A stretch of DNA of 64,000 nucleotides from Streptomyces sp. MBT65 (GTDB lineage Bacteria > Actinomycetota > Actinomycetes > Streptomycetales > Streptomycetaceae): assembly GCF_016612545.1 (NCBI RefSeq), contig NZ_JAENRY010000001.1, positions 62,001 through 126,000 on the forward strand, in the 5' to 3' direction. Of this stretch, positions 1 to 64,000 are shown piece after piece. The position numbers and the translations under genes are program-made. Each line of letters opens with the position of its first letter. The stretch's first letter is position 1. A model generated the notes under the pieces. That model was not told the DNA's origin, did no database searches, and was given only the letters and a program-made list of their open reading frames with translations.

Positions 1-156
1 GACTGCCAACGGGTCTGTTTCCGCAACGGGTTCCAGCTCTTCGGAGCCATGGGCTACACGTGGGAGAACGAACTGCAGATCCACCTCAAGCGGGCCAAGG
101 CCGGGGACCTGCTCCTCGGCACGGCGTCCGAGCACAGGAAGGCGCTGCTGGTATGA
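1..156 (+). CDS. Acyl-CoA dehydrogenase, C-terminal fragment (gene starts left of window)
   Basis: Frame 1 is open from the first base to a TGA at 154-156 and encodes about 51 residues. The segment QLFGAMGYTWENEL is the C-terminal signature of acyl-CoA dehydrogenases, and the Glu in TWENEL sits where the catalytic base lies in this family. The gene overlaps the next acyl-CoA dehydrogenase by ATGA. Together they look like the two genes of a heteromeric enzyme in which this short partner carries the catalytic Glu. The 5' part lies outside the window, so the full length cannot be judged. Confidence 0.85.
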   Translation, partial: DCQRVCFRNGFQLFGAMGYTWENELQIHLKRAKAGDLLLGTASEHRKALLV

Positions 157-1301
157 GGCTGGCCCCCGACCCCGAGGTCGAGAAGTTCCGCGCCGATTTC
201 AGCGCCTTCCTCGACACCCACCTGCCCACCCCCGAAGAGGCCACTGTCCGCTCCAAGTCCAGCGCGGACATACCGGATTGGGCCCGGCGCTGGCAACGCA
301 AGCTCTTCGACGCCGGCTGGCTGCTGCCGGCCCAGCCGCCCGAGTACGGCGGCCGCAACGCCACCCTGCCCCAAGTCGTCGCGCATCTGGAGGAGTTGTC
401 CCGGCGGCGGATCTACCACAGCTTCAACCCGCAGGGCCTCAACATCATCGCGGCCTCACTGCTGACCTTCGGCACCGAGGAACAGAAACGCGACTGGGCC
501 GTACCCCTGCTGCGCGCGGAGATCACCGCGTCGCTCGGCATGAGCGAACCCGGAGCGGGCTCCGACCTGGCCGGGCTGCGCACCCGCGCGGCCCTCGACG
601 GCGACCACTTCGTCGTCAACGGACAGAAGGTGTGGACCTCGGGCGCGCACGACGCCGACGTCCTGCTCACCTTCGTCCGCACCGACCCCGACGCCCCCAA
701 GCACAAGGGCATCAGCGTCCTGCTCATCCCCACCGACTCCGAAGGCCTGGTCAGGCGGCCGTTCGGATCGATCGCCGCACCCGACGACCTCGACTTCAAC
801 GAGGTGTTCTTCACCGACGTCCGCGTCCCGAAGGAGAACCTCGTCGGCCTCCTCAACGAGGGCTGGCGCGTGGCCAACGGCTCGCTCGGTCATGAACGGA
901 CCCTGCTGTGGGTGCACTACGCCGAGCGCATGGACGGCCTGATCCAGGACTCGGCCTGCGACGAGGAGTGGTACGCGACGCTCCAAATGGACGTCCAGGC
1001 ACTGCGGTTGCTCGGCCACCGGCTGCTCGGACCCGACCGCAACCCGGCGGAGATCTCGGTGCTCAAGCTGCTCGGCTCCGAGGCCGCGCAGAGCGCCGAA
1101 CTGCACGCCCTCGAACACCACGGGACCGAGGCGCTGCTGCATCCGGTGCAGACGGGGCCGTACACCCATATGAACCTCGGGACGTTCACCGCCAGTTGGT
1201 TCGAGCGGTACGCGCGCAGCTTCGGCGGGACCATCGCCGGCGGCACCTCCGAGATCCAGCGCAACATCATCGCCGAGCGCATCCTCGGCCTGCCCCGCTA
1301 G
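153..1301 (+). CDS. Acyl-CoA dehydrogenase, large partner of a two-gene enzyme
   Basis: A 382-residue flavoprotein of the acyl-CoA dehydrogenase family that should introduce an alpha,beta double bond into an acyl-CoA. The FAD-binding beta-domain signature GMSEPGAGSDLAG lies near residues 130-142 and the motif VNGQKVWTSGA follows. The C-terminus ends in GGTSEIQRNIIAERILGL. The start at 153 was chosen because it overlaps the previous stop codon by ATGA and removes a non-homologous N-terminal extension. Immediate coupling to a second dehydrogenase gene suggests an alpha2beta2 complex like the ChsE-type steroid enzymes. The substrate is unknown. Confidence 0.9.
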   Translation: MRLAPDPEVEKFRADFSAFLDTHLPTPEEATVRSKSSADIPDWARRWQRKLFDAGWLLPAQPPEYGGRNATLPQVVAHLEELSRRRIYHSFNPQGLNIIAASLLTFGTEEQKRDWAVPLLRAEITASLGMSEPGAGSDLAGLRTRAALDGDHFVVNGQKVWTSGAHDADVLLTFVRTDPDAPKHKGISVLLIPTDSEGLVRRPFGSIAAPDDLDFNEVFFTDVRVPKENLVGLLNEGWRVANGSLGHERTLLWVHYAERMDGLIQDSACDEEWYATLQMDVQALRLLGHRLLGPDRNPAEISVLKLLGSEAAQSAELHALEHHGTEALLHPVQTGPYTHMNLGTFTASWFERYARSFGGTIAGGTSEIQRNIIAERILGLPR

Positions 1302-1322
1302 AGCCGACGGAAGACGGGACCC

Positions 1323-2141
1323 ATGACAGACACAGCGGACACGGTGGACACGGACGAGGTCCTCTACGAGGTCGACGACAGGGTCGCGGTCATCACCCTG
1401 AACCGGCCCGAGGTCGCCAACGCCCAGAACGCGGTTCTCCTCGACGCGTTGGACGCCGCCTGGCGCCGGGCCGCCGCCGACGAGGAGGTCAAGGTGATCC
1501 TCCTGCGAGGCAACGGGAGACACTTCTCCTCCGGCCACGACCTCAAGGACCGCTGGCCGGCACCGAACGAGATCACCCTGGAGTGGATCTACAGTGCCGA
1601 ATCCCGCCGGTACTTGGAGTACACACTGCGCTGGCGCAACGTCCCCAAACCGTCGATCGCCGCGGTCCAGGGCAAGTGCATCGCGGGCGGACTGATGCTC
1701 TGCTGGCCCTGCGACCTGATCGTGGCCGCCGAGAACGCCGAATTCTCCGACCCCGTCGTGCACATGGGCATCGGTGGAGTCGAATACCACGGCCACACCT
1801 GGGAGTTGGGCCCACGCAAGGCGAAGGAGATCCTCTTCACCGGACGGGCCGTCACCGCCGAGGAGGCGGAGAAGGTCGGCATGGTGAACAAGGTCGTCCC
1901 CCTCGATCAACTGGACACCCAGGCAATGGAGTTGGCCCGGCAGATCGCCCGCATGCCGTCCTTCGGCCTCCGCCAGGCCAAGCGCGCCGTCAACCAGAGC
2001 CTCGACGTCCAGGGCTTCTACGCCGCCATCCAGTCCGTGTTCGACATCCACGAGACAGGACACGGGAACGCGTTGAGCGTGAGCGGATATCCCATTCTCA
2101 CCAAACTCGACGCCATGAAGGATCGCCTCAAAGAGCAGTAG
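1323..2141 (+). CDS. Enoyl-CoA hydratase/isomerase family protein (crotonase fold)
   Basis: A 272-residue crotonase-fold protein. The N-terminal LNRPEVANAQN strand, the oxyanion-hole region HFSSGHDLKD and the second loop CIAGGLMLCWPCDLI are all recognisable. The usual catalytic-Glu segment (E..LG..PG.GG) is replaced by a diverged stretch, VHMGIGGVEYHGHTWELG, so hydratase chemistry is not assured. It lies 21 bp after the acyl-CoA dehydrogenase pair on the same strand and probably acts on their product. It is convergent with the next gene. Confidence 0.88.
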   Translation: MTDTADTVDTDEVLYEVDDRVAVITLNRPEVANAQNAVLLDALDAAWRRAAADEEVKVILLRGNGRHFSSGHDLKDRWPAPNEITLEWIYSAESRRYLEYTLRWRNVPKPSIAAVQGKCIAGGLMLCWPCDLIVAAENAEFSDPVVHMGIGGVEYHGHTWELGPRKAKEILFTGRAVTAEEAEKVGMVNKVVPLDQLDTQAMELARQIARMPSFGLRQAKRAVNQSLDVQGFYAAIQSVFDIHETGHGNALSVSGYPILTKLDAMKDRLKEQ

Positions 2142-2163
2142 GCCGCGATCGCAAGGGTCGTCA

Positions 2164-3810
2164 TCACTCGCGCGCGGTGCTCGCGCCCCGGCTCATCGCC
2201 AGCACCGCGTCCCGGCGGCTGAGCGCCCCGAACGGTGAACCGCCGGTCGGGGCGGGGCTGCCGTAGATCCAGGTGGGGCCGTCGGAGAGATGGTCGAGCG
2301 CCTCGGCGGCCACGTCGGCGGGGTCGGCCAAGTCACCGCCGTAGGAGCCCCCTTGGACGCCTTCGGTCCGGCGCAGGGACGGGGTGTCGGTCCTGCCGAG
2401 CACCAGCCCCAGAACGTCCACCCCGCTGCCCTGCCACTCCGCCCACAGGCTCTCCGCGAGGATGAGGTCGAACGCCTTGGACGCGCCGTAGGCGGCGAGC
2501 GTGGCGCCACCGGCCCACGCGGCGCCCGAGGTCACCAGGACCACGGCTCCCCGCTTGCGCGCCACCATCGGGCCGCCGAAGCGGTAGGCCGCTTCGAGTA
2601 CGGCGGCGCAGTTGCGCTGCACCAGCCCGAGGTGCGTGCCGAGTTCCTTGTCGAGGAACGGGACGCTGCGGTCGTCGCTGCCCGCGTTGTAGACGAACAG
2701 GCCGACCTCCAGATCGACGGTCGCCTCCTCCAGCTCCGACAGGGCGCTCGGGGAGCTGAGGTCGAGCGCGACGGTACGGACCTCGACGCCGTACCGGTCC
2801 CGGATCTCGGCGGCGGACGCCTCCAGCACGGGCAGCCGCCGGGCCACCAGCACGATGTTCATCCCCTGGGCGGCCATCCGGTGGGCGAACGCGGCTCCCA
2901 CCCCGTCCGACCCGCCGGCGACGACACCCCACGGCCCGTACTTCGTGGTGAGCGATTGAGTCACTTCGTTACTCCTCGACAAGTTCATCCAGGACGACCG
3001 GAGAACCTTCTTCTCGACCGCGTCCGACGACAGCACCGTCCCGATGATTCCGAGGTCGGTCCCGGTGCCGCGCGCCACCTCGCGCACCACGCGGACGTCC
3101 TTGCTCATCAGGTCCGCCAGCCGCTCCGCGACCGCCTCGACCGACCCTCCGCCGGCGACGACACCGAGCGCCCGACTGGCACCGCTGCCGTGCTGCAGCG
3201 CCGCGAGAATCGCCTTCTCGTCGATGCCCAGCGACCCCGCCACCCGTACCGCGTCGACCGCGAGTCCGACCTGTGCCACGAACAAGGCGTTGTTGACGAG
3301 CTTGACCCGCTGACCGTTGCCGACCGGCCCCACGAACAGGACCGGCGAGGCATACGTCTCCAACAGCGGGCGCAGCGCCTCCAGTTGGGCCTCGTCCCCG
3401 CCGACCCACAGAGTGAGACGGCCCGCGGCGATGTCGTGCGGGCCGCCCGACAGCGCGGCGTCCAGCACCCCGACACCACGCTCCGCGCCCGCCTCGGCGA
3501 GCAACTCCGCGGTGCCGGGATGGGACGTGGTGTGCTGGATGAGCGTCGCCCCCGGTTTCATCCCAGAGAGCGCGCCTTCCGCACCGAGGCAGGCCGCTCT
3601 CACCTGTTCGTCCTTGAGTACGGCGACGAACACCGCGTCGGCGTCGCGGACCGTCGCCCCGATCGTGTCGGCCCGCGCGAACCCGTCCTCTTGGGCTGCC
3701 GCCAGGGCCTCCGGTCGACGCACATGGACCGTGACGTCATGCCCGGCGGCCACCAGTCGGTCGACGATCGGCCGCCCCATCCGGCCCGCCCCGATGAACC
3801 CGATCCTCAA
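2164..3810 (-). CDS. Fused 3-hydroxyisobutyrate-dehydrogenase-like and short-chain dehydrogenase
   Basis: A single open frame of 548 codons carries two complete oxidoreductases. Residues 1 to about 275 form a beta-hydroxyacid dehydrogenase: GFIGAGRMG nucleotide fold, SGGPHDIAAG substrate loop and catalytic Lys in VKLVNN. Residues from about 285 form an SDR with the nucleotide motif GGSDGVG and active site YGASK. The TTG start at 3810 has a GGAGGAG Shine-Dalgarno and overlaps the preceding stop. Unexpectedly there is no stop between the halves, although a strong GAGGAG ribosome site and GTG start (2964) sit exactly where a separate SDR gene would begin, with a TAA in another frame. It is either a natural fusion with internal initiation or a frameshift. 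Confidence 0.75.
   Translation of the reverse strand: MRIGFIGAGRMGRPIVDRLVAAGHDVTVHVRRPEALAAAQEDGFARADTIGATVRDADAVFVAVLKDEQVRAACLGAEGALSGMKPGATLIQHTTSHPGTAELLAEAGAERGVGVLDAALSGGPHDIAAGRLTLWVGGDEAQLEALRPLLETYASPVLFVGPVGNGQRVKLVNNALFVAQVGLAVDAVRVAGSLGIDEKAILAALQHGSGASRALGVVAGGGSVEAVAERLADLMSKDVRVVREVARGTGTDLGIIGTVLSSDAVEKKVLRSSWMNLSRSNEVTQSLTTKYGPWGVVAGGSDGVGAAFAHRMAAQGMNIVLVARRLPVLEASAAEIRDRYGVEVRTVALDLSSPSALSELEEATVDLEVGLFVYNAGSDDRSVPFLDKELGTHLGLVQRNCAAVLEAAYRFGGPMVARKRGAVVLVTSGAAWAGGATLAAYGASKAFDLILAESLWAEWQGSGVDVLGLVLGRTDTPSLRRTEGVQGGSYGGDLADPADVAAEALDHLSDGPTWIYGSPAPTGGSPFGALSRRDAVLAMSRGASTARE
2962..2977 (-). promoter_or_regulatory. Internal ribosome-binding site and GTG start of the SDR half
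   Basis: On the minus strand GAGGAG lies at 2977-2972, followed by seven bases and GTG at 2964-2962, in frame with the SDR domain. An out-of-frame TAA overlaps the spacer. This is the ordinary arrangement of two coupled genes, yet the upstream frame stays open through it. The SDR could be made both as a fusion and on its own. Confidence 0.6.
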
Positions 3811-4334
3811 CTCTCCTCCAGCGAAGCGGATTTGCCGGACGGCGCGAGCATCGCTCGGGGCCCGTCGGTGCCGTCGAGGTTGGCGTTGATCCGCTCGGCG
3901 ATCCGCCACCCCTCCGAAGTGCGCACCCAGCGCCAGGTGTTGGCGGAGACCTGGAACACCCAGAACCGTCCGGCGTCGGCGTCCCACCGCAGATGCAGCG
4001 CGTGGCTGCGGCCGGTGGCCCGGTCGCCGTCGACGACGACGTGCGGCGCGGTCAGCACATGACCGCAGCCGTTGTGGATCACGCTCTGATGGCCCGGTCC
4101 GTGGACCATGCCGACGATGCCGTCCCAGCCCTCCATCCGCAGATGGGGGACAGCGTCGAAGACACCGTCCTCGGTCCAGAGCGCAGCCGCGGCCTCCCCC
4201 GATCCGCTGTCGACCGCCGGCCCGTACTGGGCGACGAGCTGCGTGATCTCGACCTGGTCCTCCAAGGCGCGCACCTTCGCCGCCAACGACTCGACGGCTG
4301 CGCGTAGTTGGGCAAGTTCGTCGGTCTCGCTCAT
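3807..4334 (-). CDS. SnoaL-like / NTF2-fold protein
   Basis: A 175-residue protein. The first 30 residues form a charged helix (LRAAVESLAAKVRALEDQVE) with heptad character, and then comes a SnoaL_4-type cone fold starting at ITQLVAQYG. Members of this family are small isomerases, dehydratases or hydrolases without metal or cofactor, or orphan partners. The ATG at 4334 lies eight bases after the alcohol dehydrogenase stop, and the end overlaps the TTG of the next gene, so the three genes are one operon. The function is not predictable from sequence. Confidence 0.8.
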   Translation of the reverse strand: MSETDELAQLRAAVESLAAKVRALEDQVEITQLVAQYGPAVDSGSGEAAAALWTEDGVFDAVPHLRMEGWDGIVGMVHGPGHQSVIHNGCGHVLTAPHVVVDGDRATGRSHALHLRWDADAGRFWVFQVSANTWRWVRTSEGWRIAERINANLDGTDGPRAMLAPSGKSASLEES

Positions 4335-4342
4335 GAGTGTGG

Positions 4343-5365
4343 TCAGCTCCCTGGTACGACGATGATCCGGGCCGGCCCGTTCGCGTCCCGCGCAGCGTCG
4401 AGCGCGGCCTGGACCCCGTCGAGGCCGACGGTGTGCCCGAGCATCGGCCCGACATCGAGGCTGCCGGAGCAGACCGCCCGGAACGCCTCGTCCCAGTGGT
4501 CCATCGACGGGCCGCCCCCGAACTGGATGTTGATGCCCTTCTGTTTGGCGGTCAGGGTGTGCAGATGATCGCCCTCCGGCGGACCGCCGACGGAGAAGAT
4601 CCGGGTACCTCGCTCGCATCCCTTGATGATCGAGTCGAGAACGCCGGGGACGCCGACGCACTCGAACACGACACAACTCGCCCGCGGACCGGCCGCGTTG
4701 CGCCAGGCCTCGTACGGCGAGACCTCGGCCGGATCGACGACCACATCGGCGCCCATGGCCAGCGCGGTCGCGCGACGTGAGGCCTCGAGATCGGCCGCCA
4801 CGATCGGACCGACGCCGAGACTCCTGAGCCGGCCGATCGCCGAGAGGGCGATGGCGCCGCAGCCGATCACCAACGGCGCCTCGTTCGCCGTCAGTTGGGC
4901 GCGGGACGCGGTCGACCAGCCCACCGAGATCGCGTCGGCGACACACACGACCTCGCTCGGCAGATCCGACACCACGACCCGGGTGATGGCCTCGGTGAGC
5001 AGGAACAACTCACCGAATCCGCCCGGGGATTCGGGGCTCTGGCCGATGATCCTGCGGCCGGCGGGCGTGTTCAGTACGGGCAGCGAACTCACCCGTGTAC
5101 CGACCGGGATCCGCCGCTCGGTGCCGGGGCCGTAGTCCACGACCTCGGCGCAGTACTCGTGACCCATCACGATGTCGACGTCCCTGTCGTACGTCGACAT
5201 TCCGCTGTCGTCGTCGGCGCCCGCCTCCGGATGGTCCATGAAGTGCAGATCCGACGCGCAGATCCCGCACGCCAGCGAGCGGACGAGGAGTTGGCCCGGT
5301 CCGGGGACCGGATCGTCGACGGTCCGTGCCTCGACCGTCCCGCCCCGCAGCACAGCAGCACGCAT
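4343..5365 (-). CDS. Zinc-type alcohol dehydrogenase (MDR family)
   Basis: A 340-residue medium-chain dehydrogenase. The catalytic zinc ligands are visible in CGICASDLHF and GHE, and the NAD(P) fold contains VIGCGAIALSAIGRL. The four-cysteine lobe that binds structural zinc in most members is missing; the corresponding stretch (SSLPVLNTPAGRR) has no Cys. The ATG at 5365 has a GGAGGAG ribosome site. It is first in a reverse operon with the SnoaL protein and the fused dehydrogenase, divergent from the TetR gene. It probably oxidises an alcohol intermediate. Confidence 0.88.
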   Translation of the reverse strand: MRAAVLRGGTVEARTVDDPVPGPGQLLVRSLACGICASDLHFMDHPEAGADDDSGMSTYDRDVDIVMGHEYCAEVVDYGPGTERRIPVGTRVSSLPVLNTPAGRRIIGQSPESPGGFGELFLLTEAITRVVVSDLPSEVVCVADAISVGWSTASRAQLTANEAPLVIGCGAIALSAIGRLRSLGVGPIVAADLEASRRATALAMGADVVVDPAEVSPYEAWRNAAGPRASCVVFECVGVPGVLDSIIKGCERGTRIFSVGGPPEGDHLHTLTAKQKGINIQFGGGPSMDHWDEAFRAVCSGSLDVGPMLGHTVGLDGVQAALDAARDANGPARIIVVPGS

Positions 5366-5428
5366 CAGACTCTCCTCCGCATTCCGAAGTCCGTCCCCTT
5401 CGGACTGTAGCCACACAACGGGAATTAC

Positions 5429-5448
5429 AGAAGACGGTCTCCTATAAT
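5429..5448. promoter_or_regulatory. Palindrome and -10 box between divergent dehydrogenase and TetR genes
   Basis: The 15-bp near-palindrome AGAAGAC-G-GTCTCCT (5429-5443) has one mismatch and abuts a consensus -10 box TATAAT (5443-5448) reading toward the TetR gene. It does not match the GAGAAT-N3-ATTCTC motif found elsewhere. It is the likely operator of the local TetR protein, controlling both directions. Confidence 0.5.
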
Positions 5449-5489
5449 TGAAGAACGCCGGAACACCGCCCGGTCACTACAATCACGGC

Positions 5490-6083
5490 ATGGCAGAACC
5501 GCGCCGCGCCCCGGGCCGTCCCCGCGACACGAGCATCAATGAACGGGCCCTCGCGGCGACGCGCGAACTGCTCGTCCAGCGCGGCTTCGACGCCACGACG
5601 ATCCAGGCTGTGGCCGAGCACTCCGGTGTGCACGCCTCCGCCATCTACCGCCGCTGGCCGTCCCGGATCGAGCTGATCGAGGAGGCCACGTTCCCCGGGC
5701 TCAGCCCGTTGATCGTCCGTCCGACGGGGGATCTCCGCCGTGACCTCCGCCGGTTCGTCCGTGCCTACTTGGCGGCCTTCGGCGCCCCCGCGGCCCGCGC
5801 CGCGGCGGCCGGACTCTTCGCGCACTCCCAGACGTCGAACCGCCCCCGGCCGCCGGAAATGTTGCTGCGCGTGTCGGCGCGACCGCAGTTCCAGGACATC
5901 CTGCGCGCCGCGCCGACCGGTACCGTCGACCCCACCGTGGACCCGGACGACGTCTTCGACATGATCCTCGGCGCCGTACTGACCCGCACCCTCCTGGCCA
6001 CGGTCACGGCCCGCAACCGCCCCGTCGAGCGCACGGTCGACATGATCCTGCGGATGCTACGACCCCTCGACGGGCCTCTCTGA
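5490..6083 (+). CDS. TetR family transcriptional regulator
   Basis: A 197-residue repressor. The N-terminal helix-turn-helix spans roughly residues 15-60, with TTIQAVAEHSGVHASAIYRRW as the typical HTH (the YRRW recognition-helix end is characteristic), and the ligand-binding half is TetR_C-like. It is divergent from the alcohol dehydrogenase operon across a 124-bp region holding a palindrome over a TATAAT box, so local control of both units is likely. The ligand is unknown. Confidence 0.92.
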   Translation: MAEPRRAPGRPRDTSINERALAATRELLVQRGFDATTIQAVAEHSGVHASAIYRRWPSRIELIEEATFPGLSPLIVRPTGDLRRDLRRFVRAYLAAFGAPAARAAAAGLFAHSQTSNRPRPPEMLLRVSARPQFQDILRAAPTGTVDPTVDPDDVFDMILGAVLTRTLLATVTARNRPVERTVDMILRMLRPLDGPL

Positions 6084-6091
6084 TCAACTCG

Positions 6092-6105
6092 CCCGTCCGG
6101 ACGGG
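6092..6105. terminator. Perfect palindrome between convergent genes
   Basis: CCCGTCCGGACGGG is a perfect 14-bp palindrome lying between the TetR stop (6083) and the amidohydrolase stop (6115). It can form a short GC hairpin on either transcript, so it may end both. There is no T run. Confidence 0.45.
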
Positions 6106-6114
6106 GTGTTGGTC

Positions 6115-7338
6115 TCAGCGGCGTTCGTCGCGGAACACCTTCCCGCCCTTCATCACGAACCGGACGTCCGTCATCACGGAGACGTCCTCCAGCGGATTGC
6201 CCGGCACCGCGATGAGATCGGCGAGCAGGCCTTCGGCGATGCGGCCCCGGTCGTCGGCGTCGATCAACTCCGCCGCGTTGACGGTCGCCGCCTGGAGCGC
6301 TTCCAGGGGAGTCATGCCACGGTCGACCAGGGCGATCAGCTCCTGCGCGCCGCGGCCGTGCGGAATCGCCGGCGCGTCCGTGCCCAGCGCCATCCGGACA
6401 CCCGCCTTGCCGGCCCTGGACACCACCGTCTTCGCCCGGGGGAAGATCTCGGCGGCCTTCTCGACCAATTCGGGCGCGGAATGGGACATGTCCATCCCAT
6501 CGATGAGAGCGGTGGTCGGCACCAGGAAAGTGCCCCTCTCCGCCATCAGCGCGATCGTGTCGTCGTCGAGCAGGAAGCCGTGCTCGATGCAGTCGATGCC
6601 CGCCTCCACCGCGGCCCGGACGGCGTCGGCCCCGTGCGTGTGGGCCGCCACCTTCAGCCCGCGCCGGTGGGCCTCGTCGACGATGGCACGCAGCTCCTCG
6701 TCGGAGTAGTGCTGCGCGCCGGGGGTGCCCGTGTGGGACATCACGCCCCCGGACGCACAGACCTTGATGAGCCGTGCCCCGTGCTTGATCTGGTAGCGGA
6801 CGGCCTTGCGCACCTCGTCGACACCGTTGGCAATGCCCTCCTCCAGGGAGAGAGGCATGATTCCGGGGGCGTACGCGGCGAACATCGTGGGGTCGAGGTG
6901 TCCGCCGGTGGGTGTGATGGCGTGCCCGGCCGGCACGATGCGCGGTCCGTCGATCCAGCCGGCGTCGATGGCCTTCGCCAGCGCGACGTCCAGCAGATAG
7001 CCGCCCGTCTTCACGAACAGGCCGAGGTTGCGGACCGTCGTGAAGCCCGCGCGCAGGGTCCGCCGGGCGTTGCCCACCGCGCGGAGCATCCGAAGCGGGG
7101 GATCGTCCTGGACGGGGGAGAACGCGAGGGTCTCTCCCCGGCCGCCCATCAGGAGGTTGACCTCCATGTCCATGAGACCGGGCAGCAGAGTCACATCACC
7201 GAGGTCGAGAACCTCGTTCTCGCCCTCGCCCTCGCCGCCGCCGCGCGTGATGCGGTCGCCGTCGACCGTGACGATGCCCGGCTGCTCGAACTCGCCCGTC
7301 TCCACGTGCAGTACACGCGCCGCCCTGAGTGTGAGCAC
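6115..7338 (-). CDS. Imidazolonepropionase-like amidohydrolase lacking the HxH motif
   Basis: A 407-residue metal-dependent amidohydrolase-fold protein. Later metal-site residues are in place: a Lys in RLIKVCASGG, His in VAAHTHG, His in CIEHGF and Asp in ALGTDAP. The first-strand HxH that normally follows PGLxD is replaced by Glu59 and Asn61 (GLMDMEVNLL). The enzyme therefore has an altered metal centre or a different reaction. It is the last gene of the reverse Rieske operon, six bases after the small protein gene. A hydrolytic role on an amide, lactone or peptide-like intermediate is inference. Confidence 0.85.
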   Translation of the reverse strand: MLTLRAARVLHVETGEFEQPGIVTVDGDRITRGGGEGEGENEVLDLGDVTLLPGLMDMEVNLLMGGRGETLAFSPVQDDPPLRMLRAVGNARRTLRAGFTTVRNLGLFVKTGGYLLDVALAKAIDAGWIDGPRIVPAGHAITPTGGHLDPTMFAAYAPGIMPLSLEEGIANGVDEVRKAVRYQIKHGARLIKVCASGGVMSHTGTPGAQHYSDEELRAIVDEAHRRGLKVAAHTHGADAVRAAVEAGIDCIEHGFLLDDDTIALMAERGTFLVPTTALIDGMDMSHSAPELVEKAAEIFPRAKTVVSRAGKAGVRMALGTDAPAIPHGRGAQELIALVDRGMTPLEALQAATVNAAELIDADDRGRIAEGLLADLIAVPGNPLEDVSVMTDVRFVMKGGKVFRDERR

Positions 7339-7344
7339 GACGGG

Positions 7345-7665
7345 TCAGACCTTCGGCTCGACGACTAGGTCCATATAGGCGGCCCCGCTGTCCGGCACCC
7401 GGGCCTGCTTCCAGACCTCCACCGGGAACGACACGTTCACCAGGGAGAACAGCAGGAGCAGCAAGTTGCGCTCCTGCTCCGGGAGTTCGGTGAGGGGGAA
7501 CTTGTCGAGGTGGTCGGAGGCCTGTTCCAGCAGCGGGAACGCGGCGTCGTAGAACGCCTGCATCTCCTCCATGGAGCTGGCCAGGCGCTTGGTGTAGCGA
7601 TCGCGCTCGGACTCCAGGACCCACTCGCTGAACGGTTCGAGCGCCGCGAACTCACTGGGCAGCAT
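7345..7665 (-). CDS. Small helical protein coupled to the Rieske oxygenase
   Basis: A 106-residue acidic, mostly helical protein with no signal peptide and no cysteine. I do not recognise the family. Its start overlaps the end of the Rieske oxygenase gene by 14 bp, which implies translational coupling. It is too small and too helical to be the usual cone-shaped beta-subunit of a ring-hydroxylating dioxygenase, so it may be a stabilising partner or a carrier for this oxygenase. Confidence 0.7.
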   Translation of the reverse strand: MLPSEFAALEPFSEWVLESERDRYTKRLASSMEEMQAFYDAAFPLLEQASDHLDKFPLTELPEQERNLLLLLFSLVNVSFPVEVWKQARVPDSGAAYMDLVVEPKV

Positions 7666-8917
7666 CGGTGTGCTCCTTGACGTAGTCGGCGACCGTCTTG
7701 TGCAGATGGCGGAGCAGCAACTCCTGGTCGCAGAGCGGGAATTCGGTGACCACCCGGCTCTTGAGCATGGTCTGGGTGGCCTCCAGCGTGTTGCCGTCCT
7801 GGAGCGCGTACTCCTTGAACGTCACCGCGGCCAGCTCCTGCTTGAGCCGCTCGCGCGCCGTCTTCGCGGGCACGAAGTACAGGTTGGCCTCGAAGAGGTG
7901 CTTGTCCACCGCCGTCGGCCAGTAGTGGTACGTCAGATACCAGCCCGGCTTCCAGATCAGCAGGGTCATGTTGGGGAAGAACTCGAAGGAGTCGTTGCCC
8001 CAGGCGCGGTGCCCGCCCGGATTGAGACCGGGGGGAAGCGGGTCGAGGCCCTCGATGTCGGGCGCCTCCCACGGCCCGAACAGGCCGCTGCGCAGGACGC
8101 GTTCGATGGGCTTGACGATGGTCAGGTCCTTGGGCGGGGACATGCCTCCCCAGGAGGAGATCATCGAGTGCGGGGGGTGGATCTCGTAGTGCAGCGCCTC
8201 GTACCCGACGTTGAAGAGCTTGTCGGCCTCGTCCTTGACGGCCTGCTTCATGTGCAGGACGGGCGCGTGGTAGAACTCCGCGAACGCGTCGATGAACAGC
8301 TTCCAGTTGCTGCCGATCTCCGCCTTGTACGTGAAGACCTCGGTCATCTCGTGGAAGGGGTAGCCCTCGAGTCCCTTGGCGAACTCGCCCAGATACTCCT
8401 TCAGCGGCTGCGCGTCCGGGTCGAGGTTGACGAAGACGAACCCCTCCCAGACCTCGCAGCGGACCAGCTTCAGGCCGTAGTCCGCCTTGTCCAGGTCGAA
8501 GAACTCCTTCTCCTGCTGGACGAAGGTCAGATCGCCGTCGAGGCTGTAGCGCCAGGCATGGTACTTGCAGGTGAACTGACGGCAGGTGCCCTTGACCTCC
8601 TCGCCCGGATAGTCGTTCCACACGAGCTTGTTGCCGCGGTGGCGGCAGACGTTGTGGAAGGCGCGGATCTCCTTGTCCTTGCCCCGCACGATCACCAGTG
8701 AGGTGTCGGCGACCGCCAGCTCCTTCGTGAAGTAGCTGCCGACCTTCGGCACTTGCTCGACCCGACCGACGTTCAGCCAGGTCTTCTTGAAGATCGCCTC
8801 CTTCTCCGCCTCGTAGTACGCGGGGTCGATGGAGTCCTCGTAGTTCACCGGGCTCGTGCCCAGCTCGGGGTAGTTCTCGGTCCAGCTTCCGGCCGCCGGC
8901 TTGGCGAAGTGTGGCAT
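7652..8917 (-). CDS. Rieske non-heme iron oxygenase, alpha subunit
   Basis: A 421-residue ring-hydroxylating oxygenase. The Rieske [2Fe-2S] ligands are C91-x-H93 and C117-x2-H120 (CRHRG and CKYH). The mononuclear iron site is in NWKLFIDAFAEFYHAPVLH, which gives the two His. It should hydroxylate a hydrophobic substrate using electrons from a reductase. No reductase is adjacent, but a KshB-like one is encoded at 24980-26017 behind a matching operator. The ATG follows GAGAGGGG, and the regulon palindrome lies 21 bp upstream inside the end of the previous gene. Confidence 0.93.
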   Translation of the reverse strand: MPHFAKPAAGSWTENYPELGTSPVNYEDSIDPAYYEAEKEAIFKKTWLNVGRVEQVPKVGSYFTKELAVADTSLVIVRGKDKEIRAFHNVCRHRGNKLVWNDYPGEEVKGTCRQFTCKYHAWRYSLDGDLTFVQQEKEFFDLDKADYGLKLVRCEVWEGFVFVNLDPDAQPLKEYLGEFAKGLEGYPFHEMTEVFTYKAEIGSNWKLFIDAFAEFYHAPVLHMKQAVKDEADKLFNVGYEALHYEIHPPHSMISSWGGMSPPKDLTIVKPIERVLRSGLFGPWEAPDIEGLDPLPPGLNPGGHRAWGNDSFEFFPNMTLLIWKPGWYLTYHYWPTAVDKHLFEANLYFVPAKTARERLKQELAAVTFKEYALQDGNTLEATQTMLKSRVVTEFPLCDQELLLRHLHKTVADYVKEHTDAAQ

Positions 8918-8921
8918 GGGA

Positions 8922-9554
8922 TCACCCCTCTCGCTTGTGAGAATACCATTCTCTTTTTGGGAAACTGAAGTTCTCTTCCGAGATCGCAGGATCGAGTTCC
9001 ACGCCGAAGGTGTTGAGGGCCATCGTGAGCATCGTGTAGGTGCCGACCGTGAAGACCAGGTCCATGAGCTGGTGTTCGTCCAGGTCGGCGGCGAGTGCGG
9101 CGTAAGTCGCGTCCGAGAGGCCCGAGTCGGTGTCGAGTTCGTCCACCGCCCGGTTGAGCAAGGTGTCGGCGCCGGTGCGGACCTCTTCGATCTCGGCCTC
9201 GGTCACCCCGTGCTTCCGGCCGATCAGAACGTGACTCGCCCACTCGTATCTGCTGCCCCGCCGCCACGCCACGCGCATCACGGCCAGCTCGCGGACGCGC
9301 ACCGGCAGGGTCGTGGTGTTCAGGTGCATGTTGAACGTCAGGAACGCCCGGGCCAGGGCCGGATGCCGCTGGAAGAGCCCCAGGACATTGGCCTCCGGCA
9401 GCTTGCGGTGGGGGTTGATGACCGAGAACAGTTCGTGGTCCCACTCGTCGTACGGCACCGGGAAGATGCGGACGCCGGAGTCGCCGGTCGGCTCGCCGTT
9501 CTCGTGGTGCGCGGTGGCGTTCTCGCCCTGCTCGTGATCACCGTTCTCGCTCAC
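8922..9554 (-). CDS. Carboxymuconolactone decarboxylase/AhpD-fold protein
   Basis: A 210-residue protein with the helical CMD/AhpD fold, recognisable from RVRELAVMRVAWRRGSRYEWASHVLIGRKHGVT. The redox CxxC of true AhpD peroxidases is absent, so it is closer to decarboxylase-like or uncharacterised actinobacterial members. The GTG start at 9554 overlaps the SDR stop (GTGA). Its last codons contain the operator of the Rieske gene (8939-8953). The function is unknown. Confidence 0.85.
   Translation of the reverse strand: MSENGDHEQGENATAHHENGEPTGDSGVRIFPVPYDEWDHELFSVINPHRKLPEANVLGLFQRHPALARAFLTFNMHLNTTTLPVRVRELAVMRVAWRRGSRYEWASHVLIGRKHGVTEAEIEEVRTGADTLLNRAVDELDTDSGLSDATYAALAADLDEHQLMDLVFTVGTYTMLTMALNTFGVELDPAISEENFSFPKREWYSHKREG
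8939..8953. promoter_or_regulatory. Regulon operator, perfect GAGAAT-N3-ATTCTC (Rieske gene)
   Basis: A perfect 6-3-6 palindrome with spacer ACC on the plus strand. It lies within the final codons of the CMD-like gene and 21 bp before the Rieske oxygenase ATG. On the minus strand its core reads TGGTAT, a plausible -10 box. Confidence 0.75.
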
Positions 9555-10255
9555 GTGTTCCGCCCGCCGTTCACGCCCAGGATCTGGCCCGTGATGTAAC
9601 CGGCCTCCTCGGACGCGAGGAAGGCGCACGCCGCGGCGATGTCCTCGGGGCGCCCGACCCGCCGTACCGGAGTGCGCTGGATGTGTTCCTCGACCGTCCC
9701 GCCGAGCAGGTGGCGCTCCTCCGAGCGGCGCAGCATCGGTGTGTCGATGAAGCCGGGCGGAACCGCGTTCACGGTGATGCCCTGCGGTCCCAGCTCCAGG
9801 GCGAGCGCCTTCGTCAGTCCGTTGACCGCCGACTTCGCCGCCACGTAGTGCGTCATGAACGGCTGGCCGGACTGCGCGCTGGAGGAGGAGATGTTGACGA
9901 TCCGGCCCCAGCCGGCCTCCACCATGTCCGGCAGGACGGCCTGGACGCAGTGGAAGACGCCGTGGAGGTTGACGTCGATGACGCGCTGCCAGGCCTCGAA
10001 GGTGAGGTTGACGAAGCGCTTGTAGCCCTCCGTCCCCGCCGCGTTGACCAGAACCGTGACCGGGCCGAGCTGCTCCCGGATCTCGGCCAGCGCCTCGTCC
10101 ACCTGGGCCCGGTCGGAGACGTCGGCCTTCCGGGAGAAGCCGCTGTCGGACGGATTGAGGTCGAGGGTGGCGACCTGGAGACCGTCTGCCTCCAGGCGTT
10201 GCGCGATGGCCAGTCCGATGCCGGAGCCGCCGCCTGTGACAAGGGCTGTCCTCAT
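9551..10255 (-). CDS. Short-chain dehydrogenase/reductase
   Basis: A classical 234-residue SDR with nucleotide motif GGGSGIG at the N-terminus, NAAG, catalytic Ser in NISSSSAQ and the YVAAK active-site motif. It should interconvert a hydroxyl and a ketone on a CoA-linked or free intermediate with NAD(P). The ATG at 10255 overlaps the TGA of a nine-codon ORF upstream, and the stop overlaps the GTG of the CMD-like gene, so translation of the operon is chained. Confidence 0.92.
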   Translation of the reverse strand: MRTALVTGGGSGIGLAIAQRLEADGLQVATLDLNPSDSGFSRKADVSDRAQVDEALAEIREQLGPVTVLVNAAGTEGYKRFVNLTFEAWQRVIDVNLHGVFHCVQAVLPDMVEAGWGRIVNISSSSAQSGQPFMTHYVAAKSAVNGLTKALALELGPQGITVNAVPPGFIDTPMLRRSEERHLLGGTVEEHIQRTPVRRVGRPEDIAAACAFLASEEAGYITGQILGVNGGRNT

Positions 10256-10281
10256 GCCGGAACCCCCTGCGTCTCGATCAT
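10252..10281 (-). CDS. Nine-codon leader ORF coupled to the SDR gene
   Basis: The minus strand has a Shine-Dalgarno-like GGGAG, an ATG at 10281 and nine codons (MIETQGVPA). Its TGA overlaps the SDR ATG as ATGA. The ATG is 21 bp from the regulon operator, the same distance as for the Rieske gene start. This suggests that initiation occurs here and the SDR is read by coupling. No peptide function is claimed. Confidence 0.45.
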   Translation of the reverse strand: MIETQGVPA

Positions 10282-10291
10282 GAAAATCTCC

Positions 10292-10415
10292 CTTCCGGAT
10301 CTGAGAAGCGTATTCTCGTCTCCGGTACTTCCGGAAGTGCCGCGCAGGCGGGGGTCGTTCGCCGCACTCCGTGCACCTGTCAGGCATCGGTCAGGATGAC
10401 ATTCTCGCTTCCGGA
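10292..10415. repeat. Three copies of CTTCCGGA in a divergent promoter region
   Basis: CTTCCGGA occurs at 10292-10299, 10328-10335 and 10408-10415. The middle copy is part of the perfect palindrome ACTTCCGGAAGT (10327-10338). They lie among the operators of the divergent SDR genes and could be sites of a second regulator. This 210-bp region is the longest gene-poor stretch in the window. Confidence 0.35.
10303..10317. promoter_or_regulatory. Regulon operator, one mismatch (reverse SDR/Rieske operon)
   Basis: GAGAAG-CGT-ATTCTC differs from the palindrome consensus at one base. It stands 21 bp before the leader ORF of the reverse operon 10281-6115. Confidence 0.65.
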
Positions 10416-10418
10416 TGG

Positions 10419-10449
10419 TTGATTCGCGTATAAGGAGAATGTAGTTTCC
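10419..10449 (+). promoter_or_regulatory. Promoter TTGATT-N17-TAGTTT with overlapping half-conserved operator
   Basis: A -35 box TTGATT (10419-10424) and a -10 box TAGTTT (10442-10447) have a 17-bp spacer and drive the forward SDR operon. GAGAAT-GTA-GTTTCC (10435-10449) keeps one operator half and overlaps the -10 box. An almost identical promoter precedes the transporter at 44224-44254. Confidence 0.55.
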
Positions 10450-10491
10450 GCTTCATTGGAGCAAGCCGCCCATCCATGCGAGGAGAACAGG

Positions 10492-11223
10492 ATGCGGTTC
10501 CAGGACAAGGTGGCGATCGTCACCGGAGCGGGACAGGGAATCGGCGAGGACTACGCCCGGGCGCTGGCCGCCGAGGGCGCACGGGTCGTGGTCGCGGACA
10601 TCAACGAGGAGCAGGGGCAGCGGGTCGCCAAGGAGCTGGACTCCGCGCTCTTCGTCAAGGTCGACGTCGGAGACCCCGCCTCGGCCGACGCGCTGGCCGC
10701 CGCCACCGTCGCCGAGTTCGGCCGCATCGACTACCTGATCAACAACGCCGCGATCTACCACAGCATGCGGCGCGAGGGCCTGACCACCGTCGACCTCGAC
10801 TACCTCAACCGCTTCATCCAGGTGAACCTGATGGGCGCCCTGTACGTCACCCGGGCCGTCGTCCCGCACCTGACCGAGGGCGCCGCGATCGTCAACCAGT
10901 CGTCTGCCGCCGCCTACATGGCGAGCGGCTACTACGGCCTGGCCAAGATCGGCATCAACCACCTCACCGCGTCGCTGGCCGCCGAACTCGGCGGCCGGGG
11001 CATCCGCGTCAACGGCATCGCCCCCGGCCCCACCGACACCGAGGCCACGGCCACCGTCGTACCGGTCGAGTTCCAGCAGCGGATGACCCAGGCCCTGGCC
11101 ATCAAACGGATGGGCACCCCCGGCGACCTCACCCCCACTGTGCTGTTCCTGCTCTCCGACGACGCCGGCTGGCTGACGGGACAGACCATCAGCGTGGACG
11201 GCGGACAGGTGGTGCGACTGTGA
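10492..11223 (+). CDS. Short-chain dehydrogenase/reductase
   Basis: A 243-residue SDR with GAGQGIG nucleotide motif, NNAA, Ser in NQSSAAAY and active site YGLAK. The ATG at 10492 follows an AGGAG ribosome site. It overlaps the following aldehyde dehydrogenase (GTGA), which suggests consecutive oxidation of alcohol to aldehyde to acid. It is the first gene of a long forward unit under the TTGATT/TAGTTT promoter. Confidence 0.92.
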   Translation: MRFQDKVAIVTGAGQGIGEDYARALAAEGARVVVADINEEQGQRVAKELDSALFVKVDVGDPASADALAAATVAEFGRIDYLINNAAIYHSMRREGLTTVDLDYLNRFIQVNLMGALYVTRAVVPHLTEGAAIVNQSSAAAYMASGYYGLAKIGINHLTASLAAELGGRGIRVNGIAPGPTDTEATATVVPVEFQQRMTQALAIKRMGTPGDLTPTVLFLLSDDAGWLTGQTISVDGGQVVRL

Positions 11224-12659
11224 CCCGCCTGCTCATCGACGGCCAACTGGTCGACGGGGAGCGGACGTTCCCCTCGCTCAACCCCGCTACCGGCGAGGTC
11301 TACGGCCACGCCCCCGAGGCCACCACCGCCCAGGCCGAGGCGGCCGTAGCGGCGGCCCGCACCGCCTTCGACACCACCGCATGGGCCACCGACGTACAAC
11401 TGCGCATCCGCTGTCTCGACCAACTGCACCAGGCGCTCCTCGACCACGTCGAGGAGTTGCGCGAGCTGACCATCGCCGAGGTCGGCGCGCCCCGCATGCT
11501 CACCTACGGCCCCCAACTCGACGACCCCGTCAAGCTGGTGCGCTTCTACGCGGACCTGCTGCGCAAGTACCCGCTCACCGAGGATCTGGGTGAGGTCGAG
11601 ATCCGGGGCCAACGCCACCGCCGCTGGGTGGAGAAGGAGGCGGCCGGGGTCGTCGCGGCGATCATCGCCTACAACTACCCGAACCAACTCGCCCTGGCCA
11701 AACTCGCCCCCGCGCTCGCGGCCGGCTGCACGGTCGTCCTCAAGGGCGCCCCCGACACCCCGCTCACCACCCTGTTCCTCGGCCAACTCATCGCCGAGCA
11801 CACGGACATACCGCCCGGCGTCGTCAACGTCCTCACGTCCTCCGGGGCCGACGTCGGCGAGACGCTCACCACCCACCCCGACGTCGACATGATCACCTTC
11901 ACCGGTTCCACCGCGACCGGCCGCCGCATCATGGAGGCCGCGAGCCGCACGGTGAAGAAGGTCTTCCTGGAACTCGGCGGCAAGTCCGCCATGATCGTCC
12001 TCGACGACGCCGACTTCGCCACCGCCGCCATGTTCGCGGCCGGCACCATCTGCTCGCACTCCGGGCAGGGGTGCGCGCTCACCTCCCGGCTGCTCGTGCC
12101 CAGGGAGCACCACGACGAGATCGTCGAGAAGGTCGCGGCGGGCCTCGGCCGCATCCCGCTCGGCGACCCCGCCGACCCCAAGACCTTCGCGGGCCCGCTC
12201 ATCAGCGAGCGCCAGCGCGACAAGGTCGACGGCATGGTCGAGAGGGCCGTGGCCGCCGGTGCGAACCTCGTCACCGGTGGCGAGAAGGTCGATCCCGGCT
12301 TCTTCTACCGGCCGACCCTCCTCAGCAACGTCGATCCGGACAGCGAGATCGCCCAGGACGAGGTCTTCGGCCCTGTGCTCGTGGTGATTCCGTACGACGA
12401 CGATGACGACGCCGTCCGCATCGCCAACAACTCCGTCTTCGGCCTCTCCGGCGGCGTCCAGAGCGCCGACGACGAGCGGGCCATCGCGCTCGCCCGCCGG
12501 ATCCGCACCGGCACCTTCAGCATCAACGGCGGCAACTACTTCGCCGCCGACGTGCCGTTCGGCGGCTACAAGCAGTCGGGCATCGGCCGGGAGAGCGGCG
12601 TGCCCGGCCTGGAGGAGTTCCTGGAGTACAAGTCCTTCGCGGTCGTGGTCCGGTCATGA
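11220..12659 (+). CDS. NAD(P)-dependent aldehyde dehydrogenase
   Basis: A 479-residue aldehyde dehydrogenase. FTGSTATGRR marks the cofactor site, LELGGKSA carries the general-base Glu, and the nucleophilic Cys lies in HSGQGCALTSR. EVFGPVL and the C-terminal PFGGYKQSG confirm the family. It converts an aldehyde to a carboxylic acid ready for CoA activation or transfer. The GTG start overlaps the SDR stop, and the end overlaps the CoA transferase start. Confidence 0.95.
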   Translation: MTRLLIDGQLVDGERTFPSLNPATGEVYGHAPEATTAQAEAAVAAARTAFDTTAWATDVQLRIRCLDQLHQALLDHVEELRELTIAEVGAPRMLTYGPQLDDPVKLVRFYADLLRKYPLTEDLGEVEIRGQRHRRWVEKEAAGVVAAIIAYNYPNQLALAKLAPALAAGCTVVLKGAPDTPLTTLFLGQLIAEHTDIPPGVVNVLTSSGADVGETLTTHPDVDMITFTGSTATGRRIMEAASRTVKKVFLELGGKSAMIVLDDADFATAAMFAAGTICSHSGQGCALTSRLLVPREHHDEIVEKVAAGLGRIPLGDPADPKTFAGPLISERQRDKVDGMVERAVAAGANLVTGGEKVDPGFFYRPTLLSNVDPDSEIAQDEVFGPVLVVIPYDDDDDAVRIANNSVFGLSGGVQSADDERAIALARRIRTGTFSINGGNYFAADVPFGGYKQSGIGRESGVPGLEEFLEYKSFAVVVRS

Positions 12660-13861
12660 TGCCGCTCGACGGAATACGCGTTCTCGAAGTCGCCATGTAC
12701 GGCTTCGTGCCTTCGGCGGGAGCCGTCCTCTCCGACTGGGGAGCGGACGTCATCAAGGTCGAGCACGCCGTTACCGGCGACCCGCAGCGCGGTCTGAGGC
12801 AGACCGGCACGATGCGCGTCGAGGGCGACCCCAACCCCAACGTCGAGCACGCCAACCGCGGCAAGCGCAGCCTCGGCCTCGACATCTCACGCCCCGAGGG
12901 CAAGGAGGTGCTGTACGAACTCGCCCGGCACGCCGACGTGTTCCTGACCAGCTTCCTTCCCGGCCACCGGGACAAGTTCGGCATCGACGTCGACGACATC
13001 CGTACCGTCAACCCCCGCATCGTCTACGCCCGGGGCAGCGCCTTCGGACCGCGCGGACCGGAAGCGGGGAAGGGTGGCTACGACATGACGGCGTTCTGGG
13101 CCCGCGCCGGCACCGCCGCGAGCATCACTCCCGAGGGCACGGACGGCATCATCAACCCGCCGTCACCGGCCTACGGCGACACGATCTCCGGCACCAACCT
13201 CGCCGGCGGCATCGCGGCGGCGCTCCTGAAACGCGAGCGCACCGGCGAACCCTCGGTCGTGGACGTCTCCCTGCTCGGCAGCGGACTGTGGGCGATGGGC
13301 CATGCCACCGCGCTCTCCCTGCACCTCGGCAAGCCGTGGATCCCGCCGCCCGTCGGCACCCACGGCTCCGTCGCGAACCCCCTGTCCGGGCTGTACGAGA
13401 CCTCCGACGGTCACCACCTGGCGTTCGTCATGATGCAGCCCGGCAAGTTCTGGGCCGATGTGTGCCGCCACATCGACCGCCCCGAACTCGCCGACGACCC
13501 GCGCTTCGACACGGCCGAGAACCTCATTGCCAACACGGCGGAGGCCGTCAAGATCCTGCGCGAGGTCCTCGCCACCCGCACCCTCGCGCAGTGGAGCCGG
13601 CGCTTCGCCACCCTGGCCGGGCCGTGGGCCCCGGTGCAGGACTCCCTGCAAGTGGGTGAGGACCCACAGATCAGAGCCAACGAGTACCTGCTGCCGGCAG
13701 GAGAGCTCGAACTGGTCAGCAGCCCCGTGCAGTTCGACGTGCAAGCCCCCAGCCTCGGTCCCGCACCCGAGTTCGCCGCCCAGACCGAGGAGATCCTTCT
13801 CGAGCTGGGCCTGGACTGGGACCGCATCATCGCGCTCAAGGCGGCGGGCGCCGTCACCTGA
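12656..13861 (+). CDS. Family III CoA transferase (CaiB/BaiF)
   Basis: A 401-residue class III CoA transferase. The N-terminal DGIRVLEVA, GADVIKVEH and ANRGKRSLGLD motifs and a candidate catalytic Asp in AYGDTISG are present. It moves CoA between carboxylates, probably activating the acid formed by the aldehyde dehydrogenase immediately upstream (ATGA overlap). A 41-bp gap with a degenerate operator separates it from the lipoprotein gene. Confidence 0.92.
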   Translation: MMPLDGIRVLEVAMYGFVPSAGAVLSDWGADVIKVEHAVTGDPQRGLRQTGTMRVEGDPNPNVEHANRGKRSLGLDISRPEGKEVLYELARHADVFLTSFLPGHRDKFGIDVDDIRTVNPRIVYARGSAFGPRGPEAGKGGYDMTAFWARAGTAASITPEGTDGIINPPSPAYGDTISGTNLAGGIAAALLKRERTGEPSVVDVSLLGSGLWAMGHATALSLHLGKPWIPPPVGTHGSVANPLSGLYETSDGHHLAFVMMQPGKFWADVCRHIDRPELADDPRFDTAENLIANTAEAVKILREVLATRTLAQWSRRFATLAGPWAPVQDSLQVGEDPQIRANEYLLPAGELELVSSPVQFDVQAPSLGPAPEFAAQTEEILLELGLDWDRIIALKAAGAVT

Positions 13862-13873
13862 CCACCCGACAGC

Positions 13874-13888
13874 GGGACTCACATTCTC
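13874..13888. promoter_or_regulatory. Degenerate regulon operator before the substrate-binding protein
   Basis: GGGACT-CAC-ATTCTC keeps the right half exactly and has two mismatches in the left half. It lies 14 bp before the lipoprotein ATG. It may be a weak site or chance. Confidence 0.3.
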
Positions 13889-13902
13889 AACGAGGAGAAC
13901 CG

Positions 13903-15267
13903 ATGAGACGCTTGCTCATCCCCGCGCTCGTCCTGGCCCTCGCGGCCGCGGCCGGATGCTCCGGCCGCACCAAGTCCGCGGACACCAGCAGCCCTTCGAC
14001 CACCGGAGCCGCCGACACCGCGACCGCGGACTTCGGCACGCTGAAGTCCGTGTGCGGCAAGGGGACGCCCAAGACCGTCACCAGTCAGGGCGTCACCAGC
14101 TCCGAGATCAAGGTCGGCGTCTTCAGCGACGTCGGCTTCACCAAGAACCCGGAGTTCGGGAACGCGGCGAAGGTCTTCACCTCCTGGTGCAACGCCGCCG
14201 GCGGCATCAACGGCCGCAAGATCACACCCGTGACGCACGACTCCGCGCTCATGCAGGTCAACCAGCAGATGATCGGGGCCTGCCGCACCGACTTCTTCGA
14301 GGTGGGCGGCGGCGCCGCCCTCGACGGCCTGGGCGTCAAGACCCGATTGAAGTGCCTGCTCCCCGAGTTCCCGGCGCAGGTCACCTCCGAGATCGGCGCG
14401 GACCTCCAGGTCATGGCCATGGGCGCCTCGACGGGCTATTCGCCCTACGCCGGTTACTTCTCCTGGCTGTTGAAGGAGGCGTACCCGTCGTCCGCGAGCG
14501 GCGTCGGCATCATCACCGGCGACGTGCCCATCACCAAGCTCCTCGCGGGCCAGGACAAGGAAGTCCTCACCGCGATGGGCGGCAAGGTCACCTACTCCGA
14601 CCTCTACCCCGCGCAGGGTGTCTCCGACTGGACGCCGTACGCCCAGTCCATCAAGACGAAGAAGGTCAAGGGACTCGTCTTCCTGGGGGACTTCACCCAG
14701 TTGGCGAAGCTGGAGCAGGCGCTCACCAACATCGACTACAAGCTCGACTGGATCGACGCGAACAGCAACGCCTACGGCCCCGCCTTCGTCAAGCTGGCCG
14801 GTCCCGCGCTCGGTACACAGACCAACTTCGCCTCCATCAACGGATACCCGTTGGAGAAGGCCGACGACAACCCGGCGACGAAGGAGATGGTCGCCCTGTT
14901 CAAGAAGTACGCGCCCGACGCGCAGCTCACCCTGCCCGCCATGCAGGCCTTCTCCAGCTGGCTGCTGTTCGCCACCTCGGCCCGCGACTGCGCCGAACTG
15001 ACCCGCAGTTGTGTCCTTGAGAACGCCAAGAAGCAGACCGACTGGACCGGGGGAGGGCTCCACGCCTCGGTCAACCTCTCCTCACCCGACGAGCCCCTGA
15101 AGTGCTTCAACGTCGAGAAGGCCACCACCAGCGGCTGGGTGCCGGCCGACTTCAAGCCCACCGAGGGCGTCTACCGGTGCGACGCGCCCGCCTACAAGTT
15201 CAAGGGGAACTACGGCAAGCCGCCGACCCTGGCCGACGTCGGCAAGTCGCTGTCCGACCTCAAGTAA
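13903..15267 (+). CDS. Substrate-binding lipoprotein of a branched-chain-type ABC importer
   Basis: A 454-residue periplasmic-binding protein of the Leu/Ile/Val (Peripla_BP_6) type. A hydrophobic signal ends in a lipobox with Cys19 (AAAAGC), so the protein should be anchored outside the membrane. SSEIKVGVFSDVGF begins the binding fold, and six or more cysteines in the mature protein suggest disulphides. The permease and ATPase genes are about 30 kb away (44282-47791) under a related promoter. They presumably import the pathway substrate together. Confidence 0.9.
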   Translation: MRRLLIPALVLALAAAAGCSGRTKSADTSSPSTTGAADTATADFGTLKSVCGKGTPKTVTSQGVTSSEIKVGVFSDVGFTKNPEFGNAAKVFTSWCNAAGGINGRKITPVTHDSALMQVNQQMIGACRTDFFEVGGGAALDGLGVKTRLKCLLPEFPAQVTSEIGADLQVMAMGASTGYSPYAGYFSWLLKEAYPSSASGVGIITGDVPITKLLAGQDKEVLTAMGGKVTYSDLYPAQGVSDWTPYAQSIKTKKVKGLVFLGDFTQLAKLEQALTNIDYKLDWIDANSNAYGPAFVKLAGPALGTQTNFASINGYPLEKADDNPATKEMVALFKKYAPDAQLTLPAMQAFSSWLLFATSARDCAELTRSCVLENAKKQTDWTGGGLHASVNLSSPDEPLKCFNVEKATTSGWVPADFKPTEGVYRCDAPAYKFKGNYGKPPTLADVGKSLSDLK

Positions 15268-15309
15268 CCACGCCACAGACCCCGTTCACCACGGCAGGAA
15301 GGAAGGACC

Positions 15310-15504
15310 GTGAAGGTACGAGTCGACCCGGAGCGCTGTCAGGGCCACACGCTCTGCGCGATGCGCGCACCGGACACCTTCGAACTCAGCGAGATCGACG
15401 GGCACTCCTCGGTCGTCGAGGAGGAAGTCCCCGCCGATCAGGAGGCGGACGTCCGCGAGGCGGTCCTGTCCTGCCCGGAGCGGGCGATCTCCCTCATCTC
15501 CTGA
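15310..15504 (+). CDS. [3Fe-4S]-type ferredoxin
   Basis: A 64-residue ferredoxin with CQGHTLCAMRAP near the N-terminus and SCPERAI near the C-terminus. The position that is the third Cys in four-iron ferredoxins is Ala, so a [3Fe-4S] cluster with three Cys ligands is expected. The GTG start is preceded by GGAAGG. It sits 37 bp before a P450 gene and is the obvious electron donor for it. Confidence 0.92.
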   Translation: MKVRVDPERCQGHTLCAMRAPDTFELSEIDGHSSVVEEEVPADQEADVREAVLSCPERAISLIS

Positions 15505-15541
15505 CCCTCATCTCATCCACCGAGCAGGAGAGGACTCCGCA

Positions 15542-16915
15542 ATGACCACGGAAGACGCGGCCGTCGACGACGGCGGCCGCAAGCACCCCCAGGTGCACTT
15601 CGACCGGCACACCCCCGACTACCGCGACCGGTTCGAGGACATCACCCACGAGCTGCACGGCACGTGCCCGATCGCCTGGACGGAGACCCACGGAGGCCAC
15701 TGGGTCGCCAGCGGCAACCGCGAGGTCTTCGAACTCGCGCGGTCCGCGGAGTTCCTCTCCAACGACCACGACGTGAAGGGGGAGCGGCGCGGATACAACG
15801 GGATCTCCATCCCCGCACCGCCCCCCGAGCGGAAGGGCCGGGGCGGGTTCCTGGAGATGGACCCGCCGGACCAGCGCTACTACCGGCAGACCCTCAACCC
15901 GTATCTTTCGCCGGCGGCGATCCAGCGCTGGATCCCGTTCGTCGACGAGGTCGTCCGCGCGAGCATCGACGAGAAGATCGAGTCCGGGCACATCGACTTC
16001 GTCGACGACCTCGCCAACATCGTCCCCGCCGTGCTCACCCTGGCGATGATGGGCATCCCGCTGGAGCACTGGACCATCTACAACGAACCGGCCCACGCCT
16101 CCGTCTACACCCCGCCCAACTCACCCGACATGCAAAGGGTGTTGGACCTGAGCCGCAAGATGGGCATGGACCTCATGGCTCAGCTCGCGGAGATCCGGAA
16201 GAACCCCCGCCCGGGCCTGGTGGACGCGCTGGTCCGCGCCGACATCAACGGCCGCAACCCCGACGACGGCGAACTCCTCGGCGTGTGCGCCCTGTTGATC
16301 GGCGGCGGCTTCGACACGACGACCGCGCTCACCGCCCACTCCCTCGAATGGCTCTCCCAACACCCGGACGAACGCGCCCGGTTGAGCCGTGACCGCAAGA
16401 CCCTCCTGGACTCCGCGACCGAGGAGTTCCTGCGCTTCTACACCCCGGCACCCGGAGACGGCCGCACCATCACCGCCGACTGCGAGATCGCCGGCACCGA
16501 GTTCAAGGAGGGCGAACGCCTCTGGCTCTCCTGGGCGATGGCCAACCGCGACCCCTCGGTCTTCCCCGACCCGGACCGCATCGACATGGAGCGCAAGGGC
16601 AACCGGCACAGCAGCTTCGGCCTCGGCATCCACCGCTGCATCGGCTCCAACGTGGCCCGCACGGTGTTCAAGCGGATGGTGACGGCCGTACTCGACCGGA
16701 TGCCCGACTTCGTGTGCGACCCCGAAGGCGCCGTCCACTACGAGACCATCGGCGTCATCCAGGGCATGCGCCACCTCCCCGCGACCTTCACCCCGGGCGA
16801 ACGGCTCGGCGCCGGACTCGACGAGACCCTCGTCGAACTCCAGAAGATCTGCGACGAACAGCGCCTCGCCGAACCGGTCACCGTCCGCAAGTCCAAGGCC
16901 CGGATCGACTCATGA
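15542..16915 (+). CDS. Cytochrome P450
   Basis: A 457-residue soluble bacterial P450. The I-helix oxygen-binding segment is GGGFDTTTA, the K-helix ExxR is in EEFLRF and the haem ligand is Cys366 in FGLGIHRCIG. It should hydroxylate an unactivated carbon of the imported compound with electrons from the upstream ferredoxin. The C-terminus runs about 50 residues beyond the usual end. It overlaps the aldolase fusion gene by ATGA. The CYP family cannot be assigned from sequence alone. Confidence 0.94.
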   Translation: MTTEDAAVDDGGRKHPQVHFDRHTPDYRDRFEDITHELHGTCPIAWTETHGGHWVASGNREVFELARSAEFLSNDHDVKGERRGYNGISIPAPPPERKGRGGFLEMDPPDQRYYRQTLNPYLSPAAIQRWIPFVDEVVRASIDEKIESGHIDFVDDLANIVPAVLTLAMMGIPLEHWTIYNEPAHASVYTPPNSPDMQRVLDLSRKMGMDLMAQLAEIRKNPRPGLVDALVRADINGRNPDDGELLGVCALLIGGGFDTTTALTAHSLEWLSQHPDERARLSRDRKTLLDSATEEFLRFYTPAPGDGRTITADCEIAGTEFKEGERLWLSWAMANRDPSVFPDPDRIDMERKGNRHSSFGLGIHRCIGSNVARTVFKRMVTAVLDRMPDFVCDPEGAVHYETIGVIQGMRHLPATFTPGERLGAGLDETLVELQKICDEQRLAEPVTVRKSKARIDS

Positions 16916-18573
16916 CGGACCATCAGCGTCCGGCGCCGGTGATCACGGAGGAGAACGCGTTCTTCTGGACCTCCGGCGCCGACGGCCGGCTGCGGGTGGC
17001 GGAGTGCGGGTCCTGCGCGGCCCTCATCCACCCACCGCAGCCGGTCTGCCGGTACTGCCACGGCCACGACATGGGCGTCCGGGCCGTCTCCGGCCGTGCG
17101 ACGCTGATCGGCTTCACCGTCAACCACCGCTTCGCCCTGCCCGGTCTGCCCGCGCCCTACGTCGTGGCCCAGGTCGCCCTGGAGGAGGACCCCAGGATCC
17201 GGCTCACCACCAACGCCGTCCAATGCACCCCGGACGAGCTGGAGTTGGGCATGCGGATGGAGGTCGTCTTCGAGGAGGTCGAGGACGCCTGGCTGCCCCT
17301 GTTCCGCCCGGCGCGCGGCCGCCCGGCCCCCGACCCGCTGCCGCTCGCCGAGGTCGACACCCACCAACTCGCCCGCCGCGTACGGCCGATGGTGACCACG
17401 GAGAAGTTCGAGGACAAGGTCGCCATCACCGGCATCGGTATGTCGGAGATCGGCCGCCGCCTCCTCGTCCCACCAGTGTCCCTCACCGTCCAGGCCTGCC
17501 AACGCGCCATCGCCGACGCCGGGTTGACCGTCGCCGACATCGACGGCCTGGCCACCTACCCGGGCGCCGGAGCCGCGTACGGCGGCTTCGGCGAAGGCGG
17601 GATCACCGCCCTGGAGTCGGCCCTCGGTCTCGAACCCACCTGGTACAACGGCGGCAGCGAGACCTTCGGCCCCTGCGGCTCACTCATCTCCGCGATGCTC
17701 GCCGTCGCCGGGGGACTCGCCCGTCACGTCCTGTGCTTCCGCACGGTCTGGGAGGCGTCCTACGGCGACCTCGTGCGCCGCGGCAGAATCGCGCAGGACC
17801 CACCGCGCAAGCTGGACGGCTGGATGAAGCCCTTCGGGGCGATCTCCGCCGCCCACACCCTCGCCCAGAACGCCCAACGCCACTTCCACCGCTACGGCAC
17901 CACCCGCGAGACCCTCGGCTGGATCGCGCTCAACCAGCGGGCCAACGCGGCACTCAACCCCACAGCGGTCTACCGCGACCCGCTGACCATGGACGACTAC
18001 CTGGGCGCCCGCCCCATCACCACCCCGTTCGGCCTCTACGACTGCGACGTCCCCTGCGACGGAGCGGTCGCCGTGATCGTGTCGGCCGTGGACGTGGCCC
18101 GGGACCTCGCCCAACCGCCCGTCCTGGTCGAGGCGGTGGGCACCCAGATCCTGGAACGCCTGGAATGGGACCAGAGCACACTCACCCACGAACCCCAGGT
18201 CCTCGGCCAGTCCGCCCACTTGTGGTCCCGCACCGCGCTGCGCCCCGAGGACGTCGACGTGGCCGAGCTGTACGACGGCTTCACCTTCAACTGCCTCTCC
18301 TGGCTCGAGGGGTTGGGGTTCTGCGGCATCGGCGAGGCCAAGGACTTCCTGGACGGAGGCAAGAACATCGCACGGGACGGCGTACTGCCACTGAACACCC
18401 ATGGCGGACAGCTCTCCCACGGCCGCACCCATGGCATGGGACTGGTCCACGAGGCGATCACCCAACTGCGCGGCGCGGCCGGGCCGCGACAGGTGTCCGG
18501 CGCACGGGTCGCGGTGGCGAGCAGCGGCGGACTCACCCCGAGCGGCGTGATCCTCTTCCGGGCGGACGGATGA
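16912..18573 (+). CDS. DUF35 zinc-ribbon/OB-fold fused to a thiolase-like (Ltp2-type) protein
   Basis: A 553-residue fusion. Residues 1 to about 150 are a DUF35 protein with a zinc ribbon (C32, C35, C46, C49) and an OB fold. Residues from about 163 form a thiolase-fold lipid-transfer/SCP-x-like domain with AELYDGFT and HGGQLSHGRTHGMG. In steroid side-chain degradation a DUF35 domain (in ChsH2) binds the Ltp2 retro-aldolase as a separate protein. Here the two are one chain, so a carbon-carbon cleaving aldolase role is a reasonable inference. Translation is coupled at both ends. Confidence 0.88.
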   Translation: MTDHQRPAPVITEENAFFWTSGADGRLRVAECGSCAALIHPPQPVCRYCHGHDMGVRAVSGRATLIGFTVNHRFALPGLPAPYVVAQVALEEDPRIRLTTNAVQCTPDELELGMRMEVVFEEVEDAWLPLFRPARGRPAPDPLPLAEVDTHQLARRVRPMVTTEKFEDKVAITGIGMSEIGRRLLVPPVSLTVQACQRAIADAGLTVADIDGLATYPGAGAAYGGFGEGGITALESALGLEPTWYNGGSETFGPCGSLISAMLAVAGGLARHVLCFRTVWEASYGDLVRRGRIAQDPPRKLDGWMKPFGAISAAHTLAQNAQRHFHRYGTTRETLGWIALNQRANAALNPTAVYRDPLTMDDYLGARPITTPFGLYDCDVPCDGAVAVIVSAVDVARDLAQPPVLVEAVGTQILERLEWDQSTLTHEPQVLGQSAHLWSRTALRPEDVDVAELYDGFTFNCLSWLEGLGFCGIGEAKDFLDGGKNIARDGVLPLNTHGGQLSHGRTHGMGLVHEAITQLRGAAGPRQVSGARVAVASSGGLTPSGVILFRADG

Positions 18574-19487
18574 ACTCACGCACCACGGAGGTCGTTTCGC
18601 GGGTCGTCGACGTCGACGGCATCCCCATGTCGGCGCTGCTGTGCGAGGCCCGCGAACCGCGCGCGGTGCTCGTCGCGCTGCACGGGGGAGCGGTGACGTC
18701 GCGCTACTTCGACTACCCGGACCAACCTCGGCTGTCCCTCCTGCGCACCGCCGCGGCACTGGACTTCACGGTCGTCGCCATCGACCGTCCCGGATACGGG
18801 AGTTCCGCTCCGTACGGCGAGAGCATGGCTTCCCCCGCCCGCCGCGTGGACCTCGCCTACGGAGCGGTGGACCAGGTGCTCGGCTCGCGTCCCCGCGGAG
18901 CGGGACTGTTCCTCTGGGCGCACTCGATCGGCTGCGCCCTGGGTGTGCACATGGCGGGAGACGAGCGGCGGAACGACCTTCTCGGCCTGGAGATCGCCGG
19001 TACCGGACGCCGTCACGCGCCCGGCGCCGTCGACATCCTCGACTTCAGGCGGCGTGACCCGGACGTGCCGAGACGGCCCGGACCCGGCCTGCGCGACCTG
19101 CTGTGGGAGCCGTCGCGCCTGTATCCGGACGAGGTCGTCGGCGCCGGCCGTATCCAGTCACCGGGTCCGCCGTACGAGGCCACCGTGGCCCGCCGCTGGC
19201 CGCTGGAGTTCGCCGACGTCGCGGCCCGGGTCCGGATTCCCGTCCACTACACGCTCGGCGACCACGAACGTGTGTGGAGCTCCGGGCCCGCGGCCATGGC
19301 CGACATCGCGAGCCTCTTCACCGACTCCCCGCGGGTCGTCACCGACGAACAGGCCGACAGCGGCCACAACTTGAGCATCGGGCGCACCGCCACCGGGTAC
19401 CACCTGAAGATCCTCTCCTTCGTTGAGGAATGCGTTCTCGGACATGAGAACGACGAGATCGACCATCTGCCGAGGAGGGCCGGATGA
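18570..19487 (+). CDS. Alpha/beta hydrolase
   Basis: A 305-residue alpha/beta hydrolase. HGGAVTSRYFDYP gives the oxyanion region, Ser in WAHSIGCALG is the nucleophile (first Gly of GxSxG is Ala), Asp is in LGDHERVW and His in DSGHNLSIG. An esterase, thioesterase or C-C hydrolase role is possible. It overlaps both neighbours by four bases. A TTCTC-N6-GAGAA inverted repeat occurs near its 3' end, before the DoxX gene. Confidence 0.87.
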   Translation: MNSRTTEVVSRVVDVDGIPMSALLCEAREPRAVLVALHGGAVTSRYFDYPDQPRLSLLRTAAALDFTVVAIDRPGYGSSAPYGESMASPARRVDLAYGAVDQVLGSRPRGAGLFLWAHSIGCALGVHMAGDERRNDLLGLEIAGTGRRHAPGAVDILDFRRRDPDVPRRPGPGLRDLLWEPSRLYPDEVVGAGRIQSPGPPYEATVARRWPLEFADVAARVRIPVHYTLGDHERVWSSGPAAMADIASLFTDSPRVVTDEQADSGHNLSIGRTATGYHLKILSFVEECVLGHENDEIDHLPRRAG

Positions 19488-20068
19488 GTGACGCCGAGAT
19501 TGCGGTACTGCTGCTCGTACGCGTGGCCGTAGGACTGATCATGATCATGCACGGGCTCAATCACTGGCGCGGCGGCGGCCGCATCGAGGGCACCGCCCGC
19601 TGGTTCACCGGACTCGGCCTGAGACAGGGCGTGCTGCAGGCCTGGGCCAGCGTGTTCACCGAGGTCGGCGCGGGCGTCCTGCTCGTCCTCGGCCTGCTCA
19701 CCCCGCTGGCCTGCGCGGCCGTGATCTCCGTGATGCTGGTCGCGGGGCTCCTCGCCCACCGGCGCAACGGCTTCTTCGTCTTCAAGGACGGCTACGAGTA
19801 CGTCCTCACACTCGCCGTCGTCGCCCTGGCCATCGCGGTACTGGGCCCCGGCCACTGGTCCGTCGACCACGTGGCCGACATCGACGTCACCGGCTGGACC
19901 GGCGGCGGAATCGCCCTGGGCGTGGCCGTGCTGGCGACCGGGGGACTGCTGGGCACGTTCTGGCGACCGGAGCGGCAGCAAGCCGAGGCCGGACCGGAAG
20001 CCGACGTCGCGTCACCCCGGCCCGAGCCGGAGAACACCCCCGAGCACGTCGACCAGGAGGCCCGCTGA
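19484..20068 (+). CDS. DoxX family membrane protein
   Basis: A 194-residue protein with four hydrophobic segments in the first 165 residues and a Pro/Glu-rich cytoplasmic tail of about 30 residues. The start matches DoxX/SURF4-like proteins (RVAVGLIMIMHGLNHW). Members are membrane-associated and often linked to quinone or thiol redox, but the role here is unclear. It overlaps its neighbours on both sides within the operon. Confidence 0.82.
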   Translation: MSDAEIAVLLLVRVAVGLIMIMHGLNHWRGGGRIEGTARWFTGLGLRQGVLQAWASVFTEVGAGVLLVLGLLTPLACAAVISVMLVAGLLAHRRNGFFVFKDGYEYVLTLAVVALAIAVLGPGHWSVDHVADIDVTGWTGGGIALGVAVLATGGLLGTFWRPERQQAEAGPEADVASPRPEPENTPEHVDQEAR

Positions 20069-20919
20069 TGCGCGTCGGATTCATCGGGCTGGGCAATCAG
20101 GGCGCTCCCATGGCCCGCCGGATCGTCGAGGCGGGCTTCGCCACGACGCTCTGGGCGCGCCGCCCGGCCACGCTCGCCGCGTTCGCGGACACGGCGGCGC
20201 AGCGGGCCGCGTCCCCCGTCGAACTGGCCGCCGCCAGCGACCTGGTGTGCGTCTGCGTCGTCGACGACGCCGATGTCGAACAGGTCGTCACGGGCGAACA
20301 GGGCGTGCTGACCGGGCTGCGCCGGGGCGGGGTGATCGCCGTCCACAGCACCGTCCACCCCGACACCTGCCGGCGGCTCGCCGAGCGCGCCCAGGTGCAC
20401 GGCGTCTCCGTGGTCGACGCGCCCGTCAGTGGTGGCGGGAACGCGGCGGCCGAGGGCAGGCTGCTGGTGATGGCGGGCGGCGAGTCGGGCACGGTCGCCT
20501 ACTGCCGCAAGGTGTTCGAGGCGTTCGGCGATCCGGTCGTCCATATGGGCCCGCTGGGCGCGGGACAGATCGCCAAGCTCCTCAACAACCTGTTGTTCAC
20601 CGCCAACTTGGCGACCGCGGCCGACACACTGGCCCTCGCACCGGAGTTCGGCATCGAGCGCGGCGCCCTGGCCGAGGTCGTCCTGCACGGCAGCGGATCG
20701 AGCTTCGCGCTCGACCGGGTGCGGGCCGCGGGCGGCACCCTCGACCGACTCGCCGAACGTGCCGGACCGCTGCTCCGTAAGGACGTGCGGCTGTTGGCCG
20801 ACCTCGCCGAGACGGCGGGCGCCCCGACGGGCAGCGTGCTGGCGGCGGCCCACGCGGCCCTCGACCACATGGGGCAGGGACGCCTGACGGCAACCTCAAC
20901 TCCCGTTCCACGAAAGTGA
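20068..20919 (+). CDS. NAD(P)-dependent beta-hydroxyacid dehydrogenase (3-hydroxyisobutyrate dehydrogenase-like)
   Basis: A 283-residue protein of the 6-phosphogluconate/3-hydroxyisobutyrate dehydrogenase family. The nucleotide fold is GFIGLGNQG, the substrate loop is DAPVSGGGNAAAEGRL and the catalytic Lys is in GQIAKLLNN. It resembles the N-terminal half of the fused enzyme at 2164-3810. It starts on the DoxX stop codon (TGATG) and is the last gene before a 70-bp gap. Confidence 0.9.
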   Translation: MRVGFIGLGNQGAPMARRIVEAGFATTLWARRPATLAAFADTAAQRAASPVELAAASDLVCVCVVDDADVEQVVTGEQGVLTGLRRGGVIAVHSTVHPDTCRRLAERAQVHGVSVVDAPVSGGGNAAAEGRLLVMAGGESGTVAYCRKVFEAFGDPVVHMGPLGAGQIAKLLNNLLFTANLATAADTLALAPEFGIERGALAEVVLHGSGSSFALDRVRAAGGTLDRLAERAGPLLRKDVRLLADLAETAGAPTGSVLAAAHAALDHMGQGRLTATSTPVPRK

Positions 20920-20989
20920 AAACGTGCCTCTCGCCAATGGAGAACATTGATATCGTCGCTCGTCGTCAGACTGGTGACCGAAGGGAATC

Positions 20990-22285
20990 GTGCACACCGT
21001 GAAGGACTTCGAGGCGATCGACTTCTTCCAGGACGACCAAGTCGTCGCGGACCCCTATCCCTACCTGGCGGCCTTGCGCGGGAAGTGCCCGGTGCACCGT
21101 GAGAGCCACCACGACGTGACGATGGTGACCGGGTACGACGAGGCGATCCAGGTCCTCAACGACGCCGATACGTACTCGTCGTGCCTCTCGGTCACCGGAC
21201 CCTTCCCCGGGTTCCCGGTCCCGCTGGACGGCGACGTCGACGTCAGCGCGCTGATCGAGCAGTACCGCGACCAACTCCCGATGAGCGACCAACTCCCCAC
21301 CCTCGACCCGCCCATGCACACCGATCACCGCGGACTGCTGATGCGGATGATCACCCCGCGCCGCCTGAAGGAGAACGAGGCGTCGATGTGGCACCTCGCC
21401 GACGCGCAGTTGGACACGTATCTCGCGGGCGGAGAGGGCGACTTCATCAGCGGGTTCGCCGGCCCCTTCACCCTGCGGGTCATCGCCGACCTGCTGGGCG
21501 TGCCCGACGAGGATCGCAACTCGTTCGTGGAGGGCCTCGAACACCACCCCCAGGGCGGCATCGGCAGCACGGACGGCGAGGTGGCGTACTCGCCGCTGCA
21601 GTATCTGTACGGGCAGTTCTCGGCCTATGTCGAGGAGCGTCGCCTGGAGCCCCGCGAGGACGTGATCACGGGCCTCGCCCTCGCGAAGTTCAGCGACGGC
21701 TCGACGCCCGACGTCGCCGACGTGGCGCGCGTCGCCACGAACCTGTTCGCGGCCGGCCAGGAGACCACGGTCCGACTGCTGAGCAACGCCCTCAAGCTGA
21801 TCGCCGAAGACCCCGATCTGCAGCGGCTGTTGCGCACCGAGCGCGACCGCATCCCGAACTTCATCGAGGAGACGCTGCGCACCGAGAGCCCGATCAAGGG
21901 CGACTTCCGGCTGTCCCGCGTCCCGTCCACCGTGGGCGGCGTCGACATCCCCGCCGGCACCACCCTCATGGTTCTCAACGGCGCCGCGAACCGCGACCCG
22001 CGCCACTTCGAGGACCCCGAGACCTTCGACCCGGCCCGCGCCAACGCCCGGCACCACCTCGCCTTCGGCCGCGGACCCCACACCTGCCCCGGCGCCCCAC
22101 TCGCCCGCGCCGAGGCCCGCGTGGGCATCGAGCGCATCCTCGACCGCACGACGGACATCAGGATCTCGGAGAGCGTGCACGGCCCTGCCGACGCCCGGAC
22201 ATACCGTTACCTGCCCACGTACATCCTGCGCGGACTCACCCATCTGAACCTGGAGTTCACGCTCGCCGAGGAGTCCGCCCGATGA
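20990..22285 (+). CDS. Cytochrome P450
   Basis: A 431-residue P450. The I-helix segment is AAGQETTVR, ExxR is in EETLRT and the haem ligand is Cys366 in FGRGPHTCPG. The GTG at 20990 has AAGGGA upstream; a second GTG nine bases later is possible. It overlaps its own ferredoxin gene (ATGA), so it is a self-contained oxygenase module distinct from the first P450 of the region. Confidence 0.94.
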   Translation: MHTVKDFEAIDFFQDDQVVADPYPYLAALRGKCPVHRESHHDVTMVTGYDEAIQVLNDADTYSSCLSVTGPFPGFPVPLDGDVDVSALIEQYRDQLPMSDQLPTLDPPMHTDHRGLLMRMITPRRLKENEASMWHLADAQLDTYLAGGEGDFISGFAGPFTLRVIADLLGVPDEDRNSFVEGLEHHPQGGIGSTDGEVAYSPLQYLYGQFSAYVEERRLEPREDVITGLALAKFSDGSTPDVADVARVATNLFAAGQETTVRLLSNALKLIAEDPDLQRLLRTERDRIPNFIEETLRTESPIKGDFRLSRVPSTVGGVDIPAGTTLMVLNGAANRDPRHFEDPETFDPARANARHHLAFGRGPHTCPGAPLARAEARVGIERILDRTTDIRISESVHGPADARTYRYLPTYILRGLTHLNLEFTLAEESAR

Positions 22286-22470
22286 AGGCCGTCGTCGACG
22301 CGGACCGTTGCCGGGGTCACGGAATCTGCTGGTCGATCTGCCCCGAGGTCTTCGACCTGACTGACGACGGATACGCCGAGGTGCTGACCCCCGAAGTCCC
22401 CGCAGAGTACGAGGAACAGGTCCGCACGGCACTGGGCAGCTGCCCCGAGCGCGCGATCACACTGACCTGA
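22282..22470 (+). CDS. Ferredoxin with CxxHxxCxxxCP cluster motif
   Basis: A 62-residue ferredoxin. The motif CRGHGICWSICP retains three cysteines plus a His at the position of the second cluster ligand, and the last Cys lies in SCPERAI. The window's other ferredoxin has Ala instead of the third Cys. It could hold a [4Fe-4S] cluster with unusual ligation or a [3Fe-4S] cluster. It is coupled to the P450 gene and serves it. Confidence 0.92.
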   Translation: MKAVVDADRCRGHGICWSICPEVFDLTDDGYAEVLTPEVPAEYEEQVRTALGSCPERAITLT

Positions 22471-22480
22471 GGAGAACGGG

Positions 22481-22792
22481 ATGCCCAAGGGGTACGTCAT
22501 CCTGACCGAGTCCATCAAGGACCCGGCCGGGATGGACGCCTACAGCCGCGCGGCCGGTGCGTCGATGGCCGAGGGCGGCGCCTGTGTCCTCGCGGTCGAC
22601 GGCCGGCCGCAACTCCTGGAAGGCGAGTGGCACGGTGACCGGACCGTCGTTCTCGAATTCCACTCCGTGGAAGCCGCGCGAGCCTGGTACGAGTCGGAGG
22701 CCTACCAACGCGCGAAGCCCCTACGGCAGGCCGCCGCCGACACGAACGCCGTGATCGTCTCCGGCTTCGAGCCGCCGTCCCGGGGTGCGTGA
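22481..22792 (+). CDS. DUF1330 family protein
   Basis: A 103-residue dimeric alpha-beta barrel type protein of the DUF1330 family, recognised from GYVILTESIKDPAGMDAYSRAA and LEFHSVEAARAWYESEAYQ. The ribosome site GAGGAG lies eight bases before the ATG, ten bases after the ferredoxin stop. The function of the family is not established. It may bind or isomerise a small intermediate. Confidence 0.85.
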   Translation: MPKGYVILTESIKDPAGMDAYSRAAGASMAEGGACVLAVDGRPQLLEGEWHGDRTVVLEFHSVEAARAWYESEAYQRAKPLRQAAADTNAVIVSGFEPPSRGA

Positions 22793-22799
22793 GATCGGA

Positions 22800-22814
22800 C
22801 GGCCCGACGGGCCG
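22800..22814 (+). terminator. Short GC hairpin after the P450/DUF1330 unit
   Basis: CGGCCC-GAC-GGGCCG forms a six-base-pair stem with a three-base loop just past the DUF1330 stop. There is no T run. It is a plausible but weak terminator. Confidence 0.4.
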
Positions 22815-22866
22815 CCGTAGGACGGTCAATGGTTCCGTAATGGCCGGAAGGGTCGCCCGATCGCGA

Positions 22867-22897
22867 CGGCAACCGTAATGTCACATGGGTGTTGCCG
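22867..22897. promoter_or_regulatory. Inverted repeat upstream of the second TetR gene
   Basis: CGGCAAC (22867-22873) and GTTGCCG (22891-22897) are perfect inverted 7-bp arms. CCGTAATG occurs twice (22835-22842 and 22873-22880). They lie in front of the TetR gene and may be its autoregulatory site. They do not match the GAGAAT palindrome. Confidence 0.35.
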
Positions 22898-22915
22898 GGG
22901 TGGAAGGGGTGCTCG

Positions 22916-23488
22916 ATGACGACGGCCCGACACGAGGAGATCCTTGGTGCCGCGCTGGCGGTGTTCGCCGAGCGGGGCTACAAGAAGGCATCCATCGACG
23001 CCGTGGCCGAGCGCGCCGGCCTGACCAGACAGGGCGTACTGCACTACTTCCCGAGCAAGAAGCGCCTTCTCCTCGCTCTCGTCCAGCTCCGCGAGGACCT
23101 CGCCCGGGAACACCTGGCAGCCCTCCACGCGGACCCCGGCGAGGACCTGCCCGGGCTGCTCGCCGAGGTCATCACCTACGACCACAAGAATCCCGGTCTC
23201 GCCCAGATCCACAGCGTTCTCGTGGCCGAGGGCGTCACCGGCAGCGACGAGGCAGTGCGGTTCTGCCAGGACTACTACCGGTCGATCCAGGACCACACCG
23301 TCGAGCACCTCACCGCGCTCTACGGCGAGCGCGTACCCAGCGGCCTGACCCCCCGAGCCGCCGCCACCGCCGTGGTGGCGATGCTCGAAGGGGTCCAGCA
23401 GCAGTGGATGCTCGACGAGGAGCAGACCGACTACCCCGAGATCATCCGCGATGTCATGGGCGTGCTGCTCGGGCCCACGCCTGTATGA
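22916..23488 (+). CDS. TetR family transcriptional regulator
   Basis: A 190-residue TetR protein with HTH KASIDAVAERAGLTRQGVLHYF and a C-terminal ligand domain. The ATG at 22916 has GGAAGGGG upstream; an earlier start at 22889 lacks this. No copy of the regulon palindrome lies before it, so it is not obviously autoregulated by that site. Its 3' end overlaps the convergent alpha/beta hydrolase gene by 35 bp. Confidence 0.9.
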   Translation: MTTARHEEILGAALAVFAERGYKKASIDAVAERAGLTRQGVLHYFPSKKRLLLALVQLREDLAREHLAALHADPGEDLPGLLAEVITYDHKNPGLAQIHSVLVAEGVTGSDEAVRFCQDYYRSIQDHTVEHLTALYGERVPSGLTPRAAATAVVAMLEGVQQQWMLDEEQTDYPEIIRDVMGVLLGPTPV

Positions 23489-24263
23489 AATCGGCCATGG
23501 CCGTGACGCCCTCGGGATGCAGACTCACCGCGTCCGGCCGTACCCGGAGATCCACCGTGACACCGGAGTGGGCCGCGCGGGCCGCGAACGACAGGGAGTC
23601 GTCCAGCAGCGGATCGGTACCGGCGACCAGGAGTTGGATCGGCGGCAGCCCGTGCAGATTGGCGTGCAGCGGGCTCAGCAGCGGGTTGGTCCGATCGGCG
23701 CCGGCCGCGAACCGGGCCGCGTGCAAACGGAGTTCGTCGATGTCGAAGCCCGGATCGGCGGCCGCGTTGAACAACAGACTCGGCGCCTCCAGCGTCAGGT
23801 CGAGCAGCGCCGAACTCAGCACCGCGCACTCCGGCTGCCGCGCCCCCATGTCCCGCAGCCGCACCAGCAGCGAGGCCGCGAGCCCGGCCCCCAAGCGCTC
23901 ACCGGCCAACGCGACCGGACCACGGGCCTGGCACGAGGTGTACACGGCATGCACGTCGTCCAGCGCCCCCGGGAAGGACGACCGGTACCGCGGGCACACC
24001 ACAACGGCCCCTGTGCGCAAGGCGATCCGCTCGGCGAGGTCGACCGCCGACTCCGGCGAACCCGACAACTGCCGGTCCCCGTGGAGATAGAGGACGACGA
24101 GATCGGTGGCGTCCGGCGGCCGTACGATCGGCCCGACGGGGCTCGACTCGACCCGTACCCGCCCGTCGCCGGCCGCCGCACGGTCCGTGTCCGCCCGTAC
24201 GTCGGCCAGGTCGGAGTTGCTGAGATCGGTGGCTCCGGTTGCCCCAACTCGTGTGTCACCCAC
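23454..24263 (-). CDS. Alpha/beta hydrolase-fold protein lacking the nucleophile Ser
   Basis: A 269-residue protein of the hormone-sensitive-lipase-like (Abhydrolase_3) group. The Asp of the triad lies in LVAGTDPLLDD and a His in VSLHPEG, but the GDSAG elbow reads GERLG, with Arg123 where Ser should be. The HGGG loop is reduced to LHGDR. It is therefore probably not a normal esterase and may be a binding protein or a decayed enzyme. It overlaps the crotonase gene by eight bases in a reverse operon. Confidence 0.8.
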   Translation of the reverse strand: MGDTRVGATGATDLSNSDLADVRADTDRAAAGDGRVRVESSPVGPIVRPPDATDLVVLYLHGDRQLSGSPESAVDLAERIALRTGAVVVCPRYRSSFPGALDDVHAVYTSCQARGPVALAGERLGAGLAASLLVRLRDMGARQPECAVLSSALLDLTLEAPSLLFNAAADPGFDIDELRLHAARFAAGADRTNPLLSPLHANLHGLPPIQLLVAGTDPLLDDSLSFAARAAHSGVTVDLRVRPDAVSLHPEGVTAMADFIQAWARAARP

Positions 24264-24975
24264 GGGACATCACCCTCTCCGCTGCCTGCCAGTGCTCGTC
24301 GGACACCCAGAGGCGGGCGAAGGCGCGGGCCGCCTCCTCCTCCGGGACGGCTCCGCTCATCACGCGTTTGATCTCCCGCGCCGGATTGGTCGCGAGGGAT
24401 CTGGCCAGGGTGCGCCAGCCCTCGGCGAAGTCGGCGCGCGGCAGCACCAGTTCGAGCAGTCCGACGCGCTGGGCCTCGGCCGCGTCGAGGACCGTTCCGG
24501 CGCCCGCGAGCATCAACGCCCGCCCCTTGCCGACGAGTTGGGCGAGGCGCTCGGCGCCGCCCCACGCGGGCATGATGGCCAGAGCGACTTGGTTGAAGCC
24601 GATCCGGATGTCGTCGGCGGCGACCCGAATGTCGGCGGCCACCGCGACCTCGGCGCCGCCGCCGAACGCGTGCCCGTTCAACGCGGCGATCACCGGTCCG
24701 GGGAAGGCCGCGATGCGATCGCAGATCCCCCTCATCCGCAGGGCCATGGCCATCGCGTCCTCCTCGGTCCGGATCGCACTCAGCTGCTTCAGGTCCCCGC
24801 CGGAGACGAACGCCCGGTCACCGGCACCGGTGATGACCAGGGCCTTGGCGCCCGCGGCCGCGTCGAGCACCTTGTCCAGTTCGTCCATCGTGGCCGGGGC
24901 GATGGCGTTGCGGGCCCGCGGGCGGTCGATGGTGACGACCGCCAGGCCCTCGTCGAGTTCGAGATCTACGTCCAT
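24256..24975 (-). CDS. Enoyl-CoA hydratase/isomerase family protein
   Basis: A 239-residue crotonase. TIDRPRARNAI, FVSGGDLKQL (oxyanion hole) and HAFGGGAEVAVAADI are present, but the usual second catalytic Glu region reads IMPAWGGAERLAQ. Such sequences include decarboxylases and isomerases as well as hydratases. It lies four bases after the reductase gene and is co-transcribed with it. Confidence 0.88.
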   Translation of the reverse strand: MDVDLELDEGLAVVTIDRPRARNAIAPATMDELDKVLDAAAGAKALVITGAGDRAFVSGGDLKQLSAIRTEEDAMAMALRMRGICDRIAAFPGPVIAALNGHAFGGGAEVAVAADIRVAADDIRIGFNQVALAIMPAWGGAERLAQLVGKGRALMLAGAGTVLDAAEAQRVGLLELVLPRADFAEGWRTLARSLATNPAREIKRVMSGAVPEEEAARAFARLWVSDEHWQAAERVMSRG

Positions 24976-24979
24976 GGCC

Positions 24980-26017
24980 TCAGTCCTCGTATACGACAGT
25001 GACGTGCGAGGTGGTCGGCTCGCCCTGGCAGGTCAGGACCCAGCCCTCGGCGACCTCGTCCTCGTCGAGCGCGTTGTTGACGCGCATCTTGGCCTCGCCC
25101 TGGGTGACTTGGGCGATGCAGGTGGCGCAGTTGCCCGCCTCGCAGGAGAACGGCGGGGCCAGTCCCGCCCGACGCGCACTCTCCAGAAAGGTCTCGCCGG
25201 AGCGCTGCGCGAGCGTGTGCCGCTTGCCGGAGAGCACGAGCGTGACGGTGCCGTCCTGGTCGGGGGACTCCTCCGGTTCCTGCTCGGTGTTCTCCGGGGG
25301 CGGGCGATCGGCGGCCTGCGCGAACCGCTCGACGAAGATCCGCTCCGGAGCGACTCCGTGGGTGAGAAGCGCGTTCTCCACCAGCTCCATGAAGGGCGCG
25401 GGCCCGCAGAGGTAGAAATCCGCGTCCGTGTCGCCGCCGGCGAACTCCCGTACCTGGTCCGCCGTGACGAAGCCCTCCCAGTCGTCGAGGTGGTGCCGGA
25501 TCTCGAACCGTCCGGGGTACCGCTGTGCCAACTCGCCCAGTGCGGAGGCGAAGATGACGGCGCCCGCGTCCCGGTTGGCCGACAGCACCCGCACCGGGCG
25601 CCCGGTGCCGGCCAGCGCCGACTTGGCGAGCGAGAGGATCGGGGTGATCCCGCTGCCCCCGCAGAACGCCACGACCGGAGCGGTCAACTCGCGTGCCGTG
25701 ACCGCCTCTTCGCCCTCCCGCAGGCAGAACACCCCTGCGGGCAGCGTGGTCTCGACGATGTCGCCGGGTGCGAGATGGTCGTGCATCCAGTTGGACACCA
25801 GACCGCCCGGAACCCGCTTCACCGTCGTCATCAACTCGGCGTCCGTCTCCGGCGAACTGGACATCGAGTAACTGCGCAGCGTGCCACAGGCCTTGATCGT
25901 CACGAACTGGCCCGCCCGGTACGGGAAGGGCGCGTCGAGTACGTACGTCCGGGTGTCGGGCGTCTCCTGGATGATCCGTGTGATCCGCACCGGGTGGAAC
26001 CCGTGGTCTCGTCCCAT
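24980..26017 (-). CDS. KshB-like oxygenase reductase (FAD, NAD(P)H, plant-type [2Fe-2S])
   Basis: A 345-residue three-domain reductase. FAD binding is shown by R48-S-Y50-S, the NAD(P) domain by FCGGSGITP and LCGPAPFME, and the C-terminal ferredoxin domain by C292-x4-C297-x2-C300-x29-C330. An acidic Pro-rich linker of about 25 residues precedes the ferredoxin domain. The order and size match KshB, the reductase of 3-ketosteroid 9-alpha-hydroxylase. It is the best candidate donor for the Rieske oxygenase at 7652-8917. An operator with one mismatch lies between it and the divergent ligase. Confidence 0.93.
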   Translation of the reverse strand: MGRDHGFHPVRITRIIQETPDTRTYVLDAPFPYRAGQFVTIKACGTLRSYSMSSSPETDAELMTTVKRVPGGLVSNWMHDHLAPGDIVETTLPAGVFCLREGEEAVTARELTAPVVAFCGGSGITPILSLAKSALAGTGRPVRVLSANRDAGAVIFASALGELAQRYPGRFEIRHHLDDWEGFVTADQVREFAGGDTDADFYLCGPAPFMELVENALLTHGVAPERIFVERFAQAADRPPPENTEQEPEESPDQDGTVTLVLSGKRHTLAQRSGETFLESARRAGLAPPFSCEAGNCATCIAQVTQGEAKMRVNNALDEDEVAEGWVLTCQGEPTTSHVTVVYED

Positions 26018-26043
26018 GTGTGGAATTTACCTTCTCGCTCTGA

Positions 26044-26058
26044 GAGAGTGCAATTCTC
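26044..26058. promoter_or_regulatory. Regulon operator, one mismatch (divergent reductase / ligase)
   Basis: GAGAGT-GCA-ATTCTC lies between the divergent reductase (ATG 26017) and acyl-CoA ligase (GTG 26082) genes. It is 23 bp before the ligase start and 26 bp before the reductase start, so one site could control both. Confidence 0.65.
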
Positions 26059-26081
26059 AAAGACGAGAGGAAGTTCCTGTC

Positions 26082-27620
<1,539 letters not shown>

Positions 27621-27655
27621 GAATAGGATTCTCGCAATCTGCGAAGGAGGATCTC

Positions 27656-28834
27656 ATGCCATCGCGCGTGCCGCCGTATCCACTGTTCGACGCGGACAAC
27701 CACCTGTACGAGACGGAGGATGCGCTCACCCGGTACCTGCCCAAGCAGTACGCGAGCGCCATCCAGTACGTGCAGGTGAAGGGCCGTACGAAGATCGCCA
27801 TCCGCGGTCAGATCAGCGACTACATCCCCAACCCCACCTTCGAGGTCGTGGCCAGGCCCGGCGCGTGGGAGGACTACTTCCGCGAGGGGAACCCGGAGGG
27901 CAAGTCCCACCGGGAGCTGTTCGGCGAGCCGATGCGGTCCATCCCCGCGTTCCGCGAGCCCGGGCCGCGCTTGGCGCTCATGGACGACCTGGGAATCCAG
28001 CAGACCCTGATGTTCCCCACCCTCGCCAGCCTGGTCGAGGAACGGATGCGGGACGACCCGGAGCTGATCCATGTCGTCGTCCACGCGCTCAACCAATGGC
28101 TGCACGAGACCTGGCAGTTCAACTACAAGAACCGCATTTTCACCACCCCGGTGATCAGCCTGCCCATCCTGGACAAGGCGATCGCCGAACTGGAGTGGTG
28201 CCTGGAGCGCGGAGCGCGGGCGATTCTCGTACGGCCCGCCCCGGTCCCCGGCTACGGCGGCTCGCGGTCCTTCGCGCTGCCGGAGTTCGACCCGTTCTGG
28301 AAGCGCGTCGAGGAGGCGGGCGTGCTGGTGGCCATGCACTCCTCCGACAGCGGCTACTCCCGCTACTCCAGCGACTGGGAGGGCAAGAGCCAGGAGATGA
28401 CGCCGTTCCAGGCGCAGGTCTTCCGCATGATGTCCGAATGGCGTCCGGTCACCGACGCGGTCGCGTCCTGGGTCTGCCACGGAGCCCTGTTCCGCTTCCC
28501 GGAACTCAAGGTCTCGGTCATCGAGAACGGCTCTTCCTGGCTGCTGCCCCTGCTCGACCAACTCGGCAGCACCTACAAGAAGCAGCCGAAGGGCTTCCTC
28601 GGCGACCCGGTCGAAGAGGTCAGGAACCGCATCCACATCAGCCCGTTCTGGGAGGAGGACATGGCCGCGCTCTCCGAGGTCGTCGGCGTCGAGCGCGTCC
28701 TGTTCGGGTCCGACTACCCCCACCCCGAGGGGCTCGCCGACCCGGTCTCCTACATCGACGCGATCCAGGGCATGAAGGAGGCCGACCAGGCCAAGATCAT
28801 GGGCGGCAACCTCGCCCGCCTGATCGGCGTATGA
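27656..28834 (+). CDS. Amidohydrolase_2 (ACMSD-like) family protein
   Basis: A 392-residue TIM-barrel protein of the amidohydrolase-2 family. The start DADNHLYE carries a changed HxH motif (Asp and His), and the C-terminal FGSDYPHPEG supplies the conserved Asp. Family members are metal-dependent decarboxylases or hydrolases, and versions with this N-terminus are frequent in actinobacterial steroid and terpenoid clusters. The ribosome site is AAGGAGG. The gene overlaps the following ligase (ATGA). Confidence 0.88.
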   Translation: MPSRVPPYPLFDADNHLYETEDALTRYLPKQYASAIQYVQVKGRTKIAIRGQISDYIPNPTFEVVARPGAWEDYFREGNPEGKSHRELFGEPMRSIPAFREPGPRLALMDDLGIQQTLMFPTLASLVEERMRDDPELIHVVVHALNQWLHETWQFNYKNRIFTTPVISLPILDKAIAELEWCLERGARAILVRPAPVPGYGGSRSFALPEFDPFWKRVEEAGVLVAMHSSDSGYSRYSSDWEGKSQEMTPFQAQVFRMMSEWRPVTDAVASWVCHGALFRFPELKVSVIENGSSWLLPLLDQLGSTYKKQPKGFLGDPVEEVRNRIHISPFWEEDMAALSEVVGVERVLFGSDYPHPEGLADPVSYIDAIQGMKEADQAKIMGGNLARLIGV

Positions 28835-30258
28835 CTTGGGAGAGCATCCCGCAGATGGTGCTGAGCGCGGCCGACCGCTTCGGTGACGCCGAAGCCGTGG
28901 TGGACGGCCCGCTCCGCCTCACGTTCACCGAGCTGGTCGAACGGGTGCGTGTGGCTGCGGGTGCGTTCGCGTCGGCCGGGGTGGAGCAGGGCGACCGCGT
29001 CGCGATCTGGGCGCCCAACTCCGCCGAGTGGATCATCGCCGCCTTCGGTCTCATGACCGCGGGCGGTGTGGTGGTGCCCGTCAACACCCGCTTCAAGGCG
29101 GACGAGGCACACGACATCATCGTTCGCAGCGGTGCGAAGGCCGTTCTCGTCCAGGAGGGCTTCCTCGGCCTCGACTTCAAAGCACCGCCCGGTGTGCCGG
29201 TCATCGACGTCAAGTCCGGCTTCCTGGCGAGCGGTTCGCCCTTCGAGCGGAAGGTGACCGGCGACCAGGTCAGCGACATCGTCTTCACCTCCGGCACCAC
29301 CGGCCGGCCCAAGGGCGTCCTGATGACCCACGCCCAGACACTCCGGCTGTACGCCGAGTGGTGCGACCTCGCCGGGGTCAGGGAGGGCGACCGCTATCTG
29401 ATCGTCAACCCGTTCTTCCACATCTTCGGCTTCAAGGCGGGCATGGTCGCCTCGCTCATCCGTGGCATGACCATCCTGCCCGTACCCGTCTTCGACGTGG
29501 ACCACGTCCTGGACCTGGTCGAGCGCGAGAAGGTGACGGTCCTGCCCGGCCCGCCCACGCTCTACCACTCCCTGCTCACCGACCGCGGCTCAAGAGACCT
29601 GTCCTCCCTGCGAGTTGCGGTCACCGGAGCCGCCGACATCCCCGTCGAACTGATCCGCCGGGTGATGACCGAACTGCCCTTCACCTCGATCATGACGGGC
29701 TACGGCCTGACCGAGGCGGGGACAGCAACGGCCACCCGGCCGGGCGACTCCTTCGAGGACATCGCGACCACCGTCGGCACCCCCTGCGACGGCGTCGAGG
29801 TCCGGATCGCGGACGACAGCGAGGTGCTGGTCCGCGGCTACAGCGTCATGCGCGGCTACTTCAACGACCCCGAGGCGACCGCCGAAGCCATCGACCAGGA
29901 CGGCTGGTTGCACACCGGAGACCTCGGCACGCTCGACGAGCGCGGCTATCTGCGGATCGTCGGCCGCAAGAAGGACATGTTCATCGTCGGCGGCTTCAAC
30001 GCCTACCCGGCCGAGATCGAGGGCTTCCTGATGGAACACCCGGCGGTCGCCCAAGCCGCCGTGATCGGCGTCCCCGACGAACGGATGGGACAGGTCGGCA
30101 AGGCCTTCGTGGTACCCCGAGGGCCGCTGACCGCCGACGAGTTGATCGAGTGGAGCCGGCGCCGGATGGCCGGGTTCAAGGTGCCCCGGTCCGTGGAGTT
30201 CCTGACGGAACTGCCGCTGAACGCCACCGGAAAGGTGATGAAGGACCTCCTGCGATGA
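28831..30258 (+). CDS. AMP-forming acyl-CoA ligase (FadD3-like)
   Basis: A 475-residue ligase with FTSGTTGRPKGV, MTGYGLTEAG, LHTGDLG, GGFNAYPAEIE and the adenylation Lys in NATGKVMKDLL. Its shape resembles FadD3, which activates steroid-derived ring acids, although the substrate is not identified. It overlaps the amidohydrolase upstream and the mutase large subunit downstream, so its product may be the substrate of the mutase. Confidence 0.93.
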   Translation: MTWESIPQMVLSAADRFGDAEAVVDGPLRLTFTELVERVRVAAGAFASAGVEQGDRVAIWAPNSAEWIIAAFGLMTAGGVVVPVNTRFKADEAHDIIVRSGAKAVLVQEGFLGLDFKAPPGVPVIDVKSGFLASGSPFERKVTGDQVSDIVFTSGTTGRPKGVLMTHAQTLRLYAEWCDLAGVREGDRYLIVNPFFHIFGFKAGMVASLIRGMTILPVPVFDVDHVLDLVEREKVTVLPGPPTLYHSLLTDRGSRDLSSLRVAVTGAADIPVELIRRVMTELPFTSIMTGYGLTEAGTATATRPGDSFEDIATTVGTPCDGVEVRIADDSEVLVRGYSVMRGYFNDPEATAEAIDQDGWLHTGDLGTLDERGYLRIVGRKKDMFIVGGFNAYPAEIEGFLMEHPAVAQAAVIGVPDERMGQVGKAFVVPRGPLTADELIEWSRRRMAGFKVPRSVEFLTELPLNATGKVMKDLLR

Positions 30259-31856
30259 CGCCTCCCACACCGCCCCAGGACGACGACCTCGTCCGGACCG
30301 CGTCCGGCCTGCCCCTCAAACCGGTCTACGGCCCCGACGACGTCCACGCCGAACCGCCCGCGCCGGGCAACTTCCCCTTCACGCGCGGCAATTACGCCAC
30401 CGGATACCGGGGACGGCTGTGGACGCTGCGCCAGTACTCCGGCTTCGGCACCGCCGAATCGTCCAACCGCCGCTACCACTACCTCCTCCAACAGGGCGGC
30501 ACCGGGCTGTCGGTGGCGCTCGACCTGCCCACCCAGTGCGGCTACGACTCCGACGACCCCGAAGTGGGCGAGGAGGTCGGCAGGGTGGGCGTCGCCGTCG
30601 ACACCCTCGCCGACGCCGAAGTCCTCTTCGAGGGCATCCCGTTGGACAGGATCAGCACCAGCTTCACCATCAACGGCACCGCCGCGATCCTGCTCGCCTT
30701 CTACGTTGCCGCGGCCGAACGGGCGGGCGTGCCCCGGGCGAAACTCACCGGGACGATCCAGAACGACATCCTCAAGGAGTACGCGTCCAGGGGCACTTGG
30801 ATCTGGCCCGCCGAACCGTCCCTCCGACTCATCGCCGACACCATCGAGTTCTGCGCTGCCGAGGTACCGCGCTTCAACGCGATCTCGGTCGCGGGCTCGC
30901 ATTTCCGGGACGCCGGCGCCAACGCCGTTCAGGAGATGGCCTTCACCCTCGCGGACGGGGTCACCTACTGCGACACGGTGCTCGCCCGCGGCCGTATGAC
31001 GATCGGTCAGTTCGCGCCGCAGGTCTCTTTCTTCTTCTACACGCACGGCGATTTCTTCGAGGAGATCGCCAAGTACCGGGCGGGACGCAGGCGTTGGGCC
31101 ACCATCGTGCGCGAGCGGTACGGCGCGGACAGCGACAAGGCCGCCATGTTCCGCTTCGGCTGCGTCGCCGGAGGCGCCTCGCTGTACGCACCGCAGGCCC
31201 AGAACAACACCGTCCGGGTCGCCTACGAGGCACTCGCCTCGGTCCTCGGCGGGGTCCAGTCGATGTTCACGGCCGCCTGGGACGAGCCGTTCGCCCTGCC
31301 CAGCGAGGAGTCGGCGACCCTCGCGCTGCGCACCCAGCAGATTCTCGCTCATGAGACGGGCGTCGCCAGGGTCGCGGACCCGCTCGGCGGCTCGTACTTC
31401 GTCGAGGCGCTCACCGACGCCACCGAGGCGCGCATCGTCGAGATCATGGAGGACCTGGAGCGGTACGGCGGCATGGTCCGGGCCATCGAGGACGGCTATC
31501 TGCAGACCCTCATCGCCGACGAGGCCTACCAGGTGCACCGCGAGGTGGAGGCGGGCACCCGGCCCGTCGTCGGCGTCAACCGCTTCGTCTCGGACGAACC
31601 ACCGCCCGACCTCGCCACCTACGAACTGGACGCGGAGGGCCGCGACCGGCAGCTGAAACGGCTCGCCGACGTCAAGGCCACCCGCGACGCCGCCCTCGTA
31701 CGACAACGCCTCACCGAACTGGCCCGCGCCGCGGAAGGTACCGAGAACCTCATGCCCATCCTGATCGACTGCGCCAACGCCTACTGCACGGTCGGCGAGA
31801 TGGTGGCCGCGCTCAAGGCGGTCTGGGGCGAGTTCCAGCAGCCGGTGGTGTTCTGA
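30255..31856 (+). CDS. B12-dependent acyl-CoA mutase, large (substrate-binding) subunit
   Basis: A 533-residue subunit of the methylmalonyl-CoA mutase family without a cobalamin domain. Matched to P. shermanii numbering from memory, Tyr89 (Y61), Thr195/Gln197 (T167/Q169), Arg207 (R179), His244 (H216) and Gln361 (Q335) are kept. Tyr243 is Ser215, Arg283 is Gln256, His328 is Gly302, Gln330 is Val304 and Asn366 is Ala340. The Tyr/Arg pair argues for a substrate with a free carboxylate, but the rest of the pocket is remodelled. The B12 subunit follows directly (TGATG). No MeaB-type chaperone gene is in the window. Confidence 0.9.
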   Translation: MTPPTPPQDDDLVRTASGLPLKPVYGPDDVHAEPPAPGNFPFTRGNYATGYRGRLWTLRQYSGFGTAESSNRRYHYLLQQGGTGLSVALDLPTQCGYDSDDPEVGEEVGRVGVAVDTLADAEVLFEGIPLDRISTSFTINGTAAILLAFYVAAAERAGVPRAKLTGTIQNDILKEYASRGTWIWPAEPSLRLIADTIEFCAAEVPRFNAISVAGSHFRDAGANAVQEMAFTLADGVTYCDTVLARGRMTIGQFAPQVSFFFYTHGDFFEEIAKYRAGRRRWATIVRERYGADSDKAAMFRFGCVAGGASLYAPQAQNNTVRVAYEALASVLGGVQSMFTAAWDEPFALPSEESATLALRTQQILAHETGVARVADPLGGSYFVEALTDATEARIVEIMEDLERYGGMVRAIEDGYLQTLIADEAYQVHREVEAGTRPVVGVNRFVSDEPPPDLATYELDAEGRDRQLKRLADVKATRDAALVRQRLTELARAAEGTENLMPILIDCANAYCTVGEMVAALKAVWGEFQQPVVF

Positions 31857-32254
31857 TGAACGCCCGCGTACTGGTCGCCAAACCGGGCCTCGACGGACAC
31901 GACCGCGGAGCCAAGATCGTCGCGCGGGCGCTGCGCGACGCGGGATTCGAGGTCATCTTCACCGGGATCCGACAACGCGTCGACGACATCGTGGCGGTCG
32001 CCGTCCAGGAGGACGCTTCCGTCGTCGGCCTGAGCATTCTCTCCGGCGCACATCTCGCTCTCACCACCCGGGTGATCGAGGCCCTGCGCGCCACGGGGTC
32101 CGAGGACATCGCCGTCGTGGTCGGCGGCACCATCCCGCCGGCCGACGTACCGAAACTGCTCACCGCGGGAGCCGCCGCGGTCTTCCCCACGGGCACACCC
32201 CTCGACGCCCTCGTGGCCGAGATGCGCGCCCTGACATCCGTCACCTCGCCCTGA
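31856..32254 (+). CDS. Cobalamin-binding subunit of the acyl-CoA mutase
   Basis: A 132-residue B12-binding domain with the full signature DxHxxG (DGHDRG, lower axial His), SxL (SILSG) and GG (VVGGTIP). It shares one base with the mutase large-subunit gene, so the two chains are made together and form a split mutase as in isobutyryl-CoA or 2-hydroxyisobutyryl-CoA mutase. The sequence shows no loss of key residues. Confidence 0.95.
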   Translation: MNARVLVAKPGLDGHDRGAKIVARALRDAGFEVIFTGIRQRVDDIVAVAVQEDASVVGLSILSGAHLALTTRVIEALRATGSEDIAVVVGGTIPPADVPKLLTAGAAAVFPTGTPLDALVAEMRALTSVTSP

Positions 32255-32285
32255 CCCGGCGGCAAGCCGAAAACCTGGAGGCAGC

Positions 32286-33242
32286 GTGCGCATCGGAGTG
32301 ATGATCGGGCCCGAGCGCGGGGACTCGGTCCGCAAGGTCACACGGATGATCGACGACGTGACATGGGCCGAGAAGGCGGGCTTCGACACCGTGTGGGTGC
32401 CGCAGATCCCCACCGACTTCGACGCGCTCACCGCGATCGCGCTGATGGGCGCGCGGACCGACCGGATCGAACTGGGCACCGCAGTCGTGCCGTTGCAGGC
32501 CCAGCACCCCATCGCCCTCGCCCGGCAGGCCATTTCGGCCCAGGCCGCGGCAGGAGGACGGCTCGCGCTGGGCCTCGGCCCGTCCCACCACTGGATCATC
32601 CGCGACATGCTGGGACTGCCGTACGAGAAACCGGCCGCCCTCACCCGCGACTACCTGGACGTCCTCGACGCCGCGTTCGACGGAACGGGCGTGGTCGATG
32701 TCGAGAACGAGACTTTCACCGTCCACAACCCGCTCACCCTCGCCCCCGTCGCCCCACTGCCGGTCCTGCTCGCGGCCCTCGGCCCGGTCATGCTGCGCCT
32801 CGCCGGGGAGCGGGCCGACGGGACCGTGCTCTGGATGGCCGACGAACGCGCCGTCGCCGAACATGTCGTCCCACGCATCACCAAGGCCGCCGAGAGCGCC
32901 GGACGACCTGCACCGAGGATCGTCGCGGGCATCCCGGTCTGTCTGTGCAGCCCCGACCGGGTCGACGAGGCCCGCGAGCGCGCCAACCGCATCCTCGGCG
33001 AGGCCGAGATCTCGCCCAACTACCAACGGGTTCTCGCATACGGCGACGCCCGCGACATCGGAGATCTGTGCGCGGCCGGCGACGAGAACGCCATTGCCGC
33101 ACGCTTCAAACGGTTCGCCGACGCCGGGGTCACCGACCTCTCCGTACGGCTGCTGCCCATCGGCGACACCCGCGACGAGCTGGTCGCCTCCAAGTACCGC
33201 ACCCGCGACATGCTCGCCGCCCTCGCCACGGACCTGCGATGA
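32286..33242 (+). CDS. Luciferase-like, probably F420-dependent oxidoreductase
   Basis: A 318-residue LLM-class flavin/F420 enzyme with the TIM-barrel start MRIGVMIGPERGDSV, WAEKAGFDTVWVPQ and GRLALGLGPSHH. It resembles the small F420-dependent LLM oxidoreductases common in actinobacteria. It probably performs a hydride transfer on a CoA ester or ketone. The GTG start has GGAGGCA upstream. It is coupled to the CoA transferase that follows (ATGA). Confidence 0.88.
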   Translation: MRIGVMIGPERGDSVRKVTRMIDDVTWAEKAGFDTVWVPQIPTDFDALTAIALMGARTDRIELGTAVVPLQAQHPIALARQAISAQAAAGGRLALGLGPSHHWIIRDMLGLPYEKPAALTRDYLDVLDAAFDGTGVVDVENETFTVHNPLTLAPVAPLPVLLAALGPVMLRLAGERADGTVLWMADERAVAEHVVPRITKAAESAGRPAPRIVAGIPVCLCSPDRVDEARERANRILGEAEISPNYQRVLAYGDARDIGDLCAAGDENAIAARFKRFADAGVTDLSVRLLPIGDTRDELVASKYRTRDMLAALATDLR

Positions 33243-34297
33243 CCACCGGACCGCTCGACGGCATCCGCATCCTGGAAGTCGGCCACATGCTGGCCGGCCC
33301 CTACGCCACGATGATGCTCGCCGACCTCGGCGCCGAGGTCACCAAGATCGAACCGCCCGGCGGGGACATCTCCCGCCAGGTGAGCGACGCCTACTTCGCC
33401 AGCCTCAACCGCGGCAAGCGCAGCATCCGCCTCGACCTCACCACCGCCGACGGACAGGCCCGACTCGGTGAACTCGTCGCCGACGCCCACGCGTTGCTCG
33501 TCAACCTCAAACCGTCGGCCATCCACCGACTGGGCCTGACCTACGACGTCCTGCGCACGTGGAACGACCGGATCGTGTGCGTCGCGCTCACCGGCTACGG
33601 CCTGGACGCGGGCGACGAGCCCGCCTTCGACTACGTCGTCCAGGCGGCCACCGGCGTCGCCGCCCTCACCGGCGACCCGGACGCGCCACCCACCCTGCCC
33701 GGATATTCCTCGGCGGACAACTCCTCAGGTCTGACAGCCGCGTTGGGACTCCTCGCGCAGATCGTCTCCGGACGCGGCGGCCAAGTGGAGGTGTCGCTAC
33801 GGGATGTGATGCTCTCTCAGCTCAACTACCGCGCGTCCGCCTACCTCAACGAGGGCGTCGAACCACGCCGGTTGCCGCTCGGCGCGCACTCCTACTACGT
33901 ACCGGCCCAGCTCTTCCCCACCGCAGAAGGCCACTTGGCGCTCTTCATCACCCACGACGGCTTCTGGAAGTCCTTCGCCGCCGAGGCCGGTATCCAGGGA
34001 TTCCCCACCATGGCCGAACGCGCCGAGCGCCGCGAGGAGGTACTCGCCGCGGTGACGGACGCCCTGGCCGGTGACACCGCCACGGCCTGGGAGGCGCGGC
34101 TGCGTCCGCTCGGGGTTCCGGCGGCCGCCGTACGGACGCTGCCGCAGGCGTTGGCGGCGACACCGGAGGCCGTGGTGAGGGCCGGGGACTTCCGGCTGGT
34201 GCGCGGTTCCGTGCGGGTCGCGGGGTACGAGCCCGACTACGGGCCGCCGCCCCGACTGGGTGAGCATGACGTTTCCGGGGTGGTGGGAGAGCCGTGA
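33239..34297 (+). CDS. Family III CoA transferase (CaiB/BaiF)
   Basis: A 352-residue class III CoA transferase with DGIRILEVGHMLAGPYA, GAEVTKIEPP, LNRGKRSIRLD and a candidate catalytic Asp in GYSSADNSSGL. It is slightly shorter than the usual 390-400 residues. Its place between the LLM oxidoreductase and the epimerase-like gene, with overlaps at both ends, suggests a transfer, racemase or isomerase-type step on the mutase product or substrate. Confidence 0.9.
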   Translation: MTTGPLDGIRILEVGHMLAGPYATMMLADLGAEVTKIEPPGGDISRQVSDAYFASLNRGKRSIRLDLTTADGQARLGELVADAHALLVNLKPSAIHRLGLTYDVLRTWNDRIVCVALTGYGLDAGDEPAFDYVVQAATGVAALTGDPDAPPTLPGYSSADNSSGLTAALGLLAQIVSGRGGQVEVSLRDVMLSQLNYRASAYLNEGVEPRRLPLGAHSYYVPAQLFPTAEGHLALFITHDGFWKSFAAEAGIQGFPTMAERAERREEVLAAVTDALAGDTATAWEARLRPLGVPAAAVRTLPQALAATPEAVVRAGDFRLVRGSVRVAGYEPDYGPPPRLGEHDVSGVVGEP

Positions 34298-34746
34298 GGG
34301 CGGAGGACCAGTTCCATCTCGGGCTTGTCGTCGTGGACTTCGAGGGGACACTGGCCGAATTCACGGCCGCGTTCGGGTACGAGTGGTGCGCCGAGATCGG
34401 CGGGGCGGTACCGCTTGCACTGCCTGGCGGAAACGCCGTTCTCGACATCAGCTGCGTCTACTCCCGGACGCAGCCCCGACTGGAGATCGTCCGCCGTGTC
34501 CCCGGAACCCTGTGGGAACCGGTGGTCGGAGGTGTGCACCACGTCGGCTACTGGTCCGACGACGTGGCCGCGGACGCGGCCGAACTCACCCGGCAGGGCT
34601 TCGTGACCGAGGCGAGCCGGACCGGCTCCGGCGGCGCGCCCTTCGCCTTTCTGCGCGCCCCGAGCGGCCTCCTCGTGGAACTCGTGGACCGGGTGGCACG
34701 GCCGGGGCTGGAGAAGCTCTGGGGCGATGGAGGAGGGGACGCATGA
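34294..34746 (+). CDS. VOC-fold protein, methylmalonyl-CoA-epimerase-like
   Basis: A 150-residue vicinal-oxygen-chelate protein. Possible metal ligands are H8, E64, H82 or H83, and E129, in the spacing expected for two VOC half-modules. Proteins of this type include methylmalonyl-CoA epimerase, glyoxalases and extradiol enzymes. Being in the mutase operon, an epimerase for an alpha-branched acyl-CoA is a reasonable inference. The GTG start and the stop both overlap neighbours. Confidence 0.82.
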   Translation: MRAEDQFHLGLVVVDFEGTLAEFTAAFGYEWCAEIGGAVPLALPGGNAVLDISCVYSRTQPRLEIVRRVPGTLWEPVVGGVHHVGYWSDDVAADAAELTRQGFVTEASRTGSGGAPFAFLRAPSGLLVELVDRVARPGLEKLWGDGGGDA

Positions 34747-35576
34747 CGACCGTGGGCATAGCGACCGGGGCCGGGCGCGGCATGGGACTGGCTTGCGCGC
34801 GGCGGCTCACCGACCTGGTGGACACGCTGCTGCTGGTGGACCGCGACGAGTTGGCCGTGACCGCCGCGGCGAAGGAACTCGCCGCCACGGACGGGGAGAT
34901 CGAGGTCGAACCCTTTGTCCTCGACATCACCGACACCGACGGACTCTCCCGACTAGCCGTCCGCACGGCCGAATTGGGCACCCTCAGGGCTGTCTCTCAT
35001 GCCGCCGGGATCTCGCCCACCATGGCCGACTGGCGGCGCATCTTCGACGTCGACCTCGTCGGCACCGCACGCCTCGCCGAGGCACTGCGCCCGCTCGCCA
35101 CCGAGGGCACCGCGATGGTGTGCTTCGCCTCGATGGCCCCGCTCCTCGGCAACCTGGACGCCGATCCCGCCGTAGCGGCGATCCTGGACGATCCACTCCG
35201 GGACGACTTTCTGGAGCGGCTGCGGGACGCCCTCGGGCCAGCCGTCGAGAACACCGGTCTCGCGTACGCGTGGGCCAAGCACGGGGTGCACCGGTTCGTA
35301 CGGCGGGAGGCGGTGCGGCTGGGACCGTACGGTGCCCGGGTGTGTTCCGTCTCGCCAGGGGTCATCGACACCCCTCAGGGGCAACAGGAGGCCTCGGCCC
35401 AGCCCGCCATGGCCGCCCTGGTGGAGCAGACGCCTCTGGGGCGGGTGGGCCGGGCCGAGGATGTCGCGGCCGCGGTGGCCTTCCTGCTGTCGGACGAGGC
35501 CGCTTTCGTTTCCGGAATCGACGTTCTCGTCGACGGCGGGGTCTGTGCGGCGGTACGGGAACGCGCCGGGCGCTGA
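34743..35576 (+). CDS. Short-chain dehydrogenase/reductase
   Basis: A 277-residue SDR with GAGRGMG, Ser in FASMAPLLGN and active site YAWAK. The long insertion between the catalytic Ser and Tyr (about 45 residues) is like 3-alpha-hydroxysteroid-dehydrogenase-type SDRs. It ends the forward mutase operon, overlapping the VOC gene, and is convergent with the small membrane protein gene. Confidence 0.88.
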   Translation: MTTVGIATGAGRGMGLACARRLTDLVDTLLLVDRDELAVTAAAKELAATDGEIEVEPFVLDITDTDGLSRLAVRTAELGTLRAVSHAAGISPTMADWRRIFDVDLVGTARLAEALRPLATEGTAMVCFASMAPLLGNLDADPAVAAILDDPLRDDFLERLRDALGPAVENTGLAYAWAKHGVHRFVRREAVRLGPYGARVCSVSPGVIDTPQGQQEASAQPAMAALVEQTPLGRVGRAEDVAAAVAFLLSDEAAFVSGIDVLVDGGVCAAVRERAGR

Positions 35577-35595
35577 CCCGTCGGGCATTGACCCG

Positions 35596-35778
35596 TCAGC
35601 GCCGACGGCCACTGCGTCGGGCGGACCAGCCGGACCCCACGCCGGCCGAGTGCGCGGCGAGGAAGGCGAGCCCGAGCAGCATGAGGCTGGTCGAGCTGAA
35701 GACGATCTGGGTCGAAGTCTCGGTGACACGGATGATGAAGGCGATGAAGAAGAGCGCCGCTGCCACGAATGCAAGCAT
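35596..35778 (-). CDS. Small two-helix membrane protein
   Basis: A 60-residue protein with two hydrophobic segments (about residues 2-17 and 29-44) and a basic C-terminus ending in RRSGRRR. The ATG at 35778 has AGGGG upstream. Similar small membrane proteins are widespread in Streptomyces, with no known function. It is separated by 128 bp from the next reverse gene, and that gap holds nothing I can identify. Confidence 0.7.
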   Translation of the reverse strand: MLAFVAAALFFIAFIIRVTETSTQIVFSSTSLMLLGLAFLAAHSAGVGSGWSARRSGRRR

Positions 35779-35906
35779 CTGAAAACCCCTACGGATAGAC
35801 GGCGCGCCACCGGTGATCCCGGTGACCGCGCCGTTGTCTCCCGAGTGCCCCGGATGCTGCCGGACAGTCATACGCGTCCCGCGTCGTGTGCGGCCCCAAC
35901 TGCCTT

Positions 35907-36677
35907 TCAGGCGAGGGATTCCGAGCGCTGGACGGTCCCCGTGAGGCCGGTCGTGTCCTGGCCCGCGAGCAGGACGGCGGCCCGCGCCATCGCCTCCGGC
36001 GGCTCCACCATCTCCGGCGGGATCTCCCGGCCACCGCCACCCGCCTGCCAGCCCTCGGTGAGCACCACCCGTGACGGAGCAAGGCAGTTGACCGCGATGT
36101 TGTCCTTCCTCAGATCGGCGGCGAGGCCCAGGTAGAGGCGCTCGACCGCCGCTTTGGACACCCAGTACGCGTTCGCGCCCCGGTCCGTCATGCCCACCCC
36201 GCCGGTCGTCACGGCCACCAACGAGCCACCGCCACGCGCCCGTACGTGCGGAATGACCGCCCGGGTCACGAGGAACACCCCGGTCAGATTGACGTCCAGA
36301 CACAACTGCCAGCGTTTGAGCGGCGTCGACTCGACCGGGCCCAGCCACAGCACCCCGGCATTGGCGATGAGAATGTCGATTCCGCCGAACTCCGCGACCG
36401 TGGCGGCGACGGCCGCGTCGACCGACGCCTCGTCGCTCACATCACAGGGCACGGGCAGGGCGCGCCCGCCCGCCGCGACGATCCCGTCCGCGACCGAGTG
36501 GATCGTTCCCGGCAGCCGACCCTCCCGCTCGGAACGCGCGGCAACGGCGACCGAGGCGCCCGCCTCCGCGAGCGCCACCGCGACCGTACGGCCGATGCCA
36601 CGGCTGGCGCCCGCGACGAACGCGACCTTGCCCTTCAACTGCCCGCCCACGCCCGTCACTTCACCGATGTCGGTCAC
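35907..36677 (-). CDS. Short-chain dehydrogenase/reductase
   Basis: A 256-residue SDR with GASRGIG, NAG, and the active-site motif YWVSK. The segment replacing the usual substrate loop (TEGWQAGGGGREIPPEMVEPPEAM) resembles HSDL2-like SDRs. It overlaps the preceding SDR gene by four bases, so the two form one reverse unit from the 37.4-kb divergent promoter. Confidence 0.9.
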   Translation of the reverse strand: MTDIGEVTGVGGQLKGKVAFVAGASRGIGRTVAVALAEAGASVAVAARSEREGRLPGTIHSVADGIVAAGGRALPVPCDVSDEASVDAAVAATVAEFGGIDILIANAGVLWLGPVESTPLKRWQLCLDVNLTGVFLVTRAVIPHVRARGGGSLVAVTTGGVGMTDRGANAYWVSKAAVERLYLGLAADLRKDNIAVNCLAPSRVVLTEGWQAGGGGREIPPEMVEPPEAMARAAVLLAGQDTTGLTGTVQRSESLA

Positions 36678-37435
36678 TTCGGCGGGAACCTGAGGGCACC
36701 GTCGAGACGGACGACCTCACCGTTGAGATAGTCGTTCTCGACGATGTGCTGCACGAGACCCGCGTACTCGGTCGGCATGCCCATGCGCCTCGGGTACGGG
36801 ATCTGCGGACCCCAGTAGGCCTCCAACTGGTCGCCCGCCTTGCCGTAGGCCGGTGTGTTGAAGGTGCCCGGCGCGATCGTGACGACCCGGATGCCGAGCG
36901 GGGACAGGTCGCGGGCGGCGACCAGGGTCATGCTGACGACGCCGCCCTTGGCGGCCGCGTAAGGGAGTTGGCCGATCTGGCCCTCGTACGCGGCGATCGA
37001 GGCCGTGTTGACGACGACGCCCCGGCCGCCGTCCAGCGGCTCCTGACGGGCGATCGCGGCGGCGGCCAGGCGCAGCACGTTGAACACGCCGGTCAGATAC
37101 ACGTCGATCGTCTTGCGGAAACCCGCGAGGTCGAGGGGCGAGCCGTCCTTGCCGACGAGCCGGCCGCCGCTCGCCGGGCCGCCGTGCGCGTCCACCGAGA
37201 TCCGCAGCGGTCCCGCCGACTCCGCCTCGGCCAGCGCCGCTAGGACGTCGTCCTCGTCGGTGGCGTCGGTGCGCACATAGCGGACACCCAGCTCCTGCTC
37301 CAGGGCCTTGCCCTTCTCGTCGGCCAGATCGGCGACGACGACCTTCGCTCCCGCCGCATGCAGTCGACGGACGGTGGCCTCGCCCAGACCGCCCGCCCCG
37401 CCGACGACCACCGCGGAGCTCCCACTGATCTGCAT
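36674..37435 (-). CDS. 3-hydroxyacyl-CoA dehydrogenase type II-like SDR (HSD17B10-like)
   Basis: A 253-residue SDR with GGAGGLG, NTASIAAYEGQIGQ and YAAAK. The arrangement of these motifs and the C-terminus NDYLNGEVVRLDGALRF match type II 3-hydroxyacyl-CoA dehydrogenases. It probably oxidises a beta-hydroxyacyl-CoA to the ketoacyl-CoA for a thiolase. The ATG at 37435 has GAGAGGAAA upstream and is divergent from a ligase-thiolase operon across a perfect operator. Confidence 0.92.
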   Translation of the reverse strand: MQISGSSAVVVGGAGGLGEATVRRLHAAGAKVVVADLADEKGKALEQELGVRYVRTDATDEDDVLAALAEAESAGPLRISVDAHGGPASGGRLVGKDGSPLDLAGFRKTIDVYLTGVFNVLRLAAAAIARQEPLDGGRGVVVNTASIAAYEGQIGQLPYAAAKGGVVSMTLVAARDLSPLGIRVVTIAPGTFNTPAYGKAGDQLEAYWGPQIPYPRRMGMPTEYAGLVQHIVENDYLNGEVVRLDGALRFPPK

Positions 37436-37474
37436 CAAGGATTTCCTCTCTTGCGAACAGCGCTCTAGTGAGAC

Positions 37475-37489
37475 GAGAATAGCATTCTC
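37475..37489. promoter_or_regulatory. Regulon operator, perfect GAGAAT-N3-ATTCTC (divergent SDR / ligase)
   Basis: A perfect palindrome with spacer AGC. It directly touches the ligase ATG at 37490 and is 39 bp before the divergent SDR ATG. The core TAGCAT may be a -10 box, in which case the ligase mRNA would be leaderless. Confidence 0.75.
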
Positions 37490-38923
37490 ATGAATATAAC
37501 CATGATTCTCGAGATGGTGGCCTCGGGCGGCGACCGACCGGTGGTCACGGCGAACGGCCGCTCCCTGACCGCCTCGGACCTGCTCGCCCGCGCCCGTGCC
37601 GCCGCGCACCGCTTCCAGGGCCACCCGGCCGTGCTGTATCTGAGCCCCAGTCACCTCGCCTACCCCGTGGCCCTGTTCGGTGCCGCCCTGGCGGGCGTCC
37701 CGTTCATCCCTCTCAACTACCGTCTCGGCGAACACCAGTTGGCCCGTCTCCTGGCCCGCCATCCCGGTGCCCTCGTCCTGCGCCCCGCCGACCTCGACGC
37801 ACTACTGAGCGCCGAAGAGGGCACTGAAGCAGCGGAGTTGGCCCATGCCCAGGATCAGGACTCCGTGGCCGTGGTCCTCTACACGAGCGGCACCACCGCC
37901 GAACCCAAGGCGGCACTGCTGCGCCATCGGCACCTGCTGGCCTACGTCCTGAACACCCAGGAGTTCGCCTCCGCCCAGGAGGCCGACGCGTCACTCGTGG
38001 CCGTCCCGCCGTACCACGTGGCCGGGTTGATGAACCTGCTCACGAACCTCTACTCAGGCCGCCGCCTGGTGTACCTGCCCGCCTTCGACGCGGGGGAGTG
38101 GCTCGCGACCGCCCGCCGCGAACAGGTCACCCACGCACTCGTCGTCCCCACCATGCTGGCCCGCATCGTCGCGGAGGCCCCGGACGGCGACGCCGGCACT
38201 CCCACGCTCCGGAGCCTCGCCTACGGCGGTGCCAGGACCCCGCGACCCGTGGTGGAACAGGCACTGCGGATCTTTCCCGGTACGGGGTTCGTCAACGCGT
38301 ACGGCCTGACGGAGACGGCCTCCTCGGTCGCGGTCCTCGGGCCCGACGACCACCGCGAGGCGCTCGCGGCCTCCGACCCGGCCGTACGGGACCGACTCGG
38401 CTCCGTGGGGCGGCCGTTGCCCGGAGTCGAGATCGAGATCCGTGACGACGACGGAAGGCCGGCCGCCGCCGGGGAGACCGGGCTCGTGTTCGTGCGCGGG
38501 GAGCAGATCTCCGGCGAGTACGGCGGTCGTAGCGCCCTCGACGCGGACGGCTGGTTCCCCACCCGGGACCGGGGCCGACTGGACGCCGACGGCTATCTGT
38601 TCATCGAGGGACGCGCCGACGACACCATCATTCGCGGCGGCGAGAACATCGCTCCCGCCGAGATAGAGGACGTTCTCGTCGCCCACCCCGGGATCGTGGA
38701 GGCGGCGGTGATCGGCGTGCCCGACCCGGAGTGGGGGCAGCGGATCGTGGCCGTCGTGGTCGGCGCGGGCGACCCGGCGGAGGTCCGCCAGTGGGTCAAG
38801 GACCGGCTGCGCTCCTCCAAGACCCCCGACACGATCGTGTTCCGCGCCGAACTCCCCAAGACCGAGACCGGAAAGCTGCTGCGCCGCACCCTGCTGGCCG
38901 AGTTGGAGACCACCCATGCCTGA
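37490..38923 (+). CDS. AMP-forming acyl-CoA ligase
   Basis: A 477-residue ligase with LYTSGTTAEPKAAL, NAYGLTETAS, FPTRDRGRL (the usual GDxG Gly-Asp is altered), RGGENIAPAEIE and the adenylation Lys in KTETGKLLRRTLL. The N-terminus MNITMILEMVASGGDR is typical of the subfamily, which supports the ATG at 37490 although no ribosome site precedes it; ATGs at 37502 and 37514 are alternatives. It overlaps a thiolase gene. Confidence 0.9.
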   Translation: MNITMILEMVASGGDRPVVTANGRSLTASDLLARARAAAHRFQGHPAVLYLSPSHLAYPVALFGAALAGVPFIPLNYRLGEHQLARLLARHPGALVLRPADLDALLSAEEGTEAAELAHAQDQDSVAVVLYTSGTTAEPKAALLRHRHLLAYVLNTQEFASAQEADASLVAVPPYHVAGLMNLLTNLYSGRRLVYLPAFDAGEWLATARREQVTHALVVPTMLARIVAEAPDGDAGTPTLRSLAYGGARTPRPVVEQALRIFPGTGFVNAYGLTETASSVAVLGPDDHREALAASDPAVRDRLGSVGRPLPGVEIEIRDDDGRPAAAGETGLVFVRGEQISGEYGGRSALDADGWFPTRDRGRLDADGYLFIEGRADDTIIRGGENIAPAEIEDVLVAHPGIVEAAVIGVPDPEWGQRIVAVVVGAGDPAEVRQWVKDRLRSSKTPDTIVFRAELPKTETGKLLRRTLLAELETTHA

Positions 38924-40064
38924 AGCAGTCCTCGTGTCCGCCCTGCGCACCCCTGTCGGTACCGCCGTCAAGGGCACCCTGCGGGACACCACCGCGTTCG
39001 ACCTGGCCCACCACATCGTCGCCGCCGCAGCCGCCACTGACGGGCTCGACCCCGACACGTTCGACGACGTGATCCTCGGCGAGGGCCTCTACGGCGGTGG
39101 GGTCGTGGCCCGGCACGCGGCACTGACCGTCGGCCTCACGTCCGTACCCGGCCTGGCCCACAACCGGCACTGTGCCGCCGGTCTCGCGGCGGTGCAGAGC
39201 GCGGCGGGCAGCATCCGCGCGGGCATGGACGAACTTGTCATCGCAGGCGGCGTCAACTCGGCTTCCACCTCCCCGAAACAGCGTTTCCGCGTCGACGGCG
39301 AGTGGGTCGAGCCGTGGAGCCCCCCCACACATCCCGACCGGCCAGAAGCCCCCAACCTGGACATGTCGATCACGGTCGGCTGGAACACCGCCGTACGGGC
39401 CTGCCTCAGCCGCGCCGACATGGACGCCTGGGCGCTGCGCTCGCACCAGAACGCGATTCGCGCCATCGACGAAGGCCGTTTCGACGCGGAGTTGGTGCCC
39501 ATCGACACACCGCATGGCCTGTTCTCCGTCGACGAACACCCCCGCCGCACCACGAGCCTGGAGAAGCTGGCCTCGCTCAAGCCGCTCCACCCGGAGATAG
39601 ACGGCTTCTCCATCACGGCCGGCAACGCGGGCGGAGCCAACGACGGTGCCGCCGCGCTGGTGGTGGCCAGCGACCGACTGGGCCTGCCCGCACTCGCCGT
39701 CGTCCGCGCATGGGCATCGGTCGGCGCCGACCCTGCCGAGACGGGCCTCACCCCGGTGAAGGTGATCCCCAAAGCCCTTGCCCGCGCGGGACTTTCGACG
39801 GCCGACGTCGACCTCTTCGAGATCAACGAGGCCTTCGCAGCCGTGCCCGTCGCCGCGGTGAAGCTGCTCGGTCTCGACCCCGACCGCGTGAACGTCAACG
39901 GCAGTGGCTGCTCCCTCGGCCACCCGGTCGCCGCGACCGGCGCCCGGATGCTGGTCACGCTCGTGCACGAACTGCGCCGCCGCGGCGGGGGTATCGGCCT
40001 CGCCGCGATGTGCGCGGGCGGCGGCATGGGCTCAGCCACGGTCATCGAGGTACCGGCACCGTAG
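38916..40064 (+). CDS. Acetyl-CoA acyltransferase (thiolase)
   Basis: A 382-residue thiolase. The nucleophilic Cys is in HNRHCAAGLAA, the His in the NEAFA region and GCSLGHPVAATGAR, and the second catalytic Cys in MCAGGGMG. All residues for thiolytic cleavage are present. It follows the ligase with eight bases of overlap and precedes an SDR. This gives a short beta-oxidation set. Confidence 0.94.
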   Translation: MPEAVLVSALRTPVGTAVKGTLRDTTAFDLAHHIVAAAAATDGLDPDTFDDVILGEGLYGGGVVARHAALTVGLTSVPGLAHNRHCAAGLAAVQSAAGSIRAGMDELVIAGGVNSASTSPKQRFRVDGEWVEPWSPPTHPDRPEAPNLDMSITVGWNTAVRACLSRADMDAWALRSHQNAIRAIDEGRFDAELVPIDTPHGLFSVDEHPRRTTSLEKLASLKPLHPEIDGFSITAGNAGGANDGAAALVVASDRLGLPALAVVRAWASVGADPAETGLTPVKVIPKALARAGLSTADVDLFEINEAFAAVPVAAVKLLGLDPDRVNVNGSGCSLGHPVAATGARMLVTLVHELRRRGGGIGLAAMCAGGGMGSATVIEVPAP

Positions 40065-40121
40065 CGGGCGAGTTGCCGGTCCCGGTGGTGGAGAGCGCGT
40101 CGATGTAGAGAAGGGAACAGT

Positions 40122-40883
40122 GTGGAGGGCTTGAAGGAGAAGGTCGTTCTCGTGGCCGGCGCGGCCACCGGGCTGGGGGCCGCCTCCGCCCGGCGGCTGG
40201 CGGACGAGGGCGCCAGGGTTGTCGTGGGTGACCTCGATCTCGACGGAGCCCGCCGGACCGCCGCGGCGATCGCCGACGCCGGTGGCCAGGTGGTCGCGGT
40301 GGGCTTCGACATCGCCGACGAGGACTCGGTCGGCGAACTCGTGCGGACCACCGTGCGGACGTACGGCGGACTGGACGCCGTGCACATCAACGCGGGCGAC
40401 ATGGGCGCGGTCTCCCGGGACACCGACGTCGTCGACATGGACCTCGCGGTGTGGGACCGGACCTTCGCCGTCAATCTGCGGGGCCACATGCTCGTCACCC
40501 GGTACACCGTTCCCGAACTCCTCGCCCGGGGCGGCGGCGCGATCGTCTACACCTCGTCCATCGCGGCCTTCACCGGCGAGGCCGCCCGCCCCGCGTACTC
40601 CGCGACGAAGGCGGGCATCAACGCCCTCGCCCGCCATGTCGCCTCCCGCTGGGGCCGCGAGGGCATCCGTGCCAACGCGGTCGCACCGGGGCTGATTCTG
40701 ACCCAGGCCATCCAGGAGGGCGCCGCACCGGCCCTGTTGGAGAGTCTGCTCGCCCGTACCCGCAGTACCCGGCACGGCCGCGCCGACGACATCGCCGGGA
40801 TGGTGGCCCACCTCATCTCCGACGAGGGCACCTGGATCAACGGTCAGGTCATCAATGTCGACGGCGGCACCGTCATGCGCTGA
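40122..40883 (+). CDS. Short-chain dehydrogenase/reductase
   Basis: A 253-residue SDR with GAATGLG, Ser in YTSSIAAF and active site YSATK, and the C-terminal INGQVINVDGG. The GTG start has AAGGGAA upstream, 57 bp after the thiolase stop. It is convergent with the thioesterase gene. The substrate is unknown. Confidence 0.9.
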   Translation: MEGLKEKVVLVAGAATGLGAASARRLADEGARVVVGDLDLDGARRTAAAIADAGGQVVAVGFDIADEDSVGELVRTTVRTYGGLDAVHINAGDMGAVSRDTDVVDMDLAVWDRTFAVNLRGHMLVTRYTVPELLARGGGAIVYTSSIAAFTGEAARPAYSATKAGINALARHVASRWGREGIRANAVAPGLILTQAIQEGAAPALLESLLARTRSTRHGRADDIAGMVAHLISDEGTWINGQVINVDGGTVMR

Positions 40884-40929
40884 CCACCTCGCCGTCGAAT
40901 CGCGTCTACGCGGGGCCTACGGGGTGCAG

Positions 40930-41733
40930 CTACGCGACCGTACGGAACCGCAGCAACGCCTCCTGGGCGAACGAGGCGACCAACGACCCCTGCGCGGTGA
41001 GCACATCGCCCCGGCCGTAGCAGCGACCGTGCGCGAGAAGCGGGCTCCGGTGGCGCAGGAGAAGCCAGTCGTTTGTGGTGAAGGGGCGATGGAACCACAC
41101 CGTGTGCGCGGTGACGGCGGAGGAGAACGCCGTTCCCGAATCGTGCTGGGTGACTCCCTCCAGCGGGCGGAGCGCCGTACCGATCAGACTCAGATCGCTC
41201 GCGTACGCCGTCAACGCGGGGGCCAGTTCAGGGGTGACGGCCGGCGTCCGCATCCACAGGTCGTACTCGGGTGCCTCCGACTTCGCCGAGTCCACGTCGG
41301 CGGTGGCTCGGGTGTCCCAGGGAAGCAGCGACAGCTCAACGTCGTGCTCCGCCCCCGGCACCGAGGGCATCGGGAACGCGATCTGCTGGTCGGGACCCCC
41401 CTCGTGGGAGTGCAGGGACACCGCCGCCACGGCCGCGACCCCCTGCGTCTGCCGCGCGACGACCGTCAACGTCGCGAAGGAGCCGCCTTCATGATGACGC
41501 GTCACCTCGTACCGCACCGGTTCCTGGGGCCGCCCCGCCCGCGCGAACTGCACATGCAGGCTTTTCACCGCCTTGTCCGGGCAGGCCAGTTGGGCCGCGC
41601 GGAGACTCTGGGCGAGCAACTGACCGCCGAAGATGCGGTGATAGCCGAGTCGTTGGTTGCGGCCCTCGAACACGTCACCCGGTCGGGTGTCGAGGTCCAG
41701 GCAGGAGAGCAGGTCGCTCCACAGATCGGTCAC
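40930..41733 (-). CDS. Acyl-CoA thioesterase II (TesB family)
   Basis: A 267-residue double hot-dog thioesterase. The first module contains GGQLLAQSLRAA and the second has the conserved TAHTVWFHRPF and SPLLAHGRCYGRGDVLTAQG, with the Asp of the TesB triad. It releases free acid from acyl-CoA and may rescue CoA from blocked intermediates. I chose the GTG at 41733 because GAGGAG lies eight bases upstream; an earlier GTG at 41757 is possible. Confidence 0.92.
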   Translation of the reverse strand: MTDLWSDLLSCLDLDTRPGDVFEGRNQRLGYHRIFGGQLLAQSLRAAQLACPDKAVKSLHVQFARAGRPQEPVRYEVTRHHEGGSFATLTVVARQTQGVAAVAAVSLHSHEGGPDQQIAFPMPSVPGAEHDVELSLLPWDTRATADVDSAKSEAPEYDLWMRTPAVTPELAPALTAYASDLSLIGTALRPLEGVTQHDSGTAFSSAVTAHTVWFHRPFTTNDWLLLRHRSPLLAHGRCYGRGDVLTAQGSLVASFAQEALLRFRTVA

Positions 41734-41748
41734 TGATGTCACTCCTCG

Positions 41749-41792
41749 GTCGATCACAGGTGAACGAGCTGTCGATCACAGGTGGACGAGCC
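41749..41792. repeat. 22-bp tandem duplication spanning a stop codon
   Basis: Two adjacent 22-bp units differ at only two bases (GTCGATCACAGGTGAACGAG and its copy). The second unit contains the stop codon of the small acyl-CoA dehydrogenase subunit. It looks like a replication-slippage duplication. Confidence 0.7.
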
Positions 41793-42561
41793 GTGGCGCT
41801 GACCCGCCGGCCCGCAGCAGTGCCCCCGCCTCGCGCGTCAACTCCCGTGCGCTGCCCAGCAGTCCGTCCAGCACCACGGCCCGCCGCACATGCCGGTGCA
41901 GATCGTGCTCGGCGGTGAAGCCGATTCCGCCGAGGACCTGTTGGCAGTGCCGGGCCGCCGTCAACGCCGCCCGCCCGGCCGCCGCCTTGGCCAGCAGCGC
42001 GCCCAGCTCGTCCGACGCGGCCACCAGGGTCGCCTCGGCACCGTCCAACGCCACGAGGGTCTCGGCAAGCCGATGCCGTACGGCCTGGAATGAGGCCAGC
42101 GGACGGCCGAACTGCATGCGGTCCGCAGCGTGTTGGAGAGCCAGGGCGAGCATGGCGTGGCCGGTCCCGAGCAGCCACCAGCCGAGCGCGACTCGGCCGG
42201 CGGCGAGCGGCACCGGAACTCCGGCGGGCACGGAGCGCAGGGGAAGCTCGGTGTCCAGGGCCGTCCCGGCGGCAGCGTCGTCGCGCTCCCAGGCGATCCA
42301 CGTCCCGCCCGTGAACGGCAGCGGCAGTGTGCCGCCGACCGGACGGCCCGCCGCGTTCAGCAGGACGTCGTTGAGGAGCGGTGCGTGGGCGCCCGTCTCG
42401 CCGAGCAGGCGGAAGGCGAGCGGGACGGCGATGTCCGGCTGTTCCGCGAGCAGTTCGGCCCAGCCGAGGTCCGACAGCGCGGTGTCCAGCGCCTGCCCCG
42501 AGGCCGCCGTCATCATCTTGCGGAGCGTCTCGGCGAGCAGGTCCCGTTCGGCGGCGTCCAC
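41776..42561 (-). CDS. Acyl-CoA dehydrogenase, short catalytic partner
   Basis: A 261-residue acyl-CoA-dehydrogenase-like chain, much shorter than the normal 380. The beta-barrel domain is reduced, but the C-terminal helical domain is intact, with RMQFGRPLASFQAVRHRLAE and QVLGGIGFTAEHDLHRH, whose Glu lies at the catalytic-base position. The GTG at 42561 has AAGGAG upstream, just after the stop of the large partner. It is expected to form a heteromer with that partner. Confidence 0.88.
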   Translation of the reverse strand: MDAAERDLLAETLRKMMTAASGQALDTALSDLGWAELLAEQPDIAVPLAFRLLGETGAHAPLLNDVLLNAAGRPVGGTLPLPFTGGTWIAWERDDAAAGTALDTELPLRSVPAGVPVPLAAGRVALGWWLLGTGHAMLALALQHAADRMQFGRPLASFQAVRHRLAETLVALDGAEATLVAASDELGALLAKAAAGRAALTAARHCQQVLGGIGFTAEHDLHRHVRRAVVLDGLLGSARELTREAGALLRAGGSAPRLVHL

Positions 42562-42563
42562 GA

Positions 42564-43679
42564 CTACTCCTTCCCCAGGTCGAGCAGTCGGCGGGCGATG
42601 ATGTTCCGCTGGATCTCGGCCGTACCGCCGTAGATGGTCGCCGCCTTCGCGTACAGGTACTCCGAGCGCCACGGCGAGTCCGTCAACTCCAGTACGCCGG
42701 GCAGCAGATCGCGCACGGTCTCGAAGAGCTGTTGCTCGGCGGTGGTCAGCAGCACCTTGTCGACCGAGGTCTCCGCGCCCAGCCGCTCGCCCGCGGCCAA
42801 GCGGCGCTGGGTGGCGTGGGAACGGCAGCGCACGGTGTGCAACGCCAGGTAGGCGGCGCCGAGTTCGGCGTCGTCCGGGACCCTCGTCTCGGCCAGCAGG
42901 CGGTCAAGTCGAGTGTAGAGATGGGCGATCCGGTGCCAGAAGCAGGTGGAGCGCTCGTGCGGGAGCAGGTCCATCGCCAGGCGCCAGCCGTCACCGGGGC
43001 GGCCGAGCATCCGGTCGGCGGGCACGATCACGTCGTCGAAGAACACCTCGGCGAACTCGTCCACGCCGTGCATCGTGCGCAGCGGCCGGACGGTGATGCC
43101 GGGGGTGTCCATGTCGACGAAGAACGCGGTGATCCCGTCGTGGCCCGGCGCGGTGCGGGTCAACAGGACGCAGCGGGCGGCGAATTGGGCCAGGCTCGTC
43201 CACACCTTCTGGCCGCTGATCACCCAGTGGTCGTCGCGGGGAACCGCCCGCGTGGTGAGGGAGGCGAGGTCGCTGCCGGAGCCGGGTTCGGAGAAGCCCT
43301 GGCACCACTGCTCCCGGCCGCTGAGCAGGCGCGGGACCATCTCGGCGGCGAGTCCGGGAGGGGCGTAGGAGATCATCGTCGGGGCGAGGACCTCGATCAT
43401 CGAGTAGATGCCGGCTTCGGCCAGCTCGCGGGTGGCGACCTCCTCGCCGAGTACCGCCCTCAGCACCGCGGGCCCGCCGAGCCCCCTCACCTCAGCGGGC
43501 CAGCCGTACCGCATCCAGTCCGCGTCGTACAACGCCCGTCGGACCCGGGCGAGTTGGGCGACCTGGGCGTCCAGGGAGTGGTCGGGGCCGGGGGACAGGT
43601 CGTGCTCGTCCAGCCAGCCGCGCAGATCCGAGCGGAAGTCGGCGACGTTCACGTACCCGGGCGCCGAGGAGACGTTCAT
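42564..43679 (-). CDS. Acyl-CoA dehydrogenase, large partner
   Basis: A 371-residue acyl-CoA dehydrogenase with GFSEPGSGSDLASL, ISGQKVWTSLAQFA and the C-terminus IYGGTAEIQRNIIARRLLDL. It matches the large subunits of alpha2beta2 dehydrogenases such as those of steroid side-chain degradation. The ATG at 43679 overlaps the SnoaL stop (ATGA). A nine-codon duplication at the N-terminus provides a second potential start (GTG 43652). Confidence 0.9.
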   Translation of the reverse strand: MNVSSAPGYVNVADFRSDLRGWLDEHDLSPGPDHSLDAQVAQLARVRRALYDADWMRYGWPAEVRGLGGPAVLRAVLGEEVATRELAEAGIYSMIEVLAPTMISYAPPGLAAEMVPRLLSGREQWCQGFSEPGSGSDLASLTTRAVPRDDHWVISGQKVWTSLAQFAARCVLLTRTAPGHDGITAFFVDMDTPGITVRPLRTMHGVDEFAEVFFDDVIVPADRMLGRPGDGWRLAMDLLPHERSTCFWHRIAHLYTRLDRLLAETRVPDDAELGAAYLALHTVRCRSHATQRRLAAGERLGAETSVDKVLLTTAEQQLFETVRDLLPGVLELTDSPWRSEYLYAKAATIYGGTAEIQRNIIARRLLDLGKE

Positions 43680-43691
43680 GTTCCCGGGCGC
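43644..43691. repeat. Imperfect 21-bp repeat with 27-bp period at a gene start
   Basis: Copies at 43644-43664 and 43671-43691 differ at two positions. The 27-bp period is nine codons and duplicates the start-codon region of the acyl-CoA dehydrogenase (peptide MNV...VNV). It overlaps the SnoaL stop codon. Confidence 0.6.
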
Positions 43692-44143
43692 TGATAGGCG
43701 TGCGGGCGACCCGAGTCGTGCGCTCCGCTGCGGCGGATGAACGTCATCGCGCGCGTGCGCAGCCGCCACCCCCCGTCCGTGCGGACGTAGGTGTCGTTGT
43801 AGTAGCCGATCCGTAGGTCGTGCGTGGCGTGGTCGACGAAGCACAGCGGCTGGGTGCCGGTCGCCGTGTCGCCGGACAGCTCGACGGCCGGCGTGCCCGT
43901 GAGGAACAGCCCCTTGGGGGCGGCGGCGACCAGCGCCGGGAACTCGTCGAGGCCGTAGGAGTCCCCGAAGGCGCTGTACGTGCCGTCGGGCGTGAAGACC
44001 CCCAGCACCCCGTCCAGATCGCCGCGGGTGATGCACACCGCGTAGCGGGCGAGAAGCTGCTGGATCTCCATCAGGTCGTCGGTCGGACCAGAGGGAGGAG
44101 CCGGAACAGGCAAGGAGGACAAGGACTTTCCACCCTTCACCAT
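43676..44143 (-). CDS. SnoaL-like / NTF2-fold protein
   Basis: A protein of about 155 residues in which the cone fold begins at MEIQQLLARYAVCITRGDLDG and ends at WRLRTRAMTFI. It is a SnoaL_4-type protein, with hydratase, isomerase or unknown function. The start is uncertain: the ATG at 44143 lies four bases from the operator and has no ribosome site, while TTG at 44122 has GGTGG upstream and sits 25 bp from the operator like other regulon starts. It heads a reverse operon with the dehydrogenase pair. Confidence 0.78.
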   Translation of the reverse strand: MVKGGKSLSSLPVPAPPSGPTDDLMEIQQLLARYAVCITRGDLDGVLGVFTPDGTYSAFGDSYGLDEFPALVAAAPKGLFLTGTPAVELSGDTATGTQPLCFVDHATHDLRIGYYNDTYVRTDGGWRLRTRAMTFIRRSGAHDSGRPHAYQRPGT

Positions 44144-44147
44144 GAGC

Positions 44148-44162
44148 GAGAATGGCATTCTC
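44148..44162. promoter_or_regulatory. Regulon operator, perfect GAGAAT-N3-ATTCTC (SnoaL/dehydrogenase operon)
   Basis: A perfect palindrome with spacer GGC directly upstream of the reverse SnoaL/acyl-CoA dehydrogenase unit. It is 62 bp from the -35 box of the divergent transporter promoter. Confidence 0.75.
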
Positions 44163-44223
44163 TCAGATGAGTGGCAGATTTCCACGGTGGGCGAGGCGAC
44201 GTCAACAGTCTCTGTCTGAATGG

Positions 44224-44254
44224 TTGATTCTCCGTAGATGAGAAGCTAGTTTCC
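44224..44254 (+). promoter_or_regulatory. Promoter TTGATT-N17-TAGTTT of the transporter operon
   Basis: TTGATT (44224-44229), a 17-bp spacer and TAGTTT (44247-44252) repeat the promoter at 10419-10447, including the preceding TGG. The related site GAGAAG-CTA-GTTTCC (44240-44254) overlaps the -10 box. GGAGAGGGGAG gives a ribosome site before ATG 44282. Confidence 0.6.
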
Positions 44255-44281
44255 AGCGATGGAGAGGGGAGATCCGACGCG

Positions 44282-46396
44282 ATGGACCAGTTCCTCACCT
44301 TCGGGATCGTCGGCCTGAGCACGGCCGCGATCTATGCCGTCATCGGCAGTGGGCTCGTGCTCACCTACACCACCACCGGCGTGTTCAACTTCGCGCACGG
44401 CGCGGCCGGCACGCTGTCCGCGTTCATGTACTGGCAGTTGACCGTCGGCTGGGGCTGGCCCGTTCCGGTCGCCCTGGTCGTGGTGCTGCTCGTGCTCGCC
44501 CCGGCCTTCGGGCTGCTCGTCGAACGGTTCGTACTGCGCCCCGTCCAAGCCCTCGGCGAAGCCGAACGGCTCGTCATGACGGTCGCGTTGCTCAGCGGAC
44601 TCATCGCGGCGGCGCGCTGGATCTGGGACCCGAACGTGGCGCGCCCCCTGCCGATGTTCTTCGCCGACCGCAAGCCCTTCCACCTCGGCCCGGCCGTCAT
44701 CACCTGGCACCAGGCGATCACCATGGCAGTGGCCGTCGCCGTCGCGATCGGCCTGCGTATCCTGCTCTACCGCACCCGCGCCGGAGCAGAGATGCGCGCG
44801 GCTGTCGACGACCGGGCACTGGTCGGCCTCACCGGCGCCGACCCGGTCCGGGCGGGCCGGGTCTCGTGGATCCTGGGCACTCAACTGGCCGCGATCGGCG
44901 GCATCCTGATCGCCCCGACCGTCACACTCGACGCCGCCCAGCTCTCCCTGCTGATCGTGAGCGCGTACACCGCGGCCGTCTTCGGCAGGCTGCGCAGCCT
45001 GCCGCTCACCTTCCTCGGCGCGGTCGTCGTCGGCTGCATGGAGAGCTATCTGACCGGCTATCTGCCGCAGAACGAATACCTTCCCGGACTACGGCTCGCC
45101 GCCCCCGCGCTCCTCCTCTTCCTCGCCCTGCTGGTGTTCCCGCACCGACGCCTGCGAGGCCGCGAACGACGGCTGGCCCGCGTGCCGGTACCAAGCGCGC
45201 GAGGCACGCTCGTCTTCGCCGCGGTGGTCGTCACCTTCGGCGCGGTACTGGCCTCCCTGCTCGGAGAAGCCGACCTCATCACCTACGGAGCGATCTTCTC
45301 GCTGGGCGTAGTGGCACTCTCGTACGTTCCCCTCGCCGGGTACGCCGGACAGGTCTCCCTGTGCCAGCTCAGCATGGCCGGCATCGGAGCCGTCGTCTGG
45401 GGACACCTCGGCGCCCACGGCGAACTATGGGCGCTCGGAGCCGCGATCCTCGTCTCGGCGGCGGCCGGAGCACTGGTCGCCCTGCCCGCACTGCGACTCT
45501 CCGGCGTGTATCTCGCCCTGGGCACAGCCGCGTTCGCCGTGATCCTCGACCGCTGGATCTTCACCATCCCGGCCTTCCACGTCTTCGGCCTGCGGATCGC
45601 CCTGTTCGACCAGGGCTCGGTCGACGTCTCCGGACCCCACCTCTTCGGCCTACGACTCGACAGCGGAAGGGAGTTGATGGTGTTCGCCGCCGTCTGTCTC
45701 GCCCTCGCCTCGATCGGTGTGGCCACCCTGCGCCGCAGCCGCTTCGGCCGGCGGCTGATCGCCCTGCGCGACAGCGAGGCCGCGTACGCCACCCTCGGCG
45801 GCAACCTCCTGGTCGCCAAGGTCGCCGTGTTCGCCCTCGCCTCCGGCATCGCGGGACTCGGCGGAGCTCTGTACGGAATGCAGCAACGCACCGTCACCGC
45901 CGACCAGTTCAGCCTCATCGCGGGACTGCCGATCTTCCTTGTCGCCGTGGTCGGCGGACTCGGCGCGGTCGGCAACGGACTCTTCGCCGGCACCGCCTTC
46001 GTCGGCCCGACGAACGCCCTGATCGCCGTCGCCCCCGGCACCGCGAACCTGGTCGCCCTGCTCCCCGGCCTCGCCGGCGTCGGACTCGGCCACAACCCCG
46101 ACGGCATCGTCTCCCGCTTCCGCCGCCAGTGGGAGCCCCTCGCCCGCGACCGCATCGCGCTCCCCGCCCTCCTCTGCGTCCTCGCCCTGGCCTGGGCGCT
46201 GCGCTTCGGCGACGTGATCAACGACTGGGCCTACTACGGCGGTTCACTCCTTCTCGCCGTGGCGCTCCGCTCCTGGGCGGACGCACGGCAGGCCGTTCCG
46301 GCCGAGCCGGAGATCCCCGTCGAGTGGTGGGGCCTACGGCGCGAGTGGCGCCTCGAGGACGAGGAGGTGCTGGCCCGTGGCATCGCTGCAGGTTAG
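44282..46396 (+). CDS. Fused LivH-LivM permease of a branched-chain-type ABC importer
   Basis: A 704-residue membrane protein. Residues 1 to about 290 are a LivH-like permease (GVFNFAHGAAGTLSAF) and residues from about 310 are LivM-like (LAGYAGQVSLCQLSMAGIGA), each with multiple membrane helices. In most bacteria these are separate genes. It forms the membrane channel with LivG and LivF encoded next, and probably uses the lipoprotein at 13903. The gene extends 20 bp into livG. Confidence 0.93.
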   Translation: MDQFLTFGIVGLSTAAIYAVIGSGLVLTYTTTGVFNFAHGAAGTLSAFMYWQLTVGWGWPVPVALVVVLLVLAPAFGLLVERFVLRPVQALGEAERLVMTVALLSGLIAAARWIWDPNVARPLPMFFADRKPFHLGPAVITWHQAITMAVAVAVAIGLRILLYRTRAGAEMRAAVDDRALVGLTGADPVRAGRVSWILGTQLAAIGGILIAPTVTLDAAQLSLLIVSAYTAAVFGRLRSLPLTFLGAVVVGCMESYLTGYLPQNEYLPGLRLAAPALLLFLALLVFPHRRLRGRERRLARVPVPSARGTLVFAAVVVTFGAVLASLLGEADLITYGAIFSLGVVALSYVPLAGYAGQVSLCQLSMAGIGAVVWGHLGAHGELWALGAAILVSAAAGALVALPALRLSGVYLALGTAAFAVILDRWIFTIPAFHVFGLRIALFDQGSVDVSGPHLFGLRLDSGRELMVFAAVCLALASIGVATLRRSRFGRRLIALRDSEAAYATLGGNLLVAKVAVFALASGIAGLGGALYGMQQRTVTADQFSLIAGLPIFLVAVVGGLGAVGNGLFAGTAFVGPTNALIAVAPGTANLVALLPGLAGVGLGHNPDGIVSRFRRQWEPLARDRIALPALLCVLALAWALRFGDVINDWAYYGGSLLLAVALRSWADARQAVPAEPEIPVEWWGLRREWRLEDEEVLARGIAAG

Positions 46397-47083
46397 TGGA
46401 GTGACCGTCTCCTTCGGCGGAAACCGCGCTCTCGACGGGGTCGGCCTGACCGCCGAGGCGGGCCGGGTAACCGGACTCATCGGACCCAACGGGGCAGGAA
46501 AAAGTACCCTGTTCGACGTCGCGTCCGGACTGCGCAGACCGTCCTCCGGGCAGGTCCGGCTGGACGGCCGGGACGTCACCCGGGCCCGCCCCTCCGCACG
46601 CGCCCGGCACGGACTCGCCCGCACCTTCCAGCGCCTGGAACTGTTCGGTCGGCTGAGCGTGCGCGACAACCTCCTCGTCGCCGCCGAACTCGGACCCGAA
46701 CGCCGCCGGGCCGACCAGGTCGTCACCGAGATCCTGCACCGCCTCGACCTCACCGGCCTCGCCGACACCTCACCGGACGCCCTGCCCACCGGAGTCGGCC
46801 GCCTCGTCGAGGTGGGACGGGCCCTCGCGATACGCCCGAAGGTGCTTCTCCTCGACGAACCCGCCGCCGGACAGGACGCGGAGGAGACCGAGCGCTTCGC
46901 GGAACTCCTGCGCGCCCTCACCGGCGACGGCACCGCCGTCGTCCTCGTCGAGCACGACATGAGCCTCGTGATGGCCGTCTGCGACGAGGTGTACGTCCTC
47001 GACCTCGGCAAGATCATCGCCGTCGGCCCGCCCGAGGTGATCCGCAGCGACGAAACGGTACTCGCCGCCTACCTGGGGGACGC

Positions 47084-47087
<4 letters not shown>
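46377..47087 (+). CDS. livG: LivG-type ABC ATPase
   Basis: A 236-residue ATPase with Walker A GPNGAGKST, Walker B VLLLDEPAAG and a switch His in VLVEHDMSLV. The signature motif is altered to PTGVGRLVEVGRAL instead of the usual LSYGQQR. It powers the importer. The GTG start lies within the end of the permease gene, and the stop overlaps livF. Confidence 0.93.
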
Positions 47088-47787
<700 letters not shown>

Positions 47788-47791
<4 letters not shown>

Positions 47792-48171
47792 CGTCCACCG
47801 AGACGCGAGCGGACCGCTTCGTCCGCGAACTCACCGTCCTGAAAATCCCGGACCCCGCCGCCGGCAAGGCCGCTCTCTGGCTGCGCGCGGGCGCCGCCCT
47901 GATGACGATCGGCGTCGTCCTCGGCGTGAGTGCCTACTTCATCTCGCACAACACCAGCGACCCACTGGTGCAGAACGACGCTCTCACCCTGGGCCTGGCC
48001 GCGGTCGCCGGGAGTGTCGTCGGTTCCGCGCTCTTCCTGCGGTACTCGCTCACCGGCTTCCTGCGGTACTGGATGGCGCGTCAGTCCTACGACGTGGAAC
48101 TCCTCGCCGACCGCCTGCTCGAAAGGGAACTCCGCCATGACCCCACCGGCACCGACGCCGCGCCCCGGTGA
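47788..48171 (+). CDS. Small membrane protein with two transmembrane segments
   Basis: A 127-residue protein. A hydrophilic N-terminus of about 28 residues is followed by two hydrophobic helices (about 32-51 and 65-84) and a charged C-terminal tail. I do not recognise a family. It is translationally coupled to livF, so it may be an accessory subunit of the importer or a membrane anchor for a pathway protein. Confidence 0.75.
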
Positions 48172-48454
48172 CCAACTCGCCAGCACCGTCTGCGGCACCC
48201 GCGTGGTCGTCATCCGCGCACCCGCCGACGTACGGCCCCAACTCGCCTGCGGCGGCAGCCCGTTGGTCCCCGCGGCCGAAGCGCCTCCGGCGAAGCCCGG
48301 ACCGGCCGGCACCACCACCCTCATCGGCAAGCGGTACGTCGACGCCACCGGGACGCTCGAACTGCTCTGCACCGCCTCCGGCGCGGGCGAACTGACCTGT
48401 GACGGCGCTCCCATGACCCTGAAGGCGGCCAAGCCGCTGCCCGCCTCCGACTGA
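48137..48454 (+). CDS. Small four-cysteine protein of unknown function
   Basis: A 105-residue protein that overlaps the preceding gene by 35 bp. It has four cysteines (in VCGTRV, LACGGSP, ELLCTAS and ELTCDGA) and a conserved-looking segment KRYVDATGTLELLCT. The cysteine layout could hold a metal or two disulphides, but no known zinc-ribbon spacing is evident. There is no signal peptide. The ribosome site is AAAGGGA before ATG 48137. Confidence 0.7.
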   Translation: MTPPAPTPRPGDQLASTVCGTRVVVIRAPADVRPQLACGGSPLVPAAEAPPAKPGPAGTTTLIGKRYVDATGTLELLCTASGAGELTCDGAPMTLKAAKPLPASD

Positions 48455-48480
48455 CCGACCCACCCCCGTAAGGAGCCGTC

Positions 48481-49776
48481 ATGGACCGCGACGACCTCAT
48501 CCTCATCAGCGTCGACGACCACATCATCGAACCCCCCGACATGTTCGTGAACCACCTCCCGGAGCGCTACAAGAAAGAAGCGCCCCAACTGGTCCACCGG
48601 GACGACGGAACCGACGTGTGGCAGTTCGGCGGCGCGACCATCACCAACTCCGCGCTCAACGCGGTGGCCGGCCGGCCCAAGGAGGAGTACGGCGTCGAAC
48701 CCCAGGGTCTCGACGAGATCCGCCCCGGCTGCTACGACGTGCACGAGCGCATCAAGGACATGAACGCGGGCGGCATCCTCGCCCAGATGAACTTCCCGTC
48801 CTTCCCCGGCTTCTCGGCCCGGCTCTTCGCCACCGAGGACACGGACTTCTCCCTCGCGCTCGTCCGGGCCTACAACGACTGGCACATCGACGAGTGGTGC
48901 GCCGCCTACCCGGGCCGCTTCATCCCGATGGCGCTGCCCGCCATCTGGGACGCGGAGCTGTGCGCGGCGGAGGTGCGCCGGGTCGCCGAGAAGGGCGTTC
49001 ACTCGCTCACCTTCACCGAGAACCCCGCCGTCCTCGGCTACCCGAGCTTCCACGACCCGTACTGGAACCCGCTGTGGCGCGCGCTGTCCGACACGGACAC
49101 CGTCATGTCGGTGCACATCGGCTCCTCCGGCAGGCTCGCCGTCCCGGCCGCCGACTCGCCGCCCGACGTGATGATCACGCTCCAGCCGATGAACATCGTC
49201 TCCGCCGCAGCGGACCTGCTCTGGTCGCCCCCGATCAAGCAGTTCCCCCATCTGAAAATCGCCCTCTCTGAAGGCGGAACGGGGTGGATCCCGTACTTCC
49301 TGGAGCGCCTCGACCGCACCTTCGAGATGCACTCCACCTGGACCCTCCAGGACTTCGGCGGCAAGCTCCCCTCCGAGGTCTTCCGCGAGCACTTCCTGAC
49401 CTGCTTCATCACCGACAAGCTGGGTGTACGGCTGCGCCACGACATCGGCATCGACAACATCTGCTGGGAGGGCGACTACCCGCACAGCGACTCGCTGTGG
49501 CCCGACGCCCCCGAGCAACTGCACGACGTGCTGACGAGCTGCGACGTCCCCGACGACGACGCCCGGAAGATCACCTTCGAGAACGCGATGCGCTGGTACT
49601 CCTTCGACCCCTTCGCGCACATTCCGCGAGAACAGGCCACCGTGGGCGCACTGCGCAAGGCGGCCGAGGGCCACGACGTCTCCACCCGCTCCCGCAGTCA
49701 CCAACTCATCGAGCCCGCCGAGAAGTTGGAGGCGTTCCGCTCCAAGGCACGGGCGGCCGTGGCGGCGGCCCGATGA
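48481..49776 (+). CDS. Amidohydrolase_2 (ACMSD-like) family protein
   Basis: A 431-residue TIM-barrel protein related to the one at 27656. It starts with SVDDHIIEPPDMF, where the HxH of the family is again reduced to a Asp/His pattern, and has GDYPHSDSLWP with the conserved Asp near the C-terminus. Metal-dependent decarboxylation or hydrolysis is the family role. The ribosome site is AAGGAG. It overlaps the following crotonase. Confidence 0.88.
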   Translation: MDRDDLILISVDDHIIEPPDMFVNHLPERYKKEAPQLVHRDDGTDVWQFGGATITNSALNAVAGRPKEEYGVEPQGLDEIRPGCYDVHERIKDMNAGGILAQMNFPSFPGFSARLFATEDTDFSLALVRAYNDWHIDEWCAAYPGRFIPMALPAIWDAELCAAEVRRVAEKGVHSLTFTENPAVLGYPSFHDPYWNPLWRALSDTDTVMSVHIGSSGRLAVPAADSPPDVMITLQPMNIVSAAADLLWSPPIKQFPHLKIALSEGGTGWIPYFLERLDRTFEMHSTWTLQDFGGKLPSEVFREHFLTCFITDKLGVRLRHDIGIDNICWEGDYPHSDSLWPDAPEQLHDVLTSCDVPDDDARKITFENAMRWYSFDPFAHIPREQATVGALRKAAEGHDVSTRSRSHQLIEPAEKLEAFRSKARAAVAAAR

Positions 49777-50501
49777 GCGACCTGGTCCTGACGGAACGGG
49801 TCGGTGCCGTCCTGGTGGCGACCCTGAACCGTCCCGAGGTCCGCAACGCCATGAGCCCGGAGCTGATCGACGAACTCTCCGTCGTGCTGCGGGAAGCGGA
49901 CACCGACCCGGCGGTCCGGGCGATCGTCCTCACCGGCGCCGGAACGGTCTTCTGCTCCGGCATGGACCTCAAGGCGTTCGCGAAGGGCGGCGGCCGGTTC
50001 GACGGCCTGGTGTGGTTCTTCCGCGAGGGCATCGCCACCCCGGTGATCGCCGCCCTCAACGGCTCGGCACTCGCCGGCGGCTTCGAACTCGCCCTGGCCT
50101 GCGACCTGGTCGTCGCCGCCGAGGACGCCAAGCTGGGGATCGCCGAGGTGAGACGGGGCCTGTTCGCCGCAGGAGGCGGTACGACCCTCGCCGACCGGGT
50201 ACCGCTGGCCGTCGCCCTGGAGATGGGCCTGACCGGCGACCTCGTCACCGCGACGGACGCCAAGCAGTTCGGCCTGGTGAACCGAGCCGTACCGGCGGAG
50301 AAGGTGCTGGAGGAGGCGCTGACCCTGGCCGGACGCATCGCCGAGAACGGCCCTCTCGGCGTCGCGATGACCAAGAAGCTGATGCGGGAACGCCGTTGGG
50401 CCGAACCGGCAGAGGTCGAGTCGGTGTTCAGGAGCGCCGACGCGGCGGAGGGCGCACGCGCCTTCGCCGAACGCCGAAGCCCGGTGTGGACCGGGAAGTG
50501 A
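49773..50501 (+). CDS. Enoyl-CoA hydratase/isomerase family protein
   Basis: A 242-residue crotonase with TLNRPEVRNAM, oxyanion-hole FCSGMDLKAFA and SALAGGFELALACDLVVAAEDAKLGIAEVRRGL. One catalytic Glu (AEVRRGL) is present, while the second position reads AAGGGTTLA. It is the last gene of the forward transporter-containing run and is followed by a strong hairpin terminator. Confidence 0.9.
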   Translation: MSDLVLTERVGAVLVATLNRPEVRNAMSPELIDELSVVLREADTDPAVRAIVLTGAGTVFCSGMDLKAFAKGGGRFDGLVWFFREGIATPVIAALNGSALAGGFELALACDLVVAAEDAKLGIAEVRRGLFAAGGGTTLADRVPLAVALEMGLTGDLVTATDAKQFGLVNRAVPAEKVLEEALTLAGRIAENGPLGVAMTKKLMRERRWAEPAEVESVFRSADAAEGARAFAERRSPVWTGK

Positions 50502-50508
50502 CCGAACC

Positions 50509-50552
50509 CCGGTGTCCCCGACGACCGTCTCTGTGGCTGTCGGGGACACCGG
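50509..50552. terminator. Strong bidirectional hairpin terminator
   Basis: CCGGTGTCCCCGAC (50509-50522) and its exact inverted copy (50539-50552) form a perfect 14-bp stem with a 16-base loop, between the stop codons of two convergent crotonase genes. This is the clearest terminator in the window. Confidence 0.85.
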
Positions 50553-50560
50553 AGGGAAGC

Positions 50561-51535
50561 TCAGGAGCGGACCGCTTCCTGCGAGTCGGCAGTCACGTCG
50601 TCCATGTCGGTGATCTCGTCGACGAGCCCCCAGTGCAACGCCTCCCCGGCGCTCAACTCCACCCCGGACAGGGCGAGATACGCCGTCCGCTCCCGCCCGA
50701 CCCGGACCGGGATGCTGGCCGTACCGCCCGCGCCCGGAATGAGTCCCATCCCGATCTCCGGCAACCGGATCACCGTGTCCGGCGCGGCGACCACCCGCCC
50801 CGCGAAAGCCGCGAGCTCGATCCCCGCGCCGACGCACGCACCGTGCAGATGGGCGGTCACCCGGGGAGCACAACGGTGCAGGAGCGCGCCCGGACTGCGA
50901 TGAACCCGCACCAGGTGGGCCTGCGCCGGATCACGCGACGTACCGAACTCGGCGAGGTCGCCGCCGCTGCAGAAGGCGGGACCGTTGCCGTGTAGATCGA
51001 CTCGGCTGATCGACGGGTCGGCCACGGCCACCTGAAGTGCCTCGCACAGCGCGTCCCGCGTCGCCGCGTCGAACGCGTTGCGCACCCAGGGCCGGTCCAG
51101 GGCGATGGACAACCGGTCACCGTCACGATCGAGCCGTACGGGAGTCTCGGCGGGGCGGGGAGTGCGCCGGGGCGCGGCGGCCAGCCAGGACCGGAAGGCG
51201 GTTCCCCCTTGAAGCGTCGAGTAAGCGAGGGATTCGAGAATCAGCCTGTCGGGGATCGAGAGGCCACCGCCCATCCGCAGCACCTGGACCAGCGCGACGG
51301 AAGCGGCGGGTCGGCTCTCGACGATCCGACCCAACTCCCGGGCCGTGGCCTGCGGATCAGCACACCCCACCCAGGGCCGGGGCGGATCGGGAACAGCGGT
51401 GAGCAGGATGTCGCACACCTCGACCGGGTCCCCGGGTTCCGCCGCCACACCGACCACAACACGGTCGCGATCGCAGGCGTCCGTCTCATGCGCGAGGGTG
51501 CGGTCCAGGTCGACGGTCACGAAGGGCGACTCCAC
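50561..51535 (-). CDS. Crotonase family protein with a 125-residue N-terminal extension
   Basis: A 324-residue protein. The C-terminal 200 residues are crotonase: ALDRPWVRNAFD, FCSGGDLAEFG, ACVGAGIELAAFAGRV and LPEIGMGLIPGAGGTASIP, with both catalytic Glu regions recognisable. The first 125 residues are a separate domain I cannot identify. The GTG at 51535 has GGAGGGAG upstream. It is divergent from a CoA transferase-like gene across a 70-bp gap containing an inverted repeat. Confidence 0.87.
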   Translation of the reverse strand: MESPFVTVDLDRTLAHETDACDRDRVVVGVAAEPGDPVEVCDILLTAVPDPPRPWVGCADPQATARELGRIVESRPAASVALVQVLRMGGGLSIPDRLILESLAYSTLQGGTAFRSWLAAAPRRTPRPAETPVRLDRDGDRLSIALDRPWVRNAFDAATRDALCEALQVAVADPSISRVDLHGNGPAFCSGGDLAEFGTSRDPAQAHLVRVHRSPGALLHRCAPRVTAHLHGACVGAGIELAAFAGRVVAAPDTVIRLPEIGMGLIPGAGGTASIPVRVGRERTAYLALSGVELSAGEALHWGLVDEITDMDDVTADSQEAVRS

Positions 51536-51548
51536 AGTGATCTCCCTC

Positions 51549-51585
51549 CAGGTGTCGACCGGAGTGTAATTTGAGATCACCTGGG
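51549..51585. promoter_or_regulatory. Inverted repeat between divergent crotonase and CoA transferase genes
   Basis: CCAGGTG (51549-51555) and CACCTGG (51579-51585) face each other across 23 bp in the divergent gap. It could be an operator or simply paired ribosome-site sequence. The GAGAAT palindrome is absent here. Confidence 0.35.
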
Positions 51586-51605
51586 GAGAGAAGGGGGTTC
51601 AGCTC

Positions 51606-52640
51606 ATGGAGAACCACGCTCTCCGCGCCTGGATGGACTCCGTCGAGCCGTTCCTGGCCCCCCTTGCCGACATCGCCCGCTCATTCACGGACCTGACGGG
51701 TGTGCCGGTCGACCTGCCGACCGCCTTGTTCCTACGCGCGCAACTGGCCGGCCTGGAACGCCCGGGCAGGACATCGGCCAACGGCTCCTGCCACCTCCTG
51801 CGAACCGCAGACGGCTGGGCCGCCGTGAACCTGGCCCGTCCCGACGACCTGGCCGCCGTACCCGCGCTGCTGGCCCTTCTCGGCTCGCCGGACGAGGCCG
51901 GAGGCCTGCGCACGGCGCTGCCGCGGGTCACAGCGGCCGAAGCCGCCGAGTCCGCGCAGTTGCTCGGCATCGCGGCCGCGGCAGCGGGATCGGCCCAGGG
52001 AGTACGGCCTGCGGTCCGCGTCGAGCGGTGGGGTGAACGGAGCGGTCCCCGCGCGATGGCGGACCTACGGATCGTCGACTTCTCCGCGCTCTGGGCGGGA
52101 CCGCTGTGCGCGCGGCTGCTCGGGTTGGCGGGCGCGCGGGTGCTGAAGGTGGAGAGCGCGACACGACCCGACGGAGCGCGCGTGGGGACGCCCACCTTCT
52201 ACCGCTGGCTGCACGACGGGCACGCGAACAGGGTCGTGGATTTCGCCCCCGGCGCGTTGGACGAGATCGTCGCGGAGGCCGATGTCGTCATCGAGGCGTC
52301 ACGGCCCCGCGCACTGCGTCGGCTCGGTCTCCGCGCCGAGGAGTTCCTCGCCGCCCGCCCCGGCCGGGTGTGGGTAGGCATCACCGGATACGGACGCGAG
52401 AACGACCGTATCGCTTTCGGAGACGACGCTGCCGTGGCCGGCGGCCTGACGGGCGTCGACCCGAACGGTGACCCCGTCTTCCTCGGAGACGCGCTCGCCG
52501 ATCCCGTCACCGGCGTGTTCGCCGCCCACGCCGCGGCCCGTTCCCTCGCCGCCGGAGGCGGAGAACTGCTCTGCGTTTCCATGGCGGCGTGCGCCGCGAC
52601 GCTCGCGGACTCACGAACCACGGTCTCCCCGCCGTGCTGA
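51606..52640 (+). CDS. Family III CoA transferase-like protein with apparently permuted domains
   Basis: A 344-residue protein. The canonical CaiB N-terminal half (LRIVDFSALWAGPLCARLL, GARVLKVES, possible Asp in FLGDALADP) begins only near residue 155. The preceding segment (HLLRTADGWAAVNLARPDD) resembles the small middle domain that normally follows it. The usual C-terminal half is missing. It may be a permuted or two-chain transferase, perhaps working with the divergent extended crotonase. It overlaps the amidohydrolase start. Confidence 0.78.
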   Translation: MENHALRAWMDSVEPFLAPLADIARSFTDLTGVPVDLPTALFLRAQLAGLERPGRTSANGSCHLLRTADGWAAVNLARPDDLAAVPALLALLGSPDEAGGLRTALPRVTAAEAAESAQLLGIAAAAAGSAQGVRPAVRVERWGERSGPRAMADLRIVDFSALWAGPLCARLLGLAGARVLKVESATRPDGARVGTPTFYRWLHDGHANRVVDFAPGALDEIVAEADVVIEASRPRALRRLGLRAEEFLAARPGRVWVGITGYGRENDRIAFGDDAAVAGGLTGVDPNGDPVFLGDALADPVTGVFAAHAAARSLAAGGGELLCVSMAACAATLADSRTTVSPPC

Positions 52641-53884
52641 TCAGGAACGTGGAGGTCGAGGGCCACGCGACGGCGGTGGACGTACGGATCGACGGCGGCC
52701 GGATCGCCGAGATCGGGCCCGGACTGACGGGTCCGGGTGACGTGGACGGTCGGGGCGGTGCGCTGCTGCCGGGCCTGCACGATCACCACGTACACCTCGC
52801 GGCGCTGGCCGCCGAAGTCGCCTCCGTGCGGGTCGGGCCGACGGAGGTCCGTGATCGTACGGCGTTCGCGGCGGCCCTGGCGAGTGGGCCGCCGGGGGAG
52901 TGGGTGCGGGCGGTCGGCTACCACGAGAGCGTCGCAGGGGAGTTGGACCGCTGGACGCTGGACGCCCTCGCGCCGGATCGGCCTGTGCGGGTGCAGCATC
53001 GGACCGGTGCGCTATGGGTGTGGAACAGTGCCGCGCTGCGGGCGGCCGGGCTGGACGGCGATGGGCGGTTCTGGCGCGAGGACGAGCGGCTGCGCGGGTT
53101 CGTGCCGCCAACGCGGTTGGATCTGGAGGGAATTGGACGGCGGGCAGCGGCGCTCGGCGTCACGGGGTTCACCAACGCCGATCCGCACCCCGCGAACGGG
53201 CTCACCCAGATGCTGTCGGTCCTGCCGCAACGGCTCCTGGTGATGGGCGTCGACGAGCCCGTGAAGCTGATGCTCGACGATCCGACTCTCCCCACTCCCG
53301 CCCAACTCTCGCGCACCATAAGGGAGATCAGGCCCCGGCCGGTCGCCGTGCACTGCGTGACGCGGGTGCAGTTGCTGGTGACGCTGCTCGCCCTGGACGA
53401 GGTGGGGCCGGCCGACGGCGACCGGATCGAGCACGGTTCGGTGATCCCGGCCGAGACGATCCCGTGGCTACGACGCCTCGGGGTGACGGTCGTGACCCAG
53501 CCCCACTTCCCGGTCGAGCGGGGCGACGCGTACGCCACCGACGTGGACGCCGACGACCTGCCGCACCTCTACCGCTGCCGGAGCCTGACCGAGGCGGGCG
53601 TTCCGCTCGCCGCCGGCACCGACGCGCCGTACGGCACCTCGGACCCCTGGGCGGTCATGCGAGCGGCCACCGAGCGGGACGAGGGCGAACGACTCGAACC
53701 CGCCGCGGCGCTACGGCTGTTCACCGGCGAGCCCCAACACCCTGCCCGGACCCGGCGGTTGAAGGTCGGCGCGGTCACCGACCTCTGTCTGCTCCACGTA
53801 CCGCTGCATGAGGCACTCCGCGACCTGTCCGGGCAACTGGTCCGTGCCGCCTACGTGTCAGGCCGTCGGATCACGCTGCCCTGA
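52634..53884 (+). CDS. Amidohydrolase family 3 protein
   Basis: A 416-residue metal-dependent hydrolase with the intact metal motif GLHDHHVHL, a conserved His in PVAVHCVTR and in DRIEHGSVI, and the Asp in AAGTDAPYG. It resembles AepA/YtcJ-like amidohydrolases. The GTG at 52634 overlaps the CoA transferase stop, so they are coupled. It probably opens an amide or lactone-type bond. The substrate is unknown. Confidence 0.87.
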   Translation: MLIRNVEVEGHATAVDVRIDGGRIAEIGPGLTGPGDVDGRGGALLPGLHDHHVHLAALAAEVASVRVGPTEVRDRTAFAAALASGPPGEWVRAVGYHESVAGELDRWTLDALAPDRPVRVQHRTGALWVWNSAALRAAGLDGDGRFWREDERLRGFVPPTRLDLEGIGRRAAALGVTGFTNADPHPANGLTQMLSVLPQRLLVMGVDEPVKLMLDDPTLPTPAQLSRTIREIRPRPVAVHCVTRVQLLVTLLALDEVGPADGDRIEHGSVIPAETIPWLRRLGVTVVTQPHFPVERGDAYATDVDADDLPHLYRCRSLTEAGVPLAAGTDAPYGTSDPWAVMRAATERDEGERLEPAAALRLFTGEPQHPARTRRLKVGAVTDLCLLHVPLHEALRDLSGQLVRAAYVSGRRITLP

Positions 53885-53885
53885 C

Positions 53886-54647
53886 CTACACGCTGTACCC
53901 GCCGTCGACTCCCAACGCCTGCCCGGTGATGAACCCGGCCCGGTCCGAGGCCAGGAACGCGACCGCCTCCGCGATGTCGGTCGCGTCGCCGAAGCGGCGC
54001 AGCGGGATGTTGCGCCGGGTGACGGCGAGCGCGGCCTCGTCCAGTTCGCCGGAGCTGATCAGTCGGCCGGCGATACCGTCGTTGAGCATGCCGGGAGCCA
54101 CGCAGTTCACGCGGACGCCGTACCGGCCCTCCTCGGCGGCCAGCGCCCGCGCGACCGCCTCGACCGCGCCCTTCGCGCCCGACGACAGCCCGTCCCGTAC
54201 CGGGAAGCGGCGGGTGGCGACGGTCGTCACGGCGACAATGTTGCCCCGGCTCGCGCGCAGCAACGGCAGCGAGGGATGCACCAGATTGAAGAACGCCACG
54301 GCGTCGCCCTCGAGTTGGGCGCGGTACTCGCCCGGCGTGACCTTGCTCAGATGCCGCATCGGCACGTGCGGGCCCGCCGCGTACACGAGGGTGTGGATGC
54401 CGCCGGTCACCTCGGCCACGGCCTCGGCTGTCGCGGCCTCGTCGGTCAAGTCCAGCCGTAGCGAACGGACTTGGCGGCCCAGCTTGGTGACCTCGGTGGC
54501 GATCGCCTCCGCCGCCTCCTGGTTGGCCCGGTAGGTGAACGCGATGTCGCTGCCGCGCTCGGCGAGGAGCCGGACGACCGCCGCCCCGATCCCGCCCGAG
54601 CCGCCCGCCACGAACGCGACACCTGGTCTGCTGGAGAAGTCCGGCAC
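53886..54647 (-). CDS. SDR-fold protein lacking the catalytic Tyr
   Basis: A 253-residue SDR. The nucleotide motif GGSGGIG and the C-terminal FITGQALGVDGGYSV are normal, but the YxxxK active site reads S155-S-G-A-K159 and the Ser strand reads TTVATRRFP. The fold is kept while the proton-donating Tyr is lost, so it may act as an enoyl reductase-like, isomerase or binding protein. It is the last gene of the 63.5-to-53.9-kb reverse operon. Confidence 0.87.
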   Translation of the reverse strand: MPDFSSRPGVAFVAGGSGGIGAAVVRLLAERGSDIAFTYRANQEAAEAIATEVTKLGRQVRSLRLDLTDEAATAEAVAEVTGGIHTLVYAAGPHVPMRHLSKVTPGEYRAQLEGDAVAFFNLVHPSLPLLRASRGNIVAVTTVATRRFPVRDGLSSGAKGAVEAVARALAAEEGRYGVRVNCVAPGMLNDGIAGRLISSGELDEAALAVTRRNIPLRRFGDATDIAEAVAFLASDRAGFITGQALGVDGGYSV

Positions 54648-54657
54648 CGTAACCGCC

Positions 54658-55806
54658 TCACAATCCGAGGGACTTGGCGATGATGACCTTCATGACCTCG
54701 CTGGTCCCGGCGTAGATGCGGGTGATGCGTGCGTCCGCGTAGAGCCGGGCGATGGGGTATTCCAGCATGTAGCCATAACCGCCGAACAGTTGCAGGCAGC
54801 GGTCGACCGCACGGGCCTGCATCTCGGTGCAGAACAACTTCACCTTGGCTGCGTCGGGTCCGCTCAGTTCACCGGCGACGAGTTCGAGCACCGCCCGGTC
54901 CAGCATCGCCTGCGCCGCCTCGATCTCGGCTGCCACGGCGGCGAGTTCGAACTTCGTGTTCTGGAAGGACGCGACCGTCTTCCCGAACGCCTTGCGCTCC
55001 TTGACGTACGCGATCGTGGTGTCCAGAGCGGCCCGCGCCTGCGCGACCGAGCCGACCGCCACCGTCATCCGCTCCTGCGGGAGATTGTGGCCGAGGTAGC
55101 CGAACGCGGCGCCCTCCTCGCCGAGCCGGTTGGCGACCGGGACCCGTACGTCGTCGAAGGCCAACTCCACAGTGTCCTGCACCTTGATGCCCAGCTTGTG
55201 CAGCACCCGGCCGCGCGTGAAGCCGGGCATGCCGTCCTCGACGACCAGCAGGGTGAGCCCGGCGCGGCGGTTGTCCGGGTCGGTCGACGTCCGCGCCACG
55301 ACGATGACCAGGTCGGCGAGAAGTCCGCCGGTGATGAAGGTCTTCGCACCGTTCAGGACGTACGAGTCCCCGGCGCGCACGGCCGTCGTACGGATCCCGG
55401 CGAGATCGGAGCCGGTGCCCGGCTCGGTCATCGCGACGGCCGTCAACAGCTTCCCGGAGGCGAGGCCGGGGAACCAGCGCTCACGCTGATCCCGGTCGGC
55501 GTAGGCGAGGAAGTACGGGAGAACCACGTCGAGTTGGGTGCGCACAGTCCCCAACGTCACCAGGGCGCGGGCCGCTTCCTCCTGGAGGACGACGTTGTAG
55601 CGGTAGTCGTCGAGTCCCGCACCGCCGTACTCCTCGGGGACGGCCATGCCCAACAGGCCGAGCGAGCCCAGCTGTTCGAAGATGGTGCGGGGGAGTCGGC
55701 CGGTCTCCTCCCACTCGGCGTAGTGAGGTACCACCTCCTTGCCGATGAAGTCCCGCGCTAGCCGGCGGAACGCCTCGTGGTCGTCGGTGAAGACGTCTCG
55801 GCGCAC
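54658..55806 (-). CDS. Acyl-CoA dehydrogenase, classical single-subunit type
   Basis: A 382-residue acyl-CoA dehydrogenase with AMTEPGTGSDLAGI, LNGAKTFITGG, RKAFGKTVASFQNTKF and FGGYGYMLEYPIARLY, in which the Glu of LEYP is the catalytic base, followed by RIYAGTSE. All elements are in one chain, unlike the two-gene enzymes elsewhere in the window. The GTG start is ten bases after the thiolase stop. Confidence 0.94.
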   Translation of the reverse strand: MRRDVFTDDHEAFRRLARDFIGKEVVPHYAEWEETGRLPRTIFEQLGSLGLLGMAVPEEYGGAGLDDYRYNVVLQEEAARALVTLGTVRTQLDVVLPYFLAYADRDQRERWFPGLASGKLLTAVAMTEPGTGSDLAGIRTTAVRAGDSYVLNGAKTFITGGLLADLVIVVARTSTDPDNRRAGLTLLVVEDGMPGFTRGRVLHKLGIKVQDTVELAFDDVRVPVANRLGEEGAAFGYLGHNLPQERMTVAVGSVAQARAALDTTIAYVKERKAFGKTVASFQNTKFELAAVAAEIEAAQAMLDRAVLELVAGELSGPDAAKVKLFCTEMQARAVDRCLQLFGGYGYMLEYPIARLYADARITRIYAGTSEVMKVIIAKSLGL

Positions 55807-55817
55807 AACATCCCCTG

Positions 55818-56966
55818 TCAGGAAGCGAGTTCTACGACGGTGGCGTTGGCGGTGCCGCCGCCCTCACACATGGTCTGCAGTCCGTAGTGGATCCCGTGGT
55901 CCCGCATGTGGTGGATCATGCGGGTCATCAGGACGGCACCCGACGCGCCGAGCGGATGCCCGAGCGCGATGGCGCCGCCGAGCGGGTTGAGCAGGGCCGG
56001 GTCGGCGCCGGTCTCGGCCAGCCAGGCGAGCGGGATCGGCGCGAAGGCCTCGTTGACCTCGAAGACGCCCACCTCCGGCAGCCCGATGCCGGCCTTGCGC
56101 AGCACCTTCTCCGTCGCCGGTATCGGCCCGGTCAGCATGAGGACCGGATCGGAGCCGGTGACCACGCCCGCGCAGTAGCGCACGATGGGTGTCAGGCCGA
56201 GTTCGCGAGCCTTCTCCGGGGTCGTCACCAGCAGGGCTGCCGCTCCGTCGGATATCTGGGAGGAGTTGCCCGCGTGGATCACCCCGTCCTCCTGGAAGGA
56301 CGGTTTCAACTTCGCGAGAGTGGCGCTGCTGGTACCGCGCCGTATGCCTTCGTCCACAGCCGCCGAGCCGGTGTCGGTCGTCACCGGCACGATCTGCGCG
56401 TCGAACGCCCCGCCGTCCCGCGCGGCAGCCGCCCGCTCGTGCGACAGCGCGGCGAACTCGTCGAGCACACCCCGACCCAGCCCCCACTTCTGTGCGATCT
56501 TCTCGGCGGAGACACCCTGGTTGAAGGAGAACCCCTCGTAACGGGCGAGCACTCGGGGGCCGTACGGCGTCCCGCCGGCCCGCGAGGCGCCGAGCGGGAC
56601 CCGGCTCATCACCTCCACCCCGCCCGCCACCACGACGTCCTGCTGGCCGGACATGACCGCCTGGGCGGCGAAGTCCAGCGCCTGCTGGCTCGAACCGCAG
56701 GCCCGGTTCACCGTGGTCCCCGGGATGGTCTCGGGCCACCCCGCGGCCAGCACCGCGTAGCGGCCGATGTTGCTCGACTGGTCGCCCAACTGGCCGACGC
56801 AGCCCCACACCACGTCGTCGACGACCCCGGGATCCAGCCCCGTGCGGTCGACGAGGGCGTTCAGGACGACGGCGGAGAGGTCGGCCGCGTGCACACCGGC
56901 CAGAGCGCCGTTCCGTTTGCCCACGGCGGTGCGGACCGCTGCCACCACCACTGCCTCACGCATCAC
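55818..56966 (-). CDS. Acetyl-CoA acyltransferase (thiolase, FadA-like)
   Basis: A 382-residue thiolase with the nucleophilic Cys in NRACGSSQQAL, NEAFAPIPLAW, the catalytic His in GHPLGASGAVL and the second Cys in MCEGGGTANATV. It is similar in form to FadA5/FadA6 of steroid degradation. GTG 56966 or ATG 56963 may be the start; GGAGGA lies upstream. It overlaps the crotonase gene by up to 11 bp. Confidence 0.94.
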   Translation of the reverse strand: MMREAVVVAAVRTAVGKRNGALAGVHAADLSAVVLNALVDRTGLDPGVVDDVVWGCVGQLGDQSSNIGRYAVLAAGWPETIPGTTVNRACGSSQQALDFAAQAVMSGQQDVVVAGGVEVMSRVPLGASRAGGTPYGPRVLARYEGFSFNQGVSAEKIAQKWGLGRGVLDEFAALSHERAAAARDGGAFDAQIVPVTTDTGSAAVDEGIRRGTSSATLAKLKPSFQEDGVIHAGNSSQISDGAAALLVTTPEKARELGLTPIVRYCAGVVTGSDPVLMLTGPIPATEKVLRKAGIGLPEVGVFEVNEAFAPIPLAWLAETGADPALLNPLGGAIALGHPLGASGAVLMTRMIHHMRDHGIHYGLQTMCEGGGTANATVVELAS

Positions 56967-57789
56967 GTGTCCTGTCCTCCATTGCTTTCGGCGCCGGTGT
57001 TCTCGGAACGGCCCAGTGCCCCGTGTAGTGGGCTGGTCGCCGCTCCGTGAACGCCGCGTAAGCCTCCGGGACGTCTGTCGTGGCGAAGTTCATGGCCTGC
57101 GCCCGTGCCTCACCGGCAAGGGCCTCACGCAGGGTGCGATCGGCGTTCTCGTTGAGGAGTGCCTTGTTCTGGGCGAGGGCGACGGGCGCGCCCGCCACGA
57201 GGCGGGAGCCGAGGTCGTCCACGAAGACGTCGATCTTGTCGGAGTCCACGACCCAGGTCACCAGGTTCAGCGCGTGGGCCTCCTCGGCGTCGATCGTCTC
57301 GGCCAGCAGCACGAGCCGCTTCGCCTGCTGCAACCCCACCAGCTTCGGCAACAGCCACGAGCCCCCGCAGTCCAGGGACAGGGCACGGCGCGCGAAGATC
57401 TGCGAGAACGTGCTGTCCGGAGTGGCCACGACGAAGTCGCATCCCAGCGCCAGGTTCCAACCGGCGCCGACCGCAACGCCGTTCACCTTGGCGACGGTGG
57501 GGATCGGCAACTCGTGCAGCAGCAGCGTGACTTCGGTCAGGGTCCGCATCCGGTACAGGGGATGCTCGTCGCTGACACCCTTGCGGATGTCGGCCCCGGA
57601 GCAGAAGGCGCCGCCTGCACCGGTCAGGACCAGCGCCCGCACCGTACGGTCGCTGCCCGCCGCGGAGAGCGCCGTTCTCAGGGCGTCCCACAGTTCGGCG
57701 TCGATCGCGTTCTTGCGCTCCGGCCGGTTCAGCGTCAGCGTCCGAACACCGTCGGCGTCACTCGTGAGAAGCACCGGCGGCACGCTCAT
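56956..57789 (-). CDS. Enoyl-CoA hydratase/isomerase family protein
   Basis: A 277-residue crotonase with TLNRPERKNAID, FCSGADIRKGV (oxyanion hole with Asp), VAVGAGWNLALGCDFVVA and RALSLDCGGSWLLPKLVG. The second catalytic position near LDCGGSW has no clear Glu, as in isomerase-type members such as PaaG. It is coupled to the CoA transferase before it (ATGA) and the thiolase after it. Confidence 0.9.
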   Translation of the reverse strand: MSVPPVLLTSDADGVRTLTLNRPERKNAIDAELWDALRTALSAAGSDRTVRALVLTGAGGAFCSGADIRKGVSDEHPLYRMRTLTEVTLLLHELPIPTVAKVNGVAVGAGWNLALGCDFVVATPDSTFSQIFARRALSLDCGGSWLLPKLVGLQQAKRLVLLAETIDAEEAHALNLVTWVVDSDKIDVFVDDLGSRLVAGAPVALAQNKALLNENADRTLREALAGEARAQAMNFATTDVPEAYAAFTERRPAHYTGHWAVPRTPAPKAMEDRTRDA

Positions 57790-59000
57790 CGCACCGCTCC
57801 CTGCGACCGGAGAACCGCGATCTCCTCGTCCGCCAGCCCGAGTTCGGACAGAACGGAGTCCGTGTGCTGGCCGAGAGCGGGAATCGCGCCCATCGGCGGG
57901 TCGTACCCGGCGATGACCGGGGGCGGCAGCAGCGCCGGGACCGGACCGGACGGCGTGTCGATCTCCCGCCACCGGTCGCGGGCCTGGAGATGAGGGTGGG
58001 CGATGACGTCGCTGGTCGTGTTGTAGCGGGAGTTGCCGATCCCGGCCGCGTCCGCGCGATCCTGCACGTGGGCGAGATCGTGCCGTGCGCACCAGGCGCT
58101 GATCTCCGGCTCCAGCAGGGCCCGGTGCTCCACCCGGCCCGCGTTGCTCCGGAAGCGCGGGTCGTCCGCGAGGTCGGGCCGGCCGATCAACTCCCGTGCC
58201 AGGCGCTGCCATTCACGGTCGTTCGTCGTGCCGAGGATGACGGTGTGGCCGTCCGCGGTGCGGTGGGCGCCGTACGGTGCCACGGCGGGCGAGCTCAAGC
58301 CGAGCGGCTGCTGCTCGATGCCGGAGTGCTGGGTGTAGATGAGCGGGTAGCCCATCAGTTCCGTCATCGTGTCGAAGAGGCTCACCGCGACGGACGAGAC
58401 GCCCGGCCCGACTCCGCGCCCCTTGCCGCACAGCAGCGCGACGACGGACAGGGCGGCGTACAGGCCGCTGCACACGTCGGCCATCGGCGGTCCCGGTTTG
58501 GCCGGTGCTCCGGGGTGGCCGGTCACCGAGCAGGCGCCCGACTCGGCCTGGACGAGGAGGTCGTAGGCGCGCTTGTGGGAGAGGGGGCCGCCTGGGCCGT
58601 AGCCGTCGATCTCGACGGCGATGAGACCGGGGTGACGGGTCCTCAAGTCGGTGGGGGAGAGGGCGAGTTTGGCCGTGGTGCCGGGTGTGAGGTTGGAGAC
58701 GAGGACGTCGGCGCGCTCCAGCAGGCGGTGCAGGACGCCCATGCCGCCGGGTGTCTTCAGGTTCAGGGCCACCGACTCCTTGCCCCGGTTGACCCAGACG
58801 AAGTGCGCGCCGAGGCCCTTGACGACGTCGTCGTAGTGGCGGGCGAAGTCGCCGCCCTGGGGGTTCTCCACCTTGATCACGCGGGCGCCGAAGTCGCCGA
58901 GCGTGCGGGTGCACATGGGAGCGGAGATCGCCTGCTCCAACGCGACCACGGTGATTCCGGTCAGCGGCCCGGTGGTTGTCGTCATCTCGGAGGGCGCCAT
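57786..59000 (-). CDS. Family III CoA transferase (CaiB/BaiF)
   Basis: A 404-residue class III CoA transferase with LTGITVVALEQAISAPMC, GARVIKVENP, VNRGKESVALNLK and a candidate catalytic Asp in PPMADVCSGLYAAL. It may load CoA onto an acid or move it between intermediates (a racemase is also possible). The ATG at 59000 is nearly contiguous with the ligase stop; an ATG at 58985 is an alternative. Confidence 0.92.
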   Translation of the reverse strand: MAPSEMTTTTGPLTGITVVALEQAISAPMCTRTLGDFGARVIKVENPQGGDFARHYDDVVKGLGAHFVWVNRGKESVALNLKTPGGMGVLHRLLERADVLVSNLTPGTTAKLALSPTDLRTRHPGLIAVEIDGYGPGGPLSHKRAYDLLVQAESGACSVTGHPGAPAKPGPPMADVCSGLYAALSVVALLCGKGRGVGPGVSSVAVSLFDTMTELMGYPLIYTQHSGIEQQPLGLSSPAVAPYGAHRTADGHTVILGTTNDREWQRLARELIGRPDLADDPRFRSNAGRVEHRALLEPEISAWCARHDLAHVQDRADAAGIGNSRYNTTSDVIAHPHLQARDRWREIDTPSGPVPALLPPPVIAGYDPPMGAIPALGQHTDSVLSELGLADEEIAVLRSQGAVR

Positions 59001-59001
59001 C

Positions 59002-60600
59002 TCAGAACGCGTCGTCGTGGATCGCGGCCGTGAACCGTGCGCGGAGTTCGTCCTTCAGTACCTTCTGGCTCGCGTTGCGCGGGAGGTGGTCGACGAAGCG
59101 GACGTGCCGGGGGACCTTGAAGTTCGCCATGTTCTCGCGGGACCAGGCGATGACCTCGGCCTCGGTCGGTGTCCGGTCCGGTGGTGCGACCACGTAGGCG
59201 CAGCCGACCTCGCCGAGCCGTTCGTCGGGAACCCCGATCACGGCGACCTGTTGGACGCTCTCGCAGCCGAGAAGCAGCTTCTCTATCTCGGCCGGATAGG
59301 CGTTGAAGCCGCCGACGATGTACAGCTCCTTCTTGCGGTCGACGATCGCGAGGTTGCCGTCGTCGTCGAGCCGCCCGATGTCCCCGGTGTGCAGCCAGCC
59401 CTCGCCGTCGATGGTCGCCGCGGTGGCGTCGGGGTCGTCCCAGTAGCCGCGGGTGACGTTGAAGCCGCGGACGAGGATCTCGCCGTCGAGGCCGATCGGG
59501 ACGTCGAGCCCGTCGGCGGCGACGATCCGGACCTGGACACCGGGAATGGCGCTTCCGGTGGTGTGCGCGACGGTCTCCTCGGAGTCCCCGACGCGCGTCG
59601 TGGTGACCAGCGCCGTCGACTCGGTCAGGCCGTAGGCGCTCATCACGATGTCGAACGACAACTCCGTCTTCATGGCGCGGATCAGCGATTCCGGAATCGT
59701 CGTGCCGCCGGTCATGGAGACCCGCAGCGACGACAGGTCGTGCGTGGCCCGGTCCGGGTGGTTGACCAGGTCGTGGAAGATCGTCGGCGGCCCGAGCAGA
59801 ATGCTCACCCCCTCCCGCGCGATGAGGTCCAGCGCGCGGCCGGCGTCGAAGACGGGCATGGGAATGACGGTCACGCCGTGCATGAGCGAGGCCAGCCATC
59901 CCGCCTTGTATCCGAAGCAGTGGAAGAACGGCGGGATCACCAGGAAGGTGTCGGAGGGCCGGAACGTGTACTCCTCGGCCATCCACCCGTAGGCGCGCAG
60001 GGACTGGCCGTGGGTGAGCATCACGCCCTTGGGGTGGCCGGTCGTGCCGGACGTGAACATCACGTCGGACACGTCGTCCGGCGTCAACCGGTCTATCGAC
60101 GCATGGGCGGCGGACGGCGAAACGCCCTCTCCGGCGCGGAGAAAGTCGTTCCAGGTCAGTTCGGCGCTGCCCTGCGGGCCGAGGACGGACACCGTCTTCC
60201 GCAGGGCCGGCAGTCCGGAGTCGGCCTTGCGCAGTTCGCCGATGTAGTCGTTGCCGAGGAAGGGCGAGGCGAACACGGCCGCCGCCTCCGACTTCCGCAG
60301 GATGTAGGAGATCTCCTGCGCCTTGAACCGCGTGTTGAGCGGAACCAGCACGCCCCCCGCGCCGTGGATGCCCAGCGCGGCGAAAATCCACTCCGCCGAG
60401 TTGGGGGCGCACAGCCCGACCCGGTCCCCCGGCTCGACGCCGAGCGCGATGGCGGCGCGGACCGAATCGACCATCTGCCCGGCCAGCTCCTGGAACGTCC
60501 AGCGGCGGTCACCGTCGATCAGCGCCGTGGCGTCCCCGAAGCGACGGGCCGCCAGCCTGATGACATTGGGGATGCTCAGGAATTCGTCGTCGTAGCGCAT
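59002..60600 (-). CDS. AMP-forming acyl-CoA ligase (FadD3-like)
   Basis: A 532-residue ligase with MFTSGTTGHPKGVMLTHG, MSAYGLTES, LHTGDIG, VGGFNAYPAEIE and a C-terminal NASQKVLKDEL region in which the Lys of the usual TxxGK motif is preceded by Gln rather than Gly. It resembles the ligase at 28831 and FadD3. It lies in the middle of the long reverse beta-oxidation operon. Confidence 0.93.
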   Translation of the reverse strand: MRYDDEFLSIPNVIRLAARRFGDATALIDGDRRWTFQELAGQMVDSVRAAIALGVEPGDRVGLCAPNSAEWIFAALGIHGAGGVLVPLNTRFKAQEISYILRKSEAAAVFASPFLGNDYIGELRKADSGLPALRKTVSVLGPQGSAELTWNDFLRAGEGVSPSAAHASIDRLTPDDVSDVMFTSGTTGHPKGVMLTHGQSLRAYGWMAEEYTFRPSDTFLVIPPFFHCFGYKAGWLASLMHGVTVIPMPVFDAGRALDLIAREGVSILLGPPTIFHDLVNHPDRATHDLSSLRVSMTGGTTIPESLIRAMKTELSFDIVMSAYGLTESTALVTTTRVGDSEETVAHTTGSAIPGVQVRIVAADGLDVPIGLDGEILVRGFNVTRGYWDDPDATAATIDGEGWLHTGDIGRLDDDGNLAIVDRKKELYIVGGFNAYPAEIEKLLLGCESVQQVAVIGVPDERLGEVGCAYVVAPPDRTPTEAEVIAWSRENMANFKVPRHVRFVDHLPRNASQKVLKDELRARFTAAIHDDAF

Positions 60601-60615
60601 CAGTTGGCTCCAGGG

Positions 60616-61755
60616 CTAACCGTTCGAGGGCAGATGCAGGATCCGCTTGGCGATGATGTTCCGCTGGATCTGGGAGGTGCCGCCGTAGACGGAGGCCGCA
60701 CGGGAGTAGAGGTAGTCCCCGAACAACTCGCCTCCCTCACCGGCGAGTTCGTCCGGGAACACCTCAAGTGCCGTGTCGTAGAGCCGCTGTTCGGTCCTCG
60801 TCATCAGCAGTTTGTCCACGGACGACTCCGGTCCCGCGACCTGCCCGGCGAGGCGTTCGGCGGTGCGGCGGCGGGCGTGCGCCACCAGGACCTCGTAGTC
60901 CACGACACACCGGCCGATCCGGGACAACAGCCCGTCGGGCAGGCCGCCGTGCCGCTCGGCGGCGTGGCGCCGCAGCCGTTCGACGAGCAGCCCGTACTTC
61001 GAGATGTGCCCGGTGTCGAGGGCGTTGCGCTCGTACGACACCGTCGTCATCGCCAGCGCCCAACCGACGCCCTCGGCGCCGACGCGCTCCGACTCCTCGA
61101 CGCGGACGTCGTCCAGGAACAGCTCGCAGAACTCGTCGTCGCCGTTGGCCGCGCGCAGCGGTCGTACCGTCACGCCCGGCCGGTCCAGCGGCAGAACGAA
61201 CGCCGAGATCGACTTGTGGGCCGGTGCCGCGCGGTCGGTACGGGCCAGCAGCAGACACAGGCCGGAGTACTGGGCGTAGCTCGTCCAGAGCTTCTGACCA
61301 CGCACCGTGTAGAAGCCGTCGTGCCGCTCGGCGAAGGTGCTCATGCCCGCCAGGTCCGAACCGGCACCCGGCTCGCTGAAGCCCTGGCACCACACCTCGT
61401 CGCCCGCCAACATCCTTGGCAGGAACCGCAGTCGCTGCTCCTCGGAGCCGAACTCCAGCAGCGCGTGGGCGAGATAGCCGATCCGGGGGACGCCCGGGGC
61501 CCGGCAGGCGCCCAGTTCGTCGCTGATCGCCACCTGGTGCAGTGCGGTCAGCCCCCGGCCGCCGTAGGGCTCCGGGACGTCGAGGCCGACCCAGCCGCCC
61601 GAGTGCAGCAGCCGATGCCAGCGGCGCAGGAAGACCGGTACCGGTTCGCCCGACTGCCGCTCGGGGAGCGGGTGTTCGGCCAGCCAGGCACGGAACTCCC
61701 GCCGCAGCCGGTCGAGATCGGCCGGATCGCCGAAGTCCAGCGGGGTGTCGGTCAT
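60616..61755 (-). CDS. Acyl-CoA dehydrogenase, large partner
   Basis: A 379-residue acyl-CoA dehydrogenase with GFSEPGAGSDLAGM, VRGQKLWTSYAQYS and the C-terminus VYGGTSQIQRNIIAKRILHL. It is closely similar to the large subunit at 42564-43679. The ATG at 61755 overlaps the stop of the short partner gene, so the pair should form one heteromeric enzyme. Confidence 0.92.
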   Translation of the reverse strand: MTDTPLDFGDPADLDRLRREFRAWLAEHPLPERQSGEPVPVFLRRWHRLLHSGGWVGLDVPEPYGGRGLTALHQVAISDELGACRAPGVPRIGYLAHALLEFGSEEQRLRFLPRMLAGDEVWCQGFSEPGAGSDLAGMSTFAERHDGFYTVRGQKLWTSYAQYSGLCLLLARTDRAAPAHKSISAFVLPLDRPGVTVRPLRAANGDDEFCELFLDDVRVEESERVGAEGVGWALAMTTVSYERNALDTGHISKYGLLVERLRRHAAERHGGLPDGLLSRIGRCVVDYEVLVAHARRRTAERLAGQVAGPESSVDKLLMTRTEQRLYDTALEVFPDELAGEGGELFGDYLYSRAASVYGGTSQIQRNIIAKRILHLPSNG

Positions 61756-62726
61756 CGCGTCACCTCCGGTACGGCCAGTGCGGGCAGCAGGTCGGCCGTC
61801 GTCGCGAGCAGCGTCGCGCCCAGCCGCACCTTGCGCAGATACAGGTGCGCGGTGTGCTCCCACGTCTGCGCGATACCGCCGAAGACCTGCATCCCGGCGT
61901 AAATCGCCTCCAGCGCCGAGGAGTTGACCTCCGCCTTCGCGACCCGCGCCGCCGCCAGGGCCCGTTCCGGGGGTACGTTGTCGAGACACCAGGCCGCGTA
62001 GCGCGTGACGCTCGTGCACGCCTCCACCAGGACCGTCGCATCCGCGAGGAGATGCTGTACGGCCTGGAAGGAGCCGATCGGCTGTCCGTACTGGCGGCGG
62101 ACGCCGGCGTATGCGACCGCCTGCTCCACGAACGAGCCCGCCGCGCCGACGAGTTCGGCGGTCACGACGACAAGGGCGTAGGCCTGCCAGCGGAGTCGGT
62201 CGGGTGGGGTGAGACGGCCGATGACCTCGACGGGGGCGTCCGACGGCACCGAACGCACCGCGCGCACGAGGTCCGTGCTCGGTGCCGCCGGGCCCAACTC
62301 GACCCGGCCGACCGTCCCTTCGACGGTGACGCCGAGCGCGCTGTCGGCGCCCTCACAGTCCCAGGCGACGAGATCCGCCAACGCCTGCCCGGGGAAGCGG
62401 AGTTCGCGGGTGAGCGCGATGGTGGGGGCCGCGCGGGTGTCGGGCTCGGCGCCGAGGAGACGGAGCAGCTCGGGAGCCAGCAGGACCGTGCCGAGCAGCG
62501 AGGTCGTGAGCGGGCGGCGGCCGTGCTCCTCCGCGAGCAGCGCGCACTCCTGTGCGGTCGCCGCCGGGGGAGAGGTGCGCCGTAGATCTGCCAAACCCAC
62601 TTCGTCCAGGGCCTGTTGGGCGGACGAACGGGACGACGGTTTCACCTCGTCCGCCGAGGTCACGCCGAACCGGGTGGCGAGTGAGCGCACCATGTCGCGG
62701 ACCAGGACGAACTCCTCGCGGTCCAC
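61752..62726 (-). CDS. Acyl-CoA dehydrogenase, short catalytic partner
   Basis: A 324-residue acyl-CoA dehydrogenase-like chain with RRQYGQPIGSFQAVQHLLAD and QVFGGIAQTWEHTAHLYLRK. The Glu in TWEHT occupies the catalytic-base position, as in the fragment at the left edge of the window (TWENEL). It is paired with the large partner by an ATGA overlap. The beta-barrel domain is diverged. The substrate is unknown. Confidence 0.9.
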   Translation of the reverse strand: MDREEFVLVRDMVRSLATRFGVTSADEVKPSSRSSAQQALDEVGLADLRRTSPPAATAQECALLAEEHGRRPLTTSLLGTVLLAPELLRLLGAEPDTRAAPTIALTRELRFPGQALADLVAWDCEGADSALGVTVEGTVGRVELGPAAPSTDLVRAVRSVPSDAPVEVIGRLTPPDRLRWQAYALVVVTAELVGAAGSFVEQAVAYAGVRRQYGQPIGSFQAVQHLLADATVLVEACTSVTRYAAWCLDNVPPERALAAARVAKAEVNSSALEAIYAGMQVFGGIAQTWEHTAHLYLRKVRLGATLLATTADLLPALAVPEVTR

Positions 62727-62728
62727 GC

Positions 62729-63529
62729 TCAGCGCTCCTCAGGGGGGTTCGCGCGCCGTTCGGCGCGGGAGGCGAGTTCGGTGATGATGCGGATGTGGTC
62801 CGGGCTGGTCATCGTGGCCCGTTCGGCCATCAGCGCCGCTTCCATGCCGCCCCGCGACACCTGCTCGACGACCGCGGCGAGGGCCAGCTTGGTGGCGCGC
62901 AGGGCCTCGGCGGGCTGTGCCGCGAGCCGGTGGGCCAGGGCGAGCGCCTCGCGCATCAGGTTGTCGGGCGCCACCGTGCGGTTGGCGAGGCCGAGTTCGA
63001 CCGCCTTGGGGGCGGGGATACGGTCCCCGGTGTAGAGGTACTCCTTCACGCGCAGCAGGCTGGTGAGCATCGGCCACAGGGTGACCCCGCCGTCGCCGGC
63101 CACCAGGCCGACCGAGATGTGCGGGTCCGCGAAGTAGGCGTCCTCCGCGATCAGTACCAGGTCGCAGGCGAGGGCGAGGCTGCAACCCAGGCCCACCGCC
63201 GGGCCGTTGACTGCGGCGATCACGGGCAGCGGGAAGCGGATCATCTCGGTCTGGATGGTGCGGTCGAGGCGGATGGACCGCTCCCGCAGCTCCGGGTCGG
63301 TGTGGTGCCGTAGGAGATGGTCGAAGTCGCCGCCCGCGCTGAACGCCCGTCCCGCGCCCGTGAGGACGACGGCCCGGGCCAACGCGTCGTCCGCGAGCTC
63401 GCGCCACACCTCCGACAGACGTCGGTGCAGTTCCTCGGACACGCCGTTCAGCCGGTCGGGGCGGTTCAGGGTGACGATGCGGACGTCTCCGTCGGCGGCC
63501 ACGGTCAGCACGGGACTCACCTTGCTCAT
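62729..63529 (-). CDS. Enoyl-CoA hydratase/isomerase family protein
   Basis: A 266-residue crotonase with TLNRPDRLNGVSEE, oxyanion-hole FSAGGDFDHLL, AVGLGCSLALACDLVLIAED and the second region VAGDGGVTLWP, where Asp-Gly-Gly replaces the usual Glu. It is the first gene of the long reverse operon. The ATG at 63529 is only about ten bases from a -10 box, so its mRNA may be leaderless. Confidence 0.9.
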   Translation of the reverse strand: MSKVSPVLTVAADGDVRIVTLNRPDRLNGVSEELHRRLSEVWRELADDALARAVVLTGAGRAFSAGGDFDHLLRHHTDPELRERSIRLDRTIQTEMIRFPLPVIAAVNGPAVGLGCSLALACDLVLIAEDAYFADPHISVGLVAGDGGVTLWPMLTSLLRVKEYLYTGDRIPAPKAVELGLANRTVAPDNLMREALALAHRLAAQPAEALRATKLALAAVVEQVSRGGMEAALMAERATMTSPDHIRIITELASRAERRANPPEER

Positions 63530-63538
63530 ACCGCGATG

Positions 63539-63566
63539 GTATTAAAGGTCAGACCGAAACTGTCAA
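63539..63566 (-). promoter_or_regulatory. Promoter TTGACA-N16-TAATAC of the reverse beta-oxidation operon
   Basis: On the minus strand TTGACA (63566-63561) and TAATAC (63544-63539) are separated by 16 bp, with the crotonase ATG ten bases past the -10 box. The regulon operator lies 18 bp upstream of the -35 box. An alternative -10 (TATGAT) lies inside that operator. Confidence 0.5.
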
Positions 63567-63583
63567 TGGTGTTGCACGAAGAA

Positions 63584-63598
63584 GAGAATCATATTCTC
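63584..63598. promoter_or_regulatory. Regulon operator, perfect GAGAAT-N3-ATTCTC (reverse beta-oxidation operon)
   Basis: A perfect palindrome with spacer CAT between the GntR gene stop (63612) and the crotonase gene (ATG 63529). On the minus strand its core reads TATGAT. It is the only perfect copy adjacent to a regulator gene. Confidence 0.75.
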
Positions 63599-63611
63599 GT
63601 TTACGGGTGGG

Positions 63612-64000
63612 TCAGTTCTCGGGATCGGTGAGCTCCACGCCGTCCCGGTGGTCCACCTCGGCCGCGGCGCGGGCGAAGCCGCACACGTGGCGGGTCATGC
63701 GGCGGGCCGCGGCCTCGCTGTCGCGGTCCCGGATGGCCTCGGTGATCCGGGCGTGGGCGCGGGCGGTGAGCTTGCGGATGTCCGCGTCCATGAACTGCTC
63801 GATGTCGGTGGCCGCGTGGATCGACTGGGAGAGAGCGCTCATGAACCCGATGAGAAGCTCGTTCTCACCCGCCCTCGCCACCGCGTTGTGCCAGCGGATG
63901 TTGGCGCGCAGGAAACGCTGGATGTCCTCGTCCGCGGCGACGAGGTCCGTGTGGGCGTCGTCCAGCTCCGCGAGGTCGGCGTCCGTGCGGCGCCTGGCCG
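63612..64000 (-). CDS. GntR/FadR-family regulator, C-terminal FCD domain (gene continues past window)
   Basis: The reverse frame is open from 64000 to a stop at 63612, about 129 codons. It encodes an all-helical FCD ligand domain: FLRANIRWHNAVARAGEN, then HARITEAIRDRDSEAAARRMTRHV, with the His residues that bind a metal or ligand in this family. The N-terminal DNA-binding domain lies outside the window. It directly precedes the operator and the reverse beta-oxidation operon. This makes it one candidate for the regulon's regulator. Confidence 0.88.
   Translation of the reverse strand, partial: ARRRTDADLAELDDAHTDLVAADEDIQRFLRANIRWHNAVARAGENELLIGFMSALSQSIHAATDIEQFMDADIRKLTARAHARITEAIRDRDSEAAARRMTRHVCGFARAAAEVDHRDGVELTDPEN

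Follow-up and report, generated by a model that had tools for sequence, protein, structure and literature searches.

Within the window, the 64,000-nucleotide stretch of the Streptomyces sp. MBT65 genome analyzed here, a 553-residue open reading frame (16912..18573, + strand, ATG start at 16912) encodes a DUF35 part followed by a thiolase-fold domain. The host is a soil actinomycete. Pfam places a zinc ribbon (zf-ChsH2, 36.4 bits, cut-off 23.2) at residues 19-54 (16966..17073, +) and an OB fold (OB_ChsH2_C, 51.6 bits, cut-off 27.1) at residues 57-121 (17080..17274, +). The gap separating the domain matches leaves a linker at residues ~122-166 (17275..17409, +), and Pfam, NCBIfam, and PDB matches place the Ltp2-like thiolase-fold domain at residues ~167-550 (17410..18561, +), with Thiolase_C_1 at residues 438-542 scoring 115.4 bits against a cut-off of 28. 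The best solved match for both halves is the TcLtp2-ChsH2DUF35 complex (6ok1): chain A (TcLtp2) matches residues 170-548, spanning the whole thiolase fold (E 1.5e-55), and chain B (ChsH2-DUF35) matches residues 9-134 (E 2.4e-19).

Assignment of the N-terminal part to DUF35 is based on both Pfam models scoring above their gathering scores, on four presumed zinc-ligand cysteines (32, 35, 46, and 49) that are all invariant in 30 aligned fusions, and on the predicted fold. The modeled part resembles 6ok1_B (Z 16.7, 130 residues, rmsd 2.4) and 9myr_B (Z 16.4) in a comparison using one chain per entry, so that 6ok1 and 9myr appear by their DUF35 chains only. The AlphaFold models, built from 30- and 47-row alignments too shallow for a good thiolase part, had mean pLDDT values of 45 and 50, and only their DUF35 part was used. 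A chance open reading frame, a frame artefact, or an assembly join was ruled out because both parts lie in one frame in 80/80 relatives from other genomes (the best 80 of 580 confirmed stretches). Pfam, PDB matches, and relatives thus agree with the sequence-only reading, which had described a zinc ribbon/OB domain and a thiolase fold in a single 553-residue chain; DUF35-thiolase fusions as such are already known, having been reported in 2010.

The neighboring genes described here all lie on the + strand. Upstream are an Rv0768-like aldehyde dehydrogenase (10476..12659; Pfam, NCBIfam), whose true start is probably internal, the Pfam domain covering residues 262-720 only; a family III (CaiB/BaiF) CoA-transferase (12656..13861; Pfam, close loci); a periplasmic-binding-protein-like gene (Peripla_BP_6, 13903..15267; Pfam); a single-cluster ferredoxin (Fer4_15, 15310..15504; Pfam); and a cytochrome P450 (15542..16915) whose nearest solved chain is P450cin (165 bits). 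The P450 stop overlaps the fusion start in a common ATGA, confirming the coupling noted from the sequence alone, and the fusion stop shares an ATGA overlap with an alpha/beta hydrolase gene (18570..19487; Pfam) matched in 74/80 close loci. A DoxX family gene (19484..20068; Pfam, 25/80), a 3-hydroxyisobutyrate-dehydrogenase (HIBADH)-like gene (20068..20919; Pfam, 70/80), and a second P450 close to CYP150A6 (20990..22285; 494 bits) follow, the close loci being again the best 80 of 580. The Rv0766c-Rv0770 region was tried as a parallel and dropped.

As the sequence-only reading had stated, no MaoC-like hydratase was found in the window, either with a home-made MaoC profile or among the subset of open reading frames scanned with Pfam; a search with PF01575 as the only MaoC model (PF13452 being left out) gave no match on the contig of the fusion. 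That reading had also stated that hydration must use another enzyme. This claim presumes hydration, and it is not shown, because crotonases lie in the window, where Pfam finds crotonase-fold ECH_1 genes at 1323-2141, 24256-24975, 50561-51580, and 62729-63529; furthermore, the neighborhood favors oxygenation in the fused branch.

The distribution of the fusion was analyzed in close relatives (the best 80 of 580 confirmed stretches) and in a census of the window's class, with four candidates scored per genome. A match to the clade at E ≤ 1e-90 was found in 55 of the 296 sampled genomes, fused and split forms together. Among the 100 census matches listed, 60 were full-length fused (one being the window itself), 2 were partial, and 38 were thiolase-only. 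The 39 fused rows below 70% identity (L125-L163) are referred to as mid fusions, one row at 81% is L164, and the thiolase-only rows are the split loci (L165-L202), of which G072:C80 (L188) carries an internal stop codon; the other 19 fused rows at 70% or more and the 2 partial rows were left out of the locus counts. L164 is identical to L012, which reduces the 169 loci of the motif count to 168 distinct loci. The 119-locus counts (80 close and 39 mid) exclude L164, and L203 and L204 lie outside the motif count. On viral contigs, none of 37 pattern matches was confirmed as a relative of the fusion.

In a 43-row tree, an aldolase half and a thiolase half split at 100/99, with the fusion on the aldolase side. 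There, 18 fused and 7 split rows formed a clade (100/100), with Ltp2 as its nearest relative at weak support (90/46). A single branch (SH-aLRT 98) of a 110-row tree had all 60 fused rows on the same side. Around 45 split loci, the nearest DUF35 open reading frame was on the same strand upstream in 36, downstream in 3, and on the other strand in 4; it was absent in 2, both short stretches.

We then compared gene neighborhoods, using profiles made from the window's own genome (MaoC, 10 sequences; crotonase, 4; P450, 2; CoA-transferase, 2; acyl-CoA dehydrogenase, 3), the MaoC profile being positive in its control, L099. The search for similar fusions with or without hydratase genes, which the sequence-only reading had proposed, gave no MaoC match within 3 kb of the 119 fusion loci (best 80 of 580 plus 39 mid). 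Within 1.5 kb, the same loci had MaoC in 0/119 and a P450 in 44/119, versus 24/30 and 0/30, respectively, for true Ltp2 loci; this control comprised 30 of 31 matches (one was without a locus), with flanks of at most ~1.5 kb, and also showed crotonase in 6/30 and DUF35 in 23/30. Within ~8 kb, MaoC occurred in 1/39 mid loci and crotonase in 28/119 fusion loci (17/80 close, best 80 of 580, and 11/39 mid); in L112, a fusion locus on a plasmid, a MaoC gene lies ~3 kb off. The nearest P450 was on the same strand within 3 kb in 71/80 close loci (best 80 of 580), 13/39 mid loci, 3/11 plasmid loci, and 2/38 split loci, and P450 linkage fades with distance from the window's fusion. The split loci carried crotonase in 18/38 and MaoC in 5/38; therefore, a hydratase may serve there. 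These counts are not independent, as the loci are related by descent, and many of the stretches are cut by contig ends.

Non-orthologous P450-ferredoxin pairs recur beside the fusions. In M. triplex, the order is fusion-hydrolase-HIBADH-HIBADH-P450-ferredoxin, with a P450 26% identical to that of the window. In the window's own genome, a P450 match lay within 8 kb of 0/10 paralogous thiolase-fold genes examined, several of them on short contigs and an eleventh, weak match on contig C192 being omitted.

The lyase reading that we propose draws on the domain make-up, the clade, the loss of the thiolase catalytic set, the constant Tyr/Arg pair, and this genome context: the fusion would cleave C-C bonds as a one-chain member of the thiolase-fold aldolases that depend on DUF35, a reading to which we give a probability of roughly 0.6. 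The motif YDGF (residues 454-457, 18271..18282, +) aligns Tyr454 with the Ltp2 catalytic base Tyr294 and Gly456 with the oxyanion His296, and Arg505 (in GGQLSHGR; 18424..18426, +) occupies the column of the catalytic acid Tyr344. Only Tyr294 of the Ltp2 set Tyr294-His296-Tyr344 is therefore kept, the YDHF positions retaining Tyr, Asp, and Phe. YDGF was found in 167/168 and Arg at the Tyr344 column in 168/168 distinct loci, fused and split and including the best 80 of 580, and this constant Tyr/Arg signature marks an uncharacterized clade. No description of the clade, and no activity for any member, was found in the literature searched, which mostly left out subscription papers, and YDGF is absent from the main text of PMC12329534.

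By sequence, the thiolase part is nearest to the steroid aldolase Ltp2; because it scores 261.5 bits against the 469-bit cut-off of PRK07855 (Ltp2, NCBIfam) and has His296→Gly and Tyr344→Arg, it does not appear to be an Ltp2. Of the Ltp2-like aldolase domain described from the sequence alone, the aldolase affinity stands and the Ltp2 identity does not. A simple Ltp2 orthologue was accordingly rejected, the same genome encoding a true Ltp2 on contig C295 (636 bits, YDHF, Tyr344) with adjoining MaoC and DUF35 matches. It is also unlikely that the fusion is an Ltp2 orthologue acting on steroid C3 side chains with a MaoC or crotonase hydratase in trans: TcLtp2 is the nearest solved relative, crotonases lie in the window, and MaoC genes exist elsewhere in the genome (PF01575), but the missed cut-off, the true Ltp2, and the invariant Arg oppose this. 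Tyr344 is present in 30/30 true Ltp2 loci; the His of YDHF is missing in 6/30 loci above the cut-off.

Since the constant Arg serves poorly as a general acid, its replacement of Tyr344 may mean other chemistry. The same fold might then perform a different CoA-thioester reaction, for instance C-acylation or a decarboxylation, in which Arg505 would bind a carboxylate; we rate this as a minor possibility. Malonyl-CoA is decarboxylated very slowly by TbSLP but not by CtSal, according to the consulted part of PMC12329534, and the aldolase base Tyr is constant in the clade.

A true thiolase or acyltransferase making or breaking β-ketoacyl-CoA seems improbable. The NCBIfam and PDB matches do include acetyl-CoA acetyltransferases and BbsB, and PDB entries show that archaeal thiolase, BbsAB, and PhlABC use DUF35 partners. 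However, YDGF replaces HDCF, GR replaces the GHP His, and Phe252 of the FGPC motif (residues 252-255, 17665..17676, +) aligns with the thiolase nucleophile Cys; the Cys found three positions later, Cys255, is unconserved (Gly in 71/80 and Cys in 3/80 of the best 80 of 580). A canonical thiolase was rejected on these residues and on the tree. The outcome that the sequence-only reading had named as refuting its proposal, a condensing or degradative thiolase, did not occur, given the aldolase-half grouping and the lack of the HDCF and GHP residues. A role in acyl-CoA binding or as a scaffold, without catalysis, for which two changed positions out of three and the inactive thiolase-superfamily partner PhlA (PMC2954200, seen in part) offer an argument and a precedent, is equally doubtful, since the active-site residues are kept among relatives at ~45 to 95% identity and no second thiolase-fold gene adjoins, the canonical thiolase genes (38916-40064 and 55818-56966) lying >20 kb away.

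Returning to the lyase reading, we compared the fusion with known systems. TcLtp2-ChsH2DUF35 shares the Tyr base and a DUF35 beside the thiolase fold but consists of two chains, with the DUF35 belonging to a MaoC hydratase subunit, and has YDHF and Tyr344 instead of YDGF and Arg. The bile acid aldolase CtSal-CtShy (9myr) is also a thiolase-fold aldolase with DUF35; unlike the fusion, it has YDCY and Gln, carries its DUF35 on the hydratase Shy, and forms a separate branch. The fusion lacks these Sal features, with Gly for the catalytic Cys of YDCY, Arg for Gln352, and four Cys instead of the C3H1 zinc finger of the Sal partner. In the ibuprofen system of pIBU218, IpfDE, a thiolase-fold protein plus DUF35, has been proposed, in the part of the source consulted, to split a diol-CoA made by an oxygenase into propionyl-CoA and a catechol. 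It resembles the fusion in having a DUF35 that no hydratase carries and in the proposed cleavage of an oxygenase-made β-hydroxyacyl-CoA, but it comprises two genes (identified by gene order), has YDAF with Tyr kept at the 344 column, and depends on an aromatic-ring dioxygenase, not a P450; IpfD falls outside the Tyr/Arg clade in the 43-row tree, on a long, separate branch with weak support.

Split OB-fold and thiolase pairs from Sphingobium, Caulobacter, Massilia, Rhodococcus DK17, and M. chimaera plasmids belong to the same Tyr/Arg clade but are two genes, with a weaker P450 link and hydratase genes more often nearby. The DUF35 gene lies upstream with a 1 or 4 bp overlap in 8/8 annotated plasmid pairs, the active-site residues having been read in all 8 but two. 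The claim that DUF35 comes from a hydratase subunit thus holds for the TcLtp2 complex but not for IpfDE or the split clade members, where it is a small separate gene. The edc estrogen operon of Novosphingobium tardaugens has a similar order (P450 edcA, chsH2-like, lipid-transfer protein EGO55_13535), gene order alone being compared; in the consulted part of the source, its P450 makes a catechol and not a β-hydroxyl.

Under the lyase reading, the substrate would be a bulky β-hydroxyacyl-CoA. Tyr454 would take the β-hydroxyl proton, and a retro-aldol break of the Cα-Cβ bond would release a ketone or aldehyde together with a short acyl-CoA enolate. Arg505, in a role filled by Tyr in Ltp2 and by Cys in Sal, may stabilize this enolate or help to protonate it, or it may instead bind a carboxylate of the substrate. 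In cis or in a dimer, the DUF35 domain would wall and stabilize the active site, replacing the separately encoded partner. For the fused branch, the co-operonic P450/ferredoxin would be a likelier source of the β-hydroxyl than a hydratase; the aldehyde dehydrogenase and the CaiB CoA-transferase may supply the CoA ester, with the hydrolase and the HIBADH-like enzyme acting on the products. More tentatively, the locus might be a hydratase-free oxidative C-C cleavage module, in which the P450 places a hydroxyl on the β-carbon of an unactivated acyl chain, whether or not that chain is already loaded onto CoA. The single-chain DUF35-lyase would then cut the chain in one step, bypassing dehydrogenase and hydratase. 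Next to Tyr/Tyr in Ltp2 and Tyr/Cys in Sal, its Tyr/Arg site would represent a third way of catalysis.

If the lyase reading is true, a common uncharacterized clade would join the short list of thiolase-fold aldolases, DUF35 could serve in cis without a hydratase, and a P450-lyase route to side-chain removal would exist. Single-chain enzymes could also help biocatalysis, given that dilution costs the two-chain CtSal-ShyDUF35 complex activity, according to the consulted parts of PMC11321319 and PMC12329534.

The sequence-only reading had placed a DUF35 region and a thiolase fold in one polypeptide coupled to a P450 gene, and both points held. The 553-residue protein encoded at 16912–18573 (+) matches zf-ChsH2 (residues 19–54), OB_ChsH2_C (57–121) and Thiolase_C_1 (438–542) over the Pfam cut-offs. 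Its halves share one solved complex as top match, residues 9–134 matching the ChsH2-DUF35 chain (6ok1_B, E 2.4e-19) and residues 170–548 the TcLtp2 chain (6ok1_A, E 1.5e-55). The predicted DUF35 part resembles 6ok1_B (Z 16.7, rmsd 2.4, 130 aligned) and 9myr_B, from the CtSal-CtShy complex (Z 16.4, rmsd 2.1, 131 aligned). Both parts lie in one frame in all 80 of the best 80 of 580 relatives, from Streptomyces, Mycobacterium, Nocardia, Rhodococcus, Amycolatopsis, Actinomadura, Catenulispora and further actinomycetes; the fused feature is real. The stop of the P450 gene (15542–16915) and the start of the fusion overlap in ATGA, and an overlap of the same kind joins the fusion stop to an alpha/beta hydrolase start.

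Upstream of the fusion, the gene order is aldehyde dehydrogenase, CaiB CoA-transferase, binding protein, ferredoxin and P450; downstream follow the hydrolase, DoxX, an HIBADH-like gene and then a CYP150A6-like P450 (20990–22285, +). Among the close loci (best 80 of 580), matches at any identity over half the query were found for the hydrolase in 74/80, the HIBADH-like gene in 70/80, the CoA-transferase in 33/80 and DoxX in 25/80; the raw tally also took in 14 other loci, among them the window's own copy (L081), which was subtracted. CYP150A5, a family relative, is reported to convert beta-ionone to 4-hydroxy-beta-ionone (PMC6237146, excerpts), which hints at terpenoid-like substrates. Elsewhere in the window, a 763-aa ORF (2164–4455, −) matches an HIBADH-like enzyme followed in tandem by a short-chain dehydrogenase, as a fusion or an over-long ORF; a 704-aa ORF (44282–46396, +) with two BPD_transp_2 stretches is apparently two branched-chain-type permeases in a single chain; and a free-standing B12-binding domain protein (31856–32254, +) adjoins a luciferase-like monooxygenase.

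The assignment of the thiolase domain to Ltp2-type aldolases survived in part, with TcLtp2 as top match and a place on the aldolase side of the tree. By the tests available the fusion is not an Ltp2 proper: its score on the NCBIfam model PRK07855 is 261.5 bits (cut-off 469), and this genome has a true Ltp2 on contig C295 (636 bits), adjoining MaoC and DUF35 matches. On contig C222 of the same genome, at about 84–129 kb, three more DUF35 matches lie together with two matches to MaoC and three genes of the thiolase fold, apparently another island for breaking down side chains. In TcLtp2, Tyr294 (YDHF) is described as the base, His296 as shaping the oxyanion hole and Tyr344 as the acid, with Tyr302, Cys304 and Gln352 as CtSal counterparts (PMC12329534, excerpts). 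The fusion has Tyr454, Gly456 and Arg505 there, keeping the Tyr base but differing from both enzymes at the other two positions. These were read from MAFFT alignments to a stretch of 6ok1_A, with Y294DHF and Y344 recovered at their published numbers as control.

Arg occupies the Tyr344 column in all 168 loci that are distinct (119 fusions, of which 80 are close and 39 more distant, 38 split loci and 11 from plasmids; 169 were run, L164 duplicating L012), and YDGF is present in 167/168, the exception being a split locus with YDAF. Thirty true Ltp2 loci (L205–L234), each over the Ltp2 cut-off, all have Tyr at column 344; 24 read YDHF, and the other 6 read YDAF (5) or YENF (1). Since YDHF itself varies among true Ltp2 loci, Arg is the sharper mark of this Tyr/Arg clade. 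The thiolase nucleophile column of the fusion is Phe252; Cys255, three residues on, is replaced by Gly in 71/80 close relatives. Loss of the thiolase His and Cys with retention of the aldolase Tyr argues for C–C lyase over thiolase chemistry.

In a 43-row tree, a 100/99 branch sets aldolase-like proteins apart from thiolases (with HDCF and others), and the fusion sits on the aldolase side. The clade that contains it (100/100) has 25 rows, of which 18 are fused and 7 are split pairs of actinobacterial or proteobacterial origin. The Ltp2 clade stands closest to it, though this placement is weakly supported (90/46); IpfD and Sal lie farther away. In a quick 110-row tree, a single branch (SH-aLRT 98) has all 60 fused rows to one side, which takes one change of state wherever the root is put; a branch that would group the split rows has support 0. 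The simplest reading is one joining, or one splitting, of the two genes. The 8 annotated split plasmid pairs inspected all have DUF35 and thiolase genes that overlap by 1 or 4 bp, so one frameshift could have been enough to fuse a pair of this kind; the plasmid loci L105, L106, L112 and L115 are fused. A split Tyr/Arg pair on a Massilia putida plasmid (L111) lies near indolepyruvate ferredoxin oxidoreductase and VOC protein genes, a combination that resembles the edc estrogen cluster.

Matches at E<=1e-90 occur in 55/296 sampled genomes of the window's class; of the 100 matches listed, 60 were judged to be full-length fusions, 38 to be thiolase-only and 2 to be partial. Plasmid matches listed are mostly annotated merely as 'OB-fold domain-containing protein' or 'thiolase family protein'. 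The fused architecture is not new, as excerpts of PMC2954200 noted such fusions in 2010; the literature searched yielded no description of the Tyr/Arg clade, the confinement of the fusion to one branch or the opposite P450/MaoC association described below, and no biochemistry for any member.

Within about 8 kb each side, P450 genes flank 74/80 close fusions, 26/39 mid fusions, 14/38 split and 5/11 plasmid loci, with MaoC at 0/80, 1/39, 5/38 and 2/11 and crotonase at 17/80, 11/39, 18/38 and 8/11, respectively. Within 1.5 kb, the 119 fusion loci (80 close, 39 mid) have P450 in 44 (31 + 13), MaoC in 0 and crotonase in 1, against 3, 5 and 11 of 38 split loci, whereas true Ltp2 loci, taken as control (flanks up to about 1.5 kb), show 0/30, 24/30 and 6/30; 90/119 fusion loci have a P450 within 3 kb. 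Chance proximity would be rare, given 36 P450 match rows in the 11.25-Mb genome. The loci share descent, so these counts do not amount to independent trials, and for split loci the association is weak. Nor are these P450s all orthologues: in M. triplex (fusion-hydrolase-HIBADH-HIBADH-P450-ferredoxin) the P450 shares 26% identity with that of the window and comes closest to CYP125-type chains.

C–C cleavage without a hydratase has a precedent in the ibuprofen pathway, where, in the excerpted text, a dioxygenase turns ibuprofen-CoA into a diol and IpfD and IpfE are proposed to free propionyl-CoA and 4-isobutylcatechol (PMC10004696). A transposon in ipfD reportedly abolished growth on ibuprofen (PMC9195938, excerpts), an insertion type that can be polar on downstream genes. 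IpfD, which keeps the second Tyr where the fusion has Arg, and IpfE are encoded separately on pIBU218, where they were identified by position between dioxygenase and CoA-ligase genes. That plasmid carries a second DUF35/thiolase-fold pair (L117:938-2502), whose thiolase-fold gene passes the Ltp2 cut-off (583 bits); crotonase, CaiB and alpha/beta hydrolase genes lie beside it.

By this analogy, the P450 could supply the β-hydroxyl for the fusion. Against this stand the hydratase genes often near split relatives and the crotonases of the window itself, given which a hydration step serving the fusion is possible; the earlier claim that hydration must fall to another enzyme is overstated, as it presumes a hydration step. 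The fusion itself would carry out the retro-aldol step, in which Arg505 may have a part.
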